Shown in pieces: positions 1 to 64,000 of a stretch of DNA of 64,000 nucleotides (position 1 is the stretch's first letter; every line of letters begins with the position of its first letter). A program made the position numbers and the translations under genes. Location: contig NZ_CP151726.1 in the NCBI RefSeq assembly GCF_038443385.1, positions 4,030,001 to 4,094,000 on the forward strand, in the 5' to 3' direction. Below the pieces are notes generated by a model. It did no database searches. It was given only the letters and a program-made list of their open reading frames with translations, and was not told the origin of the DNA. The DNA comes from Stieleria varia. GTDB taxonomy: Bacteria; Planctomycetota; Planctomycetia; Pirellulales; Pirellulaceae.

Positions 1-1164
1 CAAAACCGTTTGATCGAGCGAACGGTCTCGGCGAAGGGGATCGTAATGATTTCGCAGCTTCGCGAGCTCAGCCCTCAGAACGGCTGCTGCTTCGGGGAAT
101 GTTAGACTGGTTCGATAAACGAACGTCCAAAACTGAAACTTCGCGACCAGATCGGGATGCGTGCGAATTTCATTCAGCATCGGGTGCCATGCCGTCTCGC
201 TGGATGCCAAACCGTGGATGAAGATGACCGGAATCTTTCCAGTCTGGAACGGCTCGGCCATCCGAAGTCCAAACTCGGTTGCATCATGCTTGGCTGGGCG
301 AAGGAGTCGTTCGACGCCGTGCTCTCCCTTGGTGGTTTCGAGGAAGGCATACGGAGCAGAGAGATTGAACGCGATTGGCACGCTTCGCCAATAACTTGCG
401 ATTTCAAGCTGGCTTGGCGGTTCCACTTGAATACTGAGTTCCCTGATCATCAACGGATTGATTAAGTCCAAGATGAACTCTTCCGCTCGCCCCGTGAAGA
501 CGGGATGAACAACGGCGGTTGCCGAAAACACTGGGTCTGGTATTTCAAAAGGAAGCGTTCGAGCGGACCTTACCAACAGCGGAACACCCATTCCCGACTG
601 CTGTTGGATGGGAGCATCTCCCGTCAGCCGACATTCCCCGACGACATCCATCACAGCGAAGTCCTGTGGTTCCCAGGGGAAGCCCTGGTAACGGACCGGC
701 AACCATCGCTGGTCGCTGGCTCGTCCCGAAATCAGCACGCCACGGATGGGGTCGAATCGCTCAAACCGGATCGCGGATTCCACCAGCTTGCCCAACGCCG
801 AATCGTAAAGCTGCTTCGCTTTTTGGTTGGTTGCGGACCCAGGATCAGAAGATTCGGCGACGATTTGCGGCCAGACGAGCTTAACGCATTCAAAGTAACC
901 CGCCAAGCAATCACTCGATTGATTTATGTCAAGCTTAACCGCGTTGGCGTAGGCCTTCGCGGCCTCGTTGAATCCTCGTCCATGCGAGGTTGACTCGTTC
1001 GGGCCAAGCGACGCCAGCGAAATAGTGGAAGCCGGTCGATAGAAGCTCTTGCCGCTTTGGCATCCGGAAGATGCAAGCAGAACAACTACCAGGAGCACAG
1101 CACCAATTCTTAGGCTAGTGATCGCTTTTCGCTTTGAAAACAAAAATGAGATGTGGTCTTTCAC
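1..1164 (-). CDS. Alpha/beta hydrolase lipoprotein, 3' part outside window
   Basis: The reading frame is open on the minus strand from a GTG at 1164 to the window edge (about 388 residues seen). A basic N-terminus, a hydrophobic stretch and a lipobox LASSGC put the lipidated cysteine near residue 35, so the protein should be membrane anchored. Around residue 315 the motif IPVIFIHGLASSETAW is the strand plus oxyanion-hole glycine region of alpha/beta hydrolases; the nucleophile elbow would lie beyond the window. An in-frame TAG two codons upstream supports the GTG or a nearby start. Substrate unknown; lipase or esterase is a family-level inference. Confidence 0.7.
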   Translation of the reverse strand, partial: MKDHISFLFSKRKAITSLRIGAVLLVVVLLASSGCQSGKSFYRPASTISLASLGPNESTSHGRGFNEAAKAYANAVKLDINQSSDCLAGYFECVKLVWPQIVAESSDPGSATNQKAKQLYDSALGKLVESAIRFERFDPIRGVLISGRASDQRWLPVRYQGFPWEPQDFAVMDVVGECRLTGDAPIQQQSGMGVPLLVRSARTLPFEIPDPVFSATAVVHPVFTGRAEEFILDLINPLMIRELSIQVEPPSQLEIASYWRSVPIAFNLSAPYAFLETTKGEHGVERLLRPAKHDATEFGLRMAEPFQTGKIPVIFIHGLASSETAWHPMLNEIRTHPDLVAKFQFWTFVYRTSLTFPEAAAVLRAELAKLRNHYDPLRRDRSLDQTVL

Positions 1165-1263
1165 TAACTAAGCCGACCGTGACAAGTGAATAGATTGAAA
1201 ATAGAGGCACGATGATCCTCCACCGTGCTCCGCCGTATTTCACGGTTGCGGACCACCGTGCCA

Positions 1264-3054
1264 CTATTGGACCGCGAGCTCAAAGCAAACTGCCTCGGCA
1301 CCGTTTCGTAGGTAGACGCGATTTTCAATCAGCACCGGATGATTCCAGGTCTTGCCGTCGATGGCATCGATAGATGCCAACTCATCCAGATTTTCTGGTG
1401 TCGCCTGTACCAAGACCAGGTCACCATTCTCGGAGACGATCAGGAGCTGCCCTGCATCGGCTAGCAATAGCAGTTGGCCTTTTCCGTATCGTCCTCGTTT
1501 CCACTTTCGTTTGCCGGATTTGAGATCGACGCACGCAAGGATGCCCGAGTCGAATCCATACAAGTGATCTTGGTAAACAACGAAGTCGTTAAAGTCAGGT
1601 TTCATGTCTCTTGATAACCATTCCAACTTCACTTGCCACTGATCGGAGTCTCGGCTGACTTGTAGGCAGTACGTTCCGCTGCCTTGGCTGCTTCCCATCA
1701 GCACTCGGTCACCGATGATCAATGGTTGCAGTATCCGATAGCCTTCGCCGGGTTGACCGAAGCTCCAAATCTCCGAACCGTCAGAAGGATTGAGGAACTG
1801 GATTCCAGCGTCGGTAATCATTAACAAACCTTCCACTCCGCAAAGCGTTGCCGTGTGAGGCGAGCTATAGCTGTCGACGCCCGATGGGCTCGACCAAGCT
1901 GGTTCACCGGTTGTTGCATCGTAAGCCAACAAGCCTTTGTCGCTTTCGCCGCCGGCGTGAACGATGATCAAGTCGCCGACCAGTAAAGGCGACGAAGACC
2001 AACCCCAGATCGGCGGCTCTCGGCCGGCGTCTTGTCGGAGTTCTCTCGTCCAAATTTCTTTTCCAGTTCTTGGATTCAGTGCCGCGAGCTGCCCTTCTGC
2101 CCCGAGCGTGTAGAGGACATCATTTCCGATTGTGGGAGTTGCACGAGGCCCTGCGCCACCGATACCCTCATAGAACCGGGCGGCATGCGTTCGTGACCAA
2201 CGAGGCTCGCCAGTTGTTGCATCAAGGCACATGACCGCTTCGTCATTTCCTCGCTGTTCTTGCGTAAATAGATTGTCGCCCGCTACAGCGAATGAAGACC
2301 AACCTGGACCGATCAGTCTTCGCCAAAGCTCTTTGGGCGGCGACGATTTCCAATCGGGCGAAATCGAAACGCCCCGAACAACGCTGTCCCGGTTCGCGCC
2401 ACGGAAACCAGGCCACTGGGCAGTGGCTGTCGTGATCGGTTCGCTAACTTTCGCGTCGGACAATATCATTTCCGCACTCAGGTCCGAGCGTTCCGAAAGA
2501 GAGGCCAGGTAACGCTGTTCAGCTGACGGATTCCATCGCCAGTCGAACTCAAACGCGAACATTCCCGAGGTACCCCCAAACTGCAACAAGCCCCAGAAAC
2601 CGAATCCGACCAACGATAGCAAGATCGCACAGGGAACACGTCGCGTCGGAGAGCGTGGAAGTGTCACTAGCGGAAGAGCAAACGCTGCAACACCAATCGG
2701 GACGAAGAATACGACCGCCGGTAACACCCGCATCGTTGGATGAAGTAGCAAGAATGTAAGACCTGCGACGACACCCAGGCCAAACAGACCGCCAACTTTC
2801 TCCTTTCTGCCCGCACGGCTGGCGAAGAGCCACCAAACGATCAACAACAAAGCGGCGGCGGCAGGCCCCAACAGACTGGCGACTTGGACGGACTGCGGAG
2901 GCTCCGAAAACAACCATGGCAAGCCTTTCGCGATCATCATCAGTGACAACAGGCCGATCGCTGGCCAGGTCCTCAGTGCCGCCCAGCTGTCGTTGCCCGA
3001 TGGCATTGGGTCGTCGGCAACCTTCGGGGTCAAGTCGTTGACGCTTTCCATCAT
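1264..3054 (-). CDS. Membrane-anchored PQQ-like beta-propeller protein
   Basis: 596 residues. The first ~170 residues hold about five hydrophobic segments (for example VASLLGPAAAALLLIVWWLF), followed from about residue 215 by repeated blades with the A-x-D-x-x-TGE-x-x-W signature (CLDATTGEPRW, ALNPRTGKEIW, AYDATTGEPAW, CVDLKSGKRKW). This is the PQQ/BamB-type propeller fold common in planctomycetes; most such proteins do not bind PQQ and act as scaffolds in the periplasm-like compartment. No partner gene is linked. The fusion of a multi-pass membrane block to the propeller is typical of this phylum rather than of BamB. Function not assignable further. Confidence 0.8.
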   Translation of the reverse strand: MMESVNDLTPKVADDPMPSGNDSWAALRTWPAIGLLSLMMIAKGLPWLFSEPPQSVQVASLLGPAAAALLLIVWWLFASRAGRKEKVGGLFGLGVVAGLTFLLLHPTMRVLPAVVFFVPIGVAAFALPLVTLPRSPTRRVPCAILLSLVGFGFWGLLQFGGTSGMFAFEFDWRWNPSAEQRYLASLSERSDLSAEMILSDAKVSEPITTATAQWPGFRGANRDSVVRGVSISPDWKSSPPKELWRRLIGPGWSSFAVAGDNLFTQEQRGNDEAVMCLDATTGEPRWSRTHAARFYEGIGGAGPRATPTIGNDVLYTLGAEGQLAALNPRTGKEIWTRELRQDAGREPPIWGWSSSPLLVGDLIIVHAGGESDKGLLAYDATTGEPAWSSPSGVDSYSSPHTATLCGVEGLLMITDAGIQFLNPSDGSEIWSFGQPGEGYRILQPLIIGDRVLMGSSQGSGTYCLQVSRDSDQWQVKLEWLSRDMKPDFNDFVVYQDHLYGFDSGILACVDLKSGKRKWKRGRYGKGQLLLLADAGQLLIVSENGDLVLVQATPENLDELASIDAIDGKTWNHPVLIENRVYLRNGAEAVCFELAVQ

Positions 3055-3260
3055 TTATCCTCACGTTGGTCCGAGTCCGCTATTCCGCTTGCACGATGCA
3101 AGCTACCGGAAATGTCTGCCGGATGCAATACTAGAGCGATCTCGTCAAAACGGAATCCAAGATCCCTTGAAAGGTCCATTGCAAGTTGCAAGCGAAACGG
3201 CTAGGCTATGTGCGTGTAAGTCAACGGCGAGCCGCCAGAGTTGCAAAGGAACCGCGTGGA

Positions 3261-4067
3261 ATGAAAAATCGCAAAGTCTGTTTGGTCGTTGGTGCTTCGT
3301 CGGGAATTGGGAAAGCTGCCGCAGAAGCATTGGCCGGGCGGGGTCACCGAGTCTATGGAACCAGCCGAGATGCTTCGCGTGTGACCACCGCCAACGTTGT
3401 CGGCTTGGACCTGGAAATCAACGACGATCACTCCATTCGTGAGGCGGTCGGAAAGATTCTGGAAGCTGAAAAGCGGATCGATGCGATGTTCTACGCGGCG
3501 GGCTTTTACACGGCCGGGGCGATTGAAGAGACGACGCCGGAACAGATACACCAGCAGCTCGATGCCTATTTCGTCGGTGCTCATCGTGTCACGCGCGCTC
3601 TACTGCCTCACTTCCGAAAAGTCGGTGCGGGTCGCCTATTGTACATGAGCTCAAATGCCGGGGACGCGGCTTTACCATACCACGCTATTTACTCTTGCAG
3701 CAAAGCTGCTCTTCAAATTTATTGCGATGGGTTGCGGTATGAAGTCGAGCCATTGGGTATCCAGGTTTCGTACTTGCAAAACGGTGGCGTGAAAACCGGT
3801 GCCGAAGCAAGTTTCCGTCGAGCCGCCGAACCCGTTGCCGCGTACGACGGACCGCGTGATCGGGCTATCGCCGCTTTCCATCGGATGCAGCAAAAAGGTC
3901 CGGAACCAAAAGCCATCGGCGCGACCGTTGCCGACGCGATCGAAGCAAGGACGATGAAGCCGGTAATTCGGGCGGACAATTTTTCAAAACTGATTGGATT
4001 TCTCGGTGCCGTGATGCCTGCCAAACTGTTCAGAAGTCAATTGAGAAAATCGCTGGACATCGCGTGA
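3261..4067 (+). CDS. Short-chain dehydrogenase/reductase (SDR)
   Basis: Start taken at 3261 (MKNRKVCLVV) rather than the upstream 3186, because the cofactor-binding strand begins there. The glycine motif GASSGIG near residue 11 and the catalytic Y-x-x-x-K (YSCSK, near residue 156) preceded by the serine of the MSSNAG strand are all present, so the enzyme should be an active NAD(P)-dependent oxidoreductase of about 268 residues. Substrate is not deducible. It stands alone, divergent from the propeller gene upstream. Confidence 0.88.
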   Translation: MKNRKVCLVVGASSGIGKAAAEALAGRGHRVYGTSRDASRVTTANVVGLDLEINDDHSIREAVGKILEAEKRIDAMFYAAGFYTAGAIEETTPEQIHQQLDAYFVGAHRVTRALLPHFRKVGAGRLLYMSSNAGDAALPYHAIYSCSKAALQIYCDGLRYEVEPLGIQVSYLQNGGVKTGAEASFRRAAEPVAAYDGPRDRAIAAFHRMQQKGPEPKAIGATVADAIEARTMKPVIRADNFSKLIGFLGAVMPAKLFRSQLRKSLDIA

Positions 4068-4119
4068 GCCGAATCAGTCAATCCCGAATCAGCGAGCCGC
4101 AGTCTGTGCCGAGTTTTCT

Positions 4120-5448
4120 GTGCCCCGAAAACTTGTCCGGCTGCGGCTCGCGTTATCGAACACCCTAAAGTTCTTGATGATCGAGCGTTCATTGTATCCC
4201 GTTGACTTGAGTAACGTTCTGCGGAAACGTTGGGGGGAAGAAGCCTTTGATGCGGCGGAACTTCCAAATGACTCGATTTTAGAATCGCTCATTGATACAG
4301 CCTATCAAGCAAGTTTGTTGCGAGAAGAAAGCGATCCGGTCCAGTGCCGAATTATGGTTGCGTCGCCCGACGACGTCGAGCTTGCGGCCGTGGCAAAGGC
4401 AGACGGACTGTATTCCATTGAATTTGAGGACCAAAGCGCGCTTTCGGCGCATGAGATCCGTAAGATGGCGGCAGCTGCCGGATACTACCGATCTTTAATT
4501 GCAGTCAACGTGGACGCGAGCGAGAATACGATCAACATTTGGGGAATGGTGGTCACGGGAGCAAATTGGGTGAATCATACGGAATTCACCGTTCACGATG
4601 CCGCCGCGTTGCCAGGGAAATTGGTGATCCATGTTCTCGGAGCCGGGCATTTGATTTTTGCGAAGGGGCTCCGCCGTGTGGTGGAAACCGTTGGCGGACA
4701 AAGACTGCCAGAGGGCTTTGATCCGTTTCGATCCAATTGCCTTCCGAACCGTTTCAAGACCTTTCGCGACAGGCAGTTGAGCAAGCTCAATTTGGTTTCG
4801 CACAGTGACGGGATGTGCAAGCCTTGTGATTCCTTTGCTCGCGATGTCAGCCAAAGTGTGATTCGACGAGTGCTGAGTTTGGTGCGTGGGCGTGGTCATG
4901 GTGGAATGATTATCTACGTCAGCGATGCGCTGGACCCGCGTTTGGACAAATGGCTACGGATGAGGATACGGTTCAAACCAGGCGACTCGACAATGCGTTT
5001 TGAGCAACTGTTGTTGAAGGTCGTGCAGCGAGCTGTGGAAGTGGGCGCGATGAACGGGCTTTCCAAAGTTCGCTGGCAAGACTTCCTTCAAATGCATGAT
5101 GCGTCGCTAGCCAAGCTTCACAACTCGCTGGTCGAATACAGCCATTTCCTGGCCGACTTGATGAGCGTCGATGGTGCGCTGGTGATCGATCACGAACTGA
5201 GGCTGATCGGATTCGGCGGAGAGATTCTTGGAGATTCACACGTCAGCAGCATTGAACGAGCAATTGATCTTGAAGCGGAAAAGTCGGTTACCGAGTCCGC
5301 CGACTCATCCGGAACACGACATCGTTCAGCCTATCGATTGGTGAGCAGCGTCCAGGACGCGATCGCCATGGTCGTGTCGCAGGATGGTGGCGTGCGTTTT
5401 GTCGCCCACGAAGGCGGACGACTCGTGTATTGGCCTTACCTTCCATAG
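4120..5448 (+). CDS. DisA_N-like (DACNV-type) putative diadenylate cyclase or sensor
   Basis: Up to 442 residues; ATG at 4177 (MIERSLYPVD) is an equally good start. The C-terminal third has the two hallmarks of DisA/CdaA cyclase domains: D-G-A in a strand (VDGALVIDHELRL) and a G-T-R-H-R-S motif followed by a strand ending VVSQDGGV. In c-di-AMP synthases the DGA and RHR motifs contact ATP, and both are intact here. The N-terminal ~270 residues resemble the DACNV-type sensor arrangement. No membrane segment. Whether it synthesises c-di-AMP or only binds nucleotide is not shown by sequence. Confidence 0.65.
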   Translation: MPRKLVRLRLALSNTLKFLMIERSLYPVDLSNVLRKRWGEEAFDAAELPNDSILESLIDTAYQASLLREESDPVQCRIMVASPDDVELAAVAKADGLYSIEFEDQSALSAHEIRKMAAAAGYYRSLIAVNVDASENTINIWGMVVTGANWVNHTEFTVHDAAALPGKLVIHVLGAGHLIFAKGLRRVVETVGGQRLPEGFDPFRSNCLPNRFKTFRDRQLSKLNLVSHSDGMCKPCDSFARDVSQSVIRRVLSLVRGRGHGGMIIYVSDALDPRLDKWLRMRIRFKPGDSTMRFEQLLLKVVQRAVEVGAMNGLSKVRWQDFLQMHDASLAKLHNSLVEYSHFLADLMSVDGALVIDHELRLIGFGGEILGDSHVSSIERAIDLEAEKSVTESADSSGTRHRSAYRLVSSVQDAIAMVVSQDGGVRFVAHEGGRLVYWPYLP

Positions 5449-5504
5449 CGGCATGGTTATCATCCGCCGTGAAGTAGGAATCAAGTCAGAGACCAACGAG
5501 CGAC

Positions 5505-6731
5505 CTATCTTCCAAATACGACCATGCAGGTGGTCACGATCCCAATTAGGAACAGGCAAGCGGTCGCCGCATAAAGACTGACTGCGAGAAACGGATGTTT
5601 GTCGACCAAGCGTTCAAGCCTAGCGTTCGTAGACTTGATCAAAGTACCAGGGCACTGGATCGGCGGTTCACCTGATCGGATGCGTTCTAAAACGCGAAGT
5701 ACTTCGTCCGCGCTCTGAAAACGATCCACCTTCGATGGCTGAAGGCCGCGACGCAAAAAGTGGCGAAGTTCCGCTGGCACCGCCGGCTGGTAGCGACTGG
5801 CGAAATTCGGATCAAGGAACTGTGGAGCTTGACGTTCCTTCGCGTCAGCGATCACTTTCAACAGCGAATCGCCGCGTGGGGCGAACGCTTGCGTTGATAA
5901 GAGTTCATAAAGAACGACAAACGCGGCGTAGAGGTCACTTCTCGTGTCGATCTCTTCCGAATGCCCGGAGGCCTGTTCGGGCGACATGTATCCGATCGTG
6001 CCGATGATGGAGCCATCGATCGTTTGTCCCGATGCACGCGGCATCTCAACCGCAGGCTTGTCGTTATCTGCTGAGCTACCTTGGTGGTGATTGACATGAC
6101 GAGCGATGCCCCAGTCGGTTAACATGACTTCGCCGAAATGGCCGACCATGATGTTCTCAGGCTTCACGTCCCGATGCAGCATGCCTTGTTCGTGAGCGTA
6201 CTGAAGAGCCCTCAGCAAACCTGAAAAGAGATCCAGGCGAGCCTCGAAACTGTATCGCTTGTGATACTCGCGGTCACCCTCGCGCAGTCGTGAGATGATC
6301 GACGCGAGAGTTTCTCCGTCCACATATTTCATCACGAAGAATAGGCTGTCGTCGGCATCGACGCCCACATCGTGTATGGGGACGATGTTGGGATGCTCAA
6401 GTTTGCCGACCGTGCGAACCTCGTCAATAAAACGCGCTACCGACTGCGGATTCTTTTTGTCAAGCAAGCGTTTGACCGCCACGCGCCGACCGATGTCTTG
6501 GTCACTGGCAAGCTGAACTTCTCCCATTCCGCCGCGGCCTAAAACACTCTCGTTCCGATAGCGTACTTCATTGCGAGACGTGAGAGTCACCTGGTTCCCC
6601 GATCGACTGACTTCAGGTAACGAAGTCAGTCCGGCCGTTCCGGTCAGGTGAGGATTGACCTCGTCGCCGGCCGCTGTCGGAACGGGGGCGATCGTTTCGG
6701 GCAATTCATCATTGCGTTTTTTACCAGTCAC
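5505..6731 (-). CDS. Hanks-type serine/threonine protein kinase, C-terminal membrane anchor
   Basis: 408 residues. Glycine loop GRGGMGEV near residue 65, catalytic lysine in VAVKRLL, catalytic loop HRDVKPEN near residue 187, metal motif DWG (DFG variant) and the GTIGYMSPEQASG activation-segment end are all present, so it should be active. One hydrophobic helix at residues ~382-404 near the C-terminus anchors the cytoplasmic kinase with almost nothing outside. The N-terminal ~50 residues are low complexity. Typical of the expanded planctomycete kinome; substrate unknown. Confidence 0.9.
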   Translation of the reverse strand: MTGKKRNDELPETIAPVPTAAGDEVNPHLTGTAGLTSLPEVSRSGNQVTLTSRNEVRYRNESVLGRGGMGEVQLASDQDIGRRVAVKRLLDKKNPQSVARFIDEVRTVGKLEHPNIVPIHDVGVDADDSLFFVMKYVDGETLASIISRLREGDREYHKRYSFEARLDLFSGLLRALQYAHEQGMLHRDVKPENIMVGHFGEVMLTDWGIARHVNHHQGSSADNDKPAVEMPRASGQTIDGSIIGTIGYMSPEQASGHSEEIDTRSDLYAAFVVLYELLSTQAFAPRGDSLLKVIADAKERQAPQFLDPNFASRYQPAVPAELRHFLRRGLQPSKVDRFQSADEVLRVLERIRSGEPPIQCPGTLIKSTNARLERLVDKHPFLAVSLYAATACLFLIGIVTTCMVVFGR

Positions 6732-6781
6732 GTGATCGACACTTTACCTTTTGGCGTTGAGATGCACCAACAATGTCTTCC

Positions 6782-7600
6782 TCATTTGTTTTCGACTGAG
6801 GATTTGGAGTTGAGTGAGTCGTATTGATTCACCCAGGTACTCGCAGCGTTGAGTGTTAAAGGACAAAAACCGCATTCGTTGTCATTCGAACTGGTGAGAT
6901 AATTGGAGATGGTTTTCGAATTTGCACCACCATGCGAGAGATCGCTCCAGCTCATCTCGTCGGTCAGGTGCCAGGCGACCGCCTGTCCGATGAACGGATG
7001 AACTTGGTTGCTACCAAGCTGACGAAACAATTCCATCAGCCGAGGATCATCCACTTTGGATTCCGGCCGAACCAGTTTGTACTCGACGCGAGCGCTAGGA
7101 ACCGCCTTGCCGAATTCGAGACCCACGGTCGTTGCCGTCAGTCTGCGAGTTTTCTTCGGAGCCAATCTGAGCAAAGCGGAATTACCATCGGCAGCCGATT
7201 TGAAATTGCGACCGTTCATCAGAAACGCACCACCGACCGCTTGGGTCTCCACCTTCAAGGACTCGCTGAGCCCTCGCTTTCCGTGCGTCGATTCGCCGTT
7301 GGCAATGACTGCCGGGACAGCGACGACCGCGTCGGGGAGACGAATGTCAAGCGGCTCATCGGTAAGATTGGTAATGATGACGTTCGACTTTCCGCCATTG
7401 ACAGCGATGAAACGGACCAGCACTTTTTCGGCCTCCATCGCATCGTATAGACAAACGCCATCACCTTCTTCGGCAGATAATTGCCGTACCGGCATGGCTC
7501 CCATGGCAAGAACACCGACCAGAAAAGAAAAAGCAGTCCATCGAATCGACAGAAACATGGCAGCAGCTCCAAGTGTGGGAACAGCAAGTGACTTGCACAT
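6782..7600 (-). CDS. Hypothetical secreted protein
   Basis: 272 residues; an internal ATG at 7558 (MFLSIRW) gives a cleaner signal peptide of about 30 residues ending before the acidic EEGDG. The mature part is beta-rich (repeated short hydrophobic strands in residues 60-190) with no recognised catalytic motif. The C-terminal ~40 residues contain a CGFC pair of cysteines that could form a disulfide. It lies upstream of and in the same orientation as the kinase gene, about 50 bases away, so co-transcription is possible. Confidence 0.55.
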   Translation of the reverse strand: MCKSLAVPTLGAAAMFLSIRWTAFSFLVGVLAMGAMPVRQLSAEEGDGVCLYDAMEAEKVLVRFIAVNGGKSNVIITNLTDEPLDIRLPDAVVAVPAVIANGESTHGKRGLSESLKVETQAVGGAFLMNGRNFKSAADGNSALLRLAPKKTRRLTATTVGLEFGKAVPSARVEYKLVRPESKVDDPRLMELFRQLGSNQVHPFIGQAVAWHLTDEMSWSDLSHGGANSKTISNYLTSSNDNECGFCPLTLNAASTWVNQYDSLNSKSSVENK

Positions 7601-7610
7601 TACAAGCTAA

Positions 7611-8905
<1,295 letters not shown>

Positions 8906-8909
<4 letters not shown>

Positions 8910-9453
8910 CGGAAACCGAACTACTCGTTGATTGCCTGTGTCGACTCGAAACGGCCGGCATCGACTACATGCTGGTCGGTTCGATGGCTGGCAACTACTG
9001 GGGCGTTCCACGCTCTACCCACAATATCGACTTCGTAATCGAGTATGACGAGACCCAAGTCGATGCAATTGTCGAGGCCTTCCAAGATGATTTCTTTATT
9101 CAACAAATCAGCGTCGCGCCTGGTCTGCGACCGCCCCGCCAATTCAACGCTCTCGACAATCGATCTGCTTTAAAAGTGGACTTCTTTCGAATTGCCGGTG
9201 ATGAATACGAGTTCGAAAGATTCGGTCGTCGCAAACGAATCACCTTGTTCGACCAGCCCGCTTGGATTGCGACGGCGGAAGACGTGTTGCTGCAAAAGTT
9301 GCGATGGCACACGATTAGCCCAACCGATCGCCAGTAACGGACGCCCGAGGCATCCTGCTCGTATCGGGCGACGGCCTAGATCGAGATTATCTCAGGCATT
9401 GGGCAGAGCGAATTGGCGTCGCCGATTTGCTCCAGTTGGTGCTCAACGGATAA
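8906..9453 (+). pseudogene. Nucleotidyltransferase-like protein, frameshifted near 9336
   Basis: Frame one gives 143 residues with an AbiEii/MNT-like beginning (VGSMAGNYWGVPRSTHNIDF, where the second acidic residue of the usual D-x-D is not conserved) and stops with KLRWH...SPTDRQ. The family normally continues with a stretch like DARGILLVSGDGLD...YLRHWAERIGVADLL; exactly that sequence is present in another frame immediately after the stop, ending at TAA 9451. A single lost base around CAGTAACGG explains it. Translationally coupled to the gene before it. Confidence 0.75.
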
Positions 9454-9478
9454 GCATCCACGGACGGATTCGCATCCG

Positions 9479-10262
9479 CTAATCAGAAGACACTGACGGG
9501 TCGGCAGTCAGACCTCGGACTTCAGCTTCGTCACACTCAATCTCAACGGTCCCCAAGTCCGGATTGAAAATAACCCTGGTCAACAGCTCTGGCAGCAGGC
9601 GGCGTTGCTGATCTTGATTGAGTTGTGTCCAAACCTCGCGCAACTCATCCATGAAATCTGGATCATCGCTTTGCGGTTCTCCCAAGGTATCAATGACAAA
9701 CTGCTCAATGTCATAGCGTTTAACGCTCACGTTCGAGCATGGCGGTCGACCTCCTGCTTGCGACCGGCATCGGTAGTACAAATACCGAATGTTTCGGTGA
9801 TGCGAATAGCTCGTTGTCATCGGGCGCTCGCACCATCCGCAAACCAAGATCCCGCGCAGAAGAAACTCTTGCGGGTTCTCTCGCCGGCCCGGTTTCCGAG
9901 TTCGACGCTCGACTATGTGCTGCTGAGCGCGGTCGAATACATCGGGTTTAACAATCGGCGCGTACTCCCCTGGCAGTGTTGATTCACCGTTCGGGATTTC
10001 ACCGAGATACGTGCGATTGGAAATTAATTTCAGGACTCGCGTCGTCGTCCAGCGTCCCGTGTTGCCATAGCGGTCGGTCCAACGTTTCGCTCGATTCAAC
10101 CTCATCTGCAAAGTGATCGTGCACCGGAAGTCCCAGCGACGTGGCCGTGTCTGCGCGGATTGCATACTGAGCGTCGCAAGAACTGAACGAACCGCCGCCA
10201 TAGCGTGACTGCCGCGAATAGACCACGTTCAGCCGAAACGGTATCTCTTGCTCGTCATTCAC
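9479..10262 (-). pseudogene. Large serine recombinase remnant
   Basis: On the minus strand a first frame (from 10262) begins NVVYSRQSRYGGGSFSS, which is the resolvase strand with the catalytic serine. It then loses frame; a second frame ending at 9479 contains the downstream recombinase domain (VLKLISNRTYLGEI), a zinc-ribbon (CGWCERPM...YYRCRSQ..PPCSN) and a coiled tail. The rest of the catalytic domain is missing. So a phage-type integrase decayed here by internal deletion and frameshift. Confidence 0.75.
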
Positions 10263-10479
10263 TTCCGAGTATCGACCTCATCAAGGAAATGGCCTTGGCT
10301 GACACAAGTAGTCAGCCCACGACCACCATCTTAGCTTCGCGAAAGCAAATCGCATATTTCTCAAATCGCAGCAGACTTGAGGGAACAGGAACTACAGGGA
10401 ACGGCTGTTTTGTTGTAAATTAACGGTTCCGCCGACTGTCGTATCAGCAGACTCACAAGGCACAACGGAGTGACCATCC

Positions 10480-11604
10480 ATGAGCGAATACCAATACATC
10501 TACTTCGCAGCAGTCGATAAGCCGCTGAATGATAAGCAGCTCGAATACATGCGTCACCAGTCGACACGTGCGGAGGTGACGCGGTGGCAATTTACGAACG
10601 AGTACCACTACGGTGATTTTCACGGCAACTCGCTCGAGATGATGCGACGCGGATATGACGTGCATCTGCATTACGCGAATTATGGTGTTCGCAAGCTGCT
10701 GTTTCGGTTGCCATTGGGACTGCCCATCGATGCGAAACAGTTCAAGGCTTACGCGATGGAGTACAGCATCGAATGGAAGAAAGACAAACGCGGCAAAGGG
10801 GGCGTGCTGTCGATCCAACCCGAATGCGATGCAGGATTTTACAGCGAGGACTACTTCGACTTTGATCGAATGGTAACGCACCTTCCGAAAATCCGAGAAG
10901 GATTGATGGCTGGTGACACTCGGGTGCTCTATCTCGGCTGGCTGGCATGCAATTGGGGCGAAGAGTCGATCGAGCCGCCTGTACCGGCGGGGCTAGGAAA
11001 GCTTCCGCCCGAACTTGACGAACTGGTTGACTTCTATGAGCTGGATCGCGACTTGCTTGCCGCCGCCTACGAACAATCACCTAAACTGCACGGGCAATCT
11101 ACCCGTGAGCCTGATGTTGACGACTGGTTGGCAAACCAGTCTTCCGAGACCCTGCGTGTGCTCATGCGTCGTGTTCTTCAAGATGACGCGGCGGCGGTGC
11201 GTGCTGAGTCGCTGGCTGCGATGCGAGACCAATCCGGCAAAGACACGTGGCCGGCGAACAATAGCTCTCGCACGCTCGAAGAGCTTCGAGTGTTGGCAAA
11301 TGCAAAAGCAAATCAAAGAAAGAAACGAGAACAGGCCACCGAGGAACGCAAACTCGAGAAACGACTCGCCAGAATTCGCAAAGACCCCTCGGCAGCGATT
11401 GCAGATGCGGAGAAATTGATCCAATCGCGGTCGACCGACAACTACTTTAAAGCCGCGAGGCTACTTGCCGAACTCCGCGATGCGGTTGGCGGTGAAGAAG
11501 GATCACGAATCGCTGACCAAGCTGCAAAAAAGATTGCGAAGAAATACCCAACGCTCAGCTACGTCAAGCGAGCGTTCAAAGAAGAAGGATTAAACTACCG
11601 ATGA
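10480..11604 (+). CDS. Hypothetical protein, first gene of a three-gene operon
   Basis: 374 residues, preceded by GGAG eleven bases upstream. The N-terminal ~180 residues look globular with aromatic-rich strands; residues ~275-310 form a highly charged helix (KANQRKKREQATEERKLEKR) likely to be a coiled coil. No catalytic motif recognised. Its stop overlaps the next start (ATGA), and that gene overlaps the third, so the three are probably translated together. I do not recognise the family. Confidence 0.75.
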   Translation: MSEYQYIYFAAVDKPLNDKQLEYMRHQSTRAEVTRWQFTNEYHYGDFHGNSLEMMRRGYDVHLHYANYGVRKLLFRLPLGLPIDAKQFKAYAMEYSIEWKKDKRGKGGVLSIQPECDAGFYSEDYFDFDRMVTHLPKIREGLMAGDTRVLYLGWLACNWGEESIEPPVPAGLGKLPPELDELVDFYELDRDLLAAAYEQSPKLHGQSTREPDVDDWLANQSSETLRVLMRRVLQDDAAAVRAESLAAMRDQSGKDTWPANNSSRTLEELRVLANAKANQRKKREQATEERKLEKRLARIRKDPSAAIADAEKLIQSRSTDNYFKAARLLAELRDAVGGEEGSRIADQAAKKIAKKYPTLSYVKRAFKEEGLNYR

Positions 11605-12170
11605 AACGCGGTGCAAAGTCAACAAAGAAGGTCCCAAAGGCCAAAGTATCGCCGAGTGAGTTGATCCGTTCCGCACTAGGAAAATGCAAGAAGCCAGATT
11701 TAATTGATTTTCTCGTGGAGTTCTCGAACCAGCACGTCGAGGTCCAGCGTGAACTTGAATCTCACCTGAATGTCGAAAAACCATTTTCCCTGGTAGTCAT
11801 TGACATCGAGTCCGCGATCGCTCTGGCAACCGATTTCGACGAACGACGAATGAATTACAACTTCAATTACGACCACGAATCCTACGAAGCGGTCGAAAAA
11901 CGGCTCAAGAAGCTAATCGATCACGAAGAGCTGGAGGATGCTAAGCGGCTTTCCCTCGAATTGATGAAGCGGGGCAGCTACCAAGTCGCGTGCAGTGACG
12001 AAGGGTTGATGAGCTACGAGATTGAAGACTGCTTGAAACCCGTCATCAAAGCTGTCAAACGTGCCGGTGGTGAACCGGCAAAGCAGTGGGCGGCCGAAAT
12101 GATCAGAGCCGATAAAGTTGGCTTTATTTGCGATAACGAACTACGAAAACTTGCGGAGTCAAAGTCATGA
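11601..12170 (+). CDS. Hypothetical helical protein, second gene of operon
   Basis: 189 residues beginning with a lysine-rich tail (MKRGAKSTKKVPKAK), then helical repeats. The section LGKCKKPDLIDFLVEFSNQ resembles the helical region found next to SWIM zinc-finger domains, but no zinc-finger cysteines are present. It overlaps both neighbours by four bases. Role unknown; may bind nucleic acid through the basic tail, which is inference. Confidence 0.7.
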   Translation: MKRGAKSTKKVPKAKVSPSELIRSALGKCKKPDLIDFLVEFSNQHVEVQRELESHLNVEKPFSLVVIDIESAIALATDFDERRMNYNFNYDHESYEAVEKRLKKLIDHEELEDAKRLSLELMKRGSYQVACSDEGLMSYEIEDCLKPVIKAVKRAGGEPAKQWAAEMIRADKVGFICDNELRKLAESKS

Positions 12171-12511
12171 AAATTGTCTACCCGACATGGCTGACCAAGT
12201 GCGATGACGCTGATATCGAAGAGGCCTACGAGGAAGCGACCGTCGACTGCTACGGAGACGAGCAGGGAGCGGGATTGGTCGACATGGCCATTGAAGAGCT
12301 CGCCTTCCCCTTCGCTGCCGTTGTACTGGGGCAACCAGTTTCAGTTGTGGACGCTAGTCCTTCCAGGAACGTTGGTTTCGGCGTCGATTTGATCGTCGAA
12401 TACGGCAAGAAGCAATTTGCGATCTCCGCCTCGTCAGTTGAGCTCTGTGATCCGTTTCCCGAAGGCCACCTCTATCTCGCCGCACTGCTGGTTTGGCATT
12501 CCAGAATGTGA
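12167..12511 (+). CDS. Small 'calcium-binding' family protein
   Basis: 114 residues. The pattern DCYGDEQGAGL...EELAFPFAAVVLGQPVSVV and the ending PEGHLYLAALLVWHSRM match a small acidic family often named calcium-binding in annotations, though no EF-hand is visible. A shorter relative is encoded at 39081-39371 in this window, sharing LAFPF, VLG/VMG, VDVV and the P-x-G-H-x-YLAA ending. Last gene of the coupled three-gene operon. Confidence 0.65.
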   Translation: MKIVYPTWLTKCDDADIEEAYEEATVDCYGDEQGAGLVDMAIEELAFPFAAVVLGQPVSVVDASPSRNVGFGVDLIVEYGKKQFAISASSVELCDPFPEGHLYLAALLVWHSRM

Positions 12512-12637
12512 CCGTTGGCAAGCCGGAAAGGCAACCCAATCATGGTCTCAGATCAACTGTATCGAACGCCTCAGTTCGCTGACGGTCTGCGTCAGTCCCT
12601 GCTCGCTGAGGCAGCCAACCGTGAAGTGGCTCAATGC

Positions 12638-12994
12638 TCAATAACCCATGTCGAGCTCTTGGGCCTGGGCAGCCAGTTCGTCGAGTGCTTCGTGGCGTTT
12701 GCGGTCCATCGACTCTTTGTACTCCATCAGGTCTTTCAGCAGCACACGGCGGTGGGTACCGACTTTGCGAAACGGCAGTGCACCCTTCTCGAGCTGCTGG
12801 ACCAAGAATGGCCGCGACACACCCAGCAAATCCGAAGCCTGCTGCGTCGTGAGTTCTGCGTGCACCGGGAACATGGGGACCGCGTTGCCTTTGGCGAATT
12901 CGGTCAGCAAGGCGCCGAGTAGCTGCACCGCTGACGGTGGAATCTCGATCTCGGTTTCCTTCCTTCCAAGCTTGGCGACCAATCGGATGAACAA
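12638..12994 (-). pseudogene. Excisionase/HTH antitoxin fragment, N-terminus lost
   Basis: 118 residues readable from a TTG at 12994. The centre has an HTH_17-type helix-turn-helix (LTTQQASDLLGVSRPFLV...FRKVGTHRRVLLKDLMEYK), as in antitoxins that precede PIN-domain toxins. No PIN gene follows downstream, and no sensible start exists upstream because the frame runs into the truncated zeta-toxin fragment. So this is an orphan, probably decayed antitoxin created at a deletion junction near 13000-13045. Confidence 0.6.
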
Positions 12995-13044
12995 GCATTT
13001 GTTCGAGGTCGTTCACTTTGACACTCACAGCAGGACACTGAGGC

Positions 13045-13203
13045 CGAGATGTCCAGTTCACCCGCGATAACTTCGGCGTTGACAAATCGCAGACCGCAGT
13101 CCGACAGATACGTGTGGAAGAACGTCGACTTTCCGGCGCCGTTCGAGCCAGCAACGGCGATGACGACCGGACGCTGGTCAAGAAACGAAAACGGCAGGCT
13201 CAA
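13045..13203 (-). pseudogene. Zeta-toxin-like kinase, truncated after Walker A
   Basis: The first 53 residues are a normal start of a zeta-toxin family kinase: VVIAVAGSNGAGKSTFF is the P-loop and FVNAEVIA is the following strand with the usual N-A-D/E. After DIS the sequence stops resembling the family and runs into the HTH fragment. Its start overlaps the upstream antitoxin-like gene (stop/start overlap), so this was a two-gene toxin-antitoxin unit whose toxin has been cut. Confidence 0.7.
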
Positions 13204-13577
13204 GTTTCGCTCTCGACTTCAACGAAGTCTCGTCCGACAAAACGGCCAACGACTTCAGTACCGTCAGCCTCGATTCGGCGGAGTAGGTCGGGTTGGCCTT
13301 CCACAGCTTTAAAACGAGGATAGGGGCCTTGCTCAAGGTAAGCTTCCAACTTTTTCTTTCCCTCGGCGGTACCAACCTCGGCAATCGCTTCGGAAAGTGG
13401 TCGCGTCGAACCAGATTTCTGTAGCAGGATCGATCGGTCTCCGCGTAGAAGCGGTTCGATCGACTTTCCAAGTCCGGCCCAGAACTCAATCTGTCCGGCG
13501 ATGCTCCGCTGCGAGAACAGCACGACTGCTCGCGCGTCGTCGACAAGTTCGTCTGATAGTTTGACTGGCTGTCCCAT
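13200..13577 (-). CDS. ParD-like antitoxin of a broken zeta-toxin pair
   Basis: 125 residues. The start, with KLSDELVDDARA and SQRSIAGQIEFWAGLGK, is the ribbon-helix-helix-like part of ParD-like antitoxins associated with zeta toxins. The C-terminal tail EADGTEVVGRFVGRDF also occurs, in diverged form, at the N-terminus of the nucleotidyltransferase frame at 20.6 kb. It overlaps the truncated toxin. The antitoxin itself looks intact. Confidence 0.7.
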   Translation of the reverse strand: MGQPVKLSDELVDDARAVVLFSQRSIAGQIEFWAGLGKSIEPLLRGDRSILLQKSGSTRPLSEAIAEVGTAEGKKKLEAYLEQGPYPRFKAVEGQPDLLRRIEADGTEVVGRFVGRDFVEVESET

Positions 13578-13966
13578 AATTCACCTCTATCCAATGGTCG
13601 CATTTTGCTACCTGCCAGTCCAGTCAATTTTCGGAGTCCATTCTGACCGACCGGATCGCTGGTTGACGTCCCAAACGATCCGAATCGGAAAACTAGCTCG
13701 CGGTCTTAATGGACCTGGGGCTACCTTTTTTGACACCTCTCGCTGATCGCCACCACTGGTTCCCAGGCTCCTGCCCACAATCCTCTCCACAACTCAGCCA
13801 AGAGAGTCGCGAGAGACCCCGCGAGATTTCACTCGCACCGCTTTGAAGTGGGGGCCTCTCTGAGATAAACCATGGCAAGTGAGAGATCTTTGAGAGAGAC
13901 GATTATGGCCTGCATCACGATTCCGCTCGGTCGAACCACCTGGTACGTCACGGTGTCTTGGCCGGC
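13578..13966. other. Intergenic, nothing recognised
   Basis: No frame here has codon use or motifs of a gene. Short direct GAGAG/CGAGA-type runs occur near 13800-13890 but form no array. The stretch probably holds the divergent promoters of the antitoxin gene and the phosphoesterase gene. Confidence 0.4.
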
Positions 13967-14782
13967 ATGAGGATTACATCGATTCAACCTGAACTGATTC
14001 GGGAGATTCCCTTCCTGAATGCTGGCCGAGGGCCGGGCGGTTTCTACCGAGACTCGCTGCCGGTGCACCGGGGATTTGTGGATGCGCTACCGGACGGAAT
14101 GTCAGCGATCATCGCCACTGCTGATCTGCAAGGACGCGAGACTTTCGAATCGGCTGGCGGCAAACCACTTCGTCTGCTGGGGGAAGTCCTCCCAGCGATC
14201 CTTGCCGATGAGATAATTCCAAATCTCGGTGTAGGCAATGGGCGGATTGGCGTGCTTCTGGCAGGCGACTTCTACACCGTTCCCGCACTCGACAAGCGCG
14301 GCGGATCCGGTGATGTAACCTCAGTTTGGCAAGCGTTTGCCGACGAGTTCGATTGGATCGTCGGCGTCGCCGGCAACCACGACCTGCTCGGCGACGCAGC
14401 AACTCGTCCGAGATTTACCGACCCAGTTCACTTCCTCGACAACGACACCGTCACTGTCGATGAACTGCCGATCGCAGGCCTGAGCGGCATCCCTGGCGAC
14501 CCAAGACGCCCATGGCGCCGGACAGAAGATGACTTCGTTGAAGCACTCGAACTGCTGCTAAGCGAATCTCCGGCACTCGTAGTCATGCACGATGGACCGG
14601 ATGTACCTGAATTCGGTTTCCGCGGTTCGCCTAGAATGCGAGAAGCGATTGAAAGTTCAGAGCCAACATTGATCGTTCGCGGGCACGCGCATTGGAAGGA
14701 ACCTCTCGCAACGCTTTCGAACGGCACACAATCGCTCAACGTCGACGCAAGAGTCGTGATTCTAACGAGCCAAACGTCATGA
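13967..14782 (+). CDS. Calcineurin-like metallophosphoesterase
   Basis: 271 residues from ATG 13967 (13958 also possible). Metal-binding blocks are recognisable in order: a degenerate first block (TADLQGRE), GDFY, GNHDLLG, VMHDGP and the closing G-H-A-H-W-K. This is the calcineurin fold; the first D-x-H block is altered, so activity may differ. Substrates in the family include cyclic nucleotides, RNA 2',3'-cyclic ends and proteins. It sits beside a phosphatase and ADP-ribose genes, which fits RNA-end or nucleotide metabolism, but that is inference. Confidence 0.8.
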   Translation: MRITSIQPELIREIPFLNAGRGPGGFYRDSLPVHRGFVDALPDGMSAIIATADLQGRETFESAGGKPLRLLGEVLPAILADEIIPNLGVGNGRIGVLLAGDFYTVPALDKRGGSGDVTSVWQAFADEFDWIVGVAGNHDLLGDAATRPRFTDPVHFLDNDTVTVDELPIAGLSGIPGDPRRPWRRTEDDFVEALELLLSESPALVVMHDGPDVPEFGFRGSPRMREAIESSEPTLIVRGHAHWKEPLATLSNGTQSLNVDARVVILTSQTS

Positions 14783-14831
14783 GTGTCCACCTCTATAGCC
14801 GCACACACGAGAAACAAGCGGACAGCGTCTG

Positions 14832-15182
14832 ATGGCCAGTCGAATCAACGTTTTGTTCGTTTGCAGCAAGAATCAGTGGCGAAGTCCGACGGCCGAAGCG
14901 GTCTATCGTGACGATCCGCGAGTGTCGGTTCGATCTCGAGGTACAGCGACGTCCGCAAAGCAGACGATTCACGCTGCCGATCTTGCTTGGGCGGATTTAG
15001 TTTTGGTGATGGAGGACAAACATCGCCATCGTTTGCTCGCAGACTTCCCGGGCGAAGCCAAGTATCTGCCCATCCAAGTCCTGCATATTCCTGACGACTA
15101 CCAGTTTATGGACCCGGAGTTGATTGAACTGATCTGTTCCTCTGCCGAGCCATTCATTGGAGCGGCAGCTACGAAGGCTTGA
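14832..15182 (+). CDS. Low-molecular-weight protein tyrosine phosphatase-like
   Basis: 116 residues. The N-terminal VLFVCSKNQWRSPTAE is the C-x5-R-S catalytic loop of LMW phosphatases and arsenate reductases; the family's general-acid aspartate motif is replaced by HIPDDY near residue 92, which could supply the aspartate. Shorter than the usual 150 residues, as in a known short subgroup. It follows the metallophosphoesterase by 50 bases and ends against the convergent macrodomain gene, whose stop lies within its last codons. Confidence 0.8.
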   Translation: MASRINVLFVCSKNQWRSPTAEAVYRDDPRVSVRSRGTATSAKQTIHAADLAWADLVLVMEDKHRHRLLADFPGEAKYLPIQVLHIPDDYQFMDPELIELICSSAEPFIGAAATKA

Positions 15183-15627
15183 ACACAATCAGCGTGTGGT
15201 CTTCTCCCTCAAGCTCATCATTGATGATCGAACTGATTGTATCCCAATCACCACCAGCCAAACCCGCACCGAGCATCGGGTATCCGATTCGTTTACCCTT
15301 GAAGTCGGATCTGATCTTGCAAAACACCTCTCGAATCGCGTCGTAGTCAGCTTTTACTCCTGCGCCCCGGTAGTTGAACTGAGTGTACGCGTTTACGACG
15401 GTGAGTTGATGATCGTCGACCGATACATCGGCTGATGAATAGGAGCCCAACTTCTCGCGGCTTCCTTTCTCGGTTGCCAAATCTGCTTCATATGCGGCTG
15501 GGAATTGGTCGCGGATTGCCTTTGCGATGCCTGCCCCCATCGTGCAAAAACAATTGCATCCGTGAATGATCACGTCGAAACGGCCCTGGCCAGCAAGTTT
15601 CAGTAGGTCACCTTCGATCTTGTTCAC
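15169..15627 (-). CDS. Macrodomain protein (ADP-ribose or ADP-ribose-1''-phosphate hydrolase type)
   Basis: 152 residues, a single macrodomain. Landmarks: GDLLKL start, HGCNCFCTMGAGIAKAI (ligand loop), and YPMLGAGLAGGDW (second glycine loop). This is the TARG1/ALC1-like branch, which removes ADP-ribose from acidic residues or dephosphorylates ADP-ribose-1''-phosphate. That latter compound is formed downstream of the KptA reaction, and kptA lies at 54.8 kb. It overlaps the ATP-grasp gene by four bases, so the two are co-translated. Confidence 0.88.
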   Translation of the reverse strand: MNKIEGDLLKLAGQGRFDVIIHGCNCFCTMGAGIAKAIRDQFPAAYEADLATEKGSREKLGSYSSADVSVDDHQLTVVNAYTQFNYRGAGVKADYDAIREVFCKIRSDFKGKRIGYPMLGAGLAGGDWDTISSIINDELEGEDHTLIVFKPS

Positions 15628-16451
15628 GATTTCACACTCCGTATGGCATGATCAGACACAGCTTTCACGATGGCTTGAGGGTCGCAATCGTACAAGTCGG
15701 CACCTCCAAACGGATTCAGCTCGAGTAGAAGGCACTGATCGTCCACCTCGCAAATGTCCAGGACGTAGACCGGCGATGGCGGTTCCATGGAGCATACGAT
15801 CTCCGCGGCCAATTCGCGAGCCCTTGAGTTCTCGCTTGCTGCCGATGCACTTCGTGTTTCCGCGTTGTAGCCGCTGCCAGCAATCACTTGTCTATCAACG
15901 ACAACAAAACGCCACTCGCGTCCAACGTTGGCGACCGGTGCGACAATGACGGGAAGCGTTTCGTCTTCAAAGTAGAACCCATGGTCGAGTGCCTTGAGGG
16001 AAATCGAATCTACATCGAGCACGCGACCGCTAAATGGTTTCAGTGGGCTGTCTGGTCGAACGAAAACACGATCATGGCAGCCAATCGAGCTTGCGACGTC
16101 GGCAGCATTGGCGACTAAGTCATTCGCCGGCACACACCGCCAGTCGCGATGCAGCAACCACTTGCGTGCTCTCGGATACCAAGCTGTGCAGTAAAAGTCG
16201 TTCATTGGACAAAATGAGCCGGGAGACCAATTCGCCTTCATCTCAATGACAGCCGCATTGCCGAGTGACCCATGGAAAACAACCGGTGTCTGCGCATCGA
16301 ACTTGGATGGTTCGTCCAGCCACCAATCATCCCGTGACTCAACGATGCGATGCCCAGCATCATTGATCGCACGCCGCAGCCTTGTGTGGGAAATTGGAAA
16401 CACATCAGATTCAAGAATCCAGACCATCGATGTCACAGCTTGTCTCGCCAC
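15624..16451 (-). CDS. ATP-grasp domain protein
   Basis: About 267-275 residues; MVWILESDVF at 16427 is the more natural start. Features: a lysine-containing strand FVRPDSPLKPFSG and a C-terminal metal-binding strand VYVLDICEVDD..LLLELNPFGG, where E-x-N is the ATP-grasp magnesium ligand pair. The family ligates carboxylates to amines or phosphorylates; the substrate is unknown. Coupled (ATGA) to the macrodomain gene, suggesting a joint role in ADP-ribose or nucleotide-linked modification. Confidence 0.75.
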   Translation of the reverse strand: MARQAVTSMVWILESDVFPISHTRLRRAINDAGHRIVESRDDWWLDEPSKFDAQTPVVFHGSLGNAAVIEMKANWSPGSFCPMNDFYCTAWYPRARKWLLHRDWRCVPANDLVANAADVASSIGCHDRVFVRPDSPLKPFSGRVLDVDSISLKALDHGFYFEDETLPVIVAPVANVGREWRFVVVDRQVIAGSGYNAETRSASAASENSRARELAAEIVCSMEPPSPVYVLDICEVDDQCLLLELNPFGGADLYDCDPQAIVKAVSDHAIRSVKS

Positions 16452-16479
16452 GGAACGAACACTTTAGAAGAATCTAATA

Positions 16480-16512
16480 CGCTCGCGGCGGAACTCTCCG
16501 CCGCGAGCGTTG
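16480..16512 (-). terminator. Strong GC hairpin after EF-Tu
   Basis: A 12-bp perfect inverted repeat (CGCTCGCGGCGG / CCGCCGCGAGCG) around a six-base loop lies just downstream of the EF-Tu stop. No long T-run follows on either strand, so it may be a processing or rho-assisted terminator. Confidence 0.6.
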
Positions 16513-16538
16513 TACAATGCTACCTGATTGTCGCCGAT

Positions 16539-17741
16539 CTAGCCGACCACGCGTGTCACCACGCCCGATCCGACGGTCCTGCCGCCTTCTCGGATGGCAA
16601 AGCGGTCACCGTCAGCGACCGCAATCGGTTGCTTCAGCGTGACTTTCAACTGCACGCCGTCGCCGGGCATCGCCATGTCGATTCCGCCCAGCACGTTTGC
16701 GCTGCCGGTCACATTTGTGGTTCGGAAGAAGAACTGAGGAGCATAGCCGTCGAAAAACGGCGTGTGCCGGCCTCCTTCCTCTTTCGTCAACACGTACACT
16801 TCGGCCTCGAACTCGCGATGCGGGGTCAAGGTTCCCGCCTTCGCCAACACTTGGCCTTTGGTGATCTCGTTGTGAGCGGTCTTGCGAAGCAGCACACCGA
16901 CGTTATCGCCAGCCTTACCGACCTCCAAGACCTCACCGAACGATTCCACTTGCGTGATCACGTCCGTTGCGGTCGCGGATTTCAGTCCGAGAATCTCGAC
17001 ACTGTCTCCAGCGCGGACCATCCCTTGTTCAATCTTCCCAGTCACGACGGTGCCGCGGCCGGCGATCGAGTAGACGTTCTCAATCGGCATCAAGAACGGC
17101 TTGTCGATCAAGCGAACAGGATCAGGAATCCATCGGTCCAGAGCATCCAGCAACTGCTCGATGCACTCGATTGCGATCGGATTCGTGGGGTCGTCATGCG
17201 CCTGCTTGGCCGAACCACGAATGACCGGAGTCTTTTCGCCGTCGTAACCGTACTCGCTGAGCAACTCGCGCAAATCCAGTTCGACGAGCTCGAGCAATTC
17301 GGCGTCGTCAACCAAGTCGCACTTATTCATGAACACGATTAAGTGCGGCACGCCAACCTGTCGGGCGAGCAACAAGTGTTCGCGAGTCTGCGGCATCGGC
17401 CCGTCAGCCGCAGACACCAACAACACCGCGCCATCCATTTGAGCCGCACCGGTGATCATGTTCTTGATGTAGTCGGCGTGACCGGGACAGTCGATGTGGG
17501 CATAGCTGCGACCTGCGGTCTCGTACTTCACATGCGAAGCGATCACGGTCACGGTCTTGTTCTTGTCACGAACAATACCGCCTTTGGCGATCGATTCGTA
17601 CGACTTGTACTTGGCCAGTCCCTTTTCGGATTGCACGCGCAACAGGGCGGAAGTCAGTGTCGTTTTGCCGTGGTCGATGTGACCGATCGTGCCGACGTTG
17701 ACCGACACCTTGCCATTTCGCGTCATTTCGTTTTGAACCAT
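16539..17741 (-). CDS. tuf: Divergent elongation factor Tu paralogue
   Basis: 400 residues from ATG 17741 ([11 protein letters not shown]). G-domain motifs: [20 protein letters not shown] and SAK; domain [15 protein letters not shown] and C-terminal [11 protein letters not shown] are present, so it is a full-length EF-Tu that delivers aminoacyl-tRNA to the ribosome. Switch I is unusual: the conserved A-R-G-I-T-I is replaced by N-K-T-V-T-V with a different lead-in, and the switch helix reads [11 protein letters not shown]. It is a lone gene, not next to fusA, rpsJ or tRNA-Trp as usual. Probably a second copy; location in an island with its own tRNA set suggests a dedicated role (inference). 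Confidence 0.88.
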
Positions 17742-17894
17742 AGCTCGCAAACTCCTTGGTAAAGGAAACGTTTCGCACCGATCGCCAGCGGCCGAGGTGA
17801 GCAGCCTCGGCAACCTTTTTGCCCTGCGTGAGCTCCAGATGAACGGAAACGAAGAAACAGGAAAACGCCGTCATTCAAGAACCGACGATTCAAA

Positions 17895-17928
17895 AAAAGC
17901 CCGCCAAGTGAATCACCAGGCGGGCTTT
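17895..17928. terminator. Bidirectional intrinsic terminator
   Basis: AAAGCCCGCC and GGCGGGCTTT form a 10-bp stem with a 12-base loop; A-rich on the left and T on the right, so it could terminate in both directions. It lies between EF-Tu upstream sequence and the REP pair at 18.1 kb. Confidence 0.7.
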
Positions 17929-17951
17929 GCGAATCGTTTAGAACTTAAACT

Positions 17952-18029
17952 TCAACCACGACGCAACATCCCCGCCTCGCCGTCGAATGACGAGTCGGAC
18001 GTTGATGATGTTGTGGTGAAAGTATTCAT
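17952..18029 (-). CDS. Possible 25-residue peptide
   Basis: An ATG at 18029 opens a 25-codon frame rich in Ser/Thr/Asp and ending GMLRRG, stopping just before a terminator hairpin (17895-17928). The placement, start to terminator, is that of a small transcribed gene; no motif or clear ribosome site supports it further. Confidence 0.25.
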   Translation of the reverse strand: MNTFTTTSSTSDSSFDGEAGMLRRG

Positions 18030-18095
18030 TGGGTTTCCAGAATTGACGGACTGAAGCAGAGACACTGGATTGAATACAAGGTTCGCCAAGGTTCC

Positions 18096-18169
18096 GTAGT
18101 GGATCTTGTTAAAGATCCTTTTTCGGTGTCTAAAGATTAGGCGAGGGATCTTTAACAAGATCCACTACG
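18096..18169. repeat. REP pair, head-to-head
   Basis: GTAGTGGATCTTGTTAAAG and its reverse complement CTTTAACAAGATCCACTAC flank about 30 bases of spacer. Each unit is itself partly palindromic (GGATCTT..AAGATCC). This is the most common form of the dispersed repeat in this window. Confidence 0.9.
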
Positions 18170-18916
18170 CCTAAGCCGCAATCGTACGAGAAGATCGTTC
18201 AATTCGCCACGAGCCGACGGCATCTCTGGAAGCTTGCTGACTTCGTAGGCCGCCTCAAGTTCGGCGGTCAGCCGCTCGTATTCTCGGGTGTGGAACTCCA
18301 GGTCGGCAGCTTCAAACGGTTCTTTCTCGGGTCCGCAGCGCTTGCGGTCCACGAGCTCGTCGATGTACGAGAGCTTGGCGGCCTCGTTCAGCGTGATCAG
18401 GTTGGCTTCGACTTCGCCGGTGCGCATCAGGTTGATCCCCGTTAGCAGAACGCGATACACGTACAGCAGCGGCTTGACGCGTGGAGGTGACTCCTTTGCA
18501 AAGAGTCTCCACTGGGTCGCGGCAAATCCAAGATAATGATGCGCGTGGTGGCGCGTGATGCAATTCTTGGCGATCGACTTGAGTTCCTCGTGCTCGGGAG
18601 TGCTGTACACCACCAGCGGCGAGAAGATTTGCTCAAGCACGTACCCGTTCCGCTTCAGCAACAACCGAAAGAACTTCTCTGCGTCGTGGGTGACGAGATC
18701 GATCTCAAGGCCGTCGTAGATACCCTCTTTCTCAACGGTTTGATCGCCTTCGTCGAGTCCGACGACGGTCTCCAGTGGCAACATGTGAACGCCACGGAGA
18801 TCGAAGTCGGAATCGGGTGAAGGGAATCCGTAGAGGTGTGCACCGCTGACGGTGGCAAACAGCAGCGGGTACGGATGCGACTCGACGTGTTGCATCATTT
18901 TCGCGTGGTCGATCAT
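18152..18916 (-). CDS. RlaP-type nucleotidyltransferase (DNA polymerase beta superfamily)
   Basis: 254 residues. Near residue 25 ATVSGAHLYGFPSPDSDFDLRG carries the G-S/G-x-x-x-G and D-x-D catalytic pattern of the RlaP (PF10127-type) family, named for its association with RNA repair genes. The remainder is helical, ending LRLRRSG. The stop codon lies inside the adjacent REP pair, so the repeat supplies the last codons. A second, longer member is encoded at 19655-20728. The expected action is nucleotidyl transfer to RNA ends, which is a family-level inference. Confidence 0.85.
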   Translation of the reverse strand: MIDHAKMMQHVESHPYPLLFATVSGAHLYGFPSPDSDFDLRGVHMLPLETVVGLDEGDQTVEKEGIYDGLEIDLVTHDAEKFFRLLLKRNGYVLEQIFSPLVVYSTPEHEELKSIAKNCITRHHAHHYLGFAATQWRLFAKESPPRVKPLLYVYRVLLTGINLMRTGEVEANLITLNEAAKLSYIDELVDRKRCGPEKEPFEAADLEFHTREYERLTAELEAAYEVSKLPEMPSARGELNDLLVRLRLRRSGSC

Positions 18917-18922
18917 TCCTTA

Positions 18923-18947
18923 TGTAGTGGATCTTGTTAAAGATCCC
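18923..18947. repeat. REP unit, single
   Basis: One copy of GTAGTGGATCTTGTTAAAG..ATCC between the nucleotidyltransferase start and the RAYT stop. With 19582-19651 it brackets the transposase gene. Confidence 0.85.
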
Positions 18948-18953
18948 CTCCTA

Positions 18954-19526
18954 TTATTTCCCAACAACACGACTCAAACCGTTCTTCCTCAGATAGCAAA
19001 TCACGCGATCAAGCTCGTCCCAAAACCCATCTTCAAACGGCCGAAGTTGCGGGTAGCCTGGGACAAGACAACCAGTGAATTTGTAGGTTTTGTAGCCATC
19101 CGGTTTGACCAACCCGGCCCGTTCCGGATTTCTAGCCACGTACTCACATACCTCGCGAAAAGCCAAGTCGCGTTTTTCATCAGCACGTAGCACATGGTCG
19201 TACGCTTGGTCCTGCAGTTCAAAACCGATGCGGCGTAACGACTCATTCATTGACTTGCGGAAGTGCTTCATCGCGAGTAACTGATCCGATTGCACGAACA
19301 AGCCCATCCACACCATGTGGACATGATCCGGCATGAGACAAAACATGGGGCATGCGATCGCATACCGGAATGCAGTATGTGTGAGCAACTCGCGGAATCG
19401 ATAGTAGGCGACACCACTTAGCCAACCCATTTCGCGGCCCATCGTGGTCATCGACCAGTGCACGATCGTTTCGCCCCGGTAGTATTCTCGTGGCAGTCGC
19501 TTGAGGTGGTCGCGATGGGGCATGGC
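18954..19526 (-). mobile_element. REP-associated tyrosine transposase (RAYT)
   Basis: 190 residues from ATG 19526 (MPHRDHLKRL). The HUH motif MPDHVHMVW and a downstream catalytic tyrosine in CEYVARNPERAGLV are the signature of IS200-related TnpA-REP proteins. It is flanked on both sides by the window's palindromic repeat (18923 and 19582-19651), the normal arrangement for a RAYT with its cognate REPs. Unlike an insertion sequence it has no separate terminal inverted ends. It is the likely enzyme that spread the repeat through the window. Confidence 0.88.
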
Positions 19527-19581
19527 AATTCGCTCTTCGGATTCGTGTAGAGGAACTTGCTGAAGTTCCACTCGAGTCGCG

Positions 19582-19651
19582 TGTAGTGGAACTTGTTCCT
19601 TTCGAGTACGCTAGCTTGTTGTATGCGGGATCTTTAACAAGATCCACTACC
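19582..19651. repeat. REP pair with a variant left arm
   Basis: Left unit GTAGTGGAACTTGTTCC differs at two places from the consensus (AAC for ATC), and the right unit is the standard reverse complement GATCTTTAACAAGATCCACTAC. It is immediately upstream of the RAYT gene. Confidence 0.85.
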
Positions 19652-19654
19652 TTA

Positions 19655-20728
19655 TCATGGCAATGACTTCTCCATCGCTCGCCGGCGCGCGTCGACGAGG
19701 AATGCGTTGGCACGCTCGTAGTCGGGACGGTCCGGGAGCTTGGTTGTTTGGAACGCAGACTCAAAATCGCTTTGAAGTTCCTTCCGCCAAGAGTCTGCTT
19801 CGGCAAATGGCATCTCACCTCGTTTGATCGTCAACAATTGGTCGCGATGCTGGCCGACGTCCACCATCATCTCATCTGAACGCAACACATGGGTTCCCGA
19901 TAGCAGCAACCGAATCAAATGCATCACGTGCTTCCCCTTCACTCGTCCCTGATTTCGGATGTCGGTTTGCATCTTTTTGAACTGTGATGCAACGTATCCG
20001 GAGAACGTCTGGAAGATGAGCTTCGAGAGAAACGCTGATCGCATCTCGAGCAGTTCTTCGCCCAGCGGAGTCGCCGATTCAACGATTGGGGAATAGAGGC
20101 ACTCGAGCACATTCGGGTTCGCCTTCAAAGCGAGCACGATGAACTTCTGCAGCTCCCAGTAAACCTCTTGAGTCTCATCGTTCTCCAATTGCTCCGGAAC
20201 CCCGAAGAGCGACCAGTGCAGATCGGCCGCTGGCAGGTAGATTCCACGGCGATCGGTGTCCGACGCCTCGTCTTCCAGGCCGTAAGCCCGCGATCCAATC
20301 ACGCATCGATAGATCACGCGATCGTACAATCCCGAGCTCATCAACGGCGCAGCATTATCGCGAATGCTGTTGGATTTGAACTCCGCCAGCCGAATAAGTT
20401 GGTCGTGGTGGATCGGGGCCTCGAACCCGTCGCTGAACTTCACGCGATACGCGTGGGTGCGATCCACTGGCGATCGGACGATCACACCGACAGCGCCGGC
20501 CGGGTGCGCAATGCGGCCGCCCGTCGCCATGACTTCTTTTTGAGCGACTACCTGCGTTCCGACACTGTAGATTAGCGAATGTTCCGTCACCGAAGTGTTT
20601 CCGTTGAAATCGATTTCGATAAAGTCTCTGCCAACAAACATTCCCAAGCGTTCAGTACCGTCTGCCTCCGCCAGACTCCTCGGCTTGGAGGATTCGGTCA
20701 CCGAAAGGTTCCTTTTAGAACGTGACAC
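19655..20728 (-). CDS. RlaP-type nucleotidyltransferase with antitoxin-like N-terminal tail
   Basis: 357 residues in the open frame. The catalytic strand is CVIGSRAYGLEDEASDTDRRG near residue 145 (G-S-R-x-x-G and D-x-D), then helical segments (NPNVLECLYSP, GKHVMHLIRLLLSG) typical of RlaP-like proteins of this size. The first ~45 residues (LAEADGTERLGMFVGRDF) instead resemble the C-terminus of the ParD-like antitoxin at 13.2 kb, so the frame is probably a fusion with an antitoxin scrap; ATG 20530 (MATGGRIAHP) is a plausible real start. Residues ~65-95 look like a small beta-barrel ahead of the catalytic domain. Confidence 0.8.
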   Translation of the reverse strand: MSRSKRNLSVTESSKPRSLAEADGTERLGMFVGRDFIEIDFNGNTSVTEHSLIYSVGTQVVAQKEVMATGGRIAHPAGAVGVIVRSPVDRTHAYRVKFSDGFEAPIHHDQLIRLAEFKSNSIRDNAAPLMSSGLYDRVIYRCVIGSRAYGLEDEASDTDRRGIYLPAADLHWSLFGVPEQLENDETQEVYWELQKFIVLALKANPNVLECLYSPIVESATPLGEELLEMRSAFLSKLIFQTFSGYVASQFKKMQTDIRNQGRVKGKHVMHLIRLLLSGTHVLRSDEMMVDVGQHRDQLLTIKRGEMPFAEADSWRKELQSDFESAFQTTKLPDRPDYERANAFLVDARRRAMEKSLP

Positions 20729-20856
20729 CCCGGAATTGATTGGACGACACTATGGAGACAGATTTTAGCTGGATTGGTTCTGTCGGAGCGAACCGAAACA
20801 CAAAAGCACGTGTCCTGTCATGATTTAAAGGAGAATCCCGTAGGGAGGAATTCAAC

Positions 20857-21672
20857 ATGACACTGAAAGAACTCGCACAAGAAACACTCGACCTGGTCGA
20901 GGCGGGCGAATACCAGGCGGACGGTCTGACCGTGAATTTTGCCGAGCAGCAAGAGTCGGCCGTCCGTGGCACACGTCTGTACCGCCCCGATGAAATCGTT
21001 GCGTTATCCGCGTCGCCAGCCGATGAAAACCCGACGATTCACGTGGTGGACGGGACGACTCAAGTCGTCGCCCAGGCCATGTCCAAACATGGCGAAGTTG
21101 CGCTGTTGAACTTCGCATCGGCCCGAAACCCCGGCGGCGGATTTCTGAATGGTGCAAAGGCGCAGGAAGAGGATCTGTGTCGCTGCAGCGGCTTGTATCC
21201 GTGTTTGATCCAGTGCATGGAATACTACGAGACCAATCGTGCTCAATCATCGCTGCTGTACACCGACCACATGATCTTCAGTCCGTCGGTTCCCTTCTTC
21301 AAGACACGTGGCACCGGCGTCTTGCTTGCCGAGCCGTTCTTTGCCTCGGTGATCACCGCCCCTGCGCCGAACAGTGGACCGTTCCTGCGAGGAAACCCCG
21401 GCGCAACGGAAGAGCTCGAGCAAACGTTCGAGCGACGCTGGCGGAATGTGCTACGCATCTCACGAGACCAAAGTGTAAAGCGTTTGCTCTTGGGGGCATG
21501 GGGATGCGGCGCGTTCGGAGGTGATCCGGTGATGGCTTCACGGACGGCGAAATCGGCGATCGAGAAGGACGGAGGCGGAATCGACGAAATCGTCTTCGCG
21601 ATCCCCGGTAAAGGGCGGCAAAGCAAAGCTAACCTGGATGCGTTCCGCCAATTCGTTCCCGCCAACCCGTAG
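20857..21672 (+). CDS. Microbial PARG-like ADP-ribose hydrolase (TIGR02452 family)
   Basis: 271 residues with an excellent ribosome site (GGGAGGAATTCAAC) before ATG 20857. The macrodomain-fold PARG signature is present: N-F-A-S-A-R-N-P-G-G-G-F near residue 90 followed by GAKAQEEDLCR, where the paired glutamates of QEE are catalytic in bacterial PARGs. C-terminal LLLGAWGCGAFGGDP is the second loop. The enzyme should release ADP-ribose from polymers or conjugates. Second ADP-ribose hydrolase of the island. Its stop is fused to a REP pair. Confidence 0.9.
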   Translation: MTLKELAQETLDLVEAGEYQADGLTVNFAEQQESAVRGTRLYRPDEIVALSASPADENPTIHVVDGTTQVVAQAMSKHGEVALLNFASARNPGGGFLNGAKAQEEDLCRCSGLYPCLIQCMEYYETNRAQSSLLYTDHMIFSPSVPFFKTRGTGVLLAEPFFASVITAPAPNSGPFLRGNPGATEELEQTFERRWRNVLRISRDQSVKRLLLGAWGCGAFGGDPVMASRTAKSAIEKDGGGIDEIVFAIPGKGRQSKANLDAFRQFVPANP

Positions 21673-21725
21673 TGGATCTTGTCAAAGATCCCACGCACGC
21701 TGGAAGTTTAACAACTTCCACTACG
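21669..21725. repeat. REP pair, diverged right arm
   Basis: GTAGTGGATCTTGTCAAAGATCC followed by GGAAGTTTAACAACTTCCACTAC. The right arm keeps the outer CCACTAC but has AAC-TTCC in place of AAG-ATCC, with the compensating change on its partner strand, so each unit remains palindromic. Confidence 0.85.
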
Positions 21726-21741
21726 ACCGAAACAAAGCGAA

Positions 21742-22305
21742 ATGGCAAGAAAGCTAGATCAGATGTTGGTGGTCGACGTTGAGTCGACGTGTTGGGATGG
21801 CCCGCCGCCCGAAGGCGAAGAGAGCGAGATCATTGAGATCGGCTTGTGCGTGGTCGATGTTGGCAAACTCGAGCGACTGAGCAAGTACAGCCTCCTCGTC
21901 TGTCCCGAGCGATCGACGATCAGTTCATTCTGCACGGAGCTCACAACACTGTCGCCGGACATGTTCGAAGCAGCGGGATCACTCCGCGACGCGGTCAAAC
22001 GATTGAAGCAGGAGTTCGATTCAAAAGACCGATTGTGGGCCAGTTGGGGAGACTACGATCGTCGTCAGTTCGAGCGAGTTTGTTCGACCGCAGGCGTTGG
22101 CTATCCCTTTGGAATCACCCATCTCAACGTCAAATCGCTTTTCGCGGTTTCGCTCGGCTTAAAACACGAGGTCGGACTCGACGGCGCTTACGAGATGCTG
22201 AACCTTCCGATGGAAGGCACCCACCACCGGGGAGACGACGACGCTTGGAACATCGCTGGAATCTTGTGCCGGTTGCTTGAAGCCGCGAGAGTTACGAAGC
22301 CATAG
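21742..22305 (+). CDS. DEDDh 3'-5' exonuclease (Eri-1/KapD-like)
   Basis: 187 residues. Motif Exo I is VVDVESTCW (D-x-E), Exo II has WASWGDYDRRQF (catalytic D) and Exo III is HHRGDDDAWNIA (H-x4-D). This is the Eri-1/KapD branch, which in characterised members trims RNA 3' ends, including rRNA and small RNAs. In an island with Ro60-like and nucleotidyltransferase genes, RNA 3'-end maturation or repair is a reasonable role. It follows the PARG-like gene across a REP pair. Confidence 0.87.
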   Translation: MARKLDQMLVVDVESTCWDGPPPEGEESEIIEIGLCVVDVGKLERLSKYSLLVCPERSTISSFCTELTTLSPDMFEAAGSLRDAVKRLKQEFDSKDRLWASWGDYDRRQFERVCSTAGVGYPFGITHLNVKSLFAVSLGLKHEVGLDGAYEMLNLPMEGTHHRGDDDAWNIAGILCRLLEAARVTKP

Positions 22306-22676
22306 TGACAAGTTCGACGAATCCCGTTCATCGGCCCGGGCGTGAACCGGGTAGGTAAGTCTCGTTGGCTGTTAACTTCTTCTCCGTTGGCTTTGGCTGG
22401 GCGAGCCTCGCAGGACCAACTGCCGAAACTATTCGAATACTTTATCTTAGGTCGATCCCAACTCTGCGCGAGCCGCTTGTTGTTTTTCTCCGAGATGCTC
22501 TCGGGGCGTGGCTTGAGGCCGCCTTAGTACTCGTTTGATTCACCGTGATCGCGTGCTTTGACATTTTGCGGATCTGAGAGTCAGCGGTATACTGCCAGCC
22601 AAAGTAGGAGAAAAAACAACACTTCTCACTCATCGCCACCAATAGGAGACTCCTCCGAGCTTGTCTCGGTGGTGAA
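22306..22676. other. Intergenic region, nothing clear
   Basis: No coding frame with support. A short inverted region occurs near 22470-22520 but has no T-run. It probably contains the promoter for the frameshifted gene that follows. Confidence 0.4.
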
Positions 22677-23163
22677 TTGACTGACCAGCTAGTCGACTCG
22701 ATTCGTACGTATCGCGACTTGCTGGAAACCTTGCAGTCGGCCAGCGACAAACAACTCGACATGCCGGTTCAGTGTGCTGACGGTCACCCGGTTGACGAGC
22801 AGGTTCATGCACTCAAGAAAGCGATCTGTCTTGGGATGGTTGACGAATTGAATCTTCGCTACGCGCGGTCGGTGGTCGACAATCGTCGCGGGCGGGGAAG
22901 AATTGGTTATTCTGTGATGGAAACCCTTTTGGGAAGACGGCGCGATCGCGTACACGATGAAAGCTCAGTCGGATGCGGCCGAAGGGGATGCGCAGACAAA
23001 CTTTCGCGGGCGGATGGAACCTATCTACCCCGACGACCATGACGAAAGCCGTGATTGGACCGGACCGGCTCAAAAGATCGCGGACCGAGTTACTCGAAAG
23101 AGCGGACGTGGAACGCTGGTGGAAATTTTGTCCAGCCGAACCGAAAAGCTAACCTCTCAATGA
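22677..23163 (+). pseudogene. Conserved hypothetical protein with +1 frameshift near 22925
   Basis: From TTG 22677 the frame reads smoothly to IGYSVMETLLG, then turns into arginine-rich nonsense. In the +1 frame the sequence continues sensibly as EDGAIAYTMKAQSDAAEGDAQ through to TLVEILSSRTEKLTSQ, stopping at 23163. The switch is at CCCTTTTGGGAAGAC, a run of T then G then A. It is either one inserted base (decay or sequencing error) or a programmed shift. Complete product would be about 160 residues; no family recognised. Confidence 0.55.
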
Positions 23164-23173
23164 CATTAAAACG

Positions 23174-24838
23174 ATGAACCAGCAGTACATCGATGATTTT
23201 GGACGACCACCTATTGTCGTCGCTGTGTTGGATCACGATGAGTGTCGCGTGGGGAGATCGGTGCAGTACGACGATGCGTTGACGTTGTGGGCCGTGATGT
23301 CCGAAGACCCGGCCAATTGGGATGAGGTCGCTGCCTACTGGGCGAGGTATCGCTGTCCGGTCGTTTGCGAATTTGTGGATGCGCTGCCGATCCGAGTTAG
23401 CGATCGGACCGAGGCGCTTGCTGCCATCAATGGACACGGCAATTGGATCGCGATCGACTTGGTTCAAAAACGGATTTTCTGTGGCAAAGATGTTCAACCG
23501 TTGGGACGGGTTGCGACTCTGGCGATGGTCACCGACGAAAAGGGCAATCAGCATTGTCCGCTTCCGTTTCGGTTGCCTCCGTGGTGGGAACTGAACGAGT
23601 CTGCCGCGACGGAAACTGTCGCGATGCCGCGAGAACGCGAGATTCAAATCCCGCAGACGGATCGGTTATTTTTGTTCGGCTTACCGATGATCGAAGATTT
23701 AGCGGAGCGGATTTTGCAGGTCGCTCGCGAGGGAAGGTTGCCTGATGAGATCAGGGGCGAGCACGGAGGCCCATCAAGCGAGCTGCACGAGTTGACGGTC
23801 GAGGTACATCGCGATTCGTTGATGACACCGCACGTTACACTCGCAGGCCGTTGTCCGCGTGACCTGCTGCATGGTGCTCATGAGTGGAGTGACGCGATCA
23901 TCTGGGGGCAACGGATGCGCTTCGAAGATGGAGCGCCGATGACGGCTGCTCCCGACGACGTGATCGGTTTCGATAACGCACCGATGGGCCGCGAAGAAAT
24001 GATCGTCTACTTCGACTTGTGTCGTGAAGTCATTCAAGCGGGCTGGCTTTGGTGTGCGAAGGGCATCGGGCACACAAAGCAAGAACTCGTTGCTTTTCTT
24101 TCCGATGTGCGTGATGCGTGGATGGAAGAGCCCTTTGAAGGCGGCTCGCCACCGAGCTTCATCATCGAGTGCAGTCGTCGTCGCATTCCGCGTGGCAGCC
24201 AGGTTCCGATCGTCGGAATGGACGGTGTAGAAAGCGAACAACACATGAACGATTGCGATTGCCCGATTTGCGACATGATGGCGTCGGGAATGTTTGGCGT
24301 CGGGTTCACATCGCTGGACGGTCACCATTTGGAACTCGATGGTGAGTTCGCGTTTTCAACCCACCAGTTCGTCGAAGACTGGCAACGCGAACAGGATGAG
24401 TACCGAGCTTTTGGCGAGGAGATGGATCGAATGCAGGCCGAGCGAGAAGCGCGAATTGCAGCCGGCGAAGGCGAGGAGGACGTTTACGCTTCCGCGTGGA
24501 GCAATACAATGACCGAAGGCAAGTTGCCCGGCGATCCGCTAGGTCACATGAAGCTGTCGTTCCGCCTTGCCGAAATCATCAGCGATTTGGAAACCGCCGA
24601 CGCACCCAACGATATCATCAGAGCCTTGAATATCTCCTTTCGCGAGTACCGTGAAAGCGATGATGAAGAACGCGAAGCATCGAAGGCTGCGTTGAAAAAC
24701 AATCTTGAAGAAGCCGCCAAGTTGTTTCCTGACCTGGTATCCAAAGTGGCGGATTTTCAATCCCAAGTCGATGAATTGGGACGTCTGCCATCCGCTACAC
24801 CTGGTCCGCACGACGAGGACAACGACCTCCCGTTTTGA
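23174..24838 (+). CDS. Hypothetical 554-residue protein
   Basis: Starts 10 bases after the preceding frame ends. It contains a C-D-C-P-I-C cluster (near residue 360) that could bind zinc, an acidic C-terminal half with a long charged helix (residues ~405-435), and a tail ending DEDNDLPF. The first ~130 residues have a regular strand-helix look. No known catalytic motif. Acidic composition and lack of a signal sequence suggest a cytoplasmic protein. I do not recognise the family. Confidence 0.7.
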   Translation: MNQQYIDDFGRPPIVVAVLDHDECRVGRSVQYDDALTLWAVMSEDPANWDEVAAYWARYRCPVVCEFVDALPIRVSDRTEALAAINGHGNWIAIDLVQKRIFCGKDVQPLGRVATLAMVTDEKGNQHCPLPFRLPPWWELNESAATETVAMPREREIQIPQTDRLFLFGLPMIEDLAERILQVAREGRLPDEIRGEHGGPSSELHELTVEVHRDSLMTPHVTLAGRCPRDLLHGAHEWSDAIIWGQRMRFEDGAPMTAAPDDVIGFDNAPMGREEMIVYFDLCREVIQAGWLWCAKGIGHTKQELVAFLSDVRDAWMEEPFEGGSPPSFIIECSRRRIPRGSQVPIVGMDGVESEQHMNDCDCPICDMMASGMFGVGFTSLDGHHLELDGEFAFSTHQFVEDWQREQDEYRAFGEEMDRMQAEREARIAAGEGEEDVYASAWSNTMTEGKLPGDPLGHMKLSFRLAEIISDLETADAPNDIIRALNISFREYRESDDEEREASKAALKNNLEEAAKLFPDLVSKVADFQSQVDELGRLPSATPGPHDEDNDLPF

Positions 24839-24878
24839 AAGTACTCACGTGGGCTTGACGATTCACTATCGAGGAACG

Positions 24879-25478
24879 ATGGACGATGTCGGAGACGTCG
24901 AGGAGATGGAAGACCCGAACATCATCGCCAAGCGAATTGAGCGTGTTGCAATGTTGGTTCAGGAAAAGATGTCCGGCAACTTGATCGGCGATTCCCAACG
25001 ATCGTCCACCGATTCCGACGATGAAGCATTGAGCGAGCTATCACTTGAAGAAGAAGTCAACTGGATGGACGCGCAACGACTCCCAGTAATCGCTCGCATC
25101 ACTGCTTTCGCTATTGCCAGCAATCTCGCTTGCCGGCCGCATATCGTTTCCCGCTTCCAGGATGGAGTGACAGATGACGCCGCAAACGTTTGGTGCCAAA
25201 TCCGCATTCGTCGATTTGAAAAGCACCTTGAGTTGGCCCAACTCACCGAGCAATTTTGGATTTCGCCGCAGTACCCGGCCTCGTTGGAACACGGCGAGTT
25301 CGAGGAAGGCGATGACGCCCTGATTGAGAAACTGGACGACATTCTCGATTCACCGCCGCGGGACCGCCTGGCCTTCGAAGGGTTCCGACAACTTTTCCCC
25401 AGGCGATCAACGTCGGCGGAGTCCGTGTTCGCTCTCGCATTCCGAATTCCACTGGAGAATTCGCCGGTTTTCTTTTGA
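24879..25478 (+). CDS. Hypothetical acidic protein
   Basis: 199 residues from ATG 24879; the longer frame upstream overlaps the previous gene and is not used. Acidic N-terminus (MDDVGDVEEMEDP), then a helical middle (VNWMDAQRLPVIARITAFAIASN). No motif recognised. It follows the 554-residue gene by 40 bases in the same direction, so they are probably one operon. Confidence 0.6.
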   Translation: MDDVGDVEEMEDPNIIAKRIERVAMLVQEKMSGNLIGDSQRSSTDSDDEALSELSLEEEVNWMDAQRLPVIARITAFAIASNLACRPHIVSRFQDGVTDDAANVWCQIRIRRFEKHLELAQLTEQFWISPQYPASLEHGEFEEGDDALIEKLDDILDSPPRDRLAFEGFRQLFPRRSTSAESVFALAFRIPLENSPVFF

Positions 25479-25633
25479 CGGATTAGGTACTTCCCGGCGA
25501 TCGGTTCTCTGGTCAGGGCTCCGGGAACAGCCTCGCTATTAGGCATAGTTTGTTTTGTTTGTCTGAATGAAAAATCCAAGTTGGTAAAGCTTCATTCACG
25601 CCGTAAAATGCTGCCAAAAGGAACCCAATCAGT

Positions 25634-26230
25634 TTGAGTGAGCCCGCCAATCCAATCGTTTACGTCATCGCCGGCCCCAATGGTGCCGGCAAGACAACGT
25701 TCGCCAGTCGGTACCTACCGCAGTTTGCTGGTTGCCAGGAATTCGTGAACGCTGATTTGATTGCTGCCGGCCTGTCACCATTCAACCCAGAATCCCAATC
25801 GGCTGCTGCGGGACGCTTAATGCTCGATCGGATCGATGAGTTGACTTCGGCCCAAGCAACATTCGGGTTTGAGACGACACTGGCTGGCCGCGCTCATGCG
25901 AAAAGGTTGCGGGCGATGAAAAGCATTGGATACCGAGTGTCTATGTTTTTCATTTGGCTTCCGTCCGTCGACCAAGCCATTGCGCGTGTTGCGACTCGCG
26001 TCAGAGAGAGTGGTCACAATATCCCCGAACCAACGATCCGGCGTCGCTACGATCTGGGAATCAAAAACTTTGCGTCGTTGTATATGCCAGTCCTCGACGA
26101 GTGGTTTGTCTACAATGGGTCCAGCCGACCAGCTAGAATTATCGTAGGCCAGCAAGATGGCAACCGACGGGTGTATGACGATGTCGGTTTTGCTGAACTC
26201 AAACAATTTTCCCCGGAATTATTGCCATGA
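25634..26230 (+). CDS. Zeta-toxin-like P-loop kinase
   Basis: 198 residues from TTG 25634. Walker A is VIAGPNGAGKTTFASRY; next EFVNADLIAAGLSPF gives the catalytic N-A-D, and GFETTLAGR supplies the substrate-phosphate arginine region. This is the zeta-toxin/AAA_33 family, whose toxins phosphorylate UDP-sugars and others phosphorylate nucleotides. The next gene overlaps its stop (ATGA), forming a two-gene unit like a toxin-antitoxin pair, but in reversed order compared with the epsilon-zeta system. Confidence 0.85.
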   Translation: MSEPANPIVYVIAGPNGAGKTTFASRYLPQFAGCQEFVNADLIAAGLSPFNPESQSAAAGRLMLDRIDELTSAQATFGFETTLAGRAHAKRLRAMKSIGYRVSMFFIWLPSVDQAIARVATRVRESGHNIPEPTIRRRYDLGIKNFASLYMPVLDEWFVYNGSSRPARIIVGQQDGNRRVYDDVGFAELKQFSPELLP

Positions 26231-26427
26231 TCCGTGACGATACGCCTGAAACCGTGAAGCAAGCGAACGCCGCCATGGAACAAGCCGCTAACGACGTGTT
26301 ATTGCGTGCCCGGCGTCACAACACGCCAATCGTAGTTTGGCGCGACGGCAAGGTTGTCGAACTCGATCCATTCTCGCCTGAGTTCGATGAACCCAAGCAG
26401 CAACCACCAACTGCCGATGACGAGTAG
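26227..26427 (+). CDS. Small partner of zeta-like kinase
   Basis: 66 residues, overlapping the kinase stop. An amphipathic helix (VKQANAAMEQAANDVLLRARRHNTPI) leads into VVWRDGKVVELDP, a pattern common in short proteins that follow AAA_33 kinases. Probably the antitoxin or a modulator of the kinase; that role is inferred from position. Confidence 0.7.
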   Translation: MIRDDTPETVKQANAAMEQAANDVLLRARRHNTPIVVWRDGKVVELDPFSPEFDEPKQQPPTADDE

Positions 26428-26626
26428 ACCAGCAGCGTCGCGAAGCACACCCAACTAGCTCCCCAGCTATTTGAACCTCTAACCCCCCATCGACCGAACC
26501 CTTCCGTTTCTCTCCTCGCCTTGGAAGGGCTCTTACACATGCTGGTCACTGTGTTGATGCGAGCGCCTCCGTCGCGGGGTGGTCGCTTGATCGGCCGCGT
26601 GCGAAGCACTTGCCAGAGGCCAAGCG

Positions 26627-26830
26627 CCTTACGAAAAGAATCCTCGAATCAACGACGACGCGGTAGCTCCGGTCGTCCAGTCCATCAACGAGTTTGGCTT
26701 CCGGCAGCCGATCGTTGTCGATCCCGACGGCGTCATCATCGTCGGTCATACACGCTGGAAGGCTGCCAAGCAGTAGAACCTCGGCGAGGGTCCAGTTCAC
26801 GTTGCAACGGAACTTGAGCCGGAGGCCTAG
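26627..26830 (+). pseudogene. ParB-like nuclease domain fragment with internal stop
   Basis: Reading from 26627 gives PYEKNPRINDDAV...INEFGFRQPIVVD..GVIIVGHTRWKAAK, the beginning of a ParB/Srx-type domain (the G-H-T-R box is diagnostic). A TAG at 26774 interrupts it; after the stop the same frame carries on as NLGEGPVHVATELEPEA. No start codon precedes it. A phage- or plasmid-type ParB homologue reduced to a fragment. Confidence 0.65.
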
Positions 26831-26840
26831 TTCGGTAATA

Positions 26841-29800
26841 TCAACTAACGGCTGACGATTTACGCGACCTCAGGAATTGAATGAACTCTTTTTCTGTCAT
26901 CACTGGAAAAGGAGGGGCTGTGAGGTGGCGGGAAAGCAGGTCGGAGTCTAGAACGAGAAGCGGCTCAATCTTCCAACGGCTACCTTCTGCTGGATCAACT
27001 CCAAACTCGGCGAGTACATCGGCAATATTACTTTGCATCCAAGCAACGCGTTCGAGGTGGTGGCTCACCGCGCACATCTCGTCCTCGGTGTCAGTAAACA
27101 GCGCGTCGAATTCGTTCTTAACCTCGCTTGGCGTTTTGGCCAAAGCAAAGGCTTTGGCCTCGACCGGGAGGATCGTACGGGTGTTGGCGTCAAGAACAAA
27201 CACGTCAACATCGCCAATCGGATCTCCGTCGGCACGCTTCATGAGGTTTCCGTTGAACTCGGTCATTGATGGCCGAGCGATATAGCCGCTGAGAGATGAC
27301 ACTCTCCCTACCAGTTTTCGGTCGTACTGCTTTCCGCGTCGATTCGCGAGTGTCCCAATGAGTATTCGCATTGCCTCACTCTTCGGCGATTTGATGCGGC
27401 CCGACGTGACGAGATCGCACAAGTAACGAACTGATTGAATCAATGACCGTCGTCCCCACGTCAATGTGTTCTCCCGCCGTATCAAAGGTTTTCGCAGATA
27501 CGACAGGCCACGATTGAATCTCCAGGGCCATAGTTCGCCTCTCGTGTATGGTTTCGGCGGCTCCAGAAATATTCTTCGCGGAGACGCAGCGAATTGTTCG
27601 ACAACTTGCGAAATCAAATCTCGAGTGATGCCGGACGCACCTTCGAGGTAGTCGATGAGTTCGACTTCTCTGGCCGACCCAATACCGTTTGCCTCGGTGA
27701 ACTGTGAACGGCCGATTCCACCGATTAGTGCTCCAATCTCTTCAAGAAGCATGCCAAACTCCGCGACGGACGCATCGTTGATCAGCTTGTCAATTTTTTG
27801 TTCATCTTCGGGCAGTCGATGCGTTTCACTTTCGTTGTTCTTTGTTTCTCGGTTTAGAGACGCATCCGCATTTGATTCGTAGAAGTCATTGCGGATTCTC
27901 TCTGCAGCGTCAGCGTACGCGCAATTGCCGAACTTCAGTCGTTGCGATGCGGTCATGTTGACTTCGATCTCAGACAGGTTGTTATTCAATCCATCGCTTA
28001 AAAAGCCGCACTCAATAATTTCGGATGCAATTGCGAGCACGCGGTCATACGCTGACGTCGAGAACACAGCGGAACCCGATGGCGGGACTGCTGAAACGTA
28101 CTCGAGCAAAAATCGACTCGCCATGCTTGCCCTATTAAGTTCTTCCAAGTCGCTTTGCAATAACTGTCGATTTTCTGGGGTGTCACCCATCGTAGAAAGA
28201 TGGGTACCGACAATGCTCTCAGTTCGTCGGAGTTCCGCTATAAGCGATTCGTGTCGCGAGATCAAATTGGGAAGCAAGTCCGAATCATCAAATCTCGCGA
28301 TTTCGGCTTCTAGCTTGTTGAACATCTCGCCCACGATGTCGTTGTGAATCTTGTGCGAATCACTCGTGCTAAGTTGTTGGTCGACAACTGCCCGCTTCGT
28401 TGCTACCTCACCTGACTCATCGCGAATTCGCTCCATCTCGAAGGATTGAATGCGACGAACCGGAGGAAGCCCACTATTGTCAAGGATCAACGCATCAGAT
28501 TCACTGAGCGTTTTCATTCGACGTTTCAATCCAAGTGGAGCTTGCGTCGCTAAGGCCGCGTCAATTTCTTCTGGTTCCACCGGATAAGCGAGGCATGACG
28601 AAACGTCAACTAAGAGCTTTCTCGCCAACTCTCGTTCCACGCGATTGTTCAATTCGGAAGCACCAAGGGCGAACGCTGAATCGAATCGAATCGATATACG
28701 ATTCTCGTCGACGGTGGACTCAAAACCAGTTCTACCAACGGCTGATTCGATGTCAAAGAATTCCTCTGGACTCTCAATATGAACACCAATCACAATTTCA
28801 TAAGGCAGGGCGTCGGTTGCTTCACACCACTGATTGATCGTTGGCGTAAGCTGCCAAATCCAGAATGCAATCACGTCCGCCAAGTGGAAGCACAAGCTCG
28901 AGTTCTCTTTTGTGACGTCGGCCCCATCACCCGGCGATATCACCCAGACGGGAATCGGAAGCTCCTCAATCAGCAAACGAACTGGACCAGCTTGAAGAGG
29001 ATCGGTCATGTAAATCGGGTAGTCTGCAATGTTTTGTGCTCGATAGACTCGGCCATATGCATTCCGATCCGGTATCCGAACCAAGTGCGGGTCGAGAGTT
29101 TTTTGAGCTTCAAGACGCACATTTACACCTGGTCCAGAAAAAATGACCATGTCTGGGATGCCATCGTCACCAAAGTAGAAGGAATCGCGTTGTCGGTACT
29201 GTGCATACTGATCGAGGAATCCGGCTCCTAGCATCCTAGCCATGCCGTGTTTTGACCGTTTGCTCATCCCAAACTGCCACAGCGCCAGCGGGTCGCCAGA
29301 ATTCAGTTGCGAAACGATTCGCAACTCATCCAGAGTCAAACATACGGTTGGGCAACCGGAAGGCGCCAATTCTGGCGGTGAGTAGCTGTGAAACCGCCCC
29401 GTGCCCTGTATCACAACAACGTGCATGACCTCGTTGATGCTATCCGCTCGCGCATGCAAGTCCTCGTCTACGGCTGCTGCGGACGCCTGGACTCGATCAA
29501 GTTGACTTGATAGGTCCCAGTGGCTTTCATCAGTCCCACGACTTCGTCCGGTGAGATCGTCGACAACGAGATGCACGACGGCAAGTTTATCGTCATCGAA
29601 CTGAAAAATTCCAACGTCAAGTCCGTTGTTTGCCTGTGCGTTGAGTCGTCCAACCATCGCCCAACTTTGAATTTCAAAAAAACGCATGGCTCGCACCCAA
29701 GCTTGCGCCTCGACGGATTTTGATAATTCGGCAAGTACGCTTTTCTCCTTGGCCAACTTTAGAACCGCATCTCGAATGGCGGGTAGAAAGTTCGTGGGTG

Positions 29801-30524
29801 CGACAACGATCAGCTCCTCATCCGTCACCGCGATCGGTCGGGTGAGGGTCGGGTTTGCAAGTGGATTGGGATACGTCGCTGAAATAGAACCGAGTTCAAA
29901 GGTCAAACGATCGAGTCCACTCGAACCGATATTCCGTCGTTCCATCTCGGCGATAATTTCTGCCTTATTGAACGTGACTGCCTCTTGCAGTTGCATCGCC
30001 ATCTCCGCAGCCGGCCATCGAATGTCGTCGTTTTCCGATTCTCCTGGAGTCGAGGTTCGCGTGAGTCCCGCCCGTATCATGCACTGATGGCTCAGATAAA
30101 GACCGAATTGAACGATTTCGACAGCCTCTTTCCGAAAAGTCGTGTCGCGAATTAGCGATGAGTCAACAGACGCTTGCGCCAATACTTCCAACACGAACGG
30201 GTCTTCTGGATTTGCACTTGGAATCGTGTAGTACCCTCCACCGTAGAAAGGCACTTCACTAACAAACAGTCCCTCGTGTGGATCACCTGGCATCTCGGGA
30301 CCACCAAACATTGCCTCACCAGAATTGATCCATGATCGCCATGTGTTCCCATCCATTTTGTATAAAGACGAGTCGTGGGCCAAAGAGCCAACGACTGCGG
30401 CGGCACGCGTTAGCTCAATGTAGTAGTCGGCATTTTCAGGTAGTAACTGCGATCCACCAACCTTTTGGGCAAGATCGCGAACGTCAAATTCAGTCAAATC
30501 AGTTGCGATCTTGGTAACCCTCAT
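26841..30524 (-). CDS. Giant protein with C-terminal PD-(D/E)XK-like nuclease motif, copy 2
   Basis: 1,227 residues, no transmembrane helix or known N-terminal domain seen. Near the C-terminus (residues ~1120-1150) GDVDVFVLDANTRTILPVEAKAF gives the D-x(n)-E-x-K core of restriction-endonuclease-fold domains, preceded by RRGKQYDRKL. The central part (DIVGEMFNKL, FLLEYVSAVPPSGS) matches the neighbouring 1,265-residue protein at spaced positions, so the two are paralogues. Its start lies 26 bases inside the upstream paralogue, so both are co-translated. Function unknown; a defence or DNA-damage role is inferred from nuclease motif, size and the XRE gene upstream. Confidence 0.75.
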   Translation of the reverse strand: MRVTKIATDLTEFDVRDLAQKVGGSQLLPENADYYIELTRAAAVVGSLAHDSSLYKMDGNTWRSWINSGEAMFGGPEMPGDPHEGLFVSEVPFYGGGYYTIPSANPEDPFVLEVLAQASVDSSLIRDTTFRKEAVEIVQFGLYLSHQCMIRAGLTRTSTPGESENDDIRWPAAEMAMQLQEAVTFNKAEIIAEMERRNIGSSGLDRLTFELGSISATYPNPLANPTLTRPIAVTDEELIVVAPTNFLPAIRDAVLKLAKEKSVLAELSKSVEAQAWVRAMRFFEIQSWAMVGRLNAQANNGLDVGIFQFDDDKLAVVHLVVDDLTGRSRGTDESHWDLSSQLDRVQASAAAVDEDLHARADSINEVMHVVVIQGTGRFHSYSPPELAPSGCPTVCLTLDELRIVSQLNSGDPLALWQFGMSKRSKHGMARMLGAGFLDQYAQYRQRDSFYFGDDGIPDMVIFSGPGVNVRLEAQKTLDPHLVRIPDRNAYGRVYRAQNIADYPIYMTDPLQAGPVRLLIEELPIPVWVISPGDGADVTKENSSLCFHLADVIAFWIWQLTPTINQWCEATDALPYEIVIGVHIESPEEFFDIESAVGRTGFESTVDENRISIRFDSAFALGASELNNRVERELARKLLVDVSSCLAYPVEPEEIDAALATQAPLGLKRRMKTLSESDALILDNSGLPPVRRIQSFEMERIRDESGEVATKRAVVDQQLSTSDSHKIHNDIVGEMFNKLEAEIARFDDSDLLPNLISRHESLIAELRRTESIVGTHLSTMGDTPENRQLLQSDLEELNRASMASRFLLEYVSAVPPSGSAVFSTSAYDRVLAIASEIIECGFLSDGLNNNLSEIEVNMTASQRLKFGNCAYADAAERIRNDFYESNADASLNRETKNNESETHRLPEDEQKIDKLINDASVAEFGMLLEEIGALIGGIGRSQFTEANGIGSAREVELIDYLEGASGITRDLISQVVEQFAASPRRIFLEPPKPYTRGELWPWRFNRGLSYLRKPLIRRENTLTWGRRSLIQSVRYLCDLVTSGRIKSPKSEAMRILIGTLANRRGKQYDRKLVGRVSSLSGYIARPSMTEFNGNLMKRADGDPIGDVDVFVLDANTRTILPVEAKAFALAKTPSEVKNEFDALFTDTEDEMCAVSHHLERVAWMQSNIADVLAEFGVDPAEGSRWKIEPLLVLDSDLLSRHLTAPPFPVMTEKEFIQFLRSRKSSAVS

Positions 30525-33500
30525 GCGTTGTGTCGTTTCTTGAGATGGCGTAGCGATCCGCCAGCGACGAAAAAGTCGCGATTTCGTTCTGCTTCATTCG
30601 GCCTTTCCAGGCGAAGAGCATCGGCACTGGATTCTCAAAGACCAGGAGTGGCTCAATCACGATGTCGGATTTCGATCGCACGAATTTTGCGATCTTGTCG
30701 GTGTTTTTGCGCAGCAGCTCAATTCGGTTCAGGTGTTTCAGCAGATCGTCCGGCTTGTCTTTGCTGTTCAATTCTCCACGGTAGTCGCTAAGTTGCTCTG
30801 CAACCTCACCATGAGTCTTGTGAAAATGAAGTGCCTTGCATTCGATGCAGAGGACGCGTCCTGAGTTTGGGTCAAACGCAACTACGTCAACGTCCCCAAA
30901 CGCCTTCCCTGATTTGTCAGCAAGGATTTCCGTCATTTGAACCTCGATCCAGGGCCTTTTCCCCATCGCAGTTACCCATCCCAATTCGGTTAGCTTTTTG
31001 GCAACACGTTCTGCGAATTTGGTTCCACGCCGATTGTTGGTCCTAGATTTCCAATCACGCATCTCCTTGCTTTCAAGGTCTCGTTCCCGATACGTCCCTT
31101 CGTAAAATGCGCCAAGCACATAAAACACAGACGTTCTCACCATATCTGGTGACACCAGCAGGTTGTCAGGAGTCACTTCAATGATCGGTCGACGCAATAC
31201 TGACAACGTTCGGCGGAGTCTCCAAAGTTGAATATTGCGAACATCCTGATCTCCGCCGATGTTCCGGTATCCGTCGCGCATTGGAAACGTAAACGCTTCG
31301 ACCAATCTCTTTGCGATTTCCGGGGATCGTCCCTCTGCTAGCTTCTCTTGGAAATCAGATCTAGAGATCTCAAACATCAGTTCGTTGCGATGGAACCCTA
31401 GTTCATATACTTTGTCAGTCAGAAAGACCGCATCTTCAATCTCCAACTGAAGCTCAGCCTGGATTGCCGATCGGAACAGTGGGTCAAATTCAGGTGCATC
31501 TGGTGTGACGTTGGGACGTGAAGATGCGTAGATCTTCTCTCGTGTTTCAATCGCATTATCTACTCGGTCCTCCGTTGCGATGCTATGAAAAGGTGAAAGC
31601 ACCTCTCGCTCAAATTTCGTGTCTGCCAAAATATCTCCCAGGGGCGTTATTTCTAATTCGGGAGGCATAGCATTCCTGTGGATTGCATCCGACCAACCAC
31701 CAAGGGTGCAAATAGCGTTCACGATGGTGAGTAGGCGTGACAGGTCGCTCGTTCCCAAACGCATCCCACCGGATTTGGGGCACTCACACACCGCAACCTC
31801 CACAAGCAACCGCGAAGGTTGAATTACACCATCGAGCTGGCCAACTTGCTGGACAATCGTGTTCAGTGCCGCCGGCTTGTCATCGTGGATCGCAACGTTT
31901 GCGTGCGCCGTTCGTTCCCATCGCTCACGCTGAAAGAGAGCGGCTTCGTAATTTGTGAGTGTCTTTCGGATTACTTCTAACCGATCGAACCGACGCAATT
32001 GCCGACACAGCTCATCCTCGAGATAGGTGACCGCGTTGTTCAGCAGCTCTGTACACGTGCGTTTCGCTCTCAGCTTTGCGCGGCCTTTCCCTTTGCTCTC
32101 AACATTGAACGCGAGTCCCAGCCGAAGATTGCAATTGTCAATCGTCGTGGGCGTGGTGACCTTCCCGCGAATCGAGAATCCAAATCGATCCCGGTAGGTT
32201 CGCTCTAACAAACCATGCAGATGGCGACCGTCTGGCCCCCCAGTGATCGTGTCCGCCAATTCGGTGACCTGATCCTCCGAAAACGGCATTCCAGGAAGTC
32301 TTGAGACGCCCCTGAGGATCTGACGAACCAATGCAAGCTCCGAAACATTGGTGGGTGCTGCGGTACCAACCTCGAATTTCTCACCAACCTCCAACGTAAC
32401 AACACGAGACGCAATGTCACACGAAACAGAGATCTCACTTTCGATCTCTTCAGTCGTCGGCAGAGCTTCAGGCGGGAGAAATCCGTTTTGCTCCATACGG
32501 TCGTGAAAACGAAATCGAACTTCTGTCGCTCGAATTCCTGTAATGGTCGCCAGTCTCGCGATTGCTTGGCCCATTCTGCCTAACCACGTTCGTAGCATTT
32601 CGATACGCTCGTAGGTCATTGCAGTCGGCTGGGCAGACTCCAATGTGAACCACCAACTGTGTGAGCCGGAGATATAGATGACGCTCGGATTTGATCGGTC
32701 GAAATCAACAGGTGCGTAGGTTTCTCGAAATCCATCTTCTTCAAAATGGTGTTTGGCAAAGACACGCACCAGCTGCGTAGACCCGTCAACGCGGTAAGCT
32801 CCACGAATGTCGCATGAACGCGCAGATTCCGCACGCAACTCCTGGACAAAACTAGGGGCGATGAACACAGAGAACTCTTTGTTCCTAAACTCTTTCGGCA
32901 AATCCTGTGAGCGAACGACATGGCCGTCGTTTGCTCGTACCCATGCGACCAGGTTTGCAATCCCCTGAGGATTGTGAAAACGAACGCCGAGTTCTTCTGC
33001 TTTGCGTTTGCCCTGGAGTATCTTGATAAGATCGACCGAATCAAATTCACTGATCCGGTCCAAATGGATCAGGTCTTCTATCGAGCAATACTCGACAGCC
33101 CATTCAGAATGGTCGAAGTCGATATCTGGAAATTCGATCGTGCGACCAACACCGCAGTCGACGATTAGCGTCAGTCCAAAATCAAATCTCTCTGAGTCGC
33201 TAAACTGTGACGAGCAGTTCTGAATACGGCTAGCAATTTCTTGCGAGGCTGTTGCGCCGAGCGGACGACGGCCAACTGATGATGTCATTTCGATGTCAGC
33301 GAGATCATCCGCCAAGAATAGAAATTGGATTACTTCTCCCGAATCTAACACCGACGCACACTCCGACATTGGCCCCGCGCCAGTGCTAACGAATGGAAAC
33401 GGGTGATCCGGTGGAATTCCGAAGACACGCTCCTTGCTAACTAGCTCCACAGTGCTGCGAGCGAGCCGACCAGCCAACTCATCAACAAAACCATTGCCAA

Positions 33501-34296
33501 CTGCCGTGTCGATCAGGAATTCTCGGATCGCAATGGGAGCTGAGGCAGGCATGGCGAGCACGAATCGATCTTGGTCTTGAATTATGGGGTAGCGGTGCAA
33601 GACGCTTTTCGAGGTCAGCGTGTTCGCCTGAGCCGGAACCCACTCCTTCCGAACAATAAACGGGCGAAGAAACGCTGGATCGACCCCCAATGCGTCGAGA
33701 TCATCTCGCGTGAACGCGGCGTCCTGGCGATGCCGTAGCTCGTCTGGCTCAATGAAGTCGACCGGCGTCGTCTTACCAATCGCATATCGCTCAATGCCGC
33801 TGCGTCGGCAGGACTCGTCAACGAGAGTAAGAAGTGAGCGGATACAGTGCTTTAAGGTTTCAAATCCGTCATCATCCTGCATTGTTTCAACAACGGTGAG
33901 AAAGCGCTGAAGTGTTGAAATGTTGCTTTCCCAAATCCCGTTGAGCAGCAGGAATGACCGATCCTGAAAAATCACGGGAGCAGTCATCACATTTTCAGCG
34001 GGATCCTCTAGCTGACTCAGCCGAGTGTTCTGAAGCATATTGAACATCTCACCGACGATGTCACCTGGTCCGCTTTCGCCTTCAGCCACAGCCAAAGCAG
34101 TATGAGCCATTGCCTCGATGCGGAGCGTGTTCGATTGCAGGTGTGGCAGAAAGAAAAGTTCGGCGACCCTCGTGACTAGTTCAGTTCGGTTGCAAGAACG
34201 AATGCGATGACCGATTTCGTCAGAATCAGACAACAACTCTATTGGTGTTGGTTCCGCAAGATTGACTAATTCGGTGATGTCCAAGATTCCGTCCAT
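30499..34296 (-). CDS. Giant protein with C-terminal PD-(D/E)XK-like nuclease motif, copy 1
   Basis: 1,265 residues. The C-terminal region reads RRGTKFAERVAKKL then GDVDVVAFDPNSGRVLCIECKAL, a textbook D-x(n)-E-C-K nuclease core (residues ~1150-1180). Shared with the downstream paralogue: GDIVGEMFN near residue 80-90 in one and centrally in the other, SRLLVEV..C..P.SGG, and a second-half helical layout. The rest is an even mix of helix and strand without a P-loop. Upstream is a divergently spaced XRE regulator in the same orientation (34444-35379). Confidence 0.75.
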   Translation of the reverse strand: MDGILDITELVNLAEPTPIELLSDSDEIGHRIRSCNRTELVTRVAELFFLPHLQSNTLRIEAMAHTALAVAEGESGPGDIVGEMFNMLQNTRLSQLEDPAENVMTAPVIFQDRSFLLLNGIWESNISTLQRFLTVVETMQDDDGFETLKHCIRSLLTLVDESCRRSGIERYAIGKTTPVDFIEPDELRHRQDAAFTRDDLDALGVDPAFLRPFIVRKEWVPAQANTLTSKSVLHRYPIIQDQDRFVLAMPASAPIAIREFLIDTAVGNGFVDELAGRLARSTVELVSKERVFGIPPDHPFPFVSTGAGPMSECASVLDSGEVIQFLFLADDLADIEMTSSVGRRPLGATASQEIASRIQNCSSQFSDSERFDFGLTLIVDCGVGRTIEFPDIDFDHSEWAVEYCSIEDLIHLDRISEFDSVDLIKILQGKRKAEELGVRFHNPQGIANLVAWVRANDGHVVRSQDLPKEFRNKEFSVFIAPSFVQELRAESARSCDIRGAYRVDGSTQLVRVFAKHHFEEDGFRETYAPVDFDRSNPSVIYISGSHSWWFTLESAQPTAMTYERIEMLRTWLGRMGQAIARLATITGIRATEVRFRFHDRMEQNGFLPPEALPTTEEIESEISVSCDIASRVVTLEVGEKFEVGTAAPTNVSELALVRQILRGVSRLPGMPFSEDQVTELADTITGGPDGRHLHGLLERTYRDRFGFSIRGKVTTPTTIDNCNLRLGLAFNVESKGKGRAKLRAKRTCTELLNNAVTYLEDELCRQLRRFDRLEVIRKTLTNYEAALFQRERWERTAHANVAIHDDKPAALNTIVQQVGQLDGVIQPSRLLVEVAVCECPKSGGMRLGTSDLSRLLTIVNAICTLGGWSDAIHRNAMPPELEITPLGDILADTKFEREVLSPFHSIATEDRVDNAIETREKIYASSRPNVTPDAPEFDPLFRSAIQAELQLEIEDAVFLTDKVYELGFHRNELMFEISRSDFQEKLAEGRSPEIAKRLVEAFTFPMRDGYRNIGGDQDVRNIQLWRLRRTLSVLRRPIIEVTPDNLLVSPDMVRTSVFYVLGAFYEGTYRERDLESKEMRDWKSRTNNRRGTKFAERVAKKLTELGWVTAMGKRPWIEVQMTEILADKSGKAFGDVDVVAFDPNSGRVLCIECKALHFHKTHGEVAEQLSDYRGELNSKDKPDDLLKHLNRIELLRKNTDKIAKFVRSKSDIVIEPLLVFENPVPMLFAWKGRMKQNEIATFSSLADRYAISRNDTTHEGYQDRN

Positions 34297-34443
34297 TTTC
34301 GGTCATACCCTCAAACGTTTGTTCTCGCATTCAAACCTGTCTGAAAAATAGCGACACAGCTTTTGGATTGATGTTCACGGGCGCAGATCGATGATTAAGG
34401 GTGCTGCAGCGAAACTGGGTGAAACGCCGGGCGCTTGCTGTAT

Positions 34444-35379
34444 CTACTTCGATAATTCCAGCAACCGGTCCAGTTTGCTGTCGATCTGTCGTAACATCGC
34501 AGCTTGGCATTCCTGATGAGAAAGCAATTGCCTTTCGCCATATGACAGGAATGACTTGATTGCCTCGCCGGGATGATGCGAATTGCCTTTTCGCTGGAAC
34601 CAAGACGCTTCGGCTAGTTCGATGGGTGGCAGTGTTAGCAACTGAAAGTAGTCAGCCGTGATCGGCAGACCGTGCTTGATACGGATATTGCATACTTGTG
34701 ACAATCGTTGGGCGGCCTCTTGCCGTGACTGTTTCGTAAGCTCTTTGATCTTGCTCTCCTCGCAACCAATCGAAATCAGCAATTCCGGTTCTACATTGTC
34801 AATTGCGATTCCAGACGCGCTCCAACGTAACTCTTCAATGACATCGAACAGCTCATATTCCGCGCCGTCCATCAGATCATCGAACTCAAGGGAAGAGTCT
34901 ATCCAGTCGTAAAGCTGCCCCCATGTTTCGTAGACGGAAAACAAGCAATTAGCCAGAGGCGTCATCTTGCAAGATTCTTCATCCTCCCATTTGGAAGCGG
35001 GCGCCTTTACCGAGATTTTTGCGTCTAACCCAAGCAAGGCTTCGATGAGATGCCCATAAAAGATATCCGGCATGTTACGGCTGAGGTCGCGCAGAGAGCC
35101 ACCCCATTCCAAGTCCTCGAGTAGTTCCTCAAAGAAATCACACCAAGCTTTCGAGTTATCCTCTGTTTCGGCGAACATCGCCCACCGGTCGCTGACAGTG
35201 TCAAACAGCCCAGCGATTTTCAAAAGGCGGTCTCGGCGCTCGCTCGGAATGTGTTCGCCCGACTTCCATTTGCTAATCTGGGCCCGACTCACCCCTAATT
35301 CACGGGCCAAATCAGCTTGGTTATATGCCCCTTTATGTGTGATGTATTCGACCAAATTCGCGTGCTGTCGTCCGCTCAT
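34444..35379 (-). CDS. XRE-family HTH regulator with long effector region
   Basis: 311 residues. N-terminal helix-turn-helix: YNQADLARELGVSRAQISKWKSGEHIPSERR (residues ~17-47) is a classic Cro/C1 type. The remaining ~260 residues are helical with a highly acidic stretch around residues 140-170 and no known effector domain. Same strand as, and 150 bases upstream of, the two giant paralogues, so likely their regulator or a third component of one system. Confidence 0.85.
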   Translation of the reverse strand: MSGRQHANLVEYITHKGAYNQADLARELGVSRAQISKWKSGEHIPSERRDRLLKIAGLFDTVSDRWAMFAETEDNSKAWCDFFEELLEDLEWGGSLRDLSRNMPDIFYGHLIEALLGLDAKISVKAPASKWEDEESCKMTPLANCLFSVYETWGQLYDWIDSSLEFDDLMDGAEYELFDVIEELRWSASGIAIDNVEPELLISIGCEESKIKELTKQSRQEAAQRLSQVCNIRIKHGLPITADYFQLLTLPPIELAEASWFQRKGNSHHPGEAIKSFLSYGERQLLSHQECQAAMLRQIDSKLDRLLELSK

Positions 35380-35523
35380 TGCTTAAAGCCTAAACTGTGT
35401 AACCCTAGATCGAGCAAATGTTAAGTTAACAGCCCTCGTGCCGAAGTCAACTCAGAACCTGAAGAGATTTGGGTCGTTTTCGGATGGCAATGATCGTGAG
35501 TCCCCCTTGAACTTGGGCAACAG

Positions 35524-35943
35524 GATCGAAAGCCAAAAGACCATAAGCCGATCAATATTCGGCCAGAATACTTGGTGGTCCCGGTCGAATTGGAGACCGA
35601 AGCGGAGCTATTGATGGGGTCGGCACAGTTGATGATCGACGCTCAAGGATCGCCCACCAAGATCCCCGTCGCCAACCCGCACCGCGATAAGTATCGCGTC
35701 ATCTCCACGCCACAATTGTCGGATTCGTATTACCAAGGAGCGTCCGGCACAGCTTGGTATCTGTTCGCCAACCCGCGAGTCCTGCCCGCGTTTGAGATCA
35801 TGTTCCTTGGGCGGCGTCGAACGCCGGTCATCGAACGCGTGGAAATGCCGCCGTACACGCTCGGCATGGGCTTTCGGTCTTACATCGACTTCGGTGTGAA
35901 CTCTCAAGACCACCGCGCCGCCGTGAAGGTCGTCGGCGCGTAA
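35524..35943 (+). pseudogene. Phage major capsid protein, C-terminal fragment
   Basis: The frame from 35524 reads PINIRPEYLVVPVELETEAELLMGSAQ, then YYQGASGTAWYLFANP and GFRSYIDFGVNSQDHRAAVKV, the ending of Mu gpT/HK97-like capsid proteins. There is no start and no N-terminal two-thirds. The nearby decoration-protein fragment shows that a phage structural module was here. Confidence 0.7.
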
Positions 35944-35997
35944 TCCTCGCTGCGATCCCGCTTGATTTTCGATCTCCTAGTTTTCATTTGGACTCCC

Positions 35998-36231
35998 ATG
36001 CAAGCTCAATTCGTTCACGAAGGCAAGCACGTTGACTTCACGCCCGATGTCGACGTCCCGGTTGGATCAATCATCATTCAAGGCGACTTGGTCGGCATTA
36101 CCAAACGCGATCTCAAAGCAAAAGTGCACGGCTCGATTGTGGTGGAGGGGGGCTTCGATTTTCCGAAAGTCGGGGTCAGCTCGGACGAGTACTTGGCCAG
36201 TAAGAATCGGCGAGCAACTCAGGGAAGCTGA
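35998..36231 (+). pseudogene. DUF2190-like phage capsid decoration protein, truncated
   Basis: From ATG 35998 (MQAQFVHEG) the first ~40 residues, VDFTPDVDVPVGSIIIQGDLVGITKRDLKA, match the beta-rich start of capsid-cement proteins, which usually run to ~110 residues. After that the sequence drifts and stops at 77 residues, so the end is probably lost. Pairs with the capsid fragment 55 bases upstream. Confidence 0.55.
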
Positions 36232-36698
36232 TCTTGGAGATAGTCGACCGCGTGTTTTTCGGCTTCGTCGTGATTTGTAACCATTCCGTCGCGGTCGATC
36301 AGTAGCCGCTGGATGAAGATTTCAGTGGTTCGGGCAACCACATAGGGGTCCCTGAGGAAAACAGCACTTCTTCCATCTCGACTGTCGTCTGGCCCGAAGT
36401 CACCCGCAATCAACGAGTGTAGAAAAAAACTGACGGCTTGGGAGACCTCATAACGAATGGATTCGACTTCGGATGGAAGTGATTCGATCCACTTCTGATG
36501 AAGTGCGCTAGCCAGTCGCATTGCGTCGGCATCATGGCATGCTAGCGACAGAATGGAGTCCAGTTCTCCCGCCGAGCCGTCACCGCCCAGACTTTCAAGA
36601 TACTGCTTCTGCTCACTCCTCTTCTGTGTCTTCGATTTGTAGAGAAGCTCCGCTTTCTGCTGCGTGGACAGTTCAAGTTTTGGCATCGTGTGTCGCAC
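36219..36698 (-). CDS. Hypothetical helical protein
   Basis: About 155-159 residues; MPKLELSTQQ at 36686 is the likely start. Nearly all helix with a basic, glutamine-rich beginning (KAELLYKSKTQKRSEQKQ). Its 3' end overlaps the phage fragment by 13 bases on the other strand. No recognised family. Confidence 0.5.
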   Translation of the reverse strand: MRHTMPKLELSTQQKAELLYKSKTQKRSEQKQYLESLGGDGSAGELDSILSLACHDADAMRLASALHQKWIESLPSEVESIRYEVSQAVSFFLHSLIAGDFGPDDSRDGRSAVFLRDPYVVARTTEIFIQRLLIDRDGMVTNHDEAEKHAVDYLQDQLP

Positions 36699-36716
36699 TT
36701 AAGTCCAAGAAAGGTG

Positions 36717-39047
36717 CTACTGCAATGTGCTGAGCAGTTTCAAATCGCTGTGGTATTGTTTGACAGCAGCGTCATGTGACGCCAACGTTTTTGTCAAACC
36801 CAGCGAATACGGGCTACCGCTTCGGATCGTCTTCGTCTGAACATCGAGCCTTTGAGAATTGATCACATGTTCCATGTGACTCCGGTTGTGTTCCGACGCG
36901 GGAATCTGGGTTTGATGCATTGTCGGGTCAGCCAGGAATTGACTCAGTTGCAAACAGTATTTGCATTCACATCCAACTTTCGAGTCGCGTCGGAAATCAC
37001 TCGGTGGTTGAGGCTCACCGGATGTCGCATCGACCAGCCGTACTTTCAGTCGCTCTATCCAATCCGCTAAAGCACCCGGCATCTCATCGTGCTGTTTTAA
37101 CGCAAATTGACGAAGCTTGACGGCGGCGGGAACTTGGAAAGAACGAAACTCAAAGACGCTTGGGCAACTATCCTGCAGCCCGATCATGTCATCGAAGCAA
37201 TCGGCCTGGGCAGCGATGATTGCTTGGGTTAGTACACGCCAACAATCCGTAGGCGGATCACCACGCCTGTGTCGTGCCTCGACCAGCTTTTTTGAGTGAG
37301 CTGACAACTTTGCGGCGGCGCTGGAAAGGAGTCCGTGAAGCTGGTCGCGCGAAAGTCCGCCGTGTTTTTTGTCCTTGGCGACTTTCAGTAACCATTTTGC
37401 GTCGCGTCTTGCCAAGCCTTCCAGGAAACGGATTCCATATTGGTTTGGAGGCGGCTCGCATTCAACCAGTCGATGAAGCAGGGGCAGTATGGAATCAGCG
37501 CCAAAGCAACGCAGCGAATTCATGACAAATTGATCCAAGTCGACTCGCCAGTCCCGCATTGAAATGACTTCGAGAAAGCGGTCGATCAAAGACAGTTCTT
37601 CCAATCTTGGCAACTCCGCCGCAAACTGCTTTAGCCAAGTTTGTGAATCGGGGCCGGGCGCGTTCTGCTCGTACTTGCGATCGGGCCAACGTTCGATAGT
37701 GCATTCGGCCAGTTTCTGGCAGTTGTCACAGGCCTGCTCAAGTTCATCATCGTCACACTGGTGCAGGCTAGCACGTCGCTCAAGCAATTCCGCCACCGCG
37801 AAATTCAACCCCATCTGCGTCACGATTTCAAAGTGTTCAGACTCCGGCCAGATCACGATCACGGACTTGTGATACCAGCGGTCAAGGGTGTTGCCAGCGT
37901 TTCCGGTGTAGCCCTCGTAATACTGTCTGGTCGGGACCCAATCTTCCGCGGGTATCAGGCTAATCAATTGAGAGCTGTCGCAGCCCAGTGGGGCCAAGGC
38001 GGCGAGTTCTCCGTCGGCATCTCGCCATCCATCGATCACAATTTCATCTTCGTAGGATTCCCCGATCGTTAGGTCGTCATAGTCTCCTGACCAACGCCGA
38101 TTGCCGCGCCGACTATACCCAAAACTTCCATCATCGGCGAACTGGCAAAGGTGACGTTCGACCTGCCCGAAATACAACCGGCTGCCGAGCGATTCTGCGA
38201 CGGTCGCGACGCTTCGATGCAGTTCTTTGTCCGCCCCCTTGAGATACCCCGGCTTCAGACCCGCTTCGGTGTATTGATGTTCTAACGCGAAAACCAGCGG
38301 ATCCGACGCGCGATGTTGAAACCAATTTCTGACTTGACTGAGCAGCGCCGCATCAACTGCCGGGTCAGAACCACGCTTCGATCCTTTGCGTTTGGGTTTT
38401 AGGATCAGGTTAAAGGCCAAGCAGACGCGAACGCCCGATGTGACCTTTGCCACCTCATGTTCGCAGTCCGCGAAGAATGCCACGTATTGCGACTGTTTCT
38501 GAGCACGTGCTTTTGGGAACGAGAATGCTTCTTGGCGACCGCCGTGGCGAATCAGCAAGTCGCCACCACCGAACTTGGAGGGCAGGACTACGATCATGGT
38601 TGCCACCATGCCTATGCGTTTTTCGCTGTCTCGGTGAGGCAGAAAGAAACCACCCTTGGGATAGATCAAGAGCTTGTACAGATCAAACTGTAGCCGGTCC
38701 GCGTCCAACTGCAATTCATCGGCGATGTTTCGACCCGCAATATGAATTGCTTCCAAAAACTCCGGTGAAAGCTCAACCTGTCCTCCATCAATCTCCAGCG
38801 TATCACGAACGCCGGTATCAACAATCGTCTGCGTTCCTTTGCCGTAAGGGGCCTGAGCGGCTACCTCAGCCAGCTTGCGAACGTCTGCAGGGCGCATCGG
38901 TAGTCTAATCGGGCAAGCGTCGCTGATCGCGAGTCCTGATTCGCCTTCCTCAATCACGCCTTCACACCATGGATGGCCAGGTTTCCCGGCCGCCCCGATC
39001 GCATTGGCGATCTCCTTCGCAATCTGGGTTTTCTTCCTTTTCGCCAT
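36717..39047 (-). CDS. 2-oxoglutarate/Fe(II) oxygenase with long C-terminal extension
   Basis: 776 residues from ATG 39047 (MAKRKKTQIAK). A prolyl-4-hydroxylase-like catalytic core lies at residues ~90-215: iron ligands H-x-D in FFLPHRDSEKRIG and a distal H in FFADCEHEVAKVTSGVR, where the arginine would bind 2-oxoglutarate. The remaining ~550 residues are helical with several cysteine pairs (CDNCQKLAEC, CECKYCLQL) that may bind metal. Substrate unknown. The 96-residue gene upstream is 34 bases away and probably co-transcribed. Confidence 0.8.
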   Translation of the reverse strand: MAKRKKTQIAKEIANAIGAAGKPGHPWCEGVIEEGESGLAISDACPIRLPMRPADVRKLAEVAAQAPYGKGTQTIVDTGVRDTLEIDGGQVELSPEFLEAIHIAGRNIADELQLDADRLQFDLYKLLIYPKGGFFLPHRDSEKRIGMVATMIVVLPSKFGGGDLLIRHGGRQEAFSFPKARAQKQSQYVAFFADCEHEVAKVTSGVRVCLAFNLILKPKRKGSKRGSDPAVDAALLSQVRNWFQHRASDPLVFALEHQYTEAGLKPGYLKGADKELHRSVATVAESLGSRLYFGQVERHLCQFADDGSFGYSRRGNRRWSGDYDDLTIGESYEDEIVIDGWRDADGELAALAPLGCDSSQLISLIPAEDWVPTRQYYEGYTGNAGNTLDRWYHKSVIVIWPESEHFEIVTQMGLNFAVAELLERRASLHQCDDDELEQACDNCQKLAECTIERWPDRKYEQNAPGPDSQTWLKQFAAELPRLEELSLIDRFLEVISMRDWRVDLDQFVMNSLRCFGADSILPLLHRLVECEPPPNQYGIRFLEGLARRDAKWLLKVAKDKKHGGLSRDQLHGLLSSAAAKLSAHSKKLVEARHRRGDPPTDCWRVLTQAIIAAQADCFDDMIGLQDSCPSVFEFRSFQVPAAVKLRQFALKQHDEMPGALADWIERLKVRLVDATSGEPQPPSDFRRDSKVGCECKYCLQLSQFLADPTMHQTQIPASEHNRSHMEHVINSQRLDVQTKTIRSGSPYSLGLTKTLASHDAAVKQYHSDLKLLSTLQ

Positions 39048-39080
39048 AGCGATATCCCGAAAGGAGTCATGTAGAGGCAA

Positions 39081-39371
39081 TCAGAACCGCGAACGCCATC
39101 TGAGGTAGGCTGCAAGATAGACGTGGCCATCTGGCAGTGGCTTCTGTAACTCGACACAGTGCGCCGCGATCGCGTAGCGGTTTTTCTGATGCAAGACGAC
39201 AAGATCGAGCCCAAAGTATTCGGAATTGATCGAGTCAACTACGTCGACCTTCTCGCCCATCACTCTTGCGGTAAACGGAAACGCCAACGAGTCTGCTGCC
39301 ATCGTCGTCAGTTCATTCGGTCGCGAACGTCCACAAATTCGACACGTCCGTCCCATCATTTCTCCAGGCAA
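39081..39371 (-). CDS. Small 'calcium-binding' family protein, short paralogue
   Basis: 96 residues. It has C-R-I-C-G-R near the start, then LAFPFTARVMGEKVDVVD and DGHVYLAAYLRWRSRF, the same pattern as the 114-residue protein at 12167. The N-terminal acidic segment of the relative is replaced by a C-x-x-C motif. Likely first gene of a unit with the oxygenase. Confidence 0.6.
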   Translation of the reverse strand: MPGEMMGRTCRICGRSRPNELTTMAADSLAFPFTARVMGEKVDVVDSINSEYFGLDLVVLHQKNRYAIAAHCVELQKPLPDGHVYLAAYLRWRSRF

Positions 39372-39620
39372 AGTCGGTCTGCCGAGAAGTCTATTGCGCT
39401 CGCGTCAATCGCTCCAGCCGTCAAAAAGTAGATCGAATCAGTAAGGTTGTGTTTGTCACGTCACTTCCGAGCAAGCGCGTTGCCAATCCTGGAAAACGCC
39501 GGAATACAAGCGACTTTCCCATAAACGAGGGTTGCAGCCGTCAATGGCGGCATGGGCGTTGCTAGCCGTGTGCCTACAGTAGGACAGTCGAAAAAGTTCA
39601 ACACGATGGAGTTGGGACGG

Positions 39621-40292
39621 ATGAAACGTACAGAAATCTATCGAACGGGGATCTATATCACGGGATTTCTCGGAGTCGCTTTGGTTGGCACAGTCGCCCT
39701 GGCGATGGCCACTCGAGCGGGCTACGAGTCGGCCGAATACAAAGTGATCGAGTCCGACGGCAGTTTCGAAGTTCGCGAATACCCGGACCTGATGCTGGTC
39801 GCGACCGATTCCAAGATGGACTCACAAGGCCGCGACGGCAGCTTCATGCGACTGTTCCAGTACATCAGCGGCGCGAACGAGGCTGATCAGAAGATTGCGA
39901 TGACGACGCCGGTTTTCATGGAAGGCGAAATCGGCAAGTCGGATGTCTCGATGGGGTTTGTGATGCCCAAGGACGTCGCGGCAAAGGGCGCACCTGATCC
40001 GAAGGGTGAGGGCGTGAAGCTGCGTGAGCGAAAGGGCGGTCGGTTCGCCGTGGTTCGGTTTCCAGGCAAGCTCGATTCTAAGCTGGCCAAGGAGAAGGAA
40101 ACCGAACTGCGAGAATGGATGAAGAACCAAGGCCTGAAAGGTGAGGAGTCGGCTGAGGCAGCTGGCTACGATCCGCCGTTCACGCCAGCAGCACTTCGCC
40201 GCAACGAAATCTTGATCCGATTGAAATCGCCGGCTGCGGAAACAGAGACCGGCGAGTCGGAAACTGACAGCGAAACGGCGAAGGACTCATGA
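39621..40292 (+). CDS. SOUL-family heme-binding protein
   Basis: 223 residues from ATG 39621 (39606 also possible). A signal-anchor helix (residues ~7-28) is followed by the SOUL core: [32 protein letters not shown], and the C-terminal [13 protein letters not shown] proteins bind heme or related tetrapyrroles; the anchor suggests an envelope location. It overlaps the following DCC-family gene (ATGA), so they form an operon. Confidence 0.9.
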
Positions 40293-40684
40293 ACGGCGAG
40301 GTGAGCAACGACTGGCAGGTGGAAGTTTTCTACGACGGCAAGTGCCCGCTTTGCCTGCGCGAGATCAAATTGCTCCGTCGATTTGATCGGAAGGAGCGAA
40401 TTCGTTTCACGGACATCGCCGATCCTTTGTTTAGCCCCGCAAACTACGCGATGACCATGAAGGACTTTATGGACGAGATCCAAGGTCGGTTGCCCGGTGG
40501 TGAGTGGATCACAGGCGTCGAGGTCTTTCGTCGACTTTATGCCGCCATCGGTCTAAAGCCGATTGTCTCGCTCACTCGCTTGCCCGGCATCTCTCACGGA
40601 CTTGAGTTCGGCTATCGCGTCTTCGCCAAGAACCGTTTGCGATTGACGGGACGTTGCGACGATGGAACTTGCAAGGTCGACTAG
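40289..40684 (+). CDS. DUF393/DCC-family thiol-disulfide oxidoreductase
   Basis: 131 residues. The beginning [15 protein letters not shown] has the D-x-x-C-x-x-C motif that names the family, followed by [14 protein letters not shown]. Such proteins have a thioredoxin-like fold and are predicted redox enzymes. Coupled to the SOUL gene by stop-start overlap. Confidence 0.9.
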
Positions 40685-40709
40685 CTTTGGCCTGTGTTCC
40701 TTGACGCAT

Positions 40710-41690
40710 TCATTCAACCGGTTCCCATTCTGCGTGGACGTCAAATCGGTTTCCGTGCAGCTTTTCTAGCCGAACCGGTTTCGGCCAATCAATTTCGACA
40801 ATCCACGGCCGAAGTTTTTCGATCAGAACTTCGACATCGGGACAAGTAACATAGAGTAGCAGTTCGCTCTTACGCTCGCTCGTCTCATCAACCGATCCAA
40901 TAAATCCGTGATCCATGCTTTTTATGTGGTCAGCCAAGACGCTTTCAAGCGAGTGGAGAACTCGTCTTGCAGCGACCTTCTCAGCCTCTGTCGCTTTGCG
41001 TTTAGCGGTTGGCAACACAATCGTCAGGCATTGGCCTCTCAGTGGTTCGACCGACTTCCTTCTCGCTCGCCATCGAGCCGTTTCCCTGTCCTCCCAATTC
41101 TGCCCTGCAGGTATCGGGGACACCAGAACGAAGTTCAATCCGTTTAATTGCGCTTGGTCCGCCTTGCGTTTGAATTCTTCAGTGACCAATACGACCTGGG
41201 GATACTCGCGAATTCGAAAGATTGCATGTTCCGCTAGTCTGGTCTCGTCAAACTCAAAGCGATCAACCATAAAGGCGGTTTCTTTGCTGCTGTTCGGAGG
41301 CCCGAAGGTGATCTCCGACTTGTCTACATCCAACGCCAACGATTTCGTTAGAACGTTATAGACGAAGTACTCACCCACCTTCGATTGAATCGGCAAGATC
41401 TCGCCGTTCGCCTCAAGCTCGACTCGCAACGCTTCGACTGCGCGACGACTGAATGCAGGTAACATGCCAACGCGCGGGTAGTCGTTGTACGGCTGAACTC
41501 CACCAACCACTGGCTGCGGAACCCAAACCTTCGCTAGCGAAACGGGCTTCCAATCGAGTTTGCCATGGAGTTCAGGATCGAAGTCGCGCGTAATCGATTC
41601 GCGACTGATCAATGACGGAGCGTCCTCGGGGAATTCAAAGCCACTGAATCGCGGATCGTCCGCAAAATAAGACAATTCGTATACGTTCAT
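40710..41690 (-). CDS. Imm11/DUF1629-like protein
   Basis: 326 residues. The middle and end (HAIFRIREYPQVVLVTEEFK, AQLNGLNFVLVSP) follow the Imm11/DUF1629 pattern of immunity-like proteins in bacterial conflict loci, and the C-terminal third is a separate helix-strand unit. No toxin gene is adjacent, so if the name is right it is an orphan immunity protein. Confidence 0.5.
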   Translation of the reverse strand: MNVYELSYFADDPRFSGFEFPEDAPSLISRESITRDFDPELHGKLDWKPVSLAKVWVPQPVVGGVQPYNDYPRVGMLPAFSRRAVEALRVELEANGEILPIQSKVGEYFVYNVLTKSLALDVDKSEITFGPPNSSKETAFMVDRFEFDETRLAEHAIFRIREYPQVVLVTEEFKRKADQAQLNGLNFVLVSPIPAGQNWEDRETARWRARRKSVEPLRGQCLTIVLPTAKRKATEAEKVAARRVLHSLESVLADHIKSMDHGFIGSVDETSERKSELLLYVTCPDVEVLIEKLRPWIVEIDWPKPVRLEKLHGNRFDVHAEWEPVE

Positions 41691-41739
41691 AGTAAACCCG
41701 TGGCGAAATAGTCTCGCTTTAGTGATGCAGTACCGCCCA

Positions 41740-42309
41740 TCACTCGACCCAGTATTTCTGATGGTCCAATGATTGGCAGCACCTTATTGTGCCTTCGACA
41801 GACTTGACCGCTTCAGCTTCCAGTTCAAGAACCATCCAAGCATCGGCGTTCTTCTCGGGAATGGGATAGGGAGCCTGGAACCCGCGCACACCGGCGGGTA
41901 CAAAACCAAAGCGGGAATAGTACTTCGGATAACCAAGCACGAAGACGAGTTGAACGCCGGATGCGGCAAGTTGTTTCAGCGTCTCTTTGACGAGATGGGT
42001 GCCGATACCTTGGCCATGCAGCTTGCTGGGCACAGCCAAGGGCGCCAGGAGTTGGGCAGTCGGCCCCTCATTTGATTCGCTGGCCGACTCGATCGTGACA
42101 GACGAGAAAAGCACGTGACCGACAATCTCGTCATTTGACTCGGCAACGAATGAATGGATCGGCTCTGCCGACGGATCGTCGAGCATCTCTTCTAGCAAGC
42201 TCACAATCACAGGACCTTCGTCGTCGCCAAATGCATCGAGGTGCACTGCGAGGATGCGGTCACGATCATCGCTGTGAGCCGGTCGGACTTGAATCGCGTT
42301 GGTATTCAT
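41740..42309 (-). CDS. GNAT-family N-acetyltransferase
   Basis: 189 residues from ATG 42309 (MNTNAIQVRPA). The acetyl-CoA loop is LHGQGIGTHLVKETLK with its Q/R-x-x-G-x-G, and the YPKYYSRFGFVPAG ending is typical of the YhbS-like subgroup. Substrate unknown. Stand-alone gene. Confidence 0.88.
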   Translation of the reverse strand: MNTNAIQVRPAHSDDRDRILAVHLDAFGDDEGPVIVSLLEEMLDDPSAEPIHSFVAESNDEIVGHVLFSSVTIESASESNEGPTAQLLAPLAVPSKLHGQGIGTHLVKETLKQLAASGVQLVFVLGYPKYYSRFGFVPAGVRGFQAPYPIPEKNADAWMVLELEAEAVKSVEGTIRCCQSLDHQKYWVE

Positions 42310-42386
42310 CGCTGGTGTCAATCTTCGGGCGAGTTGCCCATACTGTGCTTCGAAAGATTCAAATTCTACCGAGTTGCCGAAGACAT

Positions 42387-42854
42387 ATGAGTGACCTCCG
42401 TCAATTGCAGTTCAACAATCTCGAAGCGGCCGTTGATGACGCTCGGCAATTGCTGGCCAGCGGCTATGTCCGGCACGGAAATTGGTCGCTTGGGCAGATC
42501 TGTCGGCACCTGGTTTTGGTTCAAGACCCCAGTGTCGATGGCTATCCCGTTTGGATGTCGCTATTTGCGCCAATGCGGCCTCTGGTGCGACGACTATTGT
42601 TGCCCAAGGTGCTCAGCGGAGATTCGCCTCGTGGGATAAGAACGGCTCCGATGTTCGTTCCGCCGGGTAACTTGGAAGATGCAACCGAAGTGAAAGCATT
42701 CGCGGCAAGTGTTGGACGACTGCTGAATCACTCCGGCAGCTTCGCTCCCCATCCGGGATTCGGCCGATTGCCACGCGAGAAGATTCTGGAAATCCACACA
42801 GCGCATGCTGCTCACCATCTCCGACATCTTCGAGCCCAAGATGTGTCTGTTTGA
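42387..42854 (+). CDS. DUF1569 (DinB-like) protein
   Basis: 155 residues from ATG 42387. A four-helix DinB-like pattern with histidines at W-S-L-G-Q-I-C-R-H-L (residue ~40) and H-T-A-H-A-A-H-H-L (near residue 140), which would bind metal. This is the DUF1569 layout. Function is not known for the family. Confidence 0.75.
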   Translation: MSDLRQLQFNNLEAAVDDARQLLASGYVRHGNWSLGQICRHLVLVQDPSVDGYPVWMSLFAPMRPLVRRLLLPKVLSGDSPRGIRTAPMFVPPGNLEDATEVKAFAASVGRLLNHSGSFAPHPGFGRLPREKILEIHTAHAAHHLRHLRAQDVSV

Positions 42855-43337
42855 TTGGCGACAGATAAAATCTCGCAAACTGCGAGTACAAAAGCATGGG
42901 CGAATCGTTTGACTTTCGTGCGAGAGATGGCAAAGTTTTTCTTGCGAGCAGGAAATAACTTCGCCGCGCAGCGCATCTAGTTTTGTGAAAGCGAGTTTTT
43001 TCGCGAACCATTCAGATCCGATAGCGTCTATTACCCCAGACCCGGCCAAGCCGGAACACAAAAGTCACCCCCAGAGAAGCGAGTAGAGCTTTCTGATGTT
43101 TACCAAACAGCAATCAAATCAACTCGAACGGATATATGAAGGGAATGCCTTCGGCGGTAGCGATTTGGCCAGTGTGAATGAACAGAGTGCCAATACGTTC
43201 CAGCCCGGCAATTCCCCGTATCGATTGCTCACGTGACACTCGCTTCAAGCGAACTGCTTTCTCCATGAAGGCTCGGTGTCACACAGGCATCGAGCCTTTT
43301 TTCGTGTCCATACCGGACGAACCCAACAAGCCAATAT
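42855..43337. other. Spacer ahead of the tRNA array
   Basis: No supported gene. Contains a good intrinsic terminator at 43270-43300 and presumably the array promoter between it and tRNA-Phe at 43338. The stretch 43140-43240 is GC-rich and could fold, but I see no known RNA family. Confidence 0.5.
43270..43300 (+). terminator. Intrinsic terminator upstream of the tRNA array
   Basis: GGCTCG and CGAGCC pair around a 15-base loop, followed by TTTTTT. It would stop plus-strand transcription just before the tRNA array and implies an unannotated transcript upstream (43.0-43.27 kb). Confidence 0.7.
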
Positions 43338-43409
43338 GGGCTGGTAGCTGAGACGGTCTAGCGGCGGTCTGAAGAACCGCAGACGAGGATTCGAGCGCCT
43401 CCCAGCCCA
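43338..43409 (+). tRNA. tRNA-Phe(GAA)
   Basis: Acceptor GGGCTGG/CCAGCCC, anticodon arm GCGGT-CTGAAGA-ACCGC. First tRNA of the array. The T loop is preceded by A rather than G (GGATTCGAG), weakening the T stem by one pair. No CCA encoded; A73 is followed by CT. Confidence 0.9.
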
Positions 43410-43451
43410 CTGACAAGGAAGATATGCGCCGACGGAATCGGCAACACACAT

Positions 43452-43551
43452 CGGATACAGGTGCAGATGGAAGCACGCCTGCTTTGGGAGCAGGAGACGG
43501 CGTTCATCGGTGGGTCGCTCCACGACGGCGGTTCGACTCCGAGGTGTCCGA
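43452..43551 (+). tRNA. tRNA-Pro(TGG) with long variable region
   Basis: Seven perfect or wobble pairs in the acceptor (CGGATAC/GTGTCCG) and anticodon arm CCTGC-TTTGGGA-GCAGG fix the identity. Total length is 100 bases because about 30 extra bases lie between the anticodon stem and the T arm, where normal tRNA-Pro has five. The T stem is only three strong pairs. Confidence 0.8.
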
Positions 43552-43569
43552 CTTGAATGGGAACAAAAC

Positions 43570-43641
43570 GGTAGTCGAGGGCTGGTTGCCCAGACACGGC
43601 TGATAACCGAGTTGCGCTGAGTTCAATTCCCAGGGCTACCA
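43570..43641 (+). tRNA. tRNA-Ile(GAT)
   Basis: Acceptor GGTAGTC/GGCTACC; anticodon loop CTGATAA on a short GC stem; T loop TTCAATT. A73 then CT. Confidence 0.88.
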
Positions 43642-43711
43642 CTTACGTCAACAACACGAAGGAGAACCAAACATGCTTCAGCGATTGAAACGCATACCCC
43701 AGATCATTCTT

Positions 43712-43784
43712 GGGGTTGTGGTGTAACTGGCAGCATGACGGACTTTTAATCCTTTCGGTGAGAGTTCGATCCTCTCCGGCCCCA
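43712..43784 (+). tRNA. tRNA-Lys(TTT)
   Basis: Acceptor GGGGTTG/CGGCCCC, anticodon loop CTTTTAA on GGA/TCC, T arm GAGAG-TTCGATC-CTCTC. A73 then CT. Confidence 0.93.
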
Positions 43785-43789
43785 CTTAC

Positions 43790-43861
43790 GGCGCGTGGCT
43801 CAGTGGTAAGAGCGGCGTCCTTATAAGACGAGGGTTGAAGGTTCGATTCCTTCCGCGCCGA
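43790..43861 (+). tRNA. tRNA-Ile(TAT)
   Basis: Acceptor CGGCGCG/CGCGCCG, anticodon arm CGTC-CTTATAA-GACG. The anticodon TAT reads AUA directly; most bacteria instead use a CAT anticodon modified to lysidine, so this isoacceptor is unusual. Confidence 0.9.
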
Positions 43862-43887
43862 CTGGCAACAATACAACAAAACCATTT

Positions 43888-43960
43888 GGGATTGTGGCAG
43901 ACAAGGTAATGCATCGGTCTCTTAAACCGAACGATGTGAGTTCGATTCTCACCGGTCCCA
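43888..43960 (+). tRNA. tRNA-Lys(CTT)
   Basis: Acceptor GGGATTG/CGGTCCC; anticodon arm TCGGT-CTCTTAA-ACCGA; T arm GTGAG-TTCGATT-CTCAC. Followed by TT, one of few array members without CT after position 73. Confidence 0.93.
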
Positions 43961-43974
43961 TTGAAATACAACAA

Positions 43975-44066
43975 GCACTGATCGTCTAGCGGGAAGCGAC
44001 CACCACTGCGTGGCGGTGCCCGTCCGTCGTAACGAGGAGACGTCGGTTCGATTCCGACTCGGTGCT
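43975..44066 (+). tRNA. tRNA of uncertain isotype, possibly Thr(CGT) or Arg(GCG), with insertion
   Basis: Acceptor GCACTGA/TCGGTGC and T arm GTCGG-TTCGATT-CCGAC are perfect, but the middle is about 20 bases too long and folds two ways. One candidate loop is GTCGTAA (anticodon CGT), another CTGCGTG (GCG). The insertion could be an enlarged D arm, as in the Ala gene at 47688. Confidence 0.5.
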
Positions 44067-44121
44067 CTTTGGATGCCTCGTGCATCCGTGATCTTTGACA
44101 ATTTGGTTGTGATGCAATTTT

Positions 44122-44192
44122 GCGCCCATGATGTAGCGGTAGCCTGCTGCCTTGCCATGGCGGAAGTGTGGGTTCGACTCCCACTGGGCGCT
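44122..44192 (+). tRNA. tRNA-Gly(GCC)
   Basis: Acceptor GCGCCCA/TGGGCGC; anticodon stem CTGCC/GGCGG with loop TTGCCAT; T arm GTGGG-TTCGACT-CCCAC. Confidence 0.92.
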
Positions 44193-44201
44193 TTTTGTTA
44201 T

Positions 44202-44275
44202 CAGGGTGTGGGAAAGTCTGGCAATCCGCGCGCTTCGGGTGCATGAGACCGCTGGTTCAAATCCAGCCATCCTGA
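44202..44275 (+). tRNA. tRNA-Pro(CGG)
   Basis: Acceptor CAGGGTG/CATCCTG; loop TTCGGGT; one mismatch in the anticodon stem. T arm GCTGG-TTCAAAT-CCAGC. A73 then CT. Confidence 0.88.
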
Positions 44276-44290
44276 CTGTTGAGTTAAGAA

Positions 44291-44363
44291 TCCGGTGTGG
44301 CCCAATCGGTAGGGCGGCTCCCTGTTAAGGAGACGATTGATGGTTCGAGCCCATCCACCGGAG
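44291..44363 (+). tRNA. tRNA-Asn(GTT)
   Basis: Acceptor TCCGGTG/CACCGGA with G73; anticodon arm CTCC-CTGTTAA-GGAG. A second Asn anticodon arm occurs inside the tRNA-mimic element at 51868. Confidence 0.93.
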
Positions 44364-44385
44364 CTTGTTCTTTCAATCTTAATTC

Positions 44386-44453
44386 TCTCCGGCGCGTAGA
44401 CGCGACGTGGGCCTTTGAAGCCCGCTGATCGGGTGCAATTCCCGGACGGAGTG
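44386..44453 (+). tRNA. tRNA-Gln(TTG)
   Basis: Anticodon arm GGGC-CTTTGAA-GCCC; weak first acceptor pair and G73 as expected of Gln; T loop TGCAATT is a variant of the usual TTCxAxT. Confidence 0.85.
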
Positions 44454-44469
44454 CTGAAGTTCGTTTTAC

Positions 44470-44544
44470 ACCGAGGCGGCAACTGTTGGTCGTTGCACCT
44501 GGCTCTGAACCAGGCAAACACAGGTTCGATTCCTGTCCTCGGCG
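44470..44544 (+). tRNA. tRNA-Gln(CTG)
   Basis: Anticodon arm CTGG-CTCTGAA-CCAG; acceptor CCGAGG/CCTCGG with an A-C first pair and G73; T arm ACAGG-TTCGATT-CCTGT. Confidence 0.92.
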
Positions 44545-44546
44545 CT

Positions 44547-44622
44547 GTGGCCAGATCTGGTGCCGGTTTCCAGAGACTCACTGTGAATGAGTTTGTCACC
44601 GGTTCAATTCCGGTTGGTCACC
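44547..44622 (+). tRNA. tRNA-His(GTG)
   Basis: Anticodon arm CTCA-CTGTGAA-TGAG, acceptor GTGGCCA/TGGTCAC and C73 as expected for His. The base before position 1 is T, so the extra G-1 required by HisRS is not encoded in the usual place. Confidence 0.9.
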
Positions 44623-44633
44623 CCTTTTTAAAT

Positions 44634-44705
44634 GCCGCATTCGACTACTGGCTAGGTCGGTTGCTTCTCAGGCAACAGGAAGGAGATCGATACTCCTATG
44701 CGGTA
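44634..44705 (+). tRNA. tRNA-Glu(CTC)
   Basis: Acceptor GCCGCAT/ATGCGGT; anticodon arm GTTGC-TTCTCAG-GCAAC; T arm AGGAG-ATCGATA-CTCCT has A in place of the first T of the loop. Confidence 0.88.
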
Positions 44706-44730
44706 CTCGCTTCGAATGAAGCAATTAAAC

Positions 44731-44805
44731 GGCGTGGTAGATTCTGTTGGCAGAATCGTCTGGTTTTCATCCAGGAGTTCGCGGGTTCGATTCCCGCTCA
44801 CGTCG
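44731..44805 (+). tRNA. tRNA-Glu(TTC)
   Basis: Acceptor GGCGTGG/TCACGTC, G73; anticodon arm CTGG-TTTTCAT-CCAG; T arm GCGGG-TTCGATT-CCCGC. Confidence 0.92.
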
Positions 44806-44809
44806 CTTG

Positions 44810-44873
44810 TTGGAGTGTAGCCTTTAGGCGATTCGGTATGGCAACGAAAAGCGGCCGAAGCTTGGACTCCAAC
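44810..44873 (+). tRNA. tRNA-like element, degenerate
   Basis: TTGGAGT and ACTCCAA pair perfectly as an acceptor stem across only 64 bases. Inside are a D-like GCC/GGC stem, a TTCG/CGAA stem with a nine-base loop holding GGC, and an AAGC/GCTT stem with loop GGCCGAA in the T-arm place. It lacks the canonical T loop, so it is either a decayed tRNA (Ala-GGC?) or a structural mimic. Confidence 0.45.
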
Positions 44874-44877
44874 ACTC

Positions 44878-44960
44878 GGAAGTCACCCGGCCGGATGAGG
44901 ACACTGTCTTGAAAACAGCTGCGGGTCAAACCGTTGTGGGTTCGAGTCCCACGGCTTCCG
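44878..44960 (+). tRNA. tRNA-Ser(TGA), class II
   Basis: Acceptor GGAAGTC/GGCTTCC, G73; anticodon arm CTGT-CTTGAAA-ACAG; a long variable arm with GCGGG...CCGTT pairing, as Ser requires. Confidence 0.92.
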
Positions 44961-44969
44961 CTTTCACTT

Positions 44970-45054
44970 GGGAGCGTTTCCACACGGGAGGTTGTAACCC
45001 TTCTGCCTTTAATTGTGTGGTAGTCGGCGAGAGGTGCGATTCCTTGCGTTCCCA
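44970..45054 (+). tRNA. tRNA-Tyr(GTA), class II
   Basis: Acceptor GGGAGCG/CGTTCCC; anticodon stem GGAGG/CCTTC with loop TTGTAAC; long variable arm as expected for bacterial Tyr. T loop TGCGATT. Confidence 0.85.
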
Positions 45055-45062
45055 TTTCATCC

Positions 45063-45133
45063 ACGTCCTTGGTGTAACGGTAGCACTGCTGATTCCAAAC
45101 CAGTAAGTCAGGGTTCAAATCCTTGGGGACGTG
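45063..45133 (+). tRNA. tRNA-Trp(CCA)
   Basis: Acceptor ACGTCCT/GGGACGT with G73; loop TTCCAAA on a stem with an A-C pair at the top; T loop TTCAAAT. Confidence 0.9.
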
Positions 45134-45153
45134 CTCTTTGGATCGACAGACAC

Positions 45154-45225
45154 AGTCATGTGGTCCAACGGCTACGACGCCTGTTTTACATACAGGAAAC
45201 GATGGTTCGATTCCATCCGGGACTA
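45154..45225 (+). tRNA. tRNA-Val(TAC)
   Basis: Anticodon arm CCTGT-TTTACAT-ACAGG; T arm GATGG-TTCGATT-CCATC; acceptor AGTCATG/CGGGACT has one A-G mismatch. Confidence 0.9.
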
Positions 45226-45232
45226 CTTGCAT

Positions 45233-45306
45233 GCCCAGGTACGCCAATCGGCAGAGCGACTCGGCTTAAACCCGAGTGTTTGCAGGTTCGATCCCTGCTC
45301 TGGGTA
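45233..45306 (+). tRNA. tRNA-Leu(TAA) with short variable arm
   Basis: Anticodon arm CTCGG-CTTAAAC-CCGAG, acceptor GCCCAGG/TCTGGGT, T arm GCAGG-TTCGATC-CCTGC. The variable region is only about five bases, whereas bacterial Leu tRNAs are class II with a long arm. Confidence 0.88.
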
Positions 45307-45332
45307 CTCGAACCCGACAACCGTTACTTCCG

Positions 45333-46157
45333 CTATTCGTAAGGATGTGGATAGCCGAGGCAAATGTTGCCGCCCACCCAAGCGTGGCCATCGGACCAGA
45401 CCGAGATTTGAGAGGACTTAAGTGGATGACCCAGCCAGGCTACGAGCCGGTCAAGCACCGCTCGTAGCCGTTGTGGACGCGGGAAAGGGAGTCCGCCAAT
45501 CGTGGTGATCTTGTAGGATCTCGATGTCAAATGCACGATCATATCAACGCTTGAATGAAATTCATCATCTGCGGCCAGCTTGCGACCTAAAAGCTTTTCG
45601 GATCTGCGAATCGATTCCTTCATGTCTTCGGCAAGCACCTTGTGCAACTCTTGGCGAATCGCTTCCGATTCGTCGTCGGCGGGCAACTCTTCCGACTGAT
45701 TGGAGTCGAGCCACGCGTTCAACTCTTTCCGTTTTTGCGCCAGTGGTGCGACACGTTTGGGAAGACGCTTGAACCCAGACGATTCATCCACTTCGCGTTC
45801 ATCGAGATCTGGAATGGACGATTTTCGGCGCGTCCACCTTAGTAGGAAATCAGCAAAGTTAACCCCAGCGATGGAGGTTCCTCCTTCGCTTTCGCAGTGA
45901 ATGATGGCAGGCGAATTGCGAGTTTGAAACCAGAAGGCGACAAAGCCCCCGTCACCCAGTCTCAAAAAAGGGACGACGCGGTCCGCTGGGTCAAATCCCA
46001 GCAAGTCCTTCGGGGCAGTGTACTTCACTGCGAACCAACCTAGCTCTCCCAGCTGTGATTGGCGACAAACGTCAACAAACACCTTGAATGAGGATGGAAG
46101 GCGATACTTTGCGGCAACTTTCAGCTCGATTCCCCGAACGTTGATTTCATATTTCAT
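45333..46157 (-). CDS. Hypothetical protein inside the tRNA array (SUKH-like)
   Basis: 274 residues from ATG 46157 (MKYEINVRGIEL). A strand-rich N-terminal half with KDLLGFDPADRVVPFLRLGDGGFVAFW and IAGVNFADFLLRW recalls SUKH/SMI1-KNR4 immunity-type domains; the C-terminal half is helical and charged. It is antisense to the array and splits it into two blocks. The resemblance is by pattern only. Confidence 0.55.
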   Translation of the reverse strand: MKYEINVRGIELKVAAKYRLPSSFKVFVDVCRQSQLGELGWFAVKYTAPKDLLGFDPADRVVPFLRLGDGGFVAFWFQTRNSPAIIHCESEGGTSIAGVNFADFLLRWTRRKSSIPDLDEREVDESSGFKRLPKRVAPLAQKRKELNAWLDSNQSEELPADDESEAIRQELHKVLAEDMKESIRRSEKLLGRKLAADDEFHSSVDMIVHLTSRSYKITTIGGLPFPRPQRLRAVLDRLVAWLGHPLKSSQISVWSDGHAWVGGNICLGYPHPYE

Positions 46158-46335
46158 GACGTTCCATCGCTTTGTCGATGCTAAGGAGTTTTGACTTGGA
46201 ATTGTCTGTCGAAGAAACCGACAGCGATGAACAATCAGCAGAGTGACTCGTCGCTTCGAGAGTGAAATGTAAGAGTTTGGATCATTCAACGCGAACCAAT
46301 TCTTCGATCATTCATCCTTATTTTACGTCATTCAT

Positions 46336-46406
46336 GGGGCGCTCGTCCAACGGGAAGACGTCTGTTTTGCAAGCAGAAAATCGGGGTTCGATTCCCCGGT
46401 GCTCCA
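46336..46406 (+). tRNA. tRNA-Ala(TGC)
   Basis: Acceptor GGGGCGC/GTGCTCC keeps the G3-U70 wobble that identifies Ala; anticodon arm TCTGT-TTTGCAA-GCAGA; T arm CGGGG-TTCGATT-CCCCG. Confidence 0.93.
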
Positions 46407-46422
46407 CTTGGTTGATTCAAAC

Positions 46423-46496
46423 GGCTCGGTAGGCAACCGGAAGACCACTTTGGCTTAGAACCAGAGATGCTGTGGGTTCGAATCCCACTCGAGCTA
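46423..46496 (+). tRNA. tRNA-Leu(TAG) with short variable arm
   Basis: Anticodon arm TTTGG-CTTAGAA-CCAGA; acceptor GGCTCGG/TCGAGCT; T arm GTGGG-TTCGAAT-CCCAC. Variable region about six bases, unlike class II Leu. Confidence 0.88.
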
Positions 46497-46509
46497 CTGC
46501 AAACATCAT

Positions 46510-46583
46510 ACGGGTGTAGTGTCCAACGGCCAGCACGATTGGTTTCCAACCAATTAGTCTCGGTTCGAATCCGAGTGCCCGTA
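46510..46583 (+). tRNA. tRNA-Gly(TCC)
   Basis: Acceptor ACGGGTG/TGCCCGT; anticodon arm ATTGG-TTTCCAA-CCAAT; T arm CTCGG-TTCGAAT-CCGAG. Confidence 0.93.
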
Positions 46584-46596
46584 CTTTCAATAAATC

Positions 46597-46669
46597 GTCC
46601 TCGTGGAGCAGCGGAGTGCTCGCTTGCCTGTCACGCAAGAGGTCGTCGGTTCAAATCCGATCGGGGACG
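46597..46669 (+). tRNA. tRNA-Asp(GTC)
   Basis: Acceptor GTCCTCG/CGGGGAC with G73; anticodon arm CTTGC-CTGTCAC-GCAAG; T arm GTCGG-TTCAAAT-CCGAT. Confidence 0.93.
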
Positions 46670-46685
46670 CTTTTTCAATCCAAAC

Positions 46686-46764
46686 GGCGCGGTACGCAAA
46701 CCGGTAAAGCGGCGGAGCTCAAACCTCCGTGAAATGTCTGTGGGTTCGATTCCCTCCCGCGCTA
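46686..46764 (+). tRNA. tRNA-Leu(CAA), intermediate variable region
   Basis: Anticodon arm CGGAG-CTCAAAC-CTCCG; acceptor GGCGCGG/CCGCGCT. The variable region is about ten bases and does not form the usual class II stem. Confidence 0.88.
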
Positions 46765-46774
46765 CTTTCAGAAC

Positions 46775-46873
46775 AGCCAAGTGGTGGAACTGGTAAATAC
46801 GCGATTCTCAGACGATCGTGCACCGCATCCCAGAAGACGGTGCGGCGTGCGAGTTCGACTCTCGCCTTGGCTA
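46775..46873 (+). tRNA. tRNA-Leu(CAG), class II
   Basis: Acceptor AGCCAAG/CTTGGCT; anticodon stem CGATT/GATCG with loop CTCAGAC; a long variable hairpin GCACCG...CGGTGC. The only Leu tRNA of the array with normal class II form. Confidence 0.9.
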
Positions 46874-46889
46874 CTTTTCAAAACATCAT

Positions 46890-46959
46890 TGCAGGTGCGA
46901 CAGGTGTCCAACTGACCGTCATAAGGTCGGTGTGCTCGGCTCGATACCGAGACCTGCAA
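46890..46959 (+). tRNA. tRNA with CAT anticodon (Met or Ile2)
   Basis: Acceptor TGCAGGT/ACCTGCA fully paired; anticodon loop GTCATAA on GACC/GGTC; T loop CTCGATA begins with C. Fully paired end indicates elongator Met or lysidine-type Ile. Confidence 0.85.
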
Positions 46960-46977
46960 CTTCAGTGCAAACAACAC

Positions 46978-47046
46978 CGCGGATGGGCCAGTGCTCAGCC
47001 AGGCCTCATAAGCCAGGACCGCCGGGTGCGACCCCCGGATCCGCTA
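46978..47046 (+). tRNA. tRNA-Met(CAT), initiator-like
   Basis: The first acceptor pair is a C-U mismatch over GCGGAT/ATCCGC, and three G-C pairs (GGC/GCC) flank the loop CTCATAA, both hallmarks of initiators. T loop TGCGACC. Confidence 0.8.
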
Positions 47047-47058
47047 CTTAAATAATGG

Positions 47059-47400
47059 CTAACGCCAGCAGACGCGACCATCAAAGATTGAAAGCTGAGT
47101 GCAGTCGAATGAACAGAGTGTGTCTTCTAGTGCTTCAAATCGAATACCAGGTGCAACGATTTCATCCATGATCTTTTCCGCTTCGCTCATCAACTTATCG
47201 AAACGATCGGGTTCTTTGTCTTCGTTCACCTCTCCAGCCTGTGCACTTGCTTCATACTCGCGATTGAACAGGGTTTCCGTCTCAGCGAAGGCTTCAGCCG
47301 GCTCAAAGGGTTCACACGGGGCTTGGTCGTCAAATCCAACATATCCTAGAAGTTTACTACCACGGTAGATCTCGTAACGTCGTTTCAACTTGATCTCCAA
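47059..47400 (-). CDS. Hypothetical small acidic protein in the array
   Basis: 113 residues. It begins MEIKLKRRYEIYRGSKLLGYVGF, a short strand unit, then becomes acidic and helical with a final IRFEALEDTLCSFDCT. No family recognised. Antisense to the array, like the 274-residue gene at 45.3 kb, suggesting insertion of cargo between tRNA blocks. Confidence 0.5.
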   Translation of the reverse strand: MEIKLKRRYEIYRGSKLLGYVGFDDQAPCEPFEPAEAFAETETLFNREYEASAQAGEVNEDKEPDRFDKLMSEAEKIMDEIVAPGIRFEALEDTLCSFDCTQLSIFDGRVCWR

Positions 47401-47438
47401 TTAGTCACGCGATGGTCTTAGTGTAACGAAATTCAAAA

Positions 47439-47514
47439 GGTCGAGTACGCAAATCGGAAAAGCGACTTGGTCGAGAGCCAAGTGATTTTGCAGGTTCGAC
47501 TCCTGTCTCGACTA
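47439..47514 (+). tRNA. tRNA-Leu(GAG) with short variable arm
   Basis: Anticodon arm CTTGG-TCGAGAG-CCAAG gives GAG but with C instead of the nearly universal U at position 33. Acceptor GGTCGAG/CTCGACT; variable region about six bases. Confidence 0.8.
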
Positions 47515-47525
47515 CTTGGCAAAAC

Positions 47526-47598
47526 GATCGCGTGGTCCAGCGGCGAAGACGTCTGCGTGACATGCAGAAGATCGATGGTTCGATTCCATCCGCGATCA
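47526..47598 (+). tRNA. tRNA-Val(GAC)
   Basis: Acceptor GATCGCG/CGCGATC perfect; anticodon arm TCTGC-GTGACAT-GCAGA; T arm GATGG-TTCGATT-CCATC. Confidence 0.93.
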
Positions 47599-47609
47599 CT
47601 GTTTCACAA

Positions 47610-47680
47610 GGTCTGTAAGTGTTGCGGCAGCACGCGTCTGTGGTATGGACGAAGACCGGGTTCAATTCCCGGACGGACCT
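47610..47680 (+). tRNA. tRNA-Thr(GGT)
   Basis: Acceptor GGTCTGT/ACGGACC with U73; anticodon stem CGTCT/GGACG with loop GTGGTAT; position 8 is A rather than U. Confidence 0.87.
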
Positions 47681-47687
47681 CTGATAT

Positions 47688-47772
47688 GGGCTGGCATGTT
47701 CGCCGAGAAAAAACTCTGCGGGCGACTGGTCCTTGCAAGATCGGTGGGAGGGTTCGATTCTCTTCCGGTCCA
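47688..47772 (+). tRNA. tRNA-Ala(TGC) with enlarged D arm
   Basis: Acceptor GGGCTGG/CCGGTCC keeps G3-U70; anticodon stem TGGTC/GATCG with loop CTTGCAA. The D arm is replaced by a longer stem TCGCC/GGCGA with a 16-base loop that includes six A's. Second Ala(TGC) of the array. Confidence 0.75.
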
Positions 47773-47781
47773 CTCATTGAC

Positions 47782-47871
47782 GGAAGGGCAATCCGATCGG
47801 CGACGGTATCCGGTTGCTAGCCGGGCGAGCATCTTGATGGTGCCTTGAGGGTTCGACTCCCTCTCCTTCCG
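47782..47871 (+). tRNA. tRNA-Ser(GCT), class II
   Basis: Acceptor GGAAGGG/TCCTTCC with G73; anticodon arm CCGG-TTGCTAG-CCGG; long variable arm; T arm GAGGG-TTCGACT-CCCTC. Confidence 0.92.
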
Positions 47872-47883
47872 CTTGTTTGTAAC

Positions 47884-47955
47884 GGCTCGATGGTGAAACG
47901 GACATCATCTCTGGCTTCTAACCAGAAGTTCCGGGTTCGATTCCTGGTCGGGCTA
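47884..47955 (+). tRNA. tRNA-Arg(TCT)
   Basis: Acceptor GGCTCGA/TCGGGCT; anticodon arm TCTGG-CTTCTAA-CCAGA; T arm CCGGG-TTCGATT-CCTGG. Confidence 0.92.
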
Positions 47956-48026
47956 CTGCCGAATTTCGCGGTCACGTTGGCTGCCGGCATCATTCCGCTT
48001 GTTTGACACTTTTGAAAGGCATTGTC

Positions 48027-48833
48027 ATGAGCATGCAGAGTATCGAGCGTCAATTCACGCGGATTGGTGCTCGAGCAAAAGTCCACCCTCCGATCGTCAG
48101 ACGCTGGGGAACGCCTCCTGAAGTCTCGATCGACATCGGCAACGACGCCGAGGGCGAGTTCTTCGATCTTTCGATTCAGCCCAAGCTGGTCGCTGAAACG
48201 CAAGTCATCGACGTTCAGCCTTCAATGCGGCACTTGCTGTTGATGTCGCGTCAAAACGACGGAAAGCACAAGTTCCTGTGCGGACACGATGAGCGTCACT
48301 GGTTCGTCGCGGCCGTTCCTGAGCGAGTTTCGGTTTCATCGGTGAAGACAGCGTTCGACGCGCTCAAGCCAACTGCGGTGCGAGCACTCGAAAACCGTCT
48401 CAGCGTGAAGCCGCGAAAGCGAAATCGTCGACGAAACGCAGCGTTCATTCGTCAAGGTGAATGGTTCTTCGTTCCTGTCGAGAACCCGAGCTTTGTCGAT
48501 GAACGACTGGTGCTGCGAAACGAGCCGATTGCACGTGGCGGTGGAAAGCCGCATATGTGCGAAGAGGTCGTTCGGCAGGGAGGACAACTGGTTTACGTCA
48601 GCAACCAATACCCAAACGGTGTGACCGAGATGCAGCGTCGACAAATGATAAGTCGTCGACCTGAACTTCGTCATCTCCACTGGGTGGCTCAACGACGAAA
48701 CCCAAGTGTGTTCGTTCGCGGACGAGTGCGTCATCCGGATCACAAGACGATCATCTTAAACGGATGGCACCAAGTCATGATGAACACAGAAAACGAATCG
48801 CTTGCAATGCGACACGTCGCATTCATCGATTAA
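48027..48833 (+). CDS. Hypothetical basic protein inside the tRNA array
   Basis: 268 residues from ATG 48027, with AAAGG ten bases upstream. Clearly basic in the middle (residues ~125-142, RLSVKPRKRNRRRN) and C-terminal part (RRQMISRRPELRHLHWVAQRR), which suggests nucleic-acid binding. Beta-rich N-terminus with DLSIQPKLVAETQVIDV. It is sense to the array and lies between Arg tRNA genes, so it is a candidate RNA-binding partner of the array products. Family not recognised. Confidence 0.65.
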   Translation: MSMQSIERQFTRIGARAKVHPPIVRRWGTPPEVSIDIGNDAEGEFFDLSIQPKLVAETQVIDVQPSMRHLLLMSRQNDGKHKFLCGHDERHWFVAAVPERVSVSSVKTAFDALKPTAVRALENRLSVKPRKRNRRRNAAFIRQGEWFFVPVENPSFVDERLVLRNEPIARGGGKPHMCEEVVRQGGQLVYVSNQYPNGVTEMQRRQMISRRPELRHLHWVAQRRNPSVFVRGRVRHPDHKTIILNGWHQVMMNTENESLAMRHVAFID

Positions 48834-48930
48834 GGAAAGGCTTTGGGCTTTAGACTTTGGACATTAGGGGTGAATCCTCCAAGAGGATCGACCTATAGCC
48901 CAATGACAAAAGCCTATAGCCTCATTTCAC

Positions 48931-49003
48931 GTCCTTGGAGTGTGCCGGATTCGCACGCGACTTTGCGGAGGTCGTAGACCAGGTTCGATTCCTGGCGAGG
49001 ACG
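48931..49003 (+). tRNA. tRNA-Arg(GCG)
   Basis: Acceptor GTCCTTG/CGAGGAC with G73; anticodon stem CGACT/GGTCG with loop TTGCGGA; T arm CCAGG-TTCGATT-CCTGG. GCG is rare for Arg in bacteria, which usually read CGC with inosine. A near-copy with a lengthened anticodon arm lies at 50203. Confidence 0.85.
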
Positions 49004-49014
49004 CTTAGTTACAT

Positions 49015-49086
49015 GACTCGCGGGTGTGCTGGATAGCATGACAGTCTTCGAAACTGTCGGACCAGGTTCGATTCCTGGGCGGGTTA
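49015..49086 (+). tRNA. tRNA-Arg(TCG)
   Basis: Acceptor GACTCGC/GCGGGTT; anticodon arm ACAGT-CTTCGAA-ACTGT; T arm CCAGG-TTCGATT-CCTGG. Confidence 0.93.
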
Positions 49087-49089
49087 CTT

Positions 49090-49206
49090 GCCTCGGCGGC
49101 GTTAGGAGCGAGCGAACAAATGGATCCTGCGTTCACCATTCGAAATGATCGCTCAGATTGTCCAGATCTGACAGCTCGTACTTCACATCAACTCCGCTCC
49201 GAGGCT
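49090..49206 (+). ncRNA. Structured RNA candidate ahead of slipin
   Basis: GCCTCGG and CCGAGGC close a 117-base region that also holds an internal GAGCGA/TCGCTC stem, a GAAC/GTTC stem and a CAGAT/ATCTG hairpin with a seven-base loop. It sits in tRNA-gene rhythm right after tRNA-Arg but lacks a T loop. It ends about 55 bases before the slipin start, so it may be a tRNA-derived ncRNA or a leader structure. Confidence 0.4.
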
Positions 49207-49261
49207 CCATTCACTTAACCATTTCAAATCATCAATCACGCAAACCGACAGGAGGTGCATC

Positions 49262-50137
49262 ATGATGATTAGCGGTGCTCGACGAGAGTTCATCATTAAG
49301 GACACCCACCGCGGTTTGTACTACGAAGACGGTAAGCTGACGAAGATCCTCGAGGCGGGACACTACAAGATCCCGCCACGCAAGCGATTCTTCAAGAAGC
49401 TACCGACCGTCGAGTGCATGCTGGTCGATGTTCGTGAGCGAGAGCTGACGATCAAGGGCCAGGAAATCTTGACGGCTGACAAGGTGGCTATCCGAGTCAG
49501 CATTCTGGTGCAGTTTCGCGTGACCGATCCGAAGGCTGCGCTCCACACGGTCGATAGCTTTGAGGACCGACTTTACAGCGACGTTCAGCTTGCGGCGCGA
49601 CGTTCTCTTGCGTCGATGACGCTGGAGGAAATTCTCACCAACCGAAACCGGCTGAGTGAGGATATCCTGTCTGACGTCACCGAATCGGCCGGCAGCTACG
49701 GCGTGACGATAAGGCGCGCTGACGTGAAGGACTTGATCTTCCCGGGAAACTTGCAGGAGATCATGAACCGCGTTCTGGCAGCCGAGCGGCACAGCGAGGC
49801 TCAACTGGTCGAAGCGCGCACGCGTGCGGAAGTCGAGCAGATTGAGGCGGAGTCTCGAGCGGAAATTACGCGCCGTGATGCCCAGGCGGATGCAGAAGCA
49901 CGACGACTGCGTGAACAGGCCGAAGCGGAAGCGACGCGTTCGAAGGCGGAAGCCGAAACGCAAGCGTACGCTCTGCGCGTCAAGGCAGCCGAGGCACTGG
50001 AAGGCCACCCGGTACTGCTGCGACTGGCCGAACTCGAAACGCTGCGTGAACTGGCCAAGAACGGCAACGCTCGACTGTACTTCGGTATTGACCGAGTCAG
50101 CCTGAACGGAACGGATTCAGGAAAGCACGATTCGTAA
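49262..50137 (+). CDS. Slipin/SPFH (band 7) protein
   Basis: 291 residues, strong ribosome site (AGGAGGTG) before ATG 49262. The SPFH domain covers residues ~20-190 (DVRERELTIKGQEILTADKVAIRVSILVQF, LTNRNRLSEDIL), followed by a long charged coiled coil of R/E/A repeats (residues ~195-250). No N-terminal membrane helix is evident, unlike classical stomatins. Slipin-type genes have been noted within bacterial RNA-repair operons next to Ro60 or RtcB genes; here it lies inside the tRNA array 2.8 kb before Ro60. Likely a ring- or scaffold-forming partner. Confidence 0.88.
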   Translation: MMISGARREFIIKDTHRGLYYEDGKLTKILEAGHYKIPPRKRFFKKLPTVECMLVDVRERELTIKGQEILTADKVAIRVSILVQFRVTDPKAALHTVDSFEDRLYSDVQLAARRSLASMTLEEILTNRNRLSEDILSDVTESAGSYGVTIRRADVKDLIFPGNLQEIMNRVLAAERHSEAQLVEARTRAEVEQIEAESRAEITRRDAQADAEARRLREQAEAEATRSKAEAETQAYALRVKAAEALEGHPVLLRLAELETLRELAKNGNARLYFGIDRVSLNGTDSGKHDS

Positions 50138-50202
50138 AGGAAGCGGATCGTGAGTCCAAACTAAGCAGGACCGGTGACCCGTTCATCGGTTCTGCGATTT
50201 TC

Positions 50203-50300
50203 GTCCTTGGAGTGTGCCGGACAGCACGCGACGTCGATGCTGAGGTTCGCTCCGCGATGGCGCGAAGGTCGTAGATCAGGTTCGATTCCTGGCGAGGGCG
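50203..50300 (+). ncRNA. tRNA-Arg-derived RNA with lengthened anticodon arm
   Basis: Acceptor, D and T arms are nearly identical to tRNA-Arg(GCG) at 48931 (GTCCTTG, GTGTGCCGGA, AGGTTCGATTCCTGG). In place of the nine-base loop region between CGAC and GTCG stands a ~33-base insert that folds TTCGC/GCGAA. The anticodon loop is therefore gone or interrupted. It may be an intron-containing tRNA or a tRNA mimic related to the elements at 51.3-52.8 kb. Confidence 0.65.
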
Positions 50301-50330
50301 CTTAGCAGGTACAATTGCCACTAATAAACT

Positions 50331-50855
50331 ATGGAGACCGATACGCACACAGAAACGATTGCTTGCCTCGACGTGGGGTACACGGAAGCTGCGGCGAGAG
50401 CTGCATGCGTTGTCATTGACGACTGGCGCGCTTCGATCCCAGTCGCCGAGCATGTGGCGATGATCCATGAGGTGAAGGAATACCAGCCCGGCGAGTTCTA
50501 CCGTCGAGAGCTGCCGTGCATCCAAGCGGTGCTCGCGAAACTCGATCAACCACCGACTTGCATCGTGGTCGACGGCTACGTTTGGCTGGATGGAAATGGC
50601 CGTCCCGGACTTGGAGCTCATCTCTATGAGACGCTCGATCGCAAGATTCCCGTCATCGGTGTGGCGAAGAACCCGTTCAAAGATACGGACCACGCCACTG
50701 AGCTTCGCAGAGGCACGAGCGATCGCCCGCTATTCATCACGGCGGTCGGACTCCCGATCGCCCAAGCAGTCTTGAATATAGACGCCATGCATGGCCCATA
50801 TCGACTGCCAACGATTTTGAAACGAGTCGATCAATTAAGCCGTGGTGAAAATTAG
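50331..50855 (+). CDS. nfi: Endonuclease V family protein
   Basis: 174 residues. Family landmarks: ACLDVGY (first catalytic D), YQPGEFYRRELP, VVDGYVWLDGNGRPGLGAHL and IGVAKNPF, then RPLFITAVG and the final MHGPYRLPTILKRVDQLSRG. Shorter than typical EndoV because the N-terminal extension is absent. EndoV cleaves next to inosine in DNA or RNA; in human and some bacterial members RNA, including tRNA with inosine, is the substrate. Its place inside a tRNA array makes a tRNA-related role attractive. The start lies 30 bases after the Arg-derived RNA. Confidence 0.9.
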   Translation: METDTHTETIACLDVGYTEAAARAACVVIDDWRASIPVAEHVAMIHEVKEYQPGEFYRRELPCIQAVLAKLDQPPTCIVVDGYVWLDGNGRPGLGAHLYETLDRKIPVIGVAKNPFKDTDHATELRRGTSDRPLFITAVGLPIAQAVLNIDAMHGPYRLPTILKRVDQLSRGEN

Positions 50856-50934
50856 CGAACCCAATCGCTCGCCATGAGTCTTAATCGTCAACTTGTTTCC
50901 ATCCGGAGCCAACCGCAGATTTAGGAGAGGACCA

Positions 50935-50988
50935 ATGCGATACGAACACGAGCACAACGAAGACCACAGCTTTCGAGCCGATGAGTAA
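50935..50988 (+). CDS. Possible 17-residue leader peptide
   Basis: ATG 50935 is preceded by a perfect AGGAGAGG and opens a 17-codon peptide rich in H and E ([13 protein letters not shown]). Its stop overlaps the SEC-C peptide start, suggesting translational coupling. Confidence 0.35.
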
Positions 50989-51148
50989 ACGACGTCGCGG
51001 TTTCCCTTCGGAAACTCACGTCAAAAGTGGAGTGCGAGTCATCCAAGGCGATAAGCAGCTCGAAGAAAAGCTTGGACGCAATGATCCCTGCCCATGCGGC
51101 AGCGGACAACGTTTCAAACGGTGTTGTCTCAAATCGGGCAACTTTTGA
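50981..51148 (+). CDS. SEC-C motif micro-protein
   Basis: 55 residues from ATG 50981. A basic start (MSKRRRGF) is followed at residues 32-49 by [19 protein letters not shown], a perfect SEC-C zinc motif (C-x-C-x8-C-C) as found at the ends of SecA and many small zinc proteins. It consists of almost nothing else. Between endonuclease V and tRNA-Cys. Possibly an RNA- or ribosome-binding adaptor; the function is not known. Confidence 0.8.
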
Positions 51149-51218
51149 TGGCTCCAATCGAGACGACTACTTTTAGGGACAAAAATTGAAACAAGTTCGC
51201 TGTCGCGGCGGACAACAA

Positions 51219-51289
51219 AACGCTGGAGCCAGATGGCCAGGCAACCGGCTGCAACCCGGTCGAAGTGGGTTCGACTCCCACCAGCGTTT
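51219..51289 (+). tRNA. tRNA-Cys(GCA)
   Basis: Acceptor AACGCTG/CAGCGTT with U73 as Cys requires; anticodon arm ACCGG-CTGCAAC-CCGGT; T arm GTGGG-TTCGACT-CCCAC. Last conventional tRNA of the array. Confidence 0.92.
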
Positions 51290-51298
51290 CTGACGAAT

Positions 51299-51362
51299 CG
51301 ACTGCAGGCTTGGATTACATATTGCTAATGTGAACCATCTGAGCTGTTACCTCGTCGATCCG
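51299..51362 (+). ncRNA. tRNA-mimic/Y-RNA-like element 1 (minimal)
   Basis: 5' leg CGACTGCAGGCTTGGATTACAT, 3' leg AACCATCTGAG...TCGTCGATCC. The legs pair through GGAT/ATCT. Between them are only 12 bases (with ACAT/ATGT able to pair), so this copy has no tRNA body. It shows that the legs exist as an independent module. Confidence 0.6.
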
Positions 51363-51379
51363 TCGCAAACCAAAAATGC

Positions 51380-51544
51380 TTGAACTGCCGTTTGGGTCTA
51401 CATATGAGGAGCCTAAGGTAGCGATGTCGGGCGACCGGCTAGTGAACGTCACCGGAGTCTCTCGCAGACAAAGGTGCCAGTCAACGATCGGCGAAAGCCG
51501 AAAACGGACGCTCCTAAACGACTCAACAACCACTTCGTTCAAGC
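51380..51544 (+). ncRNA. tRNA-mimic/Y-RNA-like element 2 (non-tRNA insert)
   Basis: 5' leg GAACTGCCGTTTGGGTCTACAT and 3' leg GACTCAACAACCACTTCGTTC pair through GGGTC/GACTC (five pairs). The insert of about 120 bases is closed by AGGAGC/GCTCCT and contains CCTAAGGTAGCGA, identical to a conserved 23S rRNA segment, plus a CGGC-GAAA-GCCG tetraloop hairpin, rather than tRNA arms. Confidence 0.5.
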
Positions 51545-51555
51545 ACAACACACGG

Positions 51556-51673
51556 CGACTGCCAGTTTGGAATACATGGATTAAGACACGTGCCTGCACG
51601 AGAAACGGGTTCGAGTCCCGTCCAGCATCGCTGGTCGTCTATCTGATGCTTCTGAACGACGACCTCGTCGCCA
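51556..51673 (+). ncRNA. tRNA-mimic/Y-RNA-like element 3
   Basis: Legs pair through GGAA (51569-51572) and TTCT (51650-51653). The body has a perfect T arm (ACGGG-TTCGAGT-CCCGT, 51605-51621) directly followed by an acceptor-like stem CCAGC/GCTGG closed by a three-base loop, so it cannot have free acceptor ends. No D arm. An extra hairpin CGTG-CCTG-CACG precedes the T arm. Confidence 0.7.
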
Positions 51674-51685
51674 ACCATACACGAT

Positions 51686-51817
51686 TGACTGCCAGGTTGG
51701 ACTACATCACGCGACGGTCGCGGGTTCGAATCCCGTCAAAGCGAACCTTTGGCTCGCTTTGTAGCTCAGTGGGTAGAGCATCGAACTGTCTGATCGATAA
51801 CTTCGTTGATCGTTTTT
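51686..51817 (+). ncRNA. tRNA-mimic/Y-RNA-like element 4
   Basis: Legs pair through GGAC (51699-51702) and GTCT (51788-51791). Order inside: T arm (GCGGG-TTCGAAT-CCCGT), acceptor 3' strand CAAAGCG, 11-base linker, acceptor 5' strand CGCTTTG (perfect 7-bp match), D arm (GCTC/GAGC with GGG in the loop). TCG (51781) pairs with CGA (before the variable loop), continuing the anticodon-stem position. Ends GATCG then TTTTT. Confidence 0.78.
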
Positions 51818-51867
51818 ACAAATCCATGAGCGAAGGCCCAACGTGGCCCGCTCAAACAAGACACGAC

Positions 51868-51997
51868 TGACTGCCGAGTTGGAGTACATCGACTGTTAAT
51901 CGAAGGATGCGGGTTCGAGTCCCGTCGGTTTGGCCAAGCCGAGCCGTAGCTCAATTGGGAGAGCTTATCTCTGACACATCACTTCGTCAGCCGTTTT
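51868..51997 (+). ncRNA. tRNA-mimic/Y-RNA-like element 5 (Asn-derived)
   Basis: Legs pair through GGAG and CTCT (51881, 51969). The 3' half carries a full Asn anticodon loop (CTGTTAA), variable loop, T arm, acceptor strand CGGTTTG, G73 and an encoded CCA; after a short linker comes CGAGCCG (seven pairs including two G-U) and the D arm. Order is circularly permuted with respect to a tRNA. A U-rich tail follows the 3' leg. Confidence 0.75.
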
Positions 51998-52136
51998 CAT
52001 TTTCATTCGCTCGTGAGAGTGCCCATGTGTGTGCAATTTAAATTCTTCGCCATTACGAAATCCGGCGCCGAGTAATCGGACGTTGAGCGAAGACTGTCTG
52101 CACATTCAAAACTACTTTCATCAAGCGATATGAATC

Positions 52137-52502
52137 ATGGAAACCACAACCGAAACCAACTTCGCGACGAACGTGGCTACACGCATCGCCGGAGAAGACA
52201 TCAAACGAGGAGACTACGTCACAGCGTTGACGGAGATCTACGAACTGCCATCGTTCCTGTGGTGCTGCACCAGCAGCACGCTTTCGGCGGACGAACCGGT
52301 TCGATCGGTCTACAAAGCCGGTGAAGCTGGCCGGCCCAGCAAAATCATCGCCGTCTGCTTGCCGTTCGTTTACACCAAGCAAGCGAAAGGCGGTACCGCG
52401 ATCTTCGACATCCGCAAACACCAGCTTGTCCGGCTCGACCGAGACACTGGCCGCAAGGTGTGGAAGCGATTGCGGAAGAACTTGAAGAAGAAACGGAAAT
52501 AA
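52137..52502 (+). CDS. Hypothetical basic protein between tRNA-mimic elements
   Basis: 121 residues between elements 5 and 6, sense orientation. It starts METTTETNFATNVATRIA and ends in a strongly basic helix (VWKRLRKNLKKKRK), and the centre is a small beta-rich unit (GDYVTALTEIYELPSFLWCC). The basic tail suggests RNA binding. No ribosome site better than an A/G-rich stretch. Unknown family; position argues for a partner of the mimic RNAs or Ro60. Confidence 0.6.
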   Translation: METTTETNFATNVATRIAGEDIKRGDYVTALTEIYELPSFLWCCTSSTLSADEPVRSVYKAGEAGRPSKIIAVCLPFVYTKQAKGGTAIFDIRKHQLVRLDRDTGRKVWKRLRKNLKKKRK

Positions 52503-52516
52503 CAAACGCACACGAT

Positions 52517-52666
52517 CGACTGCCGATTCGGAGTACATGCTTCAGGAGCCGGGTGTCGTGGGTTCGAGTCCCACCGGCCCAACTGTTTATCAAAGCAGGG
52601 CCGTAGCTCAGTGGTAGAGCACCGTAAACCCTCTGATCACAACTTCGTCGATCGCGTTTTGTTTTT
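52517..52666 (+). ncRNA. tRNA-mimic/Y-RNA-like element 6 (Leu-CAG-like)
   Basis: Legs pair through GGAG/CTCT (52530, 52631). 3' half: GC, loop TTCAGGA, stem strand GCCGG, variable GTGTC, T arm GTGGG-TTCGAGT-CCCAC, acceptor strand CGGCCC. 5' half after a 16-base linker: GGGCCG, D arm GCTC/GAGC, A, CCG. Joining CCG to GC makes a perfect five-pair anticodon stem CCGGC/GCCGG with anticodon CAG. Tail GCGTTTTGTTTTT. Confidence 0.78.
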
Positions 52667-52701
52667 CCAAAGCTGCATCACAACCAAGAACCGGACACAT
52701 T

Positions 52702-52809
52702 CGACTGCCGGAGTGGAGTACATGGCTACCCAGGTTCGACTCCCGGTCGGCCCGCTGACTTGATTTCAATCGGGCCGGATCTCTGCCCACACCTTCATCG
52801 AATGTTTTT
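52702..52809 (+). ncRNA. tRNA-mimic/Y-RNA-like element 7, adjacent to Ro60
   Basis: Legs pair through GGAG (52715-52718) and CTCT (52781-52784). Body: T arm (CCAGG-TTCGACT-CCCGG, one mismatch) and acceptor CGGCCCG/CGGGCCG, 7 perfect pairs closed by a 16-base loop; the D arm is missing. 3' tail ATGTTTTT. The Ro60 gene begins 82 bases later, the classic position of a Y RNA gene. Confidence 0.75.
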
Positions 52810-52818
52810 ACTTCGCCG

Positions 52819-52874
52819 TAGTGGATCTTGTTAAAGGTTCCCGGCTGCTAGGATGTTTAACAACATCCACTACA
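52819..52874. repeat. REP pair between the mimic RNAs and Ro60
   Basis: GTAGTGGATCTTGTTAAAG and GATGTTTAACAACATCCACTAC, the right unit with the ATG/CAT variant core. It is immediately upstream of the Ro60 ribosome site. Confidence 0.85.
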
Positions 52875-52890
52875 TGTTTAGGAGGCTGTA

Positions 52891-54585
52891 ATGGCAAATA
52901 AGTCTTTGTTCTCAAGCATCACGAGCGTTCTACCACGAGCAACCACCGTCAACGAAGCCGGAGGTCCAGCGTACAAGTTCCCGGCGAAGCATGCGCTCGC
53001 GCAGCTTGCGGCTACCGGCACGTTCGGAAACGTGTACTACGCAACGGCCTCGGATCAGCTTGACCAACTGCGAAAGCTGATCGACGAAGTCGACGACAAC
53101 GAGTACCTGGCGAAGCTGGCGGTTTACTCACGTGAGCGTGCTTACATGAAGGACATGCCGGCAGCATTGTTGGTCACCCTGTCGACTCGCGACACGGCGC
53201 TAATGCACAAGGTCTTTGACCGAGTCGCCGACAACGGCCGCGTTCTGCGCACGGTGTTCCAGATGGTTCGCTCGGGCCAGTTTGGTCGCAAGGGCCTGTC
53301 GTCTTCGCTTCAGCGTGCGTTCCAGCGTTGGCTGAACGAGGCTTCGGTGGGCAAGCTGCTGTCGGCTTCGATCGGTAACGATCCAAGCCTGCGTGACGTG
53401 TTGCGAATGGCTCGACCGACGCCGAAGGACAACGTGCGACGCGCGCTGTTCGGTTGGTTGACTGACAAGGAAGTCGACAAGTGGGCTCCGGCGACGGAAG
53501 CAGACTTGCCGACCGAGGTTCAGTCGCTCTGCGCGTTCCGTGCTGCGGAGACCGAAGAGGCTCAAGCGTTGATCGCTGGCGAGTTGGTCGTTCGTTGGGA
53601 CTTGCTGGCCGACGCGGCCAAGGGTCCGGTCGTGTGGAAGGCAATCGCCCGCCAGATGGGACCGCAGGCACTGCGCATGAACCTGAACACGCTGTTGCGT
53701 CACGACGTTTTCCAGAATGGCAACAAGCCTGACAACGAGATGATCGACTACGTTGCCGGCCGCATCGCGGATCCGGAGGCGATCCGACGTTCACGTCAGT
53801 TCCCGTACCAGTTCTTGGCGGCGTACCTGAACGCTGCGGATGAAGTTCCACACAAGATCAAGTCGGCGTTGCATGACGCGGCGGAGATCGCATGTGGAAA
53901 CATCCCGCAGCTACCGGCGCCGGTCATCATCGGTCTGGACACGTCTGGATCGATGGGATGCTCGGTAACTGGTTTGCACGGCCGAGGCCGCGCGTCGAAG
54001 ATGCGTTGTGTCGACGTCGCCGCGTTGTTCGCCGCAGCGATCCTGCGTCGCAACCCGAACAGCGTCGTCATTCCGTTCGATACGCAAGCCTACGACCTGT
54101 ATGGAAAGGGCGCGAAGATCGATTCAAGCGATTCGATCCTGAGCCTGTCGGCACGACTGTCGAAGTACGGTGGCGGTGGAACGGATGTGTCGTTGCCGTT
54201 GCGTGTTGCAAATGGCGAATGCGAGGCCAACAAGCGTTACGCAAAGCGTACGTTTGCTGGAATCGTCCTGGTCAGCGACAACGAAAGTTGGATCAACTCG
54301 GGACGTGTCTACGGATACGGCCGAGGCGGTTCAACTGGCGTCATGACCGAATGGGAGAAGTTCAAGAAGATTCAGCGCGGACACGGCATCGCCGATCCCA
54401 AGTTGGTCTGCATCGACATCGCCCCGTACGGTAACACGCAAGCACCAGAGCCTGATGGTAAGGGTGGGCGCCAGGACATCCTGAACATCGGAGGCTTCAG
54501 TGACGCGGTCTTCAACGTCGTTAGCAACTTCCTTGAGTCCGACACCGACCGCTTCGTCCGCGAGGTCGAAGCCGTTGAGCTGTAG
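52891..54585 (+). CDS. rsr: Ro60/TROVE-domain RNA-binding protein (Rsr)
   Basis: 564 residues with a strong AGGAGG site eight bases before ATG 52891. The TROVE helical-repeat ring spans residues ~20-335 ([52 protein letters not shown]), followed by a von Willebrand A domain whose MIDAS motif D-T-S-G-S-M is intact at about residue 350. Bacterial Ro60 binds Y RNAs on its outer surface and misfolded or 3'-single-stranded RNAs in its hole, and teams with exoribonucleases such as PNPase. It lies directly behind seven Y-RNA-like elements and 220 bases ahead of kptA, with two terminators in between. Confidence 0.95.
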
Positions 54586-54604
54586 GACGAAAGGTTAAAT
54601 ACTG

Positions 54605-54643
54605 AAACGCCCGTAACAGAAATCTCTGTCGCGGGCGTTTTTT
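54605..54643 (+). terminator. Intrinsic terminator of rsr, copy 1
   Basis: AACGCCCG/CGGGCGTT stem with inner GACAGAGA-type pairing and TTTTTT after it, 20 bases beyond the stop codon. Confidence 0.85.
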
Positions 54644-54775
54644 CGTAGTGGATCTTGTTAAAGATCTCTGGATACTGAAACGCCCGTGACGGAAATCTCT
54701 GTCGCGGGCGTTTTTTTGTAGTGGATCTTGTTAAAGATCCCTGGATACCAGGATGTTTAACAACATCCACTACGT
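54644..54775. repeat. REP units alternating with a duplicated terminator
   Basis: REP at 54645-54666, then a second copy of the rsr terminator, then a REP pair 54719-54774 (GTAGTGGATCTTGTTAAAGATCC ... GGATGTTTAACAACATCCACTAC). About 74 bases (terminator plus REP) are directly duplicated. Confidence 0.85.
54678..54717 (+). terminator. Intrinsic terminator of rsr, copy 2
   Basis: Same stem AACGCCCG...CGGGCGTT with TTTTTTT, differing from copy 1 at two positions that stay compatible with pairing. Arose by the local duplication together with the REP unit. Confidence 0.85.
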
Positions 54776-54806
54776 CGGCATGCGTGAACTTTCTAGAATA
54801 TTGAGC

Positions 54807-55361
54807 ATGGCTAGCAACAACAAACTCGTCTCCACCAGCAAGTTCCTCAGCTTGGTCCTTCGGCATCGGCCTGAAGTGATTGGCGCAAAGCTGGACGCTG
54901 AAGGTTGGCTCTGCATCGACGAGTTGATTAGCCAGGCAAACGCTCATGGACAAACACTCACGCTGGAGTTGCTCCACGAACTGATCGCCACGAACGACAA
55001 GAAGCGTTTCGCCTTGAGTGAGGATGGCTTGCGAATCCGTGCCAGCCAGGGGCACTCGGTCTCCGGTGTCGAACTCAACCTCGAACAGAAGACGCCTCCC
55101 GAGATTCTCTATCACGGAACGGTCGCTGCCTTCCTCGACAGCATTCGAGCCACCGGCCTGCAAAAGCGATCACGCCACCATGTCCATCTTTCACCCGATG
55201 AAGAAACCGCGACAAAAGTCGGCTCGCGAAGAGGCATGCCCATCATCCTGCGAGTCGCAGCCGAAACCATGCATCGTGACGGCCACCAATTCTGTCTTTC
55301 CGCCAACGGAGTCTGGCTCGTCGACGCCGTGCCACCGTCCTACCTGACTTTTCCGGAATGA
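54807..55361 (+). CDS. kptA: RNA 2'-phosphotransferase (Tpt1/KptA)
   Basis: 184 residues from ATG 54807. N-terminal LSLVLRHRPEVIG is the family's RHxP block, RIRASQGHS the second conserved R..QGHS box, LYHGT the NAD-binding turn, and RHHVHLS the third. All catalytic positions of Tpt1 seem present. The reaction uses NAD+ to remove a 2'-phosphate from an RNA splice junction, giving nicotinamide and ADP-ribose-1''-2''-cyclic phosphate. In fungi it finishes tRNA splicing; the natural bacterial substrate is unsettled. Its neighbours handle exactly the co-substrate (PnuC, NadR) and the product (ADP-ribose hydrolases). Confidence 0.95.
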   Translation: MASNNKLVSTSKFLSLVLRHRPEVIGAKLDAEGWLCIDELISQANAHGQTLTLELLHELIATNDKKRFALSEDGLRIRASQGHSVSGVELNLEQKTPPEILYHGTVAAFLDSIRATGLQKRSRHHVHLSPDEETATKVGSRRGMPIILRVAAETMHRDGHQFCLSANGVWLVDAVPPSYLTFPE

Positions 55362-55478
55362 TTGGCTGATGGCAAACTTTGAGGTTTCCTGGGTGATAAA
55401 GATGAACGTTCTGCTATCTGCTTTGCTCGGAAACGATCGTGTCTACGTCTTTACCTGCATGCTAGTCGGTGGTCCATC

Positions 55479-56063
55479 ATGATGGCCTGGATTGAACTTG
55501 CTGCGACGGCGTTCGGATTCCTTTGTGTCGTCTTCACGATCGCTCGGAGCGTCTGGTGTTGGCCAACAGGCTTGGTTCAGGTCTTCCTTTTCATCTTTGT
55601 TTTCTACGACGCAAAGCTCTACTCTGATTTGCTTCTTCACGTGGTGTACGTGTTCCTGCAGTTCTACGGTTGGTACTACTGGACGCGTCCCAAGGCAAAT
55701 CCTGAATCATTGATCATCCAAACCTTGACGCTCCGCGAGTTCGTCTCTTGGTGCATCATCGCGGGGGTAGGTACGATCGGATTGGGGTGGTCGATGGCAC
55801 AGTGGACCGACGCCTCTTTGCCATATCCCGACGCCTTCACGACAGTGACAAGTCTGGTTGCACAGTTCCTGCTTGCTCGACGCCAACTGCAGAACTGGAT
55901 CTTATGGATCTGCGTCGATATCGTAGCGATCTGGGTATACTTCACGAAAGAATTGAACGCCACGGCGATGCTTTATGTCGCGTTTCTCGTTCTTGCCTGC
56001 ATCGGTTTGGTGGTTTGGAACCGAAGGCTGTCGCAACAGCGAACCGGAAGGATAGCGACGTGA
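55479..56063 (+). CDS. pnuC: Nicotinamide riboside/mononucleotide transporter PnuC
   Basis: 194 residues with six or seven hydrophobic helices. The W-P-T-G segment in helix 2 and YGWYYWTRP are typical of PnuC, which imports nicotinamide riboside by facilitated diffusion trapped by phosphorylation. The stop overlaps the NadR-like start (GTGA), so import and phosphorylation are translationally coupled. Inner membrane. Confidence 0.93.
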   Translation: MMAWIELAATAFGFLCVVFTIARSVWCWPTGLVQVFLFIFVFYDAKLYSDLLLHVVYVFLQFYGWYYWTRPKANPESLIIQTLTLREFVSWCIIAGVGTIGLGWSMAQWTDASLPYPDAFTTVTSLVAQFLLARRQLQNWILWICVDIVAIWVYFTKELNATAMLYVAFLVLACIGLVVWNRRLSQQRTGRIAT

Positions 56064-57061
56064 TCAATACGGGATTAACGCTGGGCAAGTTTGCTCCACT
56101 ACACCGCGGTCATCAATTCGTTATCGAACGTGCGATCGCCGAAAACGACAACGTGGTTGTTATCATCTACAACGCGCCGGAAGTCACCCGCATCGATCTT
56201 GAAACGCGAGCTGGTTGGATTCGTTCGCTATATCCAGATGTTGAAGTACTGCTCGCGCGTGACGGCCCGACCGTTGTTGGTAAAGCGCCTGAAATCACGC
56301 AGCTCCACGACAGCTATTTACAGCGACTTTTGACGGGGCGGCGGATCACTCGTTTTTACAGTAGCGAGTTCTACGGCGAACACGTCAGCCGAGCATTGGG
56401 CGCGATTGATTGCCGGGTCGACGAAGTCCGGAAGCGAGTTCCGATTTCTGGAACTGCAATTCGGTCAGATCCTTTCCGATATAGGGACTACATGAATCCA
56501 CTTGTCTACCGAGATCTTGTCACCAAGGTCGTCTTTCTGGGCGCTCCATCAACCGGCAAGACAACGCTGGCCCGTCACATGGCCGACCAGCTATCGACCG
56601 CCTGGGTGCCTGAGTATGGGCGTGAATTCTGGGAGAAGAATCATATCGATCGCCGTCTTTCGCTAACTCAGCTAGCTGAAATCGCCATGGGTCACTGCGA
56701 AAAGGAAGATCAGCTTGTGCAGGACGCTAATAGATTCTTGTTTGTTGATACGGACGCTACCACGACTTACCAGTTCTCGTTGCATTACCACGGCCGGGTC
56801 CACCCAATCGTGGCTGAGATGGCCGCACAGTGCCATGAGCGGTACCAGGTCTGTTTTCTTTGCGAAACAGACATTCCCTACGAAGACAGTTGGGATCGCA
56901 GCGGCGAAGTTCATCGAGCGTTCTTCCAACAGCAGATTGAAGCGGATCTGGTTGCTCGCGGAATCGAGTTCACGAGGCTGAGTGGCGATTTAAAGACCCG
57001 GACCGAGCTTGTTGTGAAGACGCTCAAAGCGATTGAACATGAGCCCTTCTATGCTGACTGA
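56060..57061 (+). CDS. nadR: NadR-like NMN adenylyltransferase and ribosylnicotinamide kinase
   Basis: 333 residues from GTG 56060. Residues ~1-165 are the nucleotidyltransferase half (TLGKFAPLHRGHQFVIERA with H-x-G-H, and ISGTAIRSDP); residues ~172-333 are a P-loop kinase (VVFLGAPSTGKTTLARHM, then VPEYGREFWEK and DTDATTTYQFS). There is no N-terminal HTH, unlike E. coli NadR, so it is an enzyme only. It should turn nicotinamide riboside imported by PnuC into NMN and NAD. Confidence 0.93.
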   Translation: MINTGLTLGKFAPLHRGHQFVIERAIAENDNVVVIIYNAPEVTRIDLETRAGWIRSLYPDVEVLLARDGPTVVGKAPEITQLHDSYLQRLLTGRRITRFYSSEFYGEHVSRALGAIDCRVDEVRKRVPISGTAIRSDPFRYRDYMNPLVYRDLVTKVVFLGAPSTGKTTLARHMADQLSTAWVPEYGREFWEKNHIDRRLSLTQLAEIAMGHCEKEDQLVQDANRFLFVDTDATTTYQFSLHYHGRVHPIVAEMAAQCHERYQVCFLCETDIPYEDSWDRSGEVHRAFFQQQIEADLVARGIEFTRLSGDLKTRTELVVKTLKAIEHEPFYAD

Positions 57062-58103
57062 ACCAATCGTTGGATGCATTCTGGGGACTGCGGTCGGAGA
57101 CGCGTTAGGGCTGCCCTATGAAGGCGTTTCGCCAAAACGGGCTGCCAAGCTGCTTGGTCCGCCGGATCGGTACCGATTCTTCTTTCGTCGCGGAATGATC
57201 TCCGACGACACCGAACACACTTGCATGGTCGCTCAATCGTTGATTGACGCGGGTGGCGACGTTCCAAAATTCACACGTAGTTTTGCGAGACGACTGCGTT
57301 GGTGGATACTGGCGTTACCGGCGGGGGTTGGCAAAGCGACGGCGAGATCCGGAATCAAATTGTGGCTCGGGGCAAGTCCCGAGAAGGCTGGCGTGTTCTC
57401 AGCCGGGAACGGTCCCGCCATGCGTGCAGCGATCTTCGGCGCTGCGCTGGATGATGTTCCGTCAATACTGAGCTTCGTTCGGGCCTCCTCGCGGCTGACC
57501 CACAGTGACCCGAAAGCCGAGTGCGGTGCAATCGCCGTGGCATTGGCAGCCAAACACTCACGCGACAATGAAACCGTCGATGCGAACCTTTGGCTCGACG
57601 AGGTTGTCGATGCGGTGGGTGAAGCTGAATCGGAATTGATTGATTTGCTCCGCAAAGCTATTCAAAGCGTAAACGTCGGCGAAATAACCAAGACGTTCGC
57701 AAAATCGCTTGGCCTGGATCGGGGCGTGACCGGATACACGTACCACACCGTCCCGGTCGCAATCCACGCATGGCTGTCCAATCCGAAAGACTTTCGCAAG
57801 GCGGTCTTGAGCATTATCGTGTGCGGAGGCGACGCGGACACGACGGCCGCGATCGTCGGTGGCATCGTGGGCGCGGGGGTCGGGCAAGCAGGCATCCCGG
57901 GCGAATGGCTCGACGGCATCTGGGAATGGCCGCGTAGCGTCGCTTGGATGCAGCGCCTCGGTGAAGCTCTGGCCGATTCGCTCGATGGTGATAAATCGGT
58001 GAAGTCGCCCACCGCCAATCCAATCGCCGTACTTCTCCGCAATCTTCTGTTCCTGTTCATCGTTCTCTTCCACGGCTTCCGCCGACTTGCTCCACCTTAC
58101 TGA
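57039..58103 (+). CDS. ADP-ribosylglycohydrolase (DraG/ARH family)
   Basis: About 350-355 residues; ATGs at 57039 and 57051 both overlap the nadR end. Metal-binding motifs are GDALGLPYEG, ISDDTEHTCM and the C-terminal GGDADTTAAIVGGIVGA, as in active DraG/ARH enzymes. A C-terminal hydrophobic helix (LLRNLLFLFIVLFHGF) may attach it to the membrane. ARH enzymes remove ADP-ribose from protein or RNA ends, or hydrolyse related conjugates. Co-translated with nadR and the M28 peptidase. Confidence 0.93.
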   Translation: MSPSMLTEPIVGCILGTAVGDALGLPYEGVSPKRAAKLLGPPDRYRFFFRRGMISDDTEHTCMVAQSLIDAGGDVPKFTRSFARRLRWWILALPAGVGKATARSGIKLWLGASPEKAGVFSAGNGPAMRAAIFGAALDDVPSILSFVRASSRLTHSDPKAECGAIAVALAAKHSRDNETVDANLWLDEVVDAVGEAESELIDLLRKAIQSVNVGEITKTFAKSLGLDRGVTGYTYHTVPVAIHAWLSNPKDFRKAVLSIIVCGGDADTTAAIVGGIVGAGVGQAGIPGEWLDGIWEWPRSVAWMQRLGEALADSLDGDKSVKSPTANPIAVLLRNLLFLFIVLFHGFRRLAPPY

Positions 58104-58993
58104 TGCCAATCGACCCCGACACGATCGAAGAGAACTTGCGACTGCACGTCGATCGGCTTGCGGGATTGATCGGTCCGCGCACCTTGAGCAAGCCAAAAAC
58201 GATTCTGGCCACGATCGGCTATATTGAAGGTCAGTGGTCCGAGATGGGATACAGTCATTCGCGGGAATGCTACGACGCCATGGGCGATGAGGCGACCAAT
58301 CTGATCGTCGAGTGTCCTGGCACGAAACGAGCCGATGAGATCGTTTTGCTTGGCGCCCACTACGACACGGTCTTCAGCACACCCGGAGCCGATGACAATG
58401 CTTCCGCCGTTGCCGTGTTGGTCGAAGTCAGCCGCTTGCTGCGCGAGCACACCGGAAAACGAACCGCCCGATTCGTCGCATTCGCTTGCGAGGAGCCGCC
58501 GTATTTCAACATGGACTCGATGGGCAGCCAGCACCACGCCCGCCTTTCACGACAGCGCGGCGACAACATTGTTGGAATGCTGTGCCTGGAGATGGTCGGT
58601 TACTACAGTTTGACGAAAGGCTCACAGACGGTTCCGCCGGGCATTCCGAAATGGATGCACCGATTCTTTCCGCAGCGTGGCAACTTTCTGGCAGCCGTCG
58701 GCAACATGCCATCCTGGAAGTTGTGCTGGAAATTCCGGCGAGGATTTAAACGCGGCACGCGCCGCTTGCCCCTGTTCTCGATCTGCCTCCCCGAAAAGAT
58801 CCACGAGATCCGTCTCAGTGACAACAGCTCATTCTGGGATCAAGGCTATCCCGCCCTGATGCTCACCGACACCAGCTTCTTGCGCAATCCGAACTACCAC
58901 CAAGCCACCGACACACCAGATACGCTCGACTATCCAAGAATGACCGAAGTCACCCTCGGCGTCGCATCCGCGATGCGCAAACTGCTCGGCTAG
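58103..58993 (+). CDS. M28-family zinc peptidase
   Basis: 296 residues, start overlapping the DraG-like stop. Zinc ligands are visible in LLGAHYDTV, PGADDNASAVAVL and the C-terminal YHQATDTPDTLDY; the E-E pair following FACEEPP is catalytic. No signal peptide, so it is likely cytoplasmic. Known members cut aminopeptide bonds; connection to the NAD/ADP-ribose genes is by position only. Confidence 0.88.
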   Translation: MPIDPDTIEENLRLHVDRLAGLIGPRTLSKPKTILATIGYIEGQWSEMGYSHSRECYDAMGDEATNLIVECPGTKRADEIVLLGAHYDTVFSTPGADDNASAVAVLVEVSRLLREHTGKRTARFVAFACEEPPYFNMDSMGSQHHARLSRQRGDNIVGMLCLEMVGYYSLTKGSQTVPPGIPKWMHRFFPQRGNFLAAVGNMPSWKLCWKFRRGFKRGTRRLPLFSICLPEKIHEIRLSDNSSFWDQGYPALMLTDTSFLRNPNYHQATDTPDTLDYPRMTEVTLGVASAMRKLLG

Positions 58994-58995
58994 GC

Positions 58996-59256
58996 TTATT
59001 CGTGTGCCGAGGGGCATTCCTTTGCCTTCGTCGCGTTTAATTCTATGAACCGATGCCACTGCTCGGGAACGTCGTCTTCATAGAAAATCGCTTCGGTTGG
59101 GCATTCGGGAACGCAGGCACCACAATCGATGCATTCATCGGGGTCGATGTAGACCATTGGCTCGTCTTCGTTCGTGTAAAAACATTCGACCGGGCAAACC
59201 ACCAAGCAAGCTTTGTCTTTGCAACCGATGCAGGGTTGAGTAACCACCATTGTCAT
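58996..59256 (-). CDS. Ferredoxin family 2[4Fe-4S]/[3Fe-4S] protein
   Basis: 86 residues from ATG 59256. Two cysteine clusters: CIGCKDKACLVVCPVECF and CIDCGACVPECPTEAIF, the seven-iron (FdxA-like) pattern. Convergent with the peptidase gene. Electron carrier; partner unknown. Confidence 0.93.
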   Translation of the reverse strand: MTMVVTQPCIGCKDKACLVVCPVECFYTNEDEPMVYIDPDECIDCGACVPECPTEAIFYEDDVPEQWHRFIELNATKAKECPSAHE

Positions 59257-59300
59257 GGAATCGTCCTTTGTCTTTAGGCTATAGTCCGTAGGCCGTAGGC

Positions 59301-59357
59301 CGTAGTGGATCTTGTTAAAGATCCGGTGCGAAAGGGATCTTTGACAAGATCCACTAC
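59301..59357. repeat. REP pair
   Basis: GTAGTGGATCTTGTTAAAGATCC and GGATCTTTGACAAGATCCACTAC with an 11-base spacer. Between the ferredoxin and sigma-kinase genes. Confidence 0.9.
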
Positions 59358-59378
59358 CCAGGAAGTGAGAAACCACGT

Positions 59379-60878
59379 TTGGAACCGGACACCGACGGCA
59401 AAAAAGAACTCAAAGAATCCGAATCGATCACGGATCGGCCGGACGGTTGGCTGCTGCGCCAGTGGAAAAGCGGAAACGAGCAGGCGGCCGAAGTTCTTTT
59501 CGATCGGTACGCATTCCGGCTCGTGGCCCTTGTCGCTAGCCGCCTGAACCGCCGGTATCGATCCCAAATTGATCCCGACGCGGTCATGCAGTCGGCAATG
59601 GGAAGCTTTTTCAACGCCGCCCGTCACAGTCGCATCCAGGTCAGCAATAGTGTTTCGCTTTGGCGATTGCTGGCAACGTTTGCCCGTCGAAAGCTAGCGA
59701 GATCGATCGAGCGTCACTCAGCGTCAAAGCGTGGTGGCAATCAGACTCGAGTCCCTCTCGATCAGGTAGTGAGCCAATCTGAGATCATTCCAGCGGACGA
59801 CTCCGACGCGGACGAGTTATTGGAACAACTCAAAGCAGAACTTCCGGCCGATCATTTCTCCGTCGTCGAAGCCTTGCTCGCCGGCCTGACGCAACAAGAA
59901 ATTGCCAAATCGCTGGGGATAGACGAACGAACCGTTCGAAGACGAATCGCACGGGTCCGCAAGTTGCTTTCACCCGCACTCGATGTAGTGGATCTTGTTA
60001 AAGATCCCCACGATCAATGTCTGCAGGAAGGATCTTTAACAAGATCCACTACGTTGCCGCGGGTCAACTACAACCAATTCGTGCTTGGAAAACTGATCGG
60101 GAGTGGTGGCTTCGGCAAAGTTTATCGTGCGAGCATGCAATCTGATGGTAGCACTGTCGCTGTAAAATTCCTCCGCAAAGCATTCTGGCAAAACGAGGAG
60201 GCTCGCGAGTCGTTCATTCGGGAAATCAACGCGGCGTCCCGCATCGATCACCCCGGTGTCATCCGATATCTCGGATACGGCGAGTCACCACATGGAGGCC
60301 CATACGTTCTGAGCGAATGGATTGATGGCCGCCCAATGCACGCGATCGACCGTCCCAGCGAGCAACGCTTCATACAGTGGCTACGACAAATCTGCGAAAC
60401 CATGAAGGCGGTCCACGATGTCGAACTGATTCACGGCGACCTAACCCCAGCAAACATCCTGATTGACGATAGCGACCGAGTGACGATCACCGACTTCGGT
60501 TTCTCCCAAGCATCCGCCGGCGCGACATCTCCGATTCTCGCCGGAACATGGATACTCGGCGGTACTTTGGGCTTCGCCGCCCCCGAGCAGATCGATCCCG
60601 CCTTCGGCAACATCAGTCCCAAAACCGACATCTACGCCATCGGCGGCCTCATCCACTGGTATTTCACTGGGGCACCACCCAACGCTGGCGACGGCGTTGC
60701 CGAAATCCTGATGGAAACAGTGAAAAGCCAGCGATCCAACGACAACACCAGCTCTCAAACCAATGCGATCCTCCAAACGATCATGCGTCGATCGTTGGCG
60801 TCCTCACCGGTGAACAGAGCAATCTCGTTAAGCGAAACAATTAGTCTCATAGTAGCGCACTTTCCATCGAGATCTTGA
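59379..60878 (+). CDS. ECF sigma factor fused to Ser/Thr kinase, with in-frame REP
   Basis: 499 residues from TTG 59379. Residues ~20-200 are an ECF-type sigma factor (region 2: WLLRQWKSGNEQAAEVLFDRY; region 4: GLTQQEIAKSLGIDERTV). Residues ~229-490 are a Hanks kinase: LIGSGGFGKVY, VAVKFLRK, HGDLTPANIL (HRD changed to HGD), ITDFGFS, APEQ. A REP pair (59986-60052) lies in the linker and is translated as VVDLVKDPHD...GSLTRSTT without breaking frame. The fused protein would link phosphorylation with promoter choice, a planctomycete-typical design. Confidence 0.85.
   Translation: MEPDTDGKKELKESESITDRPDGWLLRQWKSGNEQAAEVLFDRYAFRLVALVASRLNRRYRSQIDPDAVMQSAMGSFFNAARHSRIQVSNSVSLWRLLATFARRKLARSIERHSASKRGGNQTRVPLDQVVSQSEIIPADDSDADELLEQLKAELPADHFSVVEALLAGLTQQEIAKSLGIDERTVRRRIARVRKLLSPALDVVDLVKDPHDQCLQEGSLTRSTTLPRVNYNQFVLGKLIGSGGFGKVYRASMQSDGSTVAVKFLRKAFWQNEEARESFIREINAASRIDHPGVIRYLGYGESPHGGPYVLSEWIDGRPMHAIDRPSEQRFIQWLRQICETMKAVHDVELIHGDLTPANILIDDSDRVTITDFGFSQASAGATSPILAGTWILGGTLGFAAPEQIDPAFGNISPKTDIYAIGGLIHWYFTGAPPNAGDGVAEILMETVKSQRSNDNTSSQTNAILQTIMRRSLASSPVNRAISLSETISLIVAHFPSRS
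59986..60052. repeat. REP pair inside a coding sequence
   Basis: GTAGTGGATCTTGTTAAAGATCC ... GGATCTTTAACAAGATCCACTAC lies in frame within the sigma-kinase linker. Both arms are perfect, so insertion seems recent. Confidence 0.9.
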
Positions 60879-60948
60879 GTGAGTACGAATGAGAAGAGAA
60901 GCTCTTCAATAATTCTTGGGAGCAAGAGCTATTGATCCCCTAACTACA

Positions 60949-61737
60949 TCAGGTAAGTCTTGGACGATCATTTTCAAATGTGAGTCGTTTTGCGTCAGGA
61001 TAACCAGGGCAGTCAGGGTGAATTTCAATTCTGGGTAGAGTAGTGTCTTGGACGACCACGCTTACAATTATGGCCGTCGCTCTCCGCGTCACGTCCAACC
61101 ACCTCTTCACGGCATTTTCAGGGGACCTTGAGTAATCCAAATCGCGTCCCGAAAGCAGGCGATTTACAAAATGATGTCCAAAAGTTAAGCCGTGCGTATG
61201 AAGGGCGGCGTTTGGGTTCCGACATCTACGCAGGTAATTCGCATCAACCGTACGCACTTTAAATCGTGGAAAGTCGTGGGCAGTAACAGCCGTTGGCCAA
61301 TCACAGCTTTCCGCATTTCCACCGTCTTTGCTGTAGAACAAGTAGGAAAGCCTCGGCGTCTTCGTACACAGCCTTTGTAATTGGCGGAAATCAAATGTCG
61401 GGTATCGATGACCATCAATGGATGCCTTTGCCTCATAGAAACCGACACCGGTCATAGGACCGTGCAATGTCTGGCGAGTAACAACAAAGGCGATGTCACC
61501 GTGCTTGCTTTCCGCTTCTCCTGTTATCTTATACGCCTGCAGGTCGAACGAGTGGCGCGCCGCATCCGGTTCGGTTTCCCCACCTGCGGTACCAAGCACC
61601 TCGCGCACTTTCATGACCAATGATAAGCTCAGGAAATCTTCGCTCCAGTCAGCTTCGTGAGTCTCTTGTACAATGGCATCAACCGCAGACTGAATCTCAG
61701 ATCGCAGTTCATCTGGTGACATTGCATGTCGACTCAT
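60949..61737 (-). CDS. Putative restriction-endonuclease-fold protein
   Basis: 262 residues. Near residue 80-105 the motif HGDIAFVV...GVGFYEAKA gives a D-x(n)-E-A-K core like PD-(D/E)XK nucleases. The rest is helix-strand with FDFRQLQRLC. It is paired with the HTH gene upstream (61756-62112), 20 bases apart and same strand, and adjacent to the type I methylase on the other strand. Likely part of a restriction or conflict locus. Confidence 0.6.
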   Translation of the reverse strand: MSRHAMSPDELRSEIQSAVDAIVQETHEADWSEDFLSLSLVMKVREVLGTAGGETEPDAARHSFDLQAYKITGEAESKHGDIAFVVTRQTLHGPMTGVGFYEAKASIDGHRYPTFDFRQLQRLCTKTPRLSYLFYSKDGGNAESCDWPTAVTAHDFPRFKVRTVDANYLRRCRNPNAALHTHGLTFGHHFVNRLLSGRDLDYSRSPENAVKRWLDVTRRATAIIVSVVVQDTTLPRIEIHPDCPGYPDAKRLTFENDRPRLT

Positions 61738-61755
61738 CGCATTCTCGCTGAGGGG

Positions 61756-62112
61756 TCATCTTGGGAGCACACCTTGGTTCTCGGTTTCACTTTGCACGCG
61801 ATCGGCAATGTTCTTCAGAGTTGCAGTATCACAGTTCGCGAGCGCGCGAAAAAGTTCTGGCTGATCGAGAATTCGGCGGGAGATTGAGTCAGGGATTCGG
61901 CCGGCCATGAGCAACAGCTCGTCTTCGTCGCCATCAAGCGTGTCCGCGAGCCGGTGAATCAGTGCTTCGGAGGGCGAGTCGCCGAAGTCCAACTTGCCGT
62001 TTTCGACTTTACTCAAGTAGCTGTAACCAACACCCACCAACGGCGCGAGCGTTCGAAGCGAAAAGCCCTTGGCTTTGCGAAGCTCACGGATTTTCTCGCC
62101 GAAGGCGTTCAT
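61756..62112 (-). CDS. XRE-type HTH regulator
   Basis: 118 residues from ATG 62112 (MNAFGEKIREL). Helix-turn-helix in FSLRTLAPLVGVGYSYLSKVENGKL, then a helical tail (QPELFRALANCDTATLKNIAD). This regulator type commonly precedes a partner gene encoding a peptidase or a nuclease; here the partner is the 262-residue protein. It is divergent from hsdM with 125 bases in between. Confidence 0.85.
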   Translation of the reverse strand: MNAFGEKIRELRKAKGFSLRTLAPLVGVGYSYLSKVENGKLDFGDSPSEALIHRLADTLDGDEDELLLMAGRIPDSISRRILDQPELFRALANCDTATLKNIADRVQSETENQGVLPR

Positions 62113-62236
62113 GGGTGCCTGCCTGCTTGTTTGCGGTGCTCTGACACCATACGATTGTTGCAGGTAAAAGGCAACAGTACGAAAGGGGCATGACGAAACG
62201 CTTCTTTCGCGATTTCTTTCTCGCGAAGTATGAGCT

Positions 62237-63928
62237 ATGTCAGAGGCGGACAGCCAGAAGTTCCTCAAGGATCTCGATAAGAAACTTTGGACAGCGGCGG
62301 ACCGATTGCGAGCCAACTTGGACGCAGCGGTCTACAAGCATGCTGTTCTCGGCCTGATCTTCCTGAAATACGTCTCCGACGCATTTGAGCTTCGTCAGCG
62401 AGCATTGGAAGTTCAGTTGCGTGACCCGAATCACGACTACTTCGTGGACTCGAAAGGATACTCAGACGACGAGTACAACGAAGTGGTCCGGCAGGAACTG
62501 GAAGTCCGCGACTACTACCTGGAAGAGAACGTTTTCTGGGTGCCGGCGCTCGCTCGCTGGAAGACGATTCAGGAGAATGCCGCACTTCCGGCCGGAACGG
62601 AGATCGAAATCGTCAACGGCAAAAAGACGACCTACAAGATCACGTCCATCGGCAAACTGATCGACGACGCGCTGGCCGCCGTTGAGCAGGACAACCCCAA
62701 ACTCAAAGGCGTGCTGAACAAGAACTACACTCAACTGCAGTTGCCCGCCGAGAGTCTCACGGGCCTGATCAATCTGATCGCCGAGATCCCGTTTCAGCAC
62801 GAAGACCTCGACGCCAAAGACATCCTGGGCCACGTCTACGAATATTTTCTGGGTCAATTCGCACTCGCCGAAGGCAAAAAGGGCGGTCAGTACTACACGC
62901 CCAAATCGATCGTTAATCTGATCGTCGAAATGCTCGAGCCGTTCAAAGGGAGAGTCTATGACCCGGCGATGGGCAGCGGCGGGTTCTTTGTCTCCAGCGA
63001 GAAATTCATCGAGCAGCACGGCGGCAAGATCGGCGACGTGTCGGTTTACGGCCAGGAGTCGAATCCGACCACGTGGCGACTGGCGGCGATGAACATGGCC
63101 ATTCGCGGCATCGACTTCAATTTTGGCGGCCAACCCGCCAACACGTTTACCAACGACCTGCATCCGGATCTGCGAGCCGACTATGTGATGGCCAATCCGC
63201 CGTTCAACATGAAAGAATGGTGGGACGGCAAGCTGGAAGGCGATCCGCGTTGGGAACATGGCGATCCGCCCAAAGGCAACGCCAACTTTGGCTGGCTGCA
63301 GCACATGCTGTATCACCTCTCCCCGAAAGGCTCGATGGCACTGCTGTTGGCCAATGGTTCGATGAGCAGTAATACCGGAGGCGAAGGTGAGATTCGCGAG
63401 ACGATCGTCAAGAAGGACCTTGTCGAATGCATGGTCGCCTTGCCTGGCCAGCTCTTTACCAATACGCAAATTCCGGCCTGCATATGGTTCCTGACCAAAA
63501 CGAAAGAGAAACGAGGCCGAGGAGCCGCCGCCTTCCGCGACCGAGCGGGTGAAGTGCTCTTCATCGACGCCCGCAAGCTGGGCTACATGGTGGACCGGGT
63601 CCTCCGGGCCTTCACTGACGAAGACACGGCAAAGATCGTCAACACTTTTCATGCGTGGAAGCGAGACAAAGACGCGTACGAGGATGTCCCCGGCTTCTGC
63701 AAGAGCGCCACGTTGGACGAGATCGCCGAACACGGCTTCGTCCTCACGCCCGGTCGCTACGTCGGAGCCGAAGACGTGGTACACGACGGCGTCCCCTTCG
63801 CCGAGAAAATGGCCACGCTCACCCGTGAACTCGCGGATCAATTCGCCGAGTCTGCCAAACTCGAAAAAGCCATCCGCAAGAACATGAAGACACTTGGGTT
63901 CGAGTTACCAGCAGGGGGCAAAGAATGA
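62237..63928 (+). CDS. hsdM: Type I restriction-modification N6-adenine methylase (HsdM)
   Basis: 563 residues. HsdM N-terminal helical domain (LDKKLWTAADRLRANLDAAVYKHAVLGLIF), SAM motif YDPAMGSGGFFV near residue 240, and the catalytic NPPFNM near residue 319. The GQYYTPKSIVNLIVEML segment is typical of type I enzymes. It methylates adenine in complex with HsdS. The next gene overlaps its stop (ATGA) and begins like RhuM, a known insertion in type I operons; hsdS and hsdR would be beyond the window. Confidence 0.96.
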   Translation: MSEADSQKFLKDLDKKLWTAADRLRANLDAAVYKHAVLGLIFLKYVSDAFELRQRALEVQLRDPNHDYFVDSKGYSDDEYNEVVRQELEVRDYYLEENVFWVPALARWKTIQENAALPAGTEIEIVNGKKTTYKITSIGKLIDDALAAVEQDNPKLKGVLNKNYTQLQLPAESLTGLINLIAEIPFQHEDLDAKDILGHVYEYFLGQFALAEGKKGGQYYTPKSIVNLIVEMLEPFKGRVYDPAMGSGGFFVSSEKFIEQHGGKIGDVSVYGQESNPTTWRLAAMNMAIRGIDFNFGGQPANTFTNDLHPDLRADYVMANPPFNMKEWWDGKLEGDPRWEHGDPPKGNANFGWLQHMLYHLSPKGSMALLLANGSMSSNTGGEGEIRETIVKKDLVECMVALPGQLFTNTQIPACIWFLTKTKEKRGRGAAAFRDRAGEVLFIDARKLGYMVDRVLRAFTDEDTAKIVNTFHAWKRDKDAYEDVPGFCKSATLDEIAEHGFVLTPGRYVGAEDVVHDGVPFAEKMATLTRELADQFAESAKLEKAIRKNMKTLGFELPAGGKE

Positions 63929-64000
63929 CGGACAATTTACCGGGCCCATCTAACCGAAACTTTCTGTTTTACGACACCGAAGACGGCACGACCCGCGTAC
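63925..64000 (+). CDS. RhuM-like virulence protein, 5' part only
   Basis: 25 residues seen, starting in the hsdM stop. RNFLFYDTEDGTTRV resembles the beginning of RhuM-family proteins often encoded inside type I restriction operons. Too short for certainty. Confidence 0.5.
   Translation, partial: MTDNLPGPSNRNFLFYDTEDGTTRV

Follow-up and report, generated by a model that had tools for sequence, protein, structure and literature searches.

In bacteria, Y RNAs have been described as mimics of tRNA, which raises the question of why Ro60 should require a tRNA look-alike. The window, by which the whole analysed stretch of 64,000 nucleotides from Stieleria varia is meant, belongs to a genome of 9.72 Mb in a single contig. 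It contains seven leg-to-leg units at 51292–52805, all in one orientation, between a tRNA-Cys gene and a Ro60 open reading frame whose closest named relatives are those of Rhodopirellula sp. JC639, Stieleria sedimenti and other Pirellulaceae (Table 1). Our reading, to which we give a probability of roughly 0.6, is that these are seven predicted Y RNA genes with covarying legs and differing heads, in which a common Ro60 handle would carry interchangeable look-alikes of translation RNAs. Judged by sequence, five of the heads have tRNA-like T arms, one is a fragment of 23S rRNA helices 69–71 (H69–H71) and one is a small loop only.

Table 1. Features of the Y RNA array and its flanks, with positions counted in the window.
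Feature	Position	Strand	Evidence
tRNA-Cys, final gene of the tRNA array upstream	51219..51290	+	
Unit 1: minimal Y RNA, legs and small hairpin, without tRNA or rRNA body	51292..51364	+	
Unit 2: Y RNA, head a likely rearranged 23S rRNA helix 69-71 fragment	51377..51545	+	legs, 23S alignment, covariation
Unit 2, 23S-like body	51404..51516	+	model R1 match, 121.6 bits (this row is one of the 12 used to build R1)
Unit 3: Y RNA, T arm 51605-51621, short hairpin CCAGC/GCTGG (by eye), without D arm	51554..51672	+	
Unit 4: YrlA-type, T arm 51720-51736, D arm 51764-51779, T-run afterwards	51681..51813	+	
Unit 4, acceptor: CAAAGCG pairs with CGCTTTG	51737..51743, 51755..51761		
Unit 5: YrlA-type, T arm 51909-51925, acceptor hairpin, D arm 51949-51964, T-run afterwards	51863..51994	+	
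Small ORF, 121 aa, basic C-terminus, within the Y RNA array	52137..52502	+	
Unit 6: YrlA-type, T arm 52558-52574, acceptor hairpin, D arm 52606-52620, T-run afterwards	52513..52654	+	
Unit 7: T arm 52730-52746 (4/5 pairs), acceptor-like hairpin, without D arm, T-run afterwards	52697..52805	+	
Ro60/Rsr with TROVE and vWA domains, probable partner of the units	52891..54585	+	

Unit 1 lies directly 3' of the tRNA-Cys gene, and in all 14 named loci that have a tRNA-Cys gene upstream of Ro60 a unit 5' leg likewise follows within about 10 bases; two further loci (L050 and L066) have no tRNA gene in the 10 kb upstream. The small ORF has a relative in 21 of the 73 stretches searched, and no match to it was found in Pfam or NCBIfam. 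An eighth unit at about 52003–52130 is a candidate by eye only, which the unit search did not return, and it is not claimed here.

The ORF that follows the array is, to judge by its domains, a divergent Ro60: Pfam TROVE and vWA_Ro60 both match above cut-off, the NCBIfam Rsr model gives 69.4 bits against a cut-off of 900, and the nearest solved structure is that of Rsr (PDB 2nvo, E 9e-13). The genome also encodes PNPase. Tpt1, which is found at 54753, accompanies Ro60 in close relatives only, with a match in 4 of the 34 named Ro60 loci (L041, L051, L065, L072) and in none of 17 fetched stretches, and PnuC, NadR and ADP-ribosylglycohydrolase were matched neither in the 34 named loci nor in the 17 fetched stretches. 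The downstream RNA repair/NAD island was accordingly dropped as a general part of the system.

The legs were found to hold the units together as a family. Copies of the 5' leg begin at 51300, 51383 (with two mismatches), 51557, 51687, 51869, 52518 and 52703, and in the whole genome the leg pattern has six exact matches, all within the array. Elsewhere in the same genome two places match it with one mismatch. No match was found in viral contigs, searched with the exact pattern, or in phage records. In each unit the 5' leg runs ..GAC-TGCC..GGANTACAT and the 3' leg ..TCT...CTTC-GTC... The inner helix reads GGAT/ATCT in unit 1, GGGTC/GACTC in unit 2, GGAA/TTCT in unit 3, GGAC/GTCT in unit 4 and GGAG/CTCT in units 5–7. 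The outer helix reads ATCGAC/GTCGAT in unit 1, where it is lengthened by GACG/CGTC, TGCTTGAAC/GTTCAAGCA in unit 2, GGCGAC/GTCGCC in unit 3, ACGATTGAC/GTTGATCGT in unit 4, CGATCGAC/GTCGATCG in unit 6 and ACATTCGA/TCGAATGT in unit 7, and that of unit 5 has one mismatch (A-C). Pairing is kept in both leg helices despite the change of sequence. The first-pass annotation had proposed seven copies of the legs, a set of covarying inner pairs and a position close to Ro60; the copies are there, one of them with the two mismatches mentioned, every pair that it listed is present, the outer helix proved to covary as well, and 86 bases separate the end of unit 7 from the Ro60 start.

Covariation of the outer helix was measured across relatives. 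The stretches upstream of Ro60 relatives numbered 60, made up of 28 of the 34 named loci (L052, L064, L067, L071, L072 and L074 being omitted from the unit search), 31 stretches from the G-series genomes, one of which is the broken Ro60 copy of the same genome, and the window; a few repeat the same contig (e.g. L111 and L047, L133 and L065). The search gave 268 candidates, from which 14 with a weak outer helix were dropped to leave 254, and removal of eight identical ones left 246 distinct units in 51 stretches; it missed the 23S-type unit of L118, which was recovered by model R1 (see below). Over these 246 units the outer five pairs reach 4.54/5 with a unit's own legs, compared with 2.66 when the legs of other units are used and 2.60/5 with other units of the same locus, and they are perfect in 157 of the 246 with own legs as against 7% for legs of other units. 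As in bacterial Y RNAs, the 5' and 3' ends are thus joined in a basal stem, here a covarying one, and the gene lies near Ro60/Rsr, with arrays upstream of Ro60 in relatives too, where the earlier note had suggested looking for the legs. No units were found around the distant or partial Ro60 genes L130–L132, L134 and L135, nor around the broken copy (L137). The proof of the units lies in this comparison; single-sequence folding, with z = −0.8 to −3.0 for the window units, is not decisive by itself. A TTTT occurs within 16 bases after 115 of the 246 units, compared with 3.6% of random places, and the distance to the next unit has a median of 9 bases without TTTT and 37 with it; this pattern makes it likely that some units terminate transcription whilst others are cut from a longer RNA.

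In the window, T arms are present in five of the seven units (3–7) and D arms in three (4, 5 and 6), in agreement with the four to five and three that had been claimed; units 3 and 7 lack a D arm, and units 1 and 2 lack a T arm. In units 4, 5 and 6 the order is T arm, acceptor hairpin, D arm, the permuted order of YrlA. The Rfam model of YrlA (RF02553), proposed earlier as a check, matches unit 4 with 48.3 bits (E 2.6e-9), unit 5 with 31.1 bits (E 2.4e-4) and unit 6 with 49.5 bits (E 1.2e-9), all below its gathering score of 69 bits, and it matches many units in 18 further sources, the best at 58.4 bits. Since the scores stay below gathering, these units are called YrlA-like and are not filed as RF02553; from their make-up, units 4–6 look like YrlA and would work like it. 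Among the 246 units, 145 have a T arm and 76 a D arm, and 27 were not placed in any class of head. The closed acceptor hairpin, with at least six of seven pairs, is present in 133 of the 145 T-arm units. Because a shuffled strand also reaches 6/7 pairs in 45% of cases, the fair control is a swap of strands between units, and here own strands, of which 68 are different, pair at 6.66/7 compared with 3.97 after swapping. The earlier proposal of a Y RNA array with permuted tRNA modules is thus borne out by the sub-gathering YrlA matches, the covariation and the arrays in relatives. Two parts of it fell: not every copy has a tRNA body, unit 1 consisting of a minimal stem-loop and unit 2 carrying a 23S fragment, and seven copies are not exceptional, as the arrays of relatives reach 11 units (L112). 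Unit 1 matches YrlB (RF02565) at 28.8 bits (E 0.003), where the gathering cut-off is 97, and many relatives have a similar short first unit. In relatives a candidate third head type, a T arm with GTCCAGTGAGTCTGG, looked like tRNA in native order joined by the acceptor, and it is mentioned as a lead only.

The head of unit 2 is of a different kind, and it is the more surprising part of the array; the first-pass annotation overlooked it. Its body starts ATGAGGAGCCTAAGGTAGCGATGTCGGGCGACC, and the 23S rRNA of the same genome has ATGAGGGTCCTAAGGTAGCGAAGTTCCTTGTCGGG. When unit-2 type sequences were aligned to 23S with 300 shuffles each, eight of nine scored above every shuffle, the exception being L043, and relatives retain more of the 23S sequence (TAACTATGACGGTCCTAAGGTAGCGA in L066 and L041, CGTAACTATGACGGCCCTAAGGTAGCGA in L164). 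For the 5' part, 38 of 39 sequences match 23S immediately past the H69 loop with p <= 0.01, a score that is not blind because the sequences were first chosen by a 23S-like word or by the model. We regard the homology of this 5' part to 23S as firm. The 3' part (such as TACGGACGGCCGTAA in L116, L156 and L158) resembles the stretch of 23S that immediately precedes the H69 loop, AAACGGCGGCCGTAA. In a focused test of 17 bases, rerun with 1000 shuffles, it reached p <= 0.01 in 12 of 39 sequences and p <= 0.05 in 21, where 0.4 and 2 would be expected, with p 0.023 for window unit 2 and no significance in 18 of the 39; in a looser gapped test of 130 bases, 102 of 500 shuffles were as good for the window, which is unconvincing. 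With this weaker support it is likely that the 23S piece is circularly permuted and opened at the H69 loop, the Y legs being attached at that opening and the natural 23S ends being closed by a new hairpin. The topology would then be that of the tRNA units, which are opened at the anticodon side. Window unit 2 lacks AAGUUCCU, which the genome's own 23S has between GCGA and UGUCGGG. No match to the LSU model (RF02541) was found by cmscan at E <= 5 for unit 2, nor at E <= 1 for its relatives in 18 sources, and the local homology is carried by the alignment and by model R1 rather than by the LSU model.

That the unit-2 bodies fold in a common way was supported by comparison. RNAalifold, given 12 diverse relatives and no structure, returned the leg helix, an H69-like closing stem, an H71-like hairpin, a GUCU/AGAC hairpin and the closing hairpin. 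In this 12-row alignment 95.3% of cells pair and both partners change in 19 of 39 pairs, and the covariation score is 0.399 compared with 0.169 in shuffles, with none of 500 as high and slid controls at or below 0.08. With 43 distinct rows, in an alignment that is biased towards the model and in which three rows are true 23S and two are weak, the score reaches 0.485 and both partners change in 25 of 29 pairs (185 cells); double-sided changes that keep the pairing are found in all seven helices.

A covariance model of the unit-2 type body alone, with the legs excluded (R1), found 21 strong places in 61 sources, the next best match being the genome's own 23S (22.4 bits, E 0.007), and the 23S type was found in 21 of the 60 stretches, some of which are cut. 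Among 397 genomes of the class, 60 match R1 at E <= 0.01, and 42 of these match at E <= 2e-6 and span eight families, a lower bound as filters were strict and few candidates were scored per genome. The other 18 of the 60 have weak matches only, and the two that were checked (G539 and G535) are LSU rRNA by Rfam. A short pattern absent from the own 23S (one mismatch allowed) occurs in 5 of 392 genomes of the phylum, and each of these five carries unit-2 type RNAs built on Y legs. Among the 15 unit-2 type stretches that were fetched, 11 have Ro60 no more than about 1.2 kb away; L177, L180 and L187 show no Ro60 in the stretch fetched, L182 stops at a contig end, and L183 and L189 duplicate genomes already present as L066 and L070. 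In family f115 the 23S-like RNA sits on different legs (two RNAs read, L172 and L177). When 13 genomes with strong unit-2 matches were queried for Ro60, chosen partly since no Ro60 had been seen nearby, six had it, G683 gave a remote 26% match only, and no match was obtained in G615, G778, G558 and G781 (f115) or in G764 and G770 (f4). In genomes without a match either Ro60 has been lost or missed, or the 23S head serves an independent purpose; their 23S-like RNAs weaken the case for a strictly Ro60-bound function.

Those same RNAs speak for the main rival, which we consider unlikely: the heads would be decoys that sequester or block nucleases, toxins or modifying enzymes acting on tRNA and 23S H69–H71, with Ro60 as a stabilizer only. 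A role as competitive inhibitor has been proposed for the tRNA-like domain of YrlA (PMC7790460), and loss of AAGUUCCU would spare window unit 2 from an enzyme cutting there. A plain sponge, however, would need neither the adjacency to Ro60 seen in 11 of 15 stretches nor constant legs. That unit 2 might be a chance capture of rDNA, for instance by a homing element at a conserved 23S site, and now drifting, is already disfavoured and has very little probability in our view. Its best-kept stretch is among the most conserved parts of 23S and also a target of homing endonucleases, as such a capture would have it, but drift is at odds with strong covariation and pairing-keeping double changes in all seven helices, with the constant legs, and with strong matches that extend over eight families (42 of 397 genomes).

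The tRNA-like units have an alternative of their own, in which they would be circularly permuted tRNA genes spliced into working tRNAs with the help of the nearby Tpt1. It draws on T arm, acceptor hairpin and D arm standing in permuted order inside a tRNA array, and on Tpt1 lying at 54753, and it was rejected as highly improbable: the outer ends form legs in place of an anticodon stem with its anticodon, the acceptor closes on itself as a hairpin, a 23S body and a minimal loop stand on legs of the same kind, Rfam calls YrlA, and Tpt1 was matched in just 4 of the 34 named loci and in 0 of 17 fetched stretches. Equally little credit can be given to the array being plain YrlA/YrlB genes with a coincidental likeness to 23S; Rfam does match units 1 and 4–6 in this way, but coincidence would have to account for 5' parts whose likeness to 23S has p <= 0.01 by shuffling in 38 of 39 sequences and for a model of these bodies that finds true 23S genes as weak matches.

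The preferred reading, a common handle with interchangeable heads, can be given a mechanism by analogy. The stem of YrlA tethers Rsr whilst its tRNA-like head binds PNPase, the Rsr–YrlA–PNPase particle favours decay of structured RNAs, rRNAs included, and YrlA is modified by tRNA enzymes (PMC8394870). In the planctomycete array the legs may bind Ro60 as the common handle, and the heads may recruit or bias PNPase, or the enzymes of tRNA and 23S maturation, modification or repair, such that distinct heads would give distinct particles acting on different translation RNAs. The 23S head could direct Ro60 to 23S or 50S precursors or to their quality control, which would agree with the role in 23S maturation that the Ro60 orthologue of Deinococcus reportedly has. 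A wider proposal, which we hold tentatively and a little below even odds, is that planctomycete Ro60 runs modular display RNAs, in which translation RNAs are cut open at loops of the decoding centre, namely the anticodon in tRNA and the loop of H69 in 23S, and closed again at another place, forming a tRNA/ribosome address book for quality control. On this wider proposal the 23S type would be the first rRNA-mimicking Y RNA, and its relatives in genomes lacking Ro60 would form a new class of small RNAs that mimic rRNA.

If the main reading is true, one RNA-handling protein would likely serve several kinds of translation RNA. The same legs with a 23S head, kept in several families, would mean that the principle is the presentation of translation RNAs generally. 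The 23S head would also tie Ro60 to a specific region of 23S, and make its role addressable head by head in one organism.

Among the literature matches listed, no rRNA-like Y RNA appears in titles or the openings of abstracts, and an earlier mention of planctomycete Y RNAs is possible. Rfam reported no family for unit 2 or its relatives in 18 further sources, and the unit-2 type would be a family missing from these Rfam results. Of the known systems, YrlA (RF02553) shares the legs at both ends, the permuted series of T arm, closed acceptor hairpin and D arm, and the adjacency to Ro60; it differs in that here seven units stand in tandem (up to 11 elsewhere), T-only and minimal units occur, and scores stay below gathering. 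YrlB (RF02565) is a short Y RNA without tRNA domain, like unit 1, whose score is far below the cut-off. The Salmonella rsr-yrlBA-rtcBA RNA repair operon also has Ro60 with YrlB-like and YrlA-like RNAs (PMC7790460), whereas here a tRNA array adjoins and neither RtcB nor RtcA was found among the 20 window ORFs scanned. RYPER, the Rsr–Y RNA–PNPase complex of Deinococcus radiodurans, resembles the predicted system of this array in its Ro60 orthologue, Y RNA-like units and PNPase gene; rRNA-like heads are absent from the portion of the RYPER account drawn on here (PMC8394870). With 23S helices 69–71 (RF02541 LSU), unit 2 shares sequence, order around H70–H71 and H69-like and H71-like stems, but it stands alone on Y RNA legs, is likely permuted, lacks AAGUUCCU and has a new closing hairpin. 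What these comparisons point to is a Y RNA family with a new, 23S-like kind of head.

The array of predicted Y RNA genes lies directly downstream of a long tRNA array and is interrupted by a protein-coding gene, and the neighbouring features of this part of the Stieleria varia genome are collected in the table below. Rfam lists 24 of the 29 tRNA genes predicted by ARAGORN, and the median Rfam score of these 24 is 49.9 bits, compared with 63.6 bits for 46 tRNAs found elsewhere in the genome. From these lower scores, the array looks as if it were a relaxed second tRNA set; many relatives also have a comparable tRNA array ahead of their Y RNAs. Of the two proteins encoded amongst the last tRNA genes, the SPFH/Band 7 protein was matched in 4 and endonuclease V in 2 of the 34 named Ro60 loci.

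Features surrounding the Y RNA and Ro60 genes (window positions)
Feature	Position	Location
tRNA array, 29 genes (ARAGORN)	43338-51290	last gene tRNA-Cys, just 5' of Y RNAs
SPFH/Band 7 protein	49262-50137	between last tRNA-Arg and tRNA-Cys, upstream of Y RNAs
Endonuclease V	50331-50855	between last tRNA-Arg and tRNA-Cys, upstream of Y RNAs
Small basic protein	52137-52502	inside the array, flanked by Y RNA units 5 and 6
Tpt1 (RNA 2'-phosphotransferase), PnuC, NadR, ADP-ribosylglycohydrolase	54753-58103	immediately 3' of Ro60

The small basic protein matched no entry in Pfam or NCBIfam, and a relative of it was found in 21 of the 73 stretches searched; it is a possible partner protein. On the other side of Ro60, Tpt1 was matched in 4 of the same 34 loci, and PnuC, NadR and ADP-ribosylglycohydrolase in none of them. 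Ro60 itself is flanked on both sides by an inverted repeat, GTAGTGGATCTTGTTAAA / TTTAACAACATCCACTAC, at 52818-52873 and at about 54646-54773 (the second site being located by eye). The same genome carries a second, broken Ro60 piece (G000:C1:4295419-4295712; stretches L002 and L137) with 77% identity and one stop, near which (L137) no Y RNA units were found. L177 and L172, both from family f115, contain 23S-like RNAs that lack Y-type legs, and Ro60 had no match in the genomes that carry them (G615, G778).

A further head type, comprising a T arm and a motif similar to GTCCAGTGAGTCTGG, was seen in the upstream arrays of L042, L044, L046, L069, L109, L112, L115 and L118; perhaps it folds like a tRNA whose parts keep their native order, and is joined to the unit through its acceptor. 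Palindromic repeats replace entire heads (those of the AAGTTTGAAGT.. type) or lie within the acceptor loop in the arrays of L041, L046, L048, L107 and L108 and in units 6 and 8 of L042, as if heads and loops were tolerant of insertion.
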